Below, one piece after another: positions 1 to 20,762 of a DNA stretch of 20,762 bases. Source of the stretch: a virus. The notes beneath the pieces were generated by a model. It did no database searches. It worked only from the letters and a program-made list of their open reading frames with translations, and had not been told where the DNA came from. Numbering within the stretch: position 1 is the stretch's first letter; each line of letters opens with the position of its first letter. The position numbers were made by a program, and so were the translations under genes. Location of the stretch: positions 1-20,762 of IMG/VR virus record IMGVR_UViG_3300037325_000303. The stretch is one strand, 5' to 3'.

Positions 1-311
1 ATTATACCCGCGAAACCATCACAGTCGCCTCTGGCGCGGGCAAACTTGCCCCCGGCATGGTGCTGGGCAAGATTACGACAGGCGGCAAATACACACCCCT
101 CGCGCCCGGCGCCACAAACGGCAGCCAGACTGCGGCCGGTCTTCTCTGGGCGGACGTTGACGCCACCAGCGCAGATGCGCCGGGTGTCGTGATCCTGCGC
201 GGCCCGGCCATCGTGAACCGGCATGAGATCATCTTCCCCGAAAGCGCCACTGAGGCGCAGATCGCCACCGCCACAACGGCCCTGACGGCGATTGGCATCG
301 TCCTGCGCTGA
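1..311 (+). CDS. Phage head decoration protein (lambda gpD-like), 5' truncated
   Basis: The gene runs in from the left edge; the first full codon is at 3 and the stop is TGA 309-311, so about 102 residues are visible. The opening YTRETITVASG, followed by LAPGMVLGKITTGGKYTPL and a later LLWADVDAT, is the typical pattern of the small trimeric proteins that cement the outside of lambda-like capsids. The ATG at 57 is internal, because homology continues upstream of it to the edge of the window. The major capsid gene follows after 48 bases, the usual D-E order in lambda-like phages. Function is assigned by family resemblance read by eye; the missing N-terminus does not affect the call. Confidence 0.85.
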   Translation, partial: YTRETITVASGAGKLAPGMVLGKITTGGKYTPLAPGATNGSQTAAGLLWADVDATSADAPGVVILRGPAIVNRHEIIFPESATEAQIATATTALTAIGIVLR

Positions 312-323
312 GCCCCAGCGCAG
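303..323 (+). other. Short hairpin between decoration and capsid genes
   Basis: CTGCGCT (303-309) is the exact reverse complement of AGCGCAG (317-323), with a 7-base loop. The stem begins at the last codons of the decoration gene and is followed by only three T residues. It could slow or partly stop transcription, or protect the 3' end of the upstream message, so that decoration and capsid protein are made in different amounts. It is too weak to call a full terminator. Confidence 0.35.
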
Positions 324-359
324 TTTCCCCCTCATTGAAACATCACAAGGAGGCACCCC

Positions 360-1373
360 ATGGCCACCATGGACATCTTCGAAGGCGATGCCTTCTCGAT
401 CATCGAACTCACCCGTGCGCTCGAAAACATCCCCTTCAAGCCCGCAACCCTGTCTGGATCGGGTCTGTTCGGGCCGCGCGGCGTGCGCTCTCGCACCGTC
501 GTCATCGAGAGCCGCGACGGCACGCTGTCGCTGATCCCGTTTTCTGAGCGTGGCTCAGCCTATGACCAGCAGACCCCTGAACGCCGCGATGTACGCGCCT
601 TCGTCTGCCGTCAGTTCAAGAAGCAGGACGTGATCTGGGCCTCGGAAATTCAGCAGGTCCGCGACTTCGGCAGCGAGTCCGCCACCCAGCAGGTACAGGC
701 CGAGGTTGCCCGCAAGCTGGCCCGACTGCGCAACGATGCCGAGACCACCTTCGAGTATCACCTGTTCAACGGCATCCAGGGGCTGGTGAAAGACCCGCGC
801 GACGGCGCCACGGTGGTGAACTACTTCACTGAGTTCGGCATCACCCCGGCGGCGGAGGTGGACTTCGATCTCGACAATGCCACCCCGGCGTCCGGCGCAC
901 TGCGCAAACGCTGCCAAGCGCTGATCGAAAGCGTCGAGGACACCATGGGTGGCCTTGCCACCGGCGCAATCGCACTGCGCGCCGAATGCGGCTCTGCCTT
1001 CTTCGCCGATCTCGTGGCGCACAAGGAGGTGCGCGAGACCTACCTCAACACGGCCGCCGCTGCTGATCTCCGCTCGCGCATTGCCGACGAGGTCAGTTTC
1101 GGCGGCATCACCTTCCGCCGCTATCGGGGCGGTGCGGGCTTTGGCGTCGCCACCGACAAGGCGGTATTCTATCCCGAAGCCGTCGATGGGCTGTTCGAGA
1201 TCTACCACGCCCCCGCCGACACGTTCGAGACGGTCAACACGCTGGGCCAGCCGCTCTACGCCCGGATGATCCCCGACCGGGATCGCGACGAATGGGTGCG
1301 GTTGGAGATCGAAAGCAATCCGCTGCCGATCTGCGCCCGCCCGCAGGTGCTGCGCTCGGCGCGGCGGACGTAA
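360..1373 (+). CDS. Major capsid protein, lambda gpE type
   Basis: This 337-residue protein is the main shell subunit of the head. Its length and sequence fit the lambda E family (Phage_cap_E): an N-terminal FKPATLSGSGLFGPRGVRS segment, then AYDQQTPERRDVRAF, and a C-terminal stretch GLFEIYHAPADTFETVNTLG followed by ARMIPDRDRDEWVRLEIESN, which is characteristic of the family. The start is fixed by a strong ribosome binding site AAGGAGG at 347-353, six bases before ATG 360. The decoration gene lies directly upstream. Downstream the phage operon is interrupted: the gene ends ten bases before the stop of a toxin gene on the other strand, so the two are convergent. Confidence 0.93.
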   Translation: MATMDIFEGDAFSIIELTRALENIPFKPATLSGSGLFGPRGVRSRTVVIESRDGTLSLIPFSERGSAYDQQTPERRDVRAFVCRQFKKQDVIWASEIQQVRDFGSESATQQVQAEVARKLARLRNDAETTFEYHLFNGIQGLVKDPRDGATVVNYFTEFGITPAAEVDFDLDNATPASGALRKRCQALIESVEDTMGGLATGAIALRAECGSAFFADLVAHKEVRETYLNTAAAADLRSRIADEVSFGGITFRRYRGGAGFGVATDKAVFYPEAVDGLFEIYHAPADTFETVNTLGQPLYARMIPDRDRDEWVRLEIESNPLPICARPQVLRSARRT

Positions 1374-1383
1374 CCAGCGTGAG

Positions 1384-2160
1384 TTACTTGGCGCGCGGGC
1401 GGTCCCAGTTCATGCCAGCCAGGCGCGGATCAGTGCCGAAGCTGTCGCGCCCGAACTCAAGGCCGAGGTTGGGGTGCTCACGGATGGCCTGCGCGCCGCT
1501 CTGGCCGATGCGGATGCGCCATGTTTGGCGATCCACCGGCTGAGGTGCTGCAAATGCCCCACAGGTTAGCACGGCAAGGTTTGCGCCGCCCTCGGGGTCG
1601 CGGACCGAGGCATACCTTATGACCTCGGCCCCGATCTCGCGGGCGGCCTCGGCAAGCTGTTGGCAGGGGGCGTAATCGGTCAGATGGGTCCAGAGGTCAT
1701 GATCGGCGGCAAGCGTACCGGTTGTCAGGTCCAGAGAAACCGGCGTCGCCAGATTGGCGCAAAAAGCGGTGTAGTCCGCCGCATCGTCGGGGAACGGCGT
1801 CGCGGGGCTCTCGGCGTAGAAGAGGAACCGATAAAACACCATCTCGGCCGCCGCTGTCTCGGGCTGTTCGGCACCGTACCAGACGCCGGGCGTCAACCCG
1901 GCGCGGCGAAACCGCGAGCCGCTGGGATAAGGGCGATAGCGGAACGGCGTGGAGAGCAGGTAGTCGAGGTGACGGCACGCGTCCGGCACCGGCGGCTTGG
2001 TTTCTTCCAGAATGTCCTCCAGCGCCGCCTGTTCGGCGAGACTGTCGACAAGCTTCAGCGTCGAGACCCGATGCTGGGCCTCGACAAACCGCCACGCCTG
2101 ACCCCGGAAGGGCCGCGCCTCAGACCGGAGCGCGGCGGGCGTCAAGATAGGTCGTGACAT
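1384..2160 (-). CDS. RES-domain toxin of an Xre-RES toxin-antitoxin pair
   Basis: This 258-residue protein belongs to the RES family, which kills or arrests cells by degrading NAD+ (known for MbcT) or by modifying a metabolic enzyme with ADP-ribose (known for ParT). The signature is clear: WRFVEAQHRVSTLKLVD near the N-terminus, then arginines at 83-86, VWYGAEQPETAAAEMVFY with Tyr95 and Glu106, and VRDPEGGANLAVL near 187-199. These match the Arg, Tyr, Glu and C-terminal Ser/Asn positions of the family. The start at 2158-2160 (MSRPILTP) was chosen over an upstream ATG because the family begins close to the WR motif. It overlaps the antitoxin end by 41 bases, so the two are probably translationally coupled. 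It lies antisense within the phage head module. Which of the two biochemical activities it has cannot be read from the sequence. Confidence 0.92.
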   Translation of the reverse strand: MSRPILTPAALRSEARPFRGQAWRFVEAQHRVSTLKLVDSLAEQAALEDILEETKPPVPDACRHLDYLLSTPFRYRPYPSGSRFRRAGLTPGVWYGAEQPETAAAEMVFYRFLFYAESPATPFPDDAADYTAFCANLATPVSLDLTTGTLAADHDLWTHLTDYAPCQQLAEAAREIGAEVIRYASVRDPEGGANLAVLTCGAFAAPQPVDRQTWRIRIGQSGAQAIREHPNLGLEFGRDSFGTDPRLAGMNWDRPRAK

Positions 2161-2500
2161 CGACAAGTCCCTGCACAGTCGCCATCCGTTCAAGTGGCGG
2201 TGCGGCAAGGGCCGAGTTGGCCGCCGTCACCCACACGCGGGCTACCGCCTCGTCGCCGCCTGTGATGGCGTCGAGCGAGCGGAACGCGCGAACGAGAAGT
2301 GCCGCGAGTTCAAAAGGCTTCGACCCGGCTTCGAGCGTGGCCTCGCCGCGTTTGAGGCGTGACACCGTGGCTTCGGAAACGCCGACGATCTCGGCAAGCT
2401 GGCGTCCGGACAGGCCTAGACGCTCGGCGGCACGCAGCATGGCCTTGGTCAGGACTACGTTGCGATCTGGAGCGGGGGCAAGATTGCGGGGGTGGGTCAT
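2120..2500 (-). CDS. Xre/MbcA/ParS-type antitoxin
   Basis: This 126-residue DNA-binding antitoxin is the partner of the RES toxin. A helix-turn-helix is visible at about residues 33-53 (RQLAEIVGVSEATVSRLKRG). The C-terminal half, about 62-120, has the toxin-binding MbcA/ParS (DUF2384) pattern, with VARVWVTAANSALAAPPLER and a final YLDARR. The start at 2498-2500 (MTHPRNL) is supported by an AGGAG ribosome site (complement of 2507-2511). A longer reading up to 2611 would run across the likely operator and into the next gene. In this family the antitoxin usually represses its own promoter and neutralises the toxin by covering its active site. An inverted repeat lies just upstream (2517-2544). 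Confidence 0.92.
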   Translation of the reverse strand: MTHPRNLAPAPDRNVVLTKAMLRAAERLGLSGRQLAEIVGVSEATVSRLKRGEATLEAGSKPFELAALLVRAFRSLDAITGGDEAVARVWVTAANSALAAPPLERMATVQGLVDVTTYLDARRAPV

Positions 2501-2516
2501 GGCATGCTCCTGTCTG

Positions 2517-2544
2517 GTGGAAACATAGTGCATAAAACTTCCAC
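2517..2544. promoter_or_regulatory. Inverted repeat, possible antitoxin operator
   Basis: GTGGAA (2517-2522) and TTCCAC (2539-2544) form an exact inverted repeat 16 bases apart, in the 58-base gap between the antitoxin start and the joining-protein start. A loose promoter for the antitoxin overlaps it: TTTACC and TATGCA with 17 bases between, on the minus strand. Autoregulation of Xre-RES pairs through palindromes at this position is known; this particular site is an inference. Confidence 0.4.
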
Positions 2545-2558
2545 ATGAAAGGGTAAAG

Positions 2559-2873
2559 ATGTCGCTCGCCTTCGAAAATGCACTCGCGGTGCTCTTCGCC
2601 GATCCGAACATGGGGCGGGACGCGGTCTACATCGTCGACGGCGTCGCACCCGTTCTGGTGCGCGTCGTCGCCCGGCGTGCCGATGCCGTCACCGACTTCG
2701 GCGATGCGCGGCTCTGGTCGGAAACCACCCGCATCGACCTGCGCGTGGCCGAAGTGCCAAACCCGCGCCCCGGCGACAGGATCGAGATGGATGACGACGC
2801 CTTCCTCATTCAGGGCGAGCCCGTCCGTGATCGCGAACGACTGGTCTGGACTGTCGATCTGAGGCCAGCGTGA
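2559..2873 (+). CDS. Head-tail joining protein, FII-like
   Basis: This 104-residue protein probably caps the neck of the filled head and docks the tail, the role of lambda gpFII. The N-terminus MSLAFENALAVLFADPNMG is followed by a beta-rich body with RIDLRVAEVPNPRPGDRIEM and FLIQGEPVRDRERLVWTVDL. This is the usual ending of the FII/Gifsy-2 type joining family (axis defined, then a strand ending in a W-x-V-D-L-type motif). The start is supported by AAAGGG at 2548-2553. It overlaps the next gene by the four bases GTGA (2870-2873). In an uninterrupted phage it would follow the capsid gene closely; here the toxin pair lies between. The assignment rests on size, position and general resemblance, so it is less firm than the capsid call. 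Confidence 0.72.
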   Translation: MSLAFENALAVLFADPNMGRDAVYIVDGVAPVLVRVVARRADAVTDFGDARLWSETTRIDLRVAEVPNPRPGDRIEMDDDAFLIQGEPVRDRERLVWTVDLRPA

Positions 2874-3502
2874 AACTGAAGCTCGCCATAAATCCTGACA
2901 TCGTCGCCATGATGGCGGCCGAGGTCGCGGCCGGAGAACGCGCCGTTACCGCTGCCATGCGGGAGGCGGGCACCAGCCTGAAATCCGCATGGCGCACCCA
3001 GATCACCGGCGCGGGGCTGGGCACACGCCTCGCCAACTCGATCCGCTCCGCCAACTTCCCGAAGTCTGGCGAAAGCCTGAACGCGGCGGCGCTGGTCTGG
3101 TCCAATGCCCCGGTGATCATCGGCGCGCATGACACCGGACCGCTGATCCGTTCGAAGAACGGGTTCTGGTTGGCGATCCCTACGCCAGCGGCTGGCAAGT
3201 CCACGCGCGGCGGCCGGATCACCCCCGGCGAATGGGAACGCCGCACCGGCTTGCGGCTGCGGTTCATCTATCGCCGCCGGGGGCCAAGTCTGCTGGTGGC
3301 CGAGGGGCGGCTGAATACCAAGGGCCGCGCGGTGGCGAGCCGGTCGAAGACCGGACGCGGGGTGGCGACTGTGCCGATCTTCCTGCTGGTGCCGCAGGTA
3401 AAGCTGCCGAAGCGACTGAACCTCGACCGCGACGCCGAGAGAGCGCTCGACAGCGTGCCGGGGCTGATCGTCGCGAAATGGGTCGAACAACAAATTGGAT
3501 AG
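2870..3502 (+). CDS. Phage neck/tail completion protein, DUF6441-like
   Basis: This 210-residue basic protein starts with GTG at 2870, overlapping the stop of the joining gene. It begins MKLKLAINPDIVAMMAAEVA, continues with a helical stretch AVTAAMREAGTSLKSAWRTQI, and has RLRFIYRRRGPSLLVAEGRL in the middle. I recognise this as the DUF6441 pattern from memory; such proteins sit between joining and tail terminator genes in alphaproteobacterial phages, the place of lambda gpZ. A role in tail completion or attachment is inferred from this place only. The C-terminus ends in WVEQQIG. The next 70 bases turn AT-rich and lead into an oppositely oriented foreign gene, so the operon is broken here. Confidence 0.68.
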   Translation: MKLKLAINPDIVAMMAAEVAAGERAVTAAMREAGTSLKSAWRTQITGAGLGTRLANSIRSANFPKSGESLNAAALVWSNAPVIIGAHDTGPLIRSKNGFWLAIPTPAAGKSTRGGRITPGEWERRTGLRLRFIYRRRGPSLLVAEGRLNTKGRAVASRSKTGRGVATVPIFLLVPQVKLPKRLNLDRDAERALDSVPGLIVAKWVEQQIG

Positions 3503-3574
3503 CCCTCTTCGAGCGGAAATACCCTACAAGTGGGTGAACGAAAAATCGTTTGTGGATTACTTCTGAATGAGCAT

Positions 3575-4336
3575 CTAAACAATGACACCGTTCTGCTCAA
3601 AATGACGCTTCAAGTTGTAAATTCTCTCTACGTAGATAATAAATTGACCAAGATTAGCCAGTATGACGCCCTTGTCCAAATCTGGGATTATCTGAGGATG
3701 CCCAACCGCATTCCGTGTATGGCGATAAAAATTGAATGCTCCATCAAGGAGCTGAGTAAGGTCTTGAGCGAGAATTTGATCGACAGGTTTGCTCTTGCAG
3801 CCGTTGTAGGACGCCGTGAATTCGTCGTACTTCTTAGAGATCATCCTTTGATTTACACGCGAAAAGAAACTGTTTCTATTCCCTTCGTCGATGATTGAAT
3901 TCCCGTATGCTTCAATAAGGAGAAGAATAGCTTTTTCGCTAGCAGCCCCAAGCATAAAAGCAGATCCAGCGGGGCTGTCGGCTTTATAACACCTCAGCGC
4001 TTCTTGGAAGAACCACAAGACGACATCGTCGCAGTCTGGAACACGTTCCCGGAGAGTTTGTGGGAACTTTTCGATTTCAGCTGGAAGAAGCGCAACAGGC
4101 CCACCTGAACCCTTTTCAATGCTTTCCTTAAGCTGTTCGAGCCAAACCTTTAAATCCGTTGCCTTGCCTTCGACGTGCAGTTTTCCTGTATTGTAGACGT
4201 TTATTGACGCTGCAAGAGCTCCAGATTTGACTGTGAACTTGTTAGCGTGTTGGATCTCTGCTTCTTGAAAATCTAACTTATGCGCGGCGAGCGCACTTCG
4301 TACCGTTTCACAGACTTTTTCATCGCCGCTGCTCAT
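3575..4336 (-). CDS. HEPN-type RNase toxin with TBP-like N-terminal domain (RnlA-like layout)
   Basis: A 253-residue protein of two parts. Residues about 20-72 contain NKFTVKSGALAASINVYNTG followed by KLHVEGK. That resembles the TBP-like domain found at the N-terminus of RNase HIII and in the RnlA/LsoA toxins. The C-terminal half, about 100-253, is helical and carries the HEPN signature R-x4-H as RNAVGH (Arg208, His213), with an upstream Glu134 in ASEKAILLL. HEPN proteins of this sort are metal-independent RNases in toxin-antitoxin and anti-phage systems; RnlA works against T4. The start at 4334-4336 (MSSGDEK) was preferred for its CGAGG ribosome site and because longer starts overlap the tail gene. 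Composition is strikingly AT-rich: 20 of 60 bases from 3601 are G/C. No RnlB-like antitoxin gene is visible beside it. DUF4145-like proteins are the main alternative. Confidence 0.68.
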   Translation of the reverse strand: MSSGDEKVCETVRSALAAHKLDFQEAEIQHANKFTVKSGALAASINVYNTGKLHVEGKATDLKVWLEQLKESIEKGSGGPVALLPAEIEKFPQTLRERVPDCDDVVLWFFQEALRCYKADSPAGSAFMLGAASEKAILLLIEAYGNSIIDEGNRNSFFSRVNQRMISKKYDEFTASYNGCKSKPVDQILAQDLTQLLDGAFNFYRHTRNAVGHPQIIPDLDKGVILANLGQFIIYVERIYNLKRHFEQNGVIV

Positions 4337-4427
4337 TAAAACCTCGTCCCAAATTAATTCTTTGGCGAGGGTAGAATGAGCGCAGCTTGTCGGCAACCCA
4401 AAGATGTCACTGCTAAGATTGAAAAGT

Positions 4428-4847
4428 ATGCCCACCATCCGCGAAGCCATCCTCGCCGCGTTGCACGCTCGGCTCTCGGCGCTGCCCGCCACCGCTCTGC
4501 GCGGCGGGGTGCTGCCCGAGCGCGTGCCAGCTGAGGGCCTGTTGATACTGCGTGACGGCGAGCCGGGGGAGCCCGAGGTGACTTTGTCGCCCCTGCGCTA
4601 CCACTACCAGCACCGCGCTGAGATCGAGGCGGTGGTCCAAGGCGCGGCGCGTGACGCTGCGTTCGATACCCTGACCACTAGCATCGGCACCGCAATCGCT
4701 GGCGACCGCACGCTGGGCGGCCTCTGCGACTGGGTCGAGGCGGAAGCACCGCGCCCGGTCGATCTGCCCGTTGAGGGTGCGGCCAGCCTGAAGGCGGCCG
4801 TGATCCCGATGGTGCTGCATTATTCAACGGCCGATCCGCTCGGCTGA
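4428..4847 (+). CDS. Tail terminator-like protein (lambda gpU position)
   Basis: This 139-residue protein, beginning MPTIREAILAALHARLSALP, probably closes the top of the tail tube and joins it to the head. The pattern is an N-terminal helix, then a beta-rich body with YHYQHRAEIEAVVQG, ending in AVIPMVLHYSTADPLG. It matches proteins found immediately upstream of tail tube genes in this phage group, which are sometimes mislabelled acyl-CoA transferase. The start at 4428 was chosen over 4404 because the family begins at MPTIREA; the ribosome site is weak (GAAAAG just upstream), perhaps because the junction with the upstream inserted gene replaced the original leader. The next gene follows after 24 bases. 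Function is inferred from position and fold pattern. Confidence 0.65.
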   Translation: MPTIREAILAALHARLSALPATALRGGVLPERVPAEGLLILRDGEPGEPEVTLSPLRYHYQHRAEIEAVVQGAARDAAFDTLTTSIGTAIAGDRTLGGLCDWVEAEAPRPVDLPVEGAASLKAAVIPMVLHYSTADPLG

Positions 4848-4871
4848 CCCCGACAATTCAAGGAGAACACG

Positions 4872-5810
4872 ATGGCACGAGCCCAAGGGGCGCGGGCGCT
4901 GATGGCGCTTGCGTTCGAAACAACCTATGGAACGCCGCCGGTGGGCGGTTTCACAAAGATGCCCTTCGCCAGCACGTCGCTGGGGGCAGAGCAGCCTCTG
5001 CTGAACTCCGAACTGCTCGGCTACGGCCGCGATCCGCTGGCACCGATCAAGGATGCGGTGACGGCCGATGGCGATGTGGCCGTGCCGCTCGATGCGGAAG
5101 CCTTCGGGTACTGGCTGAAGGCGGCCTTTGGCGACCCAATCACGACTGGCACCGGCCCCTGGACCCATGAATTCCAGTCAGGGTCTTGGACGCTGCCCAG
5201 CATGTCGATCGAGACCGGCATGCCCGAGATCCCGCGTTTTGCGATGTATTCCGGCTGCGTGCTCGACCAGATCAACTGGCAAATGCAGCGATCTGGCCTG
5301 CTGACCGCGACCGCGCGGCTGGTGGCTCAGGGCGAGACCGTGGGCACAACTACAAGTGCAGGCACGCCTGCGGCCCTCGAATTGCAGCGCTTCGGCCATT
5401 TCAACGGGGCGATCACCCGCAACGGTACCGCCCTCGGCAATGTTGTGTCAGCCGACATCACCTATGCAAACAACCTCGACAGGATCGAAACCATCCGCTC
5501 GGACGGCCGCATCGACGGGGCCGATCCCTCTATCGCCGCACTCACCGGCTCCATTGAGGTACGCTTTGCCGACCAGACGCTGGTGACACAGGCGATCAAT
5601 GGCGATCCCTGCGAGCTCGAGTTCGCCTATGTGCTGCCCTCGGGCGAGAGCTTCATCTTCACCGTGCACGCCGTCTATCTGCCGCGCCCTCGGATCGAGA
5701 TTTCCGGGCCGCAGGGCGTGCAGGCCACGTTCGATTGGCAAGCCGCACGCGACAGCACGGTCGGCCGGATGTGCACCGCCACCCTCGTGAATGATGTGGA
5801 GATTTACTGA
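4872..5810 (+). CDS. Major tail tube protein
   Basis: This 312-residue protein is the likely subunit of the tail tube through which DNA passes. It has a good ribosome site, AAGGAG at 4860-4865. The N-terminus is MARAQGARALMALAFETTYG with TPPVGGF after it, the usual opening of the Phage_tube_2 group. The middle holds SADITYANNLDRIETIRSDG, and the C-terminal domain runs from about residue 240 as an Ig-like beta region ending in TLVNDVEIY. It precedes the tail assembly chaperone, as expected, and overlaps it by a single base in TGATG (5808-5812). That overlap permits coupled re-initiation. The family call is confident; no unusual features are seen. Confidence 0.88.
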   Translation: MARAQGARALMALAFETTYGTPPVGGFTKMPFASTSLGAEQPLLNSELLGYGRDPLAPIKDAVTADGDVAVPLDAEAFGYWLKAAFGDPITTGTGPWTHEFQSGSWTLPSMSIETGMPEIPRFAMYSGCVLDQINWQMQRSGLLTATARLVAQGETVGTTTSAGTPAALELQRFGHFNGAITRNGTALGNVVSADITYANNLDRIETIRSDGRIDGADPSIAALTGSIEVRFADQTLVTQAINGDPCELEFAYVLPSGESFIFTVHAVYLPRPRIEISGPQGVQATFDWQAARDSTVGRMCTATLVNDVEIY

Positions 5811-6265
5811 TGCTGACGCTCGATCTGACGAATGCACCTCGCTGGCACGACCTCGCGCCGGGCGTCCGGCTGCAGCTGCGCCCACTGACCACGGCGCTGA
5901 TGGTGGCAACGCGCAGCGACACCGCTGTGGGGACGGTTCCCGAGGAGGCGTCTGACGAGGAACGCGCCGTTGCCTTCGCCAAGGCGCTGGCACGCCGTGC
6001 GGTCCTGGGTTGGGAGGGCATCGGTGATGCGGATGGCAACCCTATCGATCCGAGCCCCGACGCTGTCGACACGCTTCTCGACATTTGGCCGATCTTCGAA
6101 GCATTCCAATTGACCTACGTCTCCAAAGGCCTGCTGCTGGACCAGGAAAAAAACGTCTCCGCGCTCTCGCCGAGTGGTCCTTCGGCGGGGGCGAGCGATA
6201 CTGCGAGGGTTGCGAACCCAGCGAAGCGTGCGAAGCGACGTGCAAAACCTGCCCGGCGCGGCTGA
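5810..6265 (+). CDS. Tail assembly chaperone, short (gpG-like) product
   Basis: This 151-residue protein is the zero-frame product of the tail assembly chaperone locus. Such proteins bind the tape measure protein before the tube polymerises and are not kept in the virion. It begins MLTLDLTNAPRWHDLAPGVR and has VDTLLDIWPIFEAFQLTYVS before the slippery site. After the slippery site (6148-6154) the zero frame reads a low-complexity tail rich in Ala, Pro, Lys and Arg (ANPAKRAKRRAKPARRG). That tail looks like translation of the other frame's coding sequence rather than a selected domain. Its ATG overlaps the tail tube stop. It lies directly before the tape measure gene, the invariable place for G/GT pairs in lambda-like siphoviruses. 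Confidence 0.85.
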   Translation: MLTLDLTNAPRWHDLAPGVRLQLRPLTTALMVATRSDTAVGTVPEEASDEERAVAFAKALARRAVLGWEGIGDADGNPIDPSPDAVDTLLDIWPIFEAFQLTYVSKGLLLDQEKNVSALSPSGPSAGASDTARVANPAKRAKRRAKPARRG

Positions 6266-6492
6266 ACCGGCCTGCGACCTTTGAGGGCTGGCAGGTCTGG
6301 GACCTGATCGGTCGCCTCGGCGGCCAACTTCGCATGCTGCCGGGCGCGGTGATCGGCTGGGATATGGCAGCGGCATTGGCGCTTGGTGATGCCCTCGGAA
6401 TCCCGCCTTTGGCGATGGCCGAACTTCTGCCCGCCGTCGAGGCGGTGATGGTCGCAAAACTTAACGAACAGATGGATCATTCCAATGGCTGA
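5810..6492 (+). CDS. Tail assembly chaperone, long (GT-like) product made by -1 frameshift
   Basis: Ribosomes that slip back one base at 6148-6154 continue from CGT at 6154 to the stop at 6490-6492. This gives about 227 residues: 115 shared and 112 new. The extension reads RLRALAEWSFGGGERYCEGC and continues with a second Cys pair, CKTC, then WDLIGRLGGQLRMLPGAVIG and a helical C-terminus. The extension frame has no credible start of its own: its open reading begins only at a TTG (6085) inside the upstream gene without a ribosome site. Its end overlaps the tape measure ATG (6485). In lambda the T extension recruits tail tube subunits to the tape measure. The cysteine cluster at 6208-6254 may bind zinc; that is inference. 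Confidence 0.85.
6148..6154 (+). promoter_or_regulatory. Programmed -1 ribosomal frameshift site A AAA AAC
   Basis: The zero frame reads GAA AAA AAC, so the heptamer A AAA AAC is in the correct register for two tRNAs to slip back by one base. It is a classical X XXY YYZ sequence. The -1 frame is open from before the site to 6492. Seven bases downstream a GC-rich hairpin is possible: CGCTC (6162-6166) with GAGCG (6193-6197), plus inner CGCC/GGCG pairs. Location between tail tube and tape measure genes agrees with frameshift sites in many tailed phages. Confidence 0.88.
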
Positions 6493-8968
6493 AAAGCGCG
6501 TTTCTGTCCGCTTGGCGGCAGTTGGCGGCCGACAGGTGCGCGCCGAGCTGGAAGGTGTCGGCGAGGCTGGGGCGCGCGGGTTCGGACGGCTCAGTCGGGA
6601 AATGGAAGCGGCGAACACGCGGCTGGCGGCGTTCTCCCGCCGGGTCCGGATTGCCGCTGCCGCTGCAGTCGTCGCAGCCGCTGCTGCTGGCGTCGCTATG
6701 GTCCGCTCGGGGCTTCAAACGGTGGATGCGCAGGCCAAGCTCGCGCAATCGCTCGGCACCACCGTCGCGTCTATCCAGACGCTGGAGCGTGCGGGCGAGC
6801 TGGCCGGTGTCTCCATATCCGGCATTGAACAAGCGACGAAGGACCTCACACGACGGCTGAGCCAGGCGGCTGCCGGGACCGGGCCCGCCGCCGACGCGCT
6901 GGAGCGGCTGGGACTGTCTGCCACCGACCTGATTGCCCTGCCGCTGGATCAGCGGGTGGGGGCGATCAACGCGGCCATCCAGGAGTTTGTCCCGGTCGCC
7001 GAGCGCGCGGCCGTCGCGGGTCAGCTCTTTGGCGAAGAAGGCTCGATCGCCATGTCGCGTATCGACACCGCGACGCTGCGTCAGGCGACCGAGGATGTTC
7101 TGGCCTTCGGTGTGGTCGTGTCAGAGCAGGATGCCGACCAGATCGAACGCACCAATGATGCGATCTCGCGTCTCGGCCTCGTCTGGCGCGGGCTGTCGAA
7201 CCAGTTAGCGGTTGCCGCAGCCCCCGCGCTCGAAGCGGTGGCGAATGCCATGGCGTCCGTGGCCAGTCGCACCGGGCCGCTGGGGGTTGCGATCCGGGGT
7301 CTCTTCGACAACATCGGCCGTCTGACCACTTACGCCGCTACGTTCGCGGCCCTCCTGGCGGGGCGCTGGGTAGCCGGAATGGTTGCTGCGGCGATTTCCG
7401 TACGCGGCCTTGCGACAGCTCTGGTTGTGATGCGCGGAGCGCTGATCCGCACCGGGATCGGGGCGCTCATCGTCGGTGCAGGAGAGTTGATCTACCAATT
7501 CGGCCAGCTTGTTTCCGGAGCAGGTGGCTTCGGAAATGCCATGGCGCTGCTGGGCAACCTCGTGAGCGAGGTCTGGGAGCGGATCAAGATGGGGGCTGGC
7601 AGCTTTGCGGCCTCCGCGATGGCCGCCTTTGCCGATGTGCAGACGGCGTCAGCCACCGCGATGCAGGGCGCGCTCGAGGGCGTCGTCGGTTTTGCCAATG
7701 CGGCCGTGAACAGTTTTGAGGGGGCTTTTGAGGCGATCAAAGCCGTCTGGGGGCTTTTGCCTGCCGCCATCGGCGATCTCGCGTTTCAGGCGGCAAACAG
7801 CCTGATTGAAGGTGTTGAAGCGATGTTGAACGGCGTCGTTTCCCGGATCAATGGCTTCATCGGCGGCGTGAACGCCGGTCTTGAAGCGCTCGGCGTTGAG
7901 CGGCGGATTGGCCTTATTGCCGATCTTGATCTTGGACAGCTCGAGAACCGCTTTGCGGGTGCTGCGACCCAAGCGGCGACCGCGGCGCAAGATGCCTTTG
8001 CCGGTGCGTTCGAGGACAACCCGCTGGCCGTTCCGGATCTCGGACTGACAGAGGCCACCAATGACGCCGCCGCTTCAGCCGAGGCCTGGAGGCAGACTGC
8101 CGCAACGCTCGCTAACGGTGCCTTGCAACCACTCGAAGCGATGGAGGCTTTGCGCATGGCGATGCGTGCGGCCGGAACCGAAGCCGAGACCTCCCTCGAC
8201 GGAGCCACGTCAGCTGCGGATCGCTTCGACGCGGCCTTGGCGGACGATGAGACAGGCGGGCCCGGCGCCGCGCTCGATGAAACAGCGGCTGCGGCTGGTC
8301 GTGCCGGAGGGGCGCTGCAAAGCGCCGCCGATGTCGCGCGCCAGTCCTGGGACGCGGCCCGTGCTGCGGTTGAGCGCACGCAAGAGATCGCGAGGGGATT
8401 GGCGGATGACATCACCGGGCCGATCAAGGACGCGCTGAAGTCGGGCGAACTCAGCTGGCAAACCTTCGCGAGCGCAATATCCGGGATCGCGCAAAACCTT
8501 GCCAACAGGCTGATCGATACCGCCTTCAAGCCGATCGAGGACGCACTGTTCCGGGCTCTGTCCGGGTCGGGCGGTGGTGGTGGAGGTCTCTTTGGCTGGC
8601 TCTCTAGCGCCCTCGGCGGACTGTTTGGCATGGGCGGTACCTTCGCGCGGGGCGGTGCCTTTGGGCAGGCTGGCGAAATTACAGCCTTTGCCAACGGTGG
8701 CGTGGTCTCAAACCCGACGGTGTTTCCCTTTGCCCGCGGCATCGGGCTGATGGGTGAAGCAGGCCCCGAGGCCATCCTGCCGCTCCGGCGTGGTCGGGGC
8801 GGTCGGCTCGGGGTTGAGACGAGTGGCGATGGTCAGGCTACGCAGTCCGCGACCCGCATCGTCAATGTGCTCGATCCTTCGATTGTTGGTGATTATCTGG
8901 CTACGACCGCTGGCGAGCGGCTGATCGTCAACGTGATCCGGCGCAACAGGGGAGGCCTCGATGCCTAG
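6485..8968 (+). CDS. Tape measure protein
   Basis: This 827-residue protein sets tail length and is ejected ahead of the DNA. It is Ala- and Gly-rich and largely helical, with hydrophobic stretches near residues 57-72 and 285-335. The C-terminal region contains the well-known sequence FANGGVVSNPTVFPFARG followed by MGEAGPEAILPLRRG, typical of lambda-like and other siphovirus tape measures. About 40 residues later the protein ends in NVIRRNRGGLDA. From the roughly 1.5 angstrom per residue rule for helical tape measures, a tail of about 120 nm is expected. The ATG overlaps the stop of the frameshift product (6490-6492), and its stop overlaps the next ATG at 8961. Both overlaps suggest coupled translation. 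Confidence 0.93.
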   Translation: MAEKRVSVRLAAVGGRQVRAELEGVGEAGARGFGRLSREMEAANTRLAAFSRRVRIAAAAAVVAAAAAGVAMVRSGLQTVDAQAKLAQSLGTTVASIQTLERAGELAGVSISGIEQATKDLTRRLSQAAAGTGPAADALERLGLSATDLIALPLDQRVGAINAAIQEFVPVAERAAVAGQLFGEEGSIAMSRIDTATLRQATEDVLAFGVVVSEQDADQIERTNDAISRLGLVWRGLSNQLAVAAAPALEAVANAMASVASRTGPLGVAIRGLFDNIGRLTTYAATFAALLAGRWVAGMVAAAISVRGLATALVVMRGALIRTGIGALIVGAGELIYQFGQLVSGAGGFGNAMALLGNLVSEVWERIKMGAGSFAASAMAAFADVQTASATAMQGALEGVVGFANAAVNSFEGAFEAIKAVWGLLPAAIGDLAFQAANSLIEGVEAMLNGVVSRINGFIGGVNAGLEALGVERRIGLIADLDLGQLENRFAGAATQAATAAQDAFAGAFEDNPLAVPDLGLTEATNDAAASAEAWRQTAATLANGALQPLEAMEALRMAMRAAGTEAETSLDGATSAADRFDAALADDETGGPGAALDETAAAAGRAGGALQSAADVARQSWDAARAAVERTQEIARGLADDITGPIKDALKSGELSWQTFASAISGIAQNLANRLIDTAFKPIEDALFRALSGSGGGGGGLFGWLSSALGGLFGMGGTFARGGAFGQAGEITAFANGGVVSNPTVFPFARGIGLMGEAGPEAILPLRRGRGGRLGVETSGDGQATQSATRIVNVLDPSIVGDYLATTAGERLIVNVIRRNRGGLDA

Positions 8969-10082
8969 ACTTTGGCCTTTCCCGGTACGCCACCCTGTCA
9001 CCGAGGTGCTGGAATGGAACACCGACACCCTGATCACAGAGGCCGCCGAACAGCGGATTGCGCTGCGCACCCTGCCGCGGTCGATTCTGACGGTCTCGCA
9101 TCTCCTCAATGCCAGTGACCTCGCGCGCGCGGCCGAGCTTGCCCGGGCGGGATTGGTCGATAAGTGGACGGTGCCGCTCTGGCACCTTGCACGCCCGTCC
9201 ACTGTGTCGGTTGATGCCGCCGACATCACTGTATTCGTCGATTCCGGCGAGGGAGCGTTCGAAGCGCTGGGACAGGCCGTCATCGCGGCTGACGGAGGTG
9301 TGGCATATCTTGTCGAAGTCAGCGCGGTCCTGCCAGACCGGTTGGAGCTGGCCGCGCCTGCGGGCGTGAGCCTTGTGCATCCGATTGTGACTCCGGTGGG
9401 CATCGGGATCCTGACGCGACCCCTCGAGATCGACCGACGCCGCCAGGGGCTGGGAACGGTCACGGCGACCTTCACTCTACAAACTGGGACCGACCTGTCT
9501 GCCAGCAGCTACGCGACCCATCTGGGTCTGGATGTGCTTACCGATCCGGCCGTGCTGCGCCAACCGCTGGGGGAGACACTTGGGCAGACCGTTGAATTCA
9601 TCGACAATGGCTTCGGTCCCATCGTGATCGAACCCGTGCTGACCCATGTCCAGCGCCGCTCGACCATCACATTGATCGACCGTGGTGCGGCCCGCTGGAC
9701 GCGCCGCCTCTGGCTGAATTCCCTGCGCGGCCGCCAACGTGCTTTCTGGCTTCCGACCTGGGGCCGGGAACTGGTCCTGCAGGCACCGGTCACGTCCTTG
9801 GCCACCTCCGCGATAATTGCAGACATTATGGATCCCGGCGTCTTGATCGGACGGCATGTAATGTTCGAGATCGTTTCTGGGCCGGTGTTCCGCAAGATCA
9901 CAAACGCCGTCTATGACGCGCTCGGGCTCAAGCTGACCATCGCAGCGCCGGGCAAGAGCATTCCAATAACAACGCCCATCCATCTGCTCACCAAGGTGCG
10001 GCTCGATACCGACCGGATCGAGATCGAGCATTTTGCGGGCCGGACTGAGTTCGCGGCAAGCTTGATTGAGATTCCTGGATGA
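8961..10082 (+). CDS. Distal tail / tail tip protein of unknown family
   Basis: This 373-residue protein starts at ATG 8961, overlapping the tape measure stop. It opens MPRLWPFPVRHPVTEVLEWN. The second half is beta-rich and contains RLWLNSLRGRQRAFWLPTWG, an R-x-F-W-x-P-x-W motif that I associate with distal tail and tip proteins placed just after the tape measure. No enzyme motif, signal peptide or membrane segment is seen. Its place between tape measure and the BR0599-type gene corresponds to lambda gpM, so a structural role at the tail tip is likely. The stop overlaps the next gene's start (ATGA at 10079-10082). I cannot name a family with confidence. Confidence 0.7.
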   Translation: MPRLWPFPVRHPVTEVLEWNTDTLITEAAEQRIALRTLPRSILTVSHLLNASDLARAAELARAGLVDKWTVPLWHLARPSTVSVDAADITVFVDSGEGAFEALGQAVIAADGGVAYLVEVSAVLPDRLELAAPAGVSLVHPIVTPVGIGILTRPLEIDRRRQGLGTVTATFTLQTGTDLSASSYATHLGLDVLTDPAVLRQPLGETLGQTVEFIDNGFGPIVIEPVLTHVQRRSTITLIDRGAARWTRRLWLNSLRGRQRAFWLPTWGRELVLQAPVTSLATSAIIADIMDPGVLIGRHVMFEIVSGPVFRKITNAVYDALGLKLTIAAPGKSIPITTPIHLLTKVRLDTDRIEIEHFAGRTEFAASLIEIPG

Positions 10083-10927
10083 CCTATGATCTTGCCGAGA
10101 CCTCGACCGCCGAAGGGCGGCCGTATTTCCTGTATCTGTTCGCGGAAGGCGATCAGGTTTGGCGCTTCACCAGCCGCACGGCGATCTGGACCTCGCCCGC
10201 AGGGGCCAACGCCGATGAGACCGAGGATCTGATCTGGGACCCTTCGGCCGTCAGCCATGGGTCCGTCGTCCAGAGCAGCGACCCACGGCGGGTCGATCTC
10301 AGCGTCACCTTTCCGCTCTCCGATACCTTTGCCCGCCGCTATCTCGGACCTCGCGGTCGGGCGGTCACAACGCTGACCATCTTTCGCGGCCACGAGCAGG
10401 TGCCAACGGAGGTGGTCGCGCATTGGAAGGGCCGGGTCGTATCGGCCCGGGTCGAGGGACGGCGCATCACCCTTCGCTGTGAATCTCTGTTCACATCCAT
10501 GCGTCGCGAAGGCGTGCGCGCGAAATACCAACGCCTTTGCCGTCATGCTCTTTATTCCCGAGGATGCCGTCTCGACATCGAGAGTTTTTTCGTCGGGGGC
10601 ACAGCCAGCGCGCATCAGGGCCTGACGATCACCGTCTTCGAGGCTGCGTTGCTGCCCAACGGCTGGTTTCGAGGCGGCGTGCTGCGCCACGCGGGCCTTC
10701 TGGGGTTCATCACCGGGCATGTTGGGGATGCGCTGACACTCTCTGGCCGCATGCCCGATCTGGAGGTAGCCATCGACGATCCCGAAGCCCTGGCGCTCGT
10801 CGAGATCGCGCCCGGCTGCGATCTGCGGCGCGACACCTGCAAGGCCAAGTTCGGCAATCTCCTGAACTTCGGCGGCTTTCCCGACATTCCCGGCCGCAAT
10901 CCGTTCGGCGGCACCAGCATCGTCTGA
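10079..10927 (+). CDS. Tail tip hub protein, DUF2163/Phage_BR0599 type (lambda gpL-like)
   Basis: This 282-residue protein has the DUF2163-like N-terminal beta domain and a C-terminal BR0599-like part ending FGNLLNFGGFPDIPGRNPFG, the hallmark of that family. Homologous proteins lie at the base of the tail in siphoviruses and in gene transfer agents. Four cysteines pair up as Cys154/Cys163 (QRLCRHALYSRGC) and Cys247/Cys254 (GCDLRRDTC). The spacing resembles the four-cysteine iron-sulfur site described for lambda gpL, so a [4Fe-4S] cluster is plausible. Start and stop are well placed: ATGA overlap at the front, 51 bases to the next gene at the back. The family call is firm; the metal site is inferred from cysteine spacing alone. 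Confidence 0.85.
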   Translation: MTYDLAETSTAEGRPYFLYLFAEGDQVWRFTSRTAIWTSPAGANADETEDLIWDPSAVSHGSVVQSSDPRRVDLSVTFPLSDTFARRYLGPRGRAVTTLTIFRGHEQVPTEVVAHWKGRVVSARVEGRRITLRCESLFTSMRREGVRAKYQRLCRHALYSRGCRLDIESFFVGGTASAHQGLTITVFEAALLPNGWFRGGVLRHAGLLGFITGHVGDALTLSGRMPDLEVAIDDPEALALVEIAPGCDLRRDTCKAKFGNLLNFGGFPDIPGRNPFGGTSIV

Positions 10928-10978
10928 CCCCAAGCGATCCAAGTTTAACTCGAAACGCTAGAAATCTGAGAACCCATC

Positions 10979-11227
10979 ATGGTCTGGAACTTCGTCGTCC
11001 AGATCGTCGCCAGCCTCGTGCTGACGGCGATCTCCTATGCGCTGTCGCCCAAGCCGAAGATCGAGGCCCCGAAAGCCGCAGGGCTTGATGACTTCGACCT
11101 GCCAACGGCCGAGGAAGGCCGCCCCATCCCTGTGGTCTTCGGCACCGTGCTGCTGCGCGGCCCCAACGTCGTCTGGACCGGGGATCTCAAGGTCGATCCG
11201 ATCCGCAAGAAGGGCGGCAAGAAATGA
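10979..11227 (+). CDS. Small tail tip protein with hydrophobic N-terminus
   Basis: An 82-residue protein with an N-terminal hydrophobic stretch (residues about 3-21, WNFVVQIVASLVLTAISYAL). After it come a Pro/Lys-rich segment and RPIPVVFGTVLLRGPNVVWT. That last motif is common near the N-terminus of large J-like tip proteins in other phages, where a phrase like P-V-x-G-T-x-x-x-x-x-x-V-V-W precedes the Y-R-Y-S segment. Here the Y-R-Y-S segment begins the 1117-residue protein two genes on. The small gene therefore looks like a separately encoded front part of the tip protein. The stop overlaps the next start by ATGA (11224-11227). Exact function is unknown; it may help insert or anchor the tip. 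Confidence 0.7.
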   Translation: MVWNFVVQIVASLVLTAISYALSPKPKIEAPKAAGLDDFDLPTAEEGRPIPVVFGTVLLRGPNVVWTGDLKVDPIRKKGGKK

Positions 11228-11457
11228 GCGAAGATCTGATCGTCAAAGACCTCATCGTCACTGTGCAGGACCTGCGCGCCTCCCGGCTTTGCTTTCAGGG
11301 CGCGCGGCCCTGGTTCCGCCGCCATGGCCTCGACTGGCAGGCGTTCCTGGCGGAGGGCATCTCGGCCGATGTGCTCGCGGCGACAGGCGACGCCCTGGCA
11401 GTCCGCGTGATCGCCGAAGCCGAAAAGCGCACCGCACGGATCAAGGGCGAGTCTTGA
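11224..11457 (+). CDS. Small conserved-looking phage protein, function unknown
   Basis: A 77-residue soluble protein starting MSEDLIVKDLIVTVQDLRAS, with a middle CFQGARPWFRRHGLDWQAFL and a helical, charged C-terminus (EAEKRTARIKGES). The phrase G-x-R-x-W-F-x-R-H-G-L-D-W looks like a small family found between tip genes in alphaproteobacterial phages, but I cannot name it. ATGA overlap with the gene before and only three bases to the gene after argue that it is a real, co-translated gene. A role as assembly factor or small tip component is inferred from position. Confidence 0.68.
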   Translation: MSEDLIVKDLIVTVQDLRASRLCFQGARPWFRRHGLDWQAFLAEGISADVLAATGDALAVRVIAEAEKRTARIKGES

Positions 11458-11460
11458 GCC

Positions 11461-14400
11461 ATGGGTGGTCGTTCAAAGTCGCAAACCGTGGGCTATCGCT
11501 ATTCGCTGGGGGCGCATCTGGCGCTCTGCCACGGGCCCGTTGATGCGATCCGAGAGATCCGCGTTGATGATCGCACCGCCTGGTCGATCGGCACGGGTCA
11601 GAGCACGTCGCAAGGAACCGGTGTCGGCGCGCGGGCCAGCTACGGCACCGTCACCGGCATGTCTGCCATTGCTGCCGCAGAGGGCGACAACGTGGCCGAG
11701 GTCCGGTTCCCGGGCACGCTCCCCGGCATCCGACTCGGGCAGAGCTATGACCTGCAGCTTTTGACGGACACCATGACCCGCACCGTGACGGTTCAGGCTG
11801 TGAGCTTTGATGCGGGCACTGGCATCACCACCTGGCTCGTCGAACCTGCCACCACCGCCTTCACGGCCCAATCGGTTGCGGTGTCGGATGCCGCCAGCGT
11901 GCCCAGCCTGAACGGCGGCGCTGCGGGCGGACGCATCCGGATCAACAAGCCTGATCTTTTCGGCGGCGAGAAACGCGAAGGTGGCATCGTCGGTGACATC
12001 GACGTGCTGATGGGCGCGCCGGACCAGGCGCAGAACGACTATCTCGTGTCACAAGCCGGGGCCGATGTGCCGGGCTATCGCGGGATCTGCTCGCTGGTGC
12101 TGCGGCAGGTGTTTCTCGGCCTCAATCCGTACCTGAAGCCATGGTCAGTCCGCCTGACGCGGATCCTGAAGGCCGATGAGGACGCGCCGCAATGGTATCC
12201 CGAGCGGGCCCAAATCGTGCCGGAGGTGCGGATCGGGGATGCCGCGATCTACATCGCCATGGACGCCTCGGGCTCGATGTCGGGCGCGCGCATGGCGGCC
12301 CAGATTGCCGCGGTGTCGCGTCTGGTGGAGGAGATCGGCGAGAACGCCCCCGACACGCCACCTCAGCCCAACGACATCCAGATCATCACCTGGAACTCCA
12401 CGGTCTCCGGTACGATTCTGCGGCGCGACGCTGATGCCACGGCCTATTCGGAGCTCAAGGACTGGATCGATGCGCTCTCAAGCTCTGTCAGCGGCGGTAC
12501 GGATTTCGGGGTCGCCGTCAGCCAGGCAGGGGCGTTCTTCAATGGCGCGGGCGACAAACGGCGCATCCTGATCTTCGTGACCGACGGAGAGCCGAGCCCG
12601 GCCTCAACCCTGCAGACCGCGATTGCGACGCTCTCCGGTATCTCCGAGGTCGACGTCTTCGCCTTCAACATCGCGCTTTCCGATACCAGCGCCACCGCCC
12701 AGATCGACAACACGCCCGTCGACGGCGTTCCGGTCGTACCGCCGGGCGATCCCGATGCGCTGGTGGCTTCGCTGCGGGCGGCCTTCGGACAAGGCCCCGA
12801 CATGAACCCGGCCCATATCATCCGCGAATGTCTGACCAATGCAGACTGGGGCCTCGGACATACCTTCGCCGACATCGGCCCCAGCTTTGCCATCGCTGCG
12901 GACGCGCTGTTCTCCGAGGGCTTCGGGTTGTCGCTGCTCTGGCAGCGGGAATCCACGATCGAGGACTTCATCGCCGACGTGCTGAAGCATATTGACGCCT
13001 ATCTCTATGTCGACCGCCGCTCGGGTCGCTGGGAGTTGCGCCTCATTCGCGCCGACTACGATGCCGAGACCCTGATGGTCTTTGACGAGACCAATGTCGT
13101 TGACTGGGGCGAGCTCGGCCGTCGTGAGGCCGCTGATCTCGTCAACAGCGTCACGGCGAAGTTCTCTGACGCTCGTACGGACCAGACCGGATCGGTCAGC
13201 GTGACGGATACCGCGCTCGTACAGGACCTCGGTCAGGTGGTCAGCGCGACGGTCGATTACCCCGGCATTCGCTTCGAGTCCCTTGCCGTGCGGGTCGCTG
13301 AACGTGACCTACTGGCGCTATCGGCACCGATCTTGTCGGGCGAGATCACCGTTTCCCGTGTCGGTGCCGAGCTCGATCCGGGTGACGTGATCGTGCTGTC
13401 AAACCCTAGGCGTGGGCTTGAGGGTGTCGTGGTCCGCATCGTCGAGATCGACCATGGCGACGGGCGCGCCAATGGCGTGCGCCTCAGGATCGCCGAGGAC
13501 GTTTTTGCGCTTGGCGAGACCGCCCTTGTCGGCGGCGAAAGTGGCGATCCCGGCAGCCTGATCCTGCCGCCAAAGCCACTGACGCGCCGCTGGGTGGCGG
13601 AAGCACCATACTGGTTGCTGGTCCAGGAGTTGGGGCATGCGCAGGCCGACGCGCTTCTCGATGAGGATCCGGGGGTGGGCGCGATCGTTGCGGCCGGGGA
13701 ACGTCCCTCGGCCGATGCGCTTTCGGCGCAGGTCTGGAGCGACAGCGGGGCGGGGTACACGCTCGAAGAAGCGGTCGAGTTCGTGCCGACCGCGTTGCTT
13801 GTATCGGACATCAGCGATGATCCGACTGAGCGCGTCCTCTCGGTTGGCAGTTGGACCGGGCTCGGGGACGTTGCCATCGGTACGCTGGCCGTGATCGGCG
13901 ACGAGCTGGTCCGGATCGATGGGGTGAGCGCGACGGAGCTGACCGTCGGGCGGGGCTGTCTCGACACGGTGCCGCAAGCCCATACCGCGGGCACGCCAGT
14001 CATCTGCTGGCAGCAGCTGGCGAATGCGTCGGAGGCGGGCTTTGTGGCCGGAGAGACGGTCACGATCAAGATGCTGCCCGAGACCGGTTTCGGGACACTA
14101 CCGCTCGCGCAGGCACCCGAAGATGTCGTGACGCTGGCCAGCCGCGCCATCCGGCCGCTGCCACCCGGCGATCTGCGCGGCAATGGCGTCTCGGTCGTGA
14201 ACCCGAACGTCCTGAACCTCGGGCCGGTCCTTTTGGCCTGGTCCCATCGCGACAGGCTCACCCAGACCAGCAGCGTGTTCGATGCCTATGACGCGGGCGA
14301 TATCGGGCCGGAACCCGGCGTCACCTACGCCGTCGAGATCCGCTGGGTCGATCCGGATACCGACGCAACTATCGAGCCACCCGCCGCCGTGATCGACGTA

Positions 14401-14814
14401 GGCGCCGCCAACAGCATCACGCTGACAAAAGAGGATGTGCCGATCCTTACCGCTCCCACCGGCACCAAGCATTTCGAGGTCCGGGTGCAGGCCCGGCGCA
14501 CGACCGGCACGGTCGCCTATGAGGCGTGGCAGGCCCGATCGATCCGGCTCTTCATGCCGGACGGTATCAAGGTCGCCGAGGTTTCCGCCTGGACAGAGAT
14601 CGGGGCCGACGCGCGCCTGACCGTTGCCGAGACGGTGATCTTCTTGGATCGCGGCGGGGCGGTACAGCTGACCATCGCAGAAGCCGCCATCTGGATCGGC
14701 TTTGGCAGTGACGCGCGCCTCACCATCCCCGACATCGACATCTTCAATGAATGGGGCGGTCAGTCCCGTCTCACGGCCGCCGAGGCCGCTCTCTACATAG
14801 AGGTACTCCCATGA
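11461..14814 (+). CDS. J-like tail tip / host-contact protein with inserted von Willebrand A domain
   Basis: This 1117-residue protein is the central tip protein that probably contacts the host. It opens SQTVGYRYSLGAHLALCHGP, the usual start of the tip protein core. Residues about 262-440 form a von Willebrand A domain with a full metal-binding (MIDAS) set: DASGS 268-272, Thr347 in GGTDFG and Asp375 in VTDGEP. The tip core resumes with MNPAHIIRECLTNADWGLG and a Phage-tail_3-like part to about residue 690. The remainder is beta-rich and ends in four 17-residue repeats. The vWA domain is cleanly inserted, since the flanking sequences QWYPERAQIVPEV and MNPAHIIREC would join well in homologues. 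vWA domains bind proteins through the metal, so a role in adsorption is plausible but inferred. Confidence 0.85.
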   Translation: MGGRSKSQTVGYRYSLGAHLALCHGPVDAIREIRVDDRTAWSIGTGQSTSQGTGVGARASYGTVTGMSAIAAAEGDNVAEVRFPGTLPGIRLGQSYDLQLLTDTMTRTVTVQAVSFDAGTGITTWLVEPATTAFTAQSVAVSDAASVPSLNGGAAGGRIRINKPDLFGGEKREGGIVGDIDVLMGAPDQAQNDYLVSQAGADVPGYRGICSLVLRQVFLGLNPYLKPWSVRLTRILKADEDAPQWYPERAQIVPEVRIGDAAIYIAMDASGSMSGARMAAQIAAVSRLVEEIGENAPDTPPQPNDIQIITWNSTVSGTILRRDADATAYSELKDWIDALSSSVSGGTDFGVAVSQAGAFFNGAGDKRRILIFVTDGEPSPASTLQTAIATLSGISEVDVFAFNIALSDTSATAQIDNTPVDGVPVVPPGDPDALVASLRAAFGQGPDMNPAHIIRECLTNADWGLGHTFADIGPSFAIAADALFSEGFGLSLLWQRESTIEDFIADVLKHIDAYLYVDRRSGRWELRLIRADYDAETLMVFDETNVVDWGELGRREAADLVNSVTAKFSDARTDQTGSVSVTDTALVQDLGQVVSATVDYPGIRFESLAVRVAERDLLALSAPILSGEITVSRVGAELDPGDVIVLSNPRRGLEGVVVRIVEIDHGDGRANGVRLRIAEDVFALGETALVGGESGDPGSLILPPKPLTRRWVAEAPYWLLVQELGHAQADALLDEDPGVGAIVAAGERPSADALSAQVWSDSGAGYTLEEAVEFVPTALLVSDISDDPTERVLSVGSWTGLGDVAIGTLAVIGDELVRIDGVSATELTVGRGCLDTVPQAHTAGTPVICWQQLANASEAGFVAGETVTIKMLPETGFGTLPLAQAPEDVVTLASRAIRPLPPGDLRGNGVSVVNPNVLNLGPVLLAWSHRDRLTQTSSVFDAYDAGDIGPEPGVTYAVEIRWVDPDTDATIEPPAAVIDVGAANSITLTKEDVPILTAPTGTKHFEVRVQARRTTGTVAYEAWQARSIRLFMPDGIKVAEVSAWTEIGADARLTVAETVIFLDRGGAVQLTIAEAAIWIGFGSDARLTIPDIDIFNEWGGQSRLTAAEAALYIEVLP
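14614..14811 (+). repeat. Four tandem 17-residue repeats at the C-terminus of the tip protein
   Basis: Within the tip protein, the pattern [RQ]-L-T-x-x-[ED]-x-x-[IL]-[FWY]-x-x-x-G recurs exactly every 17 residues (51 bases), starting at residues 1052, 1069, 1086 and 1103. The copies read RLTVAETVIFLDRGG, QLTIAEAAIWIGFGS, RLTIPDIDIFNEWGG and RLTAAEAALYIEV. The DNA copies have diverged, so this is an old protein repeat, not a recent duplication. It may form a beta solenoid or a trimer tip; that is inference. Confidence 0.75.
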
Positions 14815-15806
14815 GCCACATTCTCCATCTTGGACACCAGGTCACTGATCTTTCCGGCGTGACCGGATTGATCAGCATCGACGCCGCGGGCTTCGATCCG
14901 GCCTATGACGTCAACACCATCAAAATCATCGCGAACAACGGATCGTCCGTACCGTTCACAGCCACATGGGCGGAGCCAACGGGCGATGTCTGGGTCGGGT
15001 TCCGATACCGGGCACCGTCGATCAACGCTCATATCATCGCGCAAGACGGCATCTTCCTCGAGTTCTACGACGCCGCGAACCGGCAGGTCGCCCTTGTCCG
15101 GACCGAGCGCGACGATGAGAGGTACCGCGCCATGGCTGTTGGCGACACCAGTGTCGACGGCGCTTCCTCCTTCGTCGCGGCCACGAACCAGGCCTACTGG
15201 ATAGATGCGAAGATCGCCGTCGGCGCGGACATCTCGATCGAGTTCTATGTAGATGGTGTGCTCCACAGCAGCGTAACCGCCGCAAACACCGGTGGTAAGG
15301 GACGGCCCGTACGATGCGTCTGGCGCAACCTCTACCTCTTCGATTTCTACAACGCGGCGACTTGGTACTATGCCCACATCGCCGTCCTTGACGGCGTCTC
15401 GACCATCGGGCGGCGGTTTGCGCGGCGCACGCCCGATCTGGTCGCGACCTATGACGCCTTCTCAGGCGGGGTCGATGCGGTGAAGGACGGCGATATTGCC
15501 ACCCGCGCCGCGAGCGACATCGCCGGTCAGCGCCTGTCGTTTTCGCTGGCGGGGCCAACGGGTCCTGCGGGGGCCTCAACCATCGCGGGCGTGCATGTGA
15601 AGCAACTGGCCCAGCTCGGGACAGCAGGACCGACGGGCGTCGCGGGGTTCCTACGGATTGGCGGGGTGGATTATGATGCGTCGCCAGGCACGCCGTCGCC
15701 GAATATGGCCAGTCCGGTCTATTCGACCTGGGACGTGAACCCGGCCGACAGCACACCCTGGACCACGGCCGCGCTGCCGACGGAAGCCGGGATCGTCTCG
15801 ACATGA
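14811..15806 (+). CDS. Tail fibre-like / receptor-binding protein with collagen-like pieces
   Basis: This 331-residue protein starts at ATG 14811, overlapping the tip protein stop (ATGA). A longer reading from 14751 would lie inside the repeats of the tip gene and is not favoured. Residues about 1-220 are beta-rich with many aromatic residues, for example FLEFYDAANRQVALVRTERD and IEFYVDGVLHSSVTAANTGG. This resembles the jelly-roll (LamG-like) folds used by phage fibres to bind surface glycans. Residues 248-254 (GPTGPAG) and 270-279 (GTAGPTGVAG) are short collagen-like runs, common in trimeric fibres. It is the last gene before the lysis module. Receptor binding is inferred from place and composition. 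Confidence 0.65.
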   Translation: MSHILHLGHQVTDLSGVTGLISIDAAGFDPAYDVNTIKIIANNGSSVPFTATWAEPTGDVWVGFRYRAPSINAHIIAQDGIFLEFYDAANRQVALVRTERDDERYRAMAVGDTSVDGASSFVAATNQAYWIDAKIAVGADISIEFYVDGVLHSSVTAANTGGKGRPVRCVWRNLYLFDFYNAATWYYAHIAVLDGVSTIGRRFARRTPDLVATYDAFSGGVDAVKDGDIATRAASDIAGQRLSFSLAGPTGPAGASTIAGVHVKQLAQLGTAGPTGVAGFLRIGGVDYDASPGTPSPNMASPVYSTWDVNPADSTPWTTAALPTEAGIVST

Positions 15807-16093
15807 CGCCACCCCGCGCCAATCATGGCGACATGCGCATGTCCGAGATCGAATTCCAGGCCATGCTGACACGCGCTGCCGAAGCGGGTGCCAAACGCGC
15901 GCTGGCCGATGCTGGAATCGATGGCAAGGACGCGGCCCTCGACATCCGCGATCTGCGCTCGCTGCTGGACTGCATCCGTTTCGTGCGGCGAACGGCCGTT
16001 CAGACGGCTGTTCATCTGATCACCACTGGCGTGATGCTGGCGCTCCTCGCCGGGATCGCCCTGAAGTTGAAGATCTTCGGTGGCGGTCCGTAA
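15803..16093 (+). CDS. Small membrane protein, DUF6127-like; possible holin
   Basis: This 96-residue protein starts at 15803 with an ATGA overlap. The N-terminal half is helical and charged, with MSEIEFQAMLTRAAEAGAKR and DAALDIRDLRSLLD. Residues about 66-90 (AVHLITTGVMLALLAGIALK) form a single membrane segment, followed by a short basic-to-glycine tail. I associate this pattern with DUF6127 proteins next to phage endolysins. No other holin candidate is visible between the fibre and the endolysin, so a holin role is possible, but one membrane segment is few for most holins. An inner methionine (residue 13, MSEIEF) could also be the start. Confidence 0.72.
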   Translation: MTPPRANHGDMRMSEIEFQAMLTRAAEAGAKRALADAGIDGKDAALDIRDLRSLLDCIRFVRRTAVQTAVHLITTGVMLALLAGIALKLKIFGGGP

Positions 16094-16124
16094 TCGCGCG
16101 CCGAAACTATATTCTTACTCACCC

Positions 16125-16149
16125 AAACCCGCCCATGTGGCGGGTTTTT
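16125..16149 (+). terminator. Intrinsic terminator-like hairpin before the endolysin
   Basis: AAACCCGCC (16125-16133) pairs perfectly with GGCGGGTTT (16139-16147) around a five-base loop, and the run of five T residues (16145-16149) ends the structure. It lies 32 bases after the stop of the small membrane protein and just before the endolysin ribosome site (16157-16161). It may terminate part of the structural transcript and delay or lower endolysin expression, with an antitermination mechanism allowing read-through. Confidence 0.55.
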
Positions 16150-16166
16150 CGTTTCTGGAGGACACC

Positions 16167-16841
16167 ATGAACACGACCTTCTACGAGCATTGGCGCGACG
16201 TGCCGGACGACACTTGGCGTTGGCCGAATTTCTCGCCCGCCGAAATCGCCTGCCGCGGTACCGGCAAGCTGCTGATCAACGAACCTGCGCTGGATAAGCT
16301 TCAGGCGCTGCGCGACCGGCTGGGCAAGCCGCTGATCGTCCGCTCGGCCTATCGCAGTCCTGAACACAACCGCGCCGTCGGTGGCGCGACGCGGTCCAAA
16401 CACATGGACGGCGCAGCCTTCGACATTGCTATGTCAAACCACGACCCCGTTGCATTTGAGGCGGCGGCACGCGCTGTCGGCTTCCTTGGGTTCGGCTTCT
16501 ATCCGCGCTCGGGTTTCATCCATGTTGATCTCGGCCCTGCGCGCCAATGGGGCGAGCGCTTCCCAGTCCGCGCGACTGCCTTCGCTACGGAATCCCTGAA
16601 GGCGCGCGAAGTGCTGGCCGACAGCCGTACCATGAAGGGCGGCGGGGCCGCAGGTGTCGCGACGCTGGGCGCGGCGGGGGTTGAGGTCGCGCAGAGCGTC
16701 CTGGCCGAAACTCAATCAGCAATATTGCCGCTGGTGCCCTACCTCGACACCCTGCGCTGGGTGTTCATCGCCGTGGCCCTCGTGGGGATTGCGGTCACGA
16801 TCTATGCGCGGCTTGATGACTGGAAGCGGGGGCAGCGATGA
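16167..16841 (+). CDS. Endolysin, M15 D,D-carboxypeptidase family, with C-terminal membrane segment
   Basis: This 224-residue enzyme probably cuts peptide cross-links of the cell wall. The zinc site of the M15A group is visible: His79 and Asp86 in SKHMDGAAFDI, and His119 with Asp121 in GFIHVDLG. The arginine-rich lead-in SAYRSPEHNRAVGG is also typical. The start at 16167 has a strong GGAGG at 16157-16161; the longer reading from 16080 would run through the terminator-like hairpin. Beyond the catalytic domain (about 1-135), residues 195-214 (LRWVFIAVALVGIAVTIYAR) form a membrane helix, followed by a basic tail. No N-terminal signal is seen. The C-terminal anchor suggests membrane attachment, or a built-in holin-like helper. 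The stop overlaps the spanin start (ATGA, 16838-16841). Confidence 0.87.
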   Translation: MNTTFYEHWRDVPDDTWRWPNFSPAEIACRGTGKLLINEPALDKLQALRDRLGKPLIVRSAYRSPEHNRAVGGATRSKHMDGAAFDIAMSNHDPVAFEAAARAVGFLGFGFYPRSGFIHVDLGPARQWGERFPVRATAFATESLKAREVLADSRTMKGGGAAGVATLGAAGVEVAQSVLAETQSAILPLVPYLDTLRWVFIAVALVGIAVTIYARLDDWKRGQR

Positions 16842-17095
16842 TCGGGGCGTTGTTCGGTGGGATTATCGCCAGCCCATGGGCACGGACTGCGCTGCGCTAC
16901 GGCGCTGTCGCCCTTGCCATCCTGCTGTTCCTGCTGTCGATCCGCCGCTCCGGCGAAAGCGTCGGGCGGCTGGCAGAACGTTTAGAGTCCACGGAGAAAG
17001 CCAATGACGTACAACGCCGGATGCTGGAAGCGGCGGCTCGCCGTCCTCGTGATCGCGATGATCTTGTTGACCGGCTGCGGGGCGGTGGGTTCTGA
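16838..17095 (+). CDS. Inner-membrane spanin (Rz-like)
   Basis: This 85-residue protein has one membrane helix at about residues 20-35 (RYGAVALAILLFLLSI) followed by a charged, helical periplasmic part (RLAERLESTEKANDVQRRML). That is the layout of an Rz-type inner-membrane spanin, which joins an outer-membrane lipoprotein to fuse the two membranes in the last step of lysis. It overlaps the endolysin stop by ATGA. The lipoprotein gene begins inside it in another frame at 17004, the classic Rz/Rz1 nested arrangement. It is shorter than lambda Rz (153 residues), but small spanins are common. The call rests mainly on layout and the nested partner. Confidence 0.78.
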   Translation: MIGALFGGIIASPWARTALRYGAVALAILLFLLSIRRSGESVGRLAERLESTEKANDVQRRMLEAAARRPRDRDDLVDRLRGGGF

Positions 17096-17261
17096 CGCCC
17101 CGCCCAGCGCATGCACACCCGTGGTGGAGTACAGCCGGCCTGAGCAGGCGCGCGTGGCCGACGAAGTGGCCAGGCTGCCGGAGAACGCCGCGATCATCGG
17201 CTGGCTCGCGGATTATGCCGCCATGCGGGACCAGGCACGCGCCTGTCAACGGCGGGGATGA
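17004..17261 (+). CDS. Outer-membrane spanin lipoprotein (Rz1-like)
   Basis: This 85-residue protein has a lipoprotein signal: basic WKRRLA, hydrophobic VLVIAMILL, then a lipobox LLTGC with Cys25 as the lipid-bearing residue. The mature part is about 60 residues. It starts within the Rz-like gene in a different frame, with GGAG about eight bases upstream of the ATG, and continues past its end. Overlap with an inner-membrane spanin plus a lipobox is strong evidence for an o-spanin. Two further cysteines (in SACTPV and ACQRR) could form a disulfide. Its stop overlaps the next gene's ATG (17258-17261). Confidence 0.82.
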   Translation: MTYNAGCWKRRLAVLVIAMILLTGCGAVGSDAPPSACTPVVEYSRPEQARVADEVARLPENAAIIGWLADYAAMRDQARACQRRG

Positions 17262-17689
17262 ATCGGATCACGATAGAATTCATGGCGCAAATAGTCGGCG
17301 TCCACTACTCTTGCAGCATGAAACATGACGACGAAAAGCGGATCGCAGCCAAGCTCGCCAAGACAATGGCGATGCTCTGCGTACGCAACACCCACCTCGA
17401 GACCATCCACGCGGGCAAGGTACCGATCACTAGGACCGGCGACTGGAGCGACGTCACCGTGGTGGATGCCGAGGGTAACCGTATCCCTTGGACCGCGGTC
17501 TCCCATATCAGCGACGATGAAATGAGAAGCCTGATGCGGGACATCGTCAACCGGCTCTACACATTTCATTTGTGCGCCGACGATCCTGGGCTGCAGGCCG
17601 AGATCGAAAAGTGGATGGCGGTTGCGGGAAAGTGGGCCGAGCCGGAAATCGATCCTCGGATGATCGGTGGCAAAGTCGAGCAGCGCTAA
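17258..17689 (+). CDS. Conserved-looking protein of unknown function after the lysis genes
   Basis: A 143-residue soluble protein starting at 17258 with an ATGA overlap. A shorter start at 17318 (MKHDDEKRIAAKLAKTMAML) is also possible and looks more like a natural N-terminus, but it has no ribosome site. The body has ETIHAGKVPITRTGDWSDVT and VVDAEGNRIPW, then a helical section ISDDEMRSLMRDIVNRLYTF. The last quarter is acidic and Trp-rich (EKWMAVAGKWAEPEIDP). No catalytic motif, membrane segment or DNA-binding motif is recognised. Its place as the last phage-strand gene is typical for small accessory proteins of prophages. Confidence 0.7.
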   Translation: MNRITIEFMAQIVGVHYSCSMKHDDEKRIAAKLAKTMAMLCVRNTHLETIHAGKVPITRTGDWSDVTVVDAEGNRIPWTAVSHISDDEMRSLMRDIVNRLYTFHLCADDPGLQAEIEKWMAVAGKWAEPEIDPRMIGGKVEQR

Positions 17690-17804
17690 AACCCACCGGC
17701 ATAGCTGTAACATCGCAGTACACGCTCGTGCCGTGTAGTGGGCCACAAACCCGCCCCGACCACGGTATTAAGATACCCCGCCAACAATGATCCATGACGC
17801 GATA
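17690..17804. other. Gap between convergent genes; weak hairpins only
   Basis: This 115-base stretch separates the end of the plus-strand phage operon from two minus-strand genes. TACACG (17719-17724) pairs with CGTGTA (17732-17737), and GGTAT (17764-17768) with ATACC (17773-17777). Neither is followed by a T run on either strand, so no real terminator can be called. It is a natural place for the phage-cargo or phage-host border, but no attachment repeat can be recognised without the other end. Confidence 0.3.
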
Positions 17805-18350
17805 TTATCTGTCCTTGTCCGGATCCCTAATGATCACGCTCGGCTCGTCATAAACCTGACTCTCGTCCATGAAAGTGAGCCGCATACCCCATCCTGCAAA
17901 AGGTTTGATCAATGACAAGAAGGCGTCGGCGTCCAATTCTTCATCGTCGACATAGACGACCAAGTTGCCATCTTCGTCATCGGACAAATGGCAGCGCAGC
18001 ACTTGTCCTCTTACAGACCAATGTTGAAAATCCTCAAGCCATTCAATTTGTGGCCGTCCTCTTGGAACTTCTACCGGCCGATTGGCTGGGTCCGCGACAC
18101 TTGCGTCTTGCGCGGCGATTATGTCATTGAATACCTCAAGGACCTCAGCGTCGCTCATGTTTTGCAACATAGGCCCCAAGAGCAAACGTGTTATGCCGTA
18201 GGCAGTATCAGCATGTTCGATGATCGCATATTCACCATCACGCGAAATATGCACTTGATTGATTGTGGCTTGTGGGGGGCGTCGCAAACGCAAAGCTGTG
18301 CTCCAGATGTTCTGTTGGGTTTCCATGTCTTTTTGACCGGCTGTTTTCAT
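17805..18350 (-). CDS. Unknown 181-residue protein downstream of the BrxL-like gene
   Basis: No family is recognised. The protein is soluble and acidic. It has an N-terminal part with TALRLRRPPQATINQVHISR and EYAIIEHADTAYGITRLLLG. A later region has WLEDFQHWSVRGQVLRCHLS and then NLVVYVDDEELDADAFLSL. The C-terminus reads IKPFAGWGMRLTFMDESQVY and ends in DPDKDR. Alternating beta and acidic stretches suggest a small alpha/beta binding protein. The start may be at 18350 or at 18326 (METQQNIW); neither has a good ribosome site. It lies 106 bases after the BrxL-like gene on the same strand, with a possible promoter of its own between them. It could be a helper or modulator of that gene, or unrelated cargo; position is the only link. 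Confidence 0.7.
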   Translation of the reverse strand: MKTAGQKDMETQQNIWSTALRLRRPPQATINQVHISRDGEYAIIEHADTAYGITRLLLGPMLQNMSDAEVLEVFNDIIAAQDASVADPANRPVEVPRGRPQIEWLEDFQHWSVRGQVLRCHLSDDEDGNLVVYVDDEELDADAFLSLIKPFAGWGMRLTFMDESQVYDEPSVIIRDPDKDR

Positions 18351-18405
18351 TGATGGCCATATGGTTCAGACCGTGCAATCTTAACCGTCGAACTGCGCGA
18401 TCTCG

Positions 18406-18434
18406 ATCACAAGATGTGGTGGCGCCGGAGTCAA
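18406..18434 (-). promoter_or_regulatory. Possible sigma-70-type promoter for the 181-residue gene
   Basis: Reading the minus strand, TTGACT (complement of 18429-18434) is followed after exactly 17 bases by TGTGAT (complement of 18406-18411). The -35 box matches the consensus at five of six positions and the -10 box at four. The distance to the ATG at 18350 would leave a leader of about 50 bases. The match is by eye and could be chance. Confidence 0.35.
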
Positions 18435-18456
18435 AGGTATAAACTTTATCTCTCTA

Positions 18457-20565
18457 TTATTTTTTGGGTGGTTGGTTCTGAAAAATATCCACCTTTGTTT
18501 CAAGGCACTTACGAAAACTAAAATCGTTTGTGCCAATTTCAAACCAACTCCCAGGGCGTTGATAAAAATCTAACCCCCGCCCAATCTTGATAATCCACCC
18601 ATTATCAAGGCGAATCTCCCGATCATGCATGTTTGAATTTAATTTTATTTCAAGAATTACATCAATTTCCAACAAACTCTGCTTTAAATCAGACAACTTT
18701 TTATCGATCTCTGCTAGCTGCGTGTTGTCGTCGTACCCAGTTACCAGCTCGATCTTCTTGACTGATCCCGTCTTAATTACGGTTTCGCAAAATCTCACAA
18801 AATTTTGAATTTGGTGCTGAAGTCGGATATAAGGATCCTCAATAATCACCGCTCGCGCGCCACGAAGATAAGGTCCAATGATTGACTCGTAACTGTGCCC
18901 CGTGTCGCCGTACATTATGGTGAAGTGCTGTTCGAGAGCTTCGGCACGGACAGGATCTACTTCATCTACTTCGCGCGGCGCAGGTGATGCGGGACTGATC
19001 GAAGCTTCAGTGGTTACGTCCACCGACGTTGCTACATCATCGGGATGCGGGTCCGTCTCATCTGAAACGCTCAACCTTCTTCGGGTCGGTTGTTGTGTGG
19101 CCGCGGCGTTCTTCGATTCCGGACAGTATACAACAATCTCTCGACCTTCTGAGCTGAAGTAGGAAAGATTGATTTGGGCAAACTCGTCATCCGGTTTGCG
19201 TTTATTCATCTGCTCCTTAACGCGGCGGCGGCACTCACACGCGTAGGCCACGTACTCTTCGAATTCAACATCGCTCGGCGCGCCATCGGGATGAAGTATC
19301 TTCAAAATTGCCGATACGGTTTTTTTGATACCTTTCTCATCACGTCCCTCTACCGCTTTTCCCAATCGAATGCGGCGGTTTACCTCCTCATACCGATTCG
19401 TATGTTTGAACTGATAATGAAATGCCTCTGCGAGATAGTCAGTGATAAACCCGTACCGGCTGGTTAGAGAAGAACTACTATTTTTAGGCAGCTCCCAGCC
19501 AGGAATATAGGCTGCAAATCGGTCCATTATAGCCAAGTCAAATTCAGGCGGAAGCGGCTGGAAGAGATCATACTCTGTCGAGTTGACAACCTGACTAACC
19601 GACAGATCAATATTACCTACAAAGCTAAGGCTGGCATCTGCGATAACTTCAGCACCGCGAGAAAACCGCCCATTCGCCATGAAGTCCTTCATGATTTGGA
19701 TCGTGTCTGGATCCCGTATTTTTATTCCTCCCACCTCATCAAACGCTACGGTGTCCCAATAGCCAACTAAGCCAACTTTGCGGCGAGCATTATTGTAAAA
19801 GAGCGTCGCCTTTGTCGCTTGTCCTCCCGATATGAGGGTGGCATAGGGAGAAAATTCACTGAAAAAATACGACTTCCCAGTCCCACGGGGACCCAGTTCG
19901 ATATAATTATAATTAGATTCTACTAGTGGAGCCAAACGAGCTACGAAGTGCATCTTGACGCGCTGCGAGAGCTTAGCTGACTCCAATCCAACTGATCTCA
20001 TGATTACGTCGAGCCACTGATCTCGAGTGAAAGACCTACGCCCCTCCGCATACTGTTTGAAATCAAAGCGGGAAAGTTGAATTGGCCGAAGGTCCTCTAT
20101 GTAGAAGGCATAGTGGTCTTCTTCGATGTCGTTGTGCGCAAGTGTAACCTCTGCCCAGATTCCGCCTTCCAGGAGCCGTTCGTTGTCCCGGTAGAACTTT
20201 TCACCGATTGCGATCCGCTGCGAGTTGAAGTTCTCTAATGATGCCCAATGGCGCTTTTCTTTCTCGACGTAACGAACGTGAACCTTGTCAATAAACCGAT
20301 GCTTGCCCTTGGTTGCGACTTTTGATTGGGCAGAATTTGCCTCGTCGGGCCTCACGTAATTGTCCTGAAGGGTTGCAAGTACAGCCTCCATACCTGCGTC
20401 CATTTCTGCCTGGTCGTCACTTGCGCAGAAACGTGCCAAGAGAAACTCAAGCACGAAAGTCGGTATGTTGGTGCCCTTCTTGATCCGATGAAGCAGATCT
20501 TTTCGAATAACCTTGCCATCGAAGGTTGACGTTAGGTGTTGGTCCAGTTCATCCATGTCGTTCAT
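18457..20565 (-). CDS. BrxL-like AAA+ protein with C-terminal MIT_C (PLD-like) domain instead of Lon protease
   Basis: A 702-residue fusion. Residues 1-490 follow BrxL of BREX phage defence almost motif by motif: FDGKVIRKDLLHRIKKGTNI, CASDD, NYVRPDEA, then Walker A GPRGTGKS (225-232), Walker B AFDE (274-277), FVGNID with Asn318, and DRFAAYIPGWELPK with Arg349. BrxL proteins assemble as ring-shaped ATPases on DNA. Ordinary BrxL then has a Lon-type protease domain; none is present here. Residues about 490-541 are a Pro/Ser/Thr/Asp-rich linker. Residues 542-702 read as an MIT_C domain: VIIEDPYIRLQHQIQNFVRF, NMHDREIRLDNGWIIKIGRG, LDFYQRPGSWF and ETKVDIFQNQ closely parallel the C-terminus of eukaryotic MITD1. 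That domain has a phospholipase D-like fold and binds membranes. The gene is AT-rich (18 of 60 bases from 18601 are G/C). No other brx/pgl gene is visible. Start at 20565 or ATG 20556. Confidence 0.9.
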   Translation of the reverse strand: MNDMDELDQHLTSTFDGKVIRKDLLHRIKKGTNIPTFVLEFLLARFCASDDQAEMDAGMEAVLATLQDNYVRPDEANSAQSKVATKGKHRFIDKVHVRYVEKEKRHWASLENFNSQRIAIGEKFYRDNERLLEGGIWAEVTLAHNDIEEDHYAFYIEDLRPIQLSRFDFKQYAEGRRSFTRDQWLDVIMRSVGLESAKLSQRVKMHFVARLAPLVESNYNYIELGPRGTGKSYFFSEFSPYATLISGGQATKATLFYNNARRKVGLVGYWDTVAFDEVGGIKIRDPDTIQIMKDFMANGRFSRGAEVIADASLSFVGNIDLSVSQVVNSTEYDLFQPLPPEFDLAIMDRFAAYIPGWELPKNSSSSLTSRYGFITDYLAEAFHYQFKHTNRYEEVNRRIRLGKAVEGRDEKGIKKTVSAILKILHPDGAPSDVEFEEYVAYACECRRRVKEQMNKRKPDDEFAQINLSYFSSEGREIVVYCPESKNAAATQQPTRRRLSVSDETDPHPDDVATSVDVTTEASISPASPAPREVDEVDPVRAEALEQHFTIMYGDTGHSYESIIGPYLRGARAVIIEDPYIRLQHQIQNFVRFCETVIKTGSVKKIELVTGYDDNTQLAEIDKKLSDLKQSLLEIDVILEIKLNSNMHDREIRLDNGWIIKIGRGLDFYQRPGSWFEIGTNDFSFRKCLETKVDIFQNQPPKK

Positions 20566-20762
20566 ACGGTATAGTCCGTCTCAAGATTAAGCGTGCTAAG
20601 GCTCGCCAGTGTTGTTGGGTTCAAGGCCTTTATCAAGAATTTTCGTAACTGCCCAGCATGACTGGCTGAGCCTCTGGGGCGATCAGATATTCAGCCGAGG
20701 CGCAGTTGTGCGATCAACTGATCTGACGGTTTCATCAGGGTTTCGATGACAGACCAACCCTG
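20566..20762 (-). other. Upstream region of the BrxL-like gene; possible end of another gene
   Basis: No sure feature. On the minus strand the frame from the right edge is open to a TGA at 20691-20693 and would end in SVIETLMKPSDQLIAQLRLG, which could be the C-terminus of a further gene in the same direction. At 24 codons, this may be chance. The 125 bases between it and the BrxL-like start contain no convincing promoter; a GCTCAGC/GCTGGGC stem-loop with one G-T pair lies at about 20651-20671. Confidence 0.25.

Follow-up and report, generated by a model that had tools for sequence, protein, structure and literature searches.

A gene on the minus strand of the analysed viral DNA (IMG/VR record IMGVR_UViG_3300037325_000303, 20,762 nucleotides; hereafter the window) encodes a BrxL protein in which the C-terminal Lon-like domain is absent and an MIT_C domain of the phospholipase D (PLD) fold stands in its place. 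We consider it probable that this brxL is the final gene of a Type-1 BREX operon, that it represents a BrxL subtype in which a PLD-superfamily domain replaces the inactive Lon domain, and that it acts as a restriction effector, an ATPase ring on phage DNA with a predicted phosphodiesterase (probably nuclease) tail. The architecture of the protein is widespread and has been described before, and the gene as such is ordinary.

The assignment to BrxL is based on the N-terminal domain and the BrxL-type AAA+ domain, both present with Walker A and Walker B motifs (Table 1). Pfam finds BrxL_N and BrxL_ATPase, in agreement with the core motifs that a first-pass annotation had read from the sequence. 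Seven of the eight Walker A residues are invariant in 89/89 aligned relatives, and G228 is kept in 88/89. In a phmmer search of the PDB, Acinetobacter BrxL (8emc) aligned to residues 5-474 (E 1e-123), and the PADLOC-DB 2023 BrxL model PDLC02508 matched across 1-695 of its 698 positions (959 bits). The protein passes the NCBIfam BrxL equivalog TIGR02688 (score 478, cut-off 329) and falls under the cut-off of the Lon-type full-length model TIGR02653 (550.7 bits against 628). A normal Lon domain with its Ser-Lys dyad did not appear, as Pfam hmmscan finds no Lon_C in the window BrxL; two Lon-type BrxLs used as a control do match Lon_C under Pfam. The protein thus stands outside the Lon-type subgroup, since the C-terminal Lon-like domain is absent. 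The plus strand of the same interval contains many stop codons.

Table 1. Features of the window; residue numbers refer to the BrxL protein.
Feature	Residues	Position	Strand	Evidence or remark
Tailed-phage late region: major head, tail, tape measure, tail tip, M15 peptidase/lysis		360..17095	plus	convergent with brxL
DUF7713 ORF downstream of brxL		17805..18350	minus	PF24828, E 3e-12; same strand as brxL
brxL variant (BrxL_N, BrxL AAA+, linker, MIT_C)	702 aa	18457..20565	minus	
MIT_C / PLD-fold domain	556-696	18478..18900	minus	PF16565, E 5.4e-52, whole profile
HDREIRLD, HKD-like H-x-R-x4-D motif	H647, R649, D654	18604..18627	minus	
Linker	about 488-541	18943..19104	minus	poorly conserved (alignment), low confidence (pLDDT <50 at 487-540)
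BrxL AAA+ ATPase domain	154-467	19165..20106	minus	PF13337, E 2.7e-120 (Pfam hmmscan)
Walker B VAFDE	273-277	19735..19749	minus	E277 aligns with E280 of Acinetobacter BrxL
Walker A GPRGTGKS	225-232	19870..19893	minus	
BrxL N-terminal domain	14-143	20137..20526	minus	PF20442, E 6.6e-44 (Pfam hmmscan)
pglZ, last 26 codons and stop		20562..20642	minus	4-nt overlap (ATGA) with brxL start
End of IS element interrupting pglZ		20645..20762	minus	contig end inside; 118 bp repeated elsewhere

The tail is an MIT_C domain by both sequence and fold over its entire length. The annotation had proposed that an MITD1-type MIT_C domain replaces the Lon half behind a linker at about 490-541, and both proposals hold: the complete PF16565 profile is found (E 5e-52) with an MITD1 fold, and low pLDDT together with poor conservation places the linker within a few residues of that range. 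The full-length AlphaFold2 model (pLDDT 52) was used only for marking the linker. Human MITD1 chains 4a5z and 2ymb align to residues ~548-699 (phmmer against the PDB, E 2e-38), and the phrases said to be shared with MITD1 are present in this alignment. A separate AlphaFold2 model of the last 166 residues (pLDDT 79, pTM 0.77) matches MITD1 with E 3e-17 and 46% identity in Foldseek and with Z 20 across 151 residues in VIA. This likeness is far beyond chance. A second tier of VIA matches lies far behind MITD1 and consists of PLD-family nucleases and lipases, for example, SauUSI (Z 8.8), TDP1 (8.5), the NgoAVII R-protein (8.2), and NucT (7.8); such values of 7-9 indicate a common fold and say nothing on function. 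The tail and the human MITD1 C-terminal domain have 46-48% identity, the same fold, and HDREIR...NGW..KIGRGLD in common. In contrast to the window protein, in which Pfam finds no N-terminal MIT domain, MITD1 has its own MIT domain fused and serves an ESCRT-III/midbody role.

The setting of the gene among its relatives is that of an ordinary Type-1 BREX operon. The survey that the annotation had suggested found the same fusion in many genomes: in 97 loci, made up of the window, 16 IMG/VR relatives, and the best 80 of 233 relatives from a scan of bacterial genomes, a PglZ-like gene (~842 aa) lies immediately upstream of brxL in 89, mostly with a pglZ-brxL overlap of 4 nt. PglX and BrxC precede the PglZ-like gene in loci that extend that far, and nearly all relatives have brxL behind PglZ in this way. 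The order in relatives is a brxR-like WYL gene, a small gene, brxA, brxB, brxC, pglX (one or two ORFs), pglZ, and brxL. In Roseivivax lentus, whose BrxL is 87% identical to that of the window, the operon is complete (WYL regulator, 170-aa gene, BrxA, BrxB, BrxC, PglX in two ORFs, PglZ, BrxL), and PglZ, PglX, BrxC, BrxA, and BrxB are each identified by a strong PADLOC model. Three further genomes, those of L022, L025, and L034, have the same order. PglX is encoded either by one ORF of ~1270 aa or by two adjoining ORFs of ~630 and ~640 aa, a methylase half and a second half (L018:3715-7472 and many other loci).

The window itself shows only the 3' end of pglZ, 92% identical to the PglZ C-terminus of locus L003, and the contig ends there; the full BrxA/BrxB/BrxC/PglX/PglZ set is seen in close relatives. 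That the gene is a stand-alone phage-borne effector without BREX involvement might be supposed from the viral origin of the record and from the phage late genes that adjoin brxL, but it is highly improbable given the pglZ 3' end ahead of brxL with the operon's 4-nt overlap and the whole operon in relatives. In four viral contigs (L014-L017, e.g. L014:3613-4656) BrxL is represented by its C-terminal ~347 aa alone, from residue 338 on and including MIT_C; this C-terminal-only form, beside phage tail genes, is a remnant or a truncated form.

Part of the case for an enzymatic tail is the H-x-R-x4-D motif, in which the HxKx4D signature of PLD-superfamily nucleases is seen with K replaced by R. H647, R649, and D654 are invariant in 89/89 relatives in the alignment. 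In the other BrxL-MIT_C clade (clade 2, see below) D is replaced by N in four examples and R by C in one, and therefore strict catalytic constraint is not general. The PLD-family restriction nucleases SauUSI, NgoAVII R-protein, and NucT share the PLD fold and an HKD-type motif with the tail, but have only 9-12% identity to it in structural alignments, and their motif carries Lys, unlike the Arg of the window tail. This exchange of the HKD Lys may count against the predicted catalysis. A point in favour of a nuclease is the MIT_C domain of a Sel1-repeat protein (L197) whose neighbours include an Mrr nuclease and an Eco57I-type methylase.

Taking published BrxL work as a guide, the preferred mechanism would run as follows. 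The BrxL N-domain and AAA+ domain would assemble ATP-dependent rings on phage DNA. The PLD-fold tails, with one HxRx4D motif per subunit, may then act as a phosphodiesterase, a step that is less certain, and would most likely nick or cut the DNA engaged by the ring. In PLD nucleases with a single motif, an active site takes two copies of it, and therefore pairing of tails within or between rings could restrict activity to assembled BrxL, switching it on only once the protein is on target DNA.

Two other roles for the tail have to be weighed against the predicted phosphodiesterase. Acinetobacter BrxL (8emc/8emh), which is alike in its N-domain and AAA+ domain, ends in an inactive Lon/RadA-like domain; its assembly on dsDNA depends on ATP, and its Lon-like tail, which shows no protease motif, joins two rings in a pair (PMC10164562). 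The MIT_C tail could thus be a catalytically dead assembly module, swapped one for one for Lon as the tail-to-tail ring-pairing domain, with PglZ or a block of replication responsible for restriction. The inactivity of the replaced domain agrees with this, as do the Arg in place of the HKD Lys and the variation in clade 2. Also against a nuclease tail, PglZ itself is reported as the BREX nuclease, and a second nuclease in BrxL is therefore not required. However, invariant H, R, and D in all 89 close relatives, from many phyla, is more than a pure dimer interface needs, and we regard a dead module as rather unlikely, though a serious rival. The other proposal, which goes back to the annotation, is a membrane anchor: the tail would hold the DNA-bound ring at the membrane, much as the MITD1 domain binds lipids at the midbody, and phage DNA would be sequestered there. 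MITD1 is the nearest homologue and fold, it groups with the window's clade, and it is reported to bind PI(4,5)P2; but this lipid is eukaryotic, the operon has no membrane-associated partner in the 97 loci and R. lentus, and the bacterial domain keeps the H-R-D in which human MITD1 has N for D, so that the bacterial side looks more enzyme-like. Membrane tethering is accordingly judged improbable.

The predicted nuclease tail has a published counterpart. Rakesh & Krishnan (NAR 2026, PMC12839542) found that an HKD endoDNase carrying an HRD motif takes the place of LonP in 1030 of 2913 BrxL-bearing Type-1 BREX taxa, and proposed the HKD domain of BrxL as an added nuclease; the first report of BrxL-HKD is credited to the Menshen paper. 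From the matching position, motif, and frequency, we infer that the MIT_C tail of the window is likely to be their HKD domain, although their main text does not mention MITD1. The window protein has a PLD-fold C-domain with HxRx4D in the place of LonP, and no difference was found between it and BrxL-HKD of Type-1 BREX (PMC12839542; PDLC02508), the two sharing an HKD/PLD-type tail, the HRD motif, and an adjacent PglZ. The suggestion in the annotation that the system was uncharacterised is consequently overtaken by a PADLOC-DB model and a published description, and the effector principle outside normal BREX that it had envisaged finds no support, as the gene type belongs to Type-1 BREX operons next to PglZ.

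BrxL-MIT_C proteins fall into at least two clades, with the window in clade 1. The tails of clade 1 are 45-51% identical to human MITD1; those of clade 2 are 30-37% identical to human MITD1 and 26-37% to the window. In the tail tree human MITD1 joins clade 1 with support 100/98, or 100/99 once a non-BrxL MIT_C domain is added, and branches off outside a moderately supported group within clade 1 (90/78); MITD1 is here the single eukaryotic sequence and the trees are unrooted. The simplest reading is that the MITD1 domain and the clade 1 tails may have a common ancestor younger than the one linking either of them to clade 2. That the MITD1 domain descends from the tail of one BREX BrxL clade is plausible, but somewhat less likely than not with one eukaryotic sequence and an unrooted tree; in its favour, MIT_C is otherwise nearly confined to BrxL tails among the bacterial genomes surveyed. 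The kinship of the clade 1 tails with MITD1, closer than with other BrxL tails, is possibly new: no relevant paper in the literature searched connects BREX with MITD1, the two words standing together only in a cancer review on another subject.

In its BrxL core, the window protein has 45-47% identity to Lon-type BrxLs and 36-40% to members of clade 2. These values hint at separate origins of the MIT_C tail in the two clades, which was not adopted as the core tree leaves a single origin unrejected (support 60). The idea that MIT_C is a general bacterial domain was also set aside. It occurs in 51 of 1642 genomes (five groups), 49/54 matches lie in BrxL-length frames, and the 44 of these 49 that were scanned are all BrxL-like. 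Rare MIT_C proteins do occur outside Type-1 BREX, and they are possibly new. For example, L196:675-6927 holds a divergent BrxL-MIT_C whose core is of a third type and which the tree puts close to short Type-4-like BrxLs; with a weak PglZ match on one side and an AIPR/AbiU-like protein on the other, it is possibly an undescribed BREX-like arrangement. The 1065-aa product of L197:4113-7310 has MIT_C (motif HDRSIETD) and, behind it, Sel1 repeats in 16 matched stretches; its neighbours, a HEC-07/NsnC-like gene, an Mrr-type nuclease, and an Eco57I-type methylase, place MIT_C outside BrxL in a defence locus.

The BREX copy of the window appears to be broken by an insertion sequence (IS) that entered pglZ 26 codons ahead of its stop, and the record ends within the IS. 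The same 118 bp are found in three unrelated contexts at 88-100% identity, and plasmid searches gave no match. By transposase C-terminus and terminal-repeat features, we take the element to be IS66-like. As the IS lies inside pglZ, the BREX copy is probably interrupted and impaired, and perhaps non-functional; an assembly chimera at the IS end, instead of a true insertion, is possible. The DUF7713 ORF downstream of brxL was considered as an operon partner, but it is a singleton not kept beside other brxL genes and is probably outside the system.

The other side of brxL is occupied by phage genes. Among the IMG/VR relatives that allow a judgement, most have phage lysis or tail genes downstream of BrxL-MIT_C, always convergent with it, and so do 8 of the 53 genome loci whose downstream sequence extends for 3 kb or more. 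Prophage genes abut the gene in the window (1-18457) and in L002-L005, L008, L013, L014-L018, L022, L025, L027, and L034; such loci span alpha-, beta-, and gammaproteobacteria, and in some of them 13-21 bp separate the phage genes from the brxL stop. The far side of the BREX operon is occupied by a tyrosine integrase in R. lentus, and Chitinilyticum has one on that side too. With an integrase on the opposite side in R. lentus, BREX may therefore be prophage cargo, and BREX of the BrxL-MIT_C subtype looks like a recurrent one. Its recurrence directly beside prophage lysis/tail genes is possibly new. Within the phage region of the window, a RES-domain toxin and Xre-like antitoxin pair (1384-2611, minus strand) lies among the head/tail genes, and a 305-aa ORF (3575-4492, minus strand) of the tail region has no family assigned and only weak PADLOC matches.

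The gene by itself is of moderate to low interest; its relationship to MITD1 is of higher interest. With an intact ORF and a clear HxRx4D motif, a nuclease, an assembly domain, and a membrane anchor are separable by point mutants, and the solved structures of MITD1 provide a template for choosing them. The link to MITD1, if true, would add one more case of a domain from eukaryotic cell biology with kin in bacterial phage defence.
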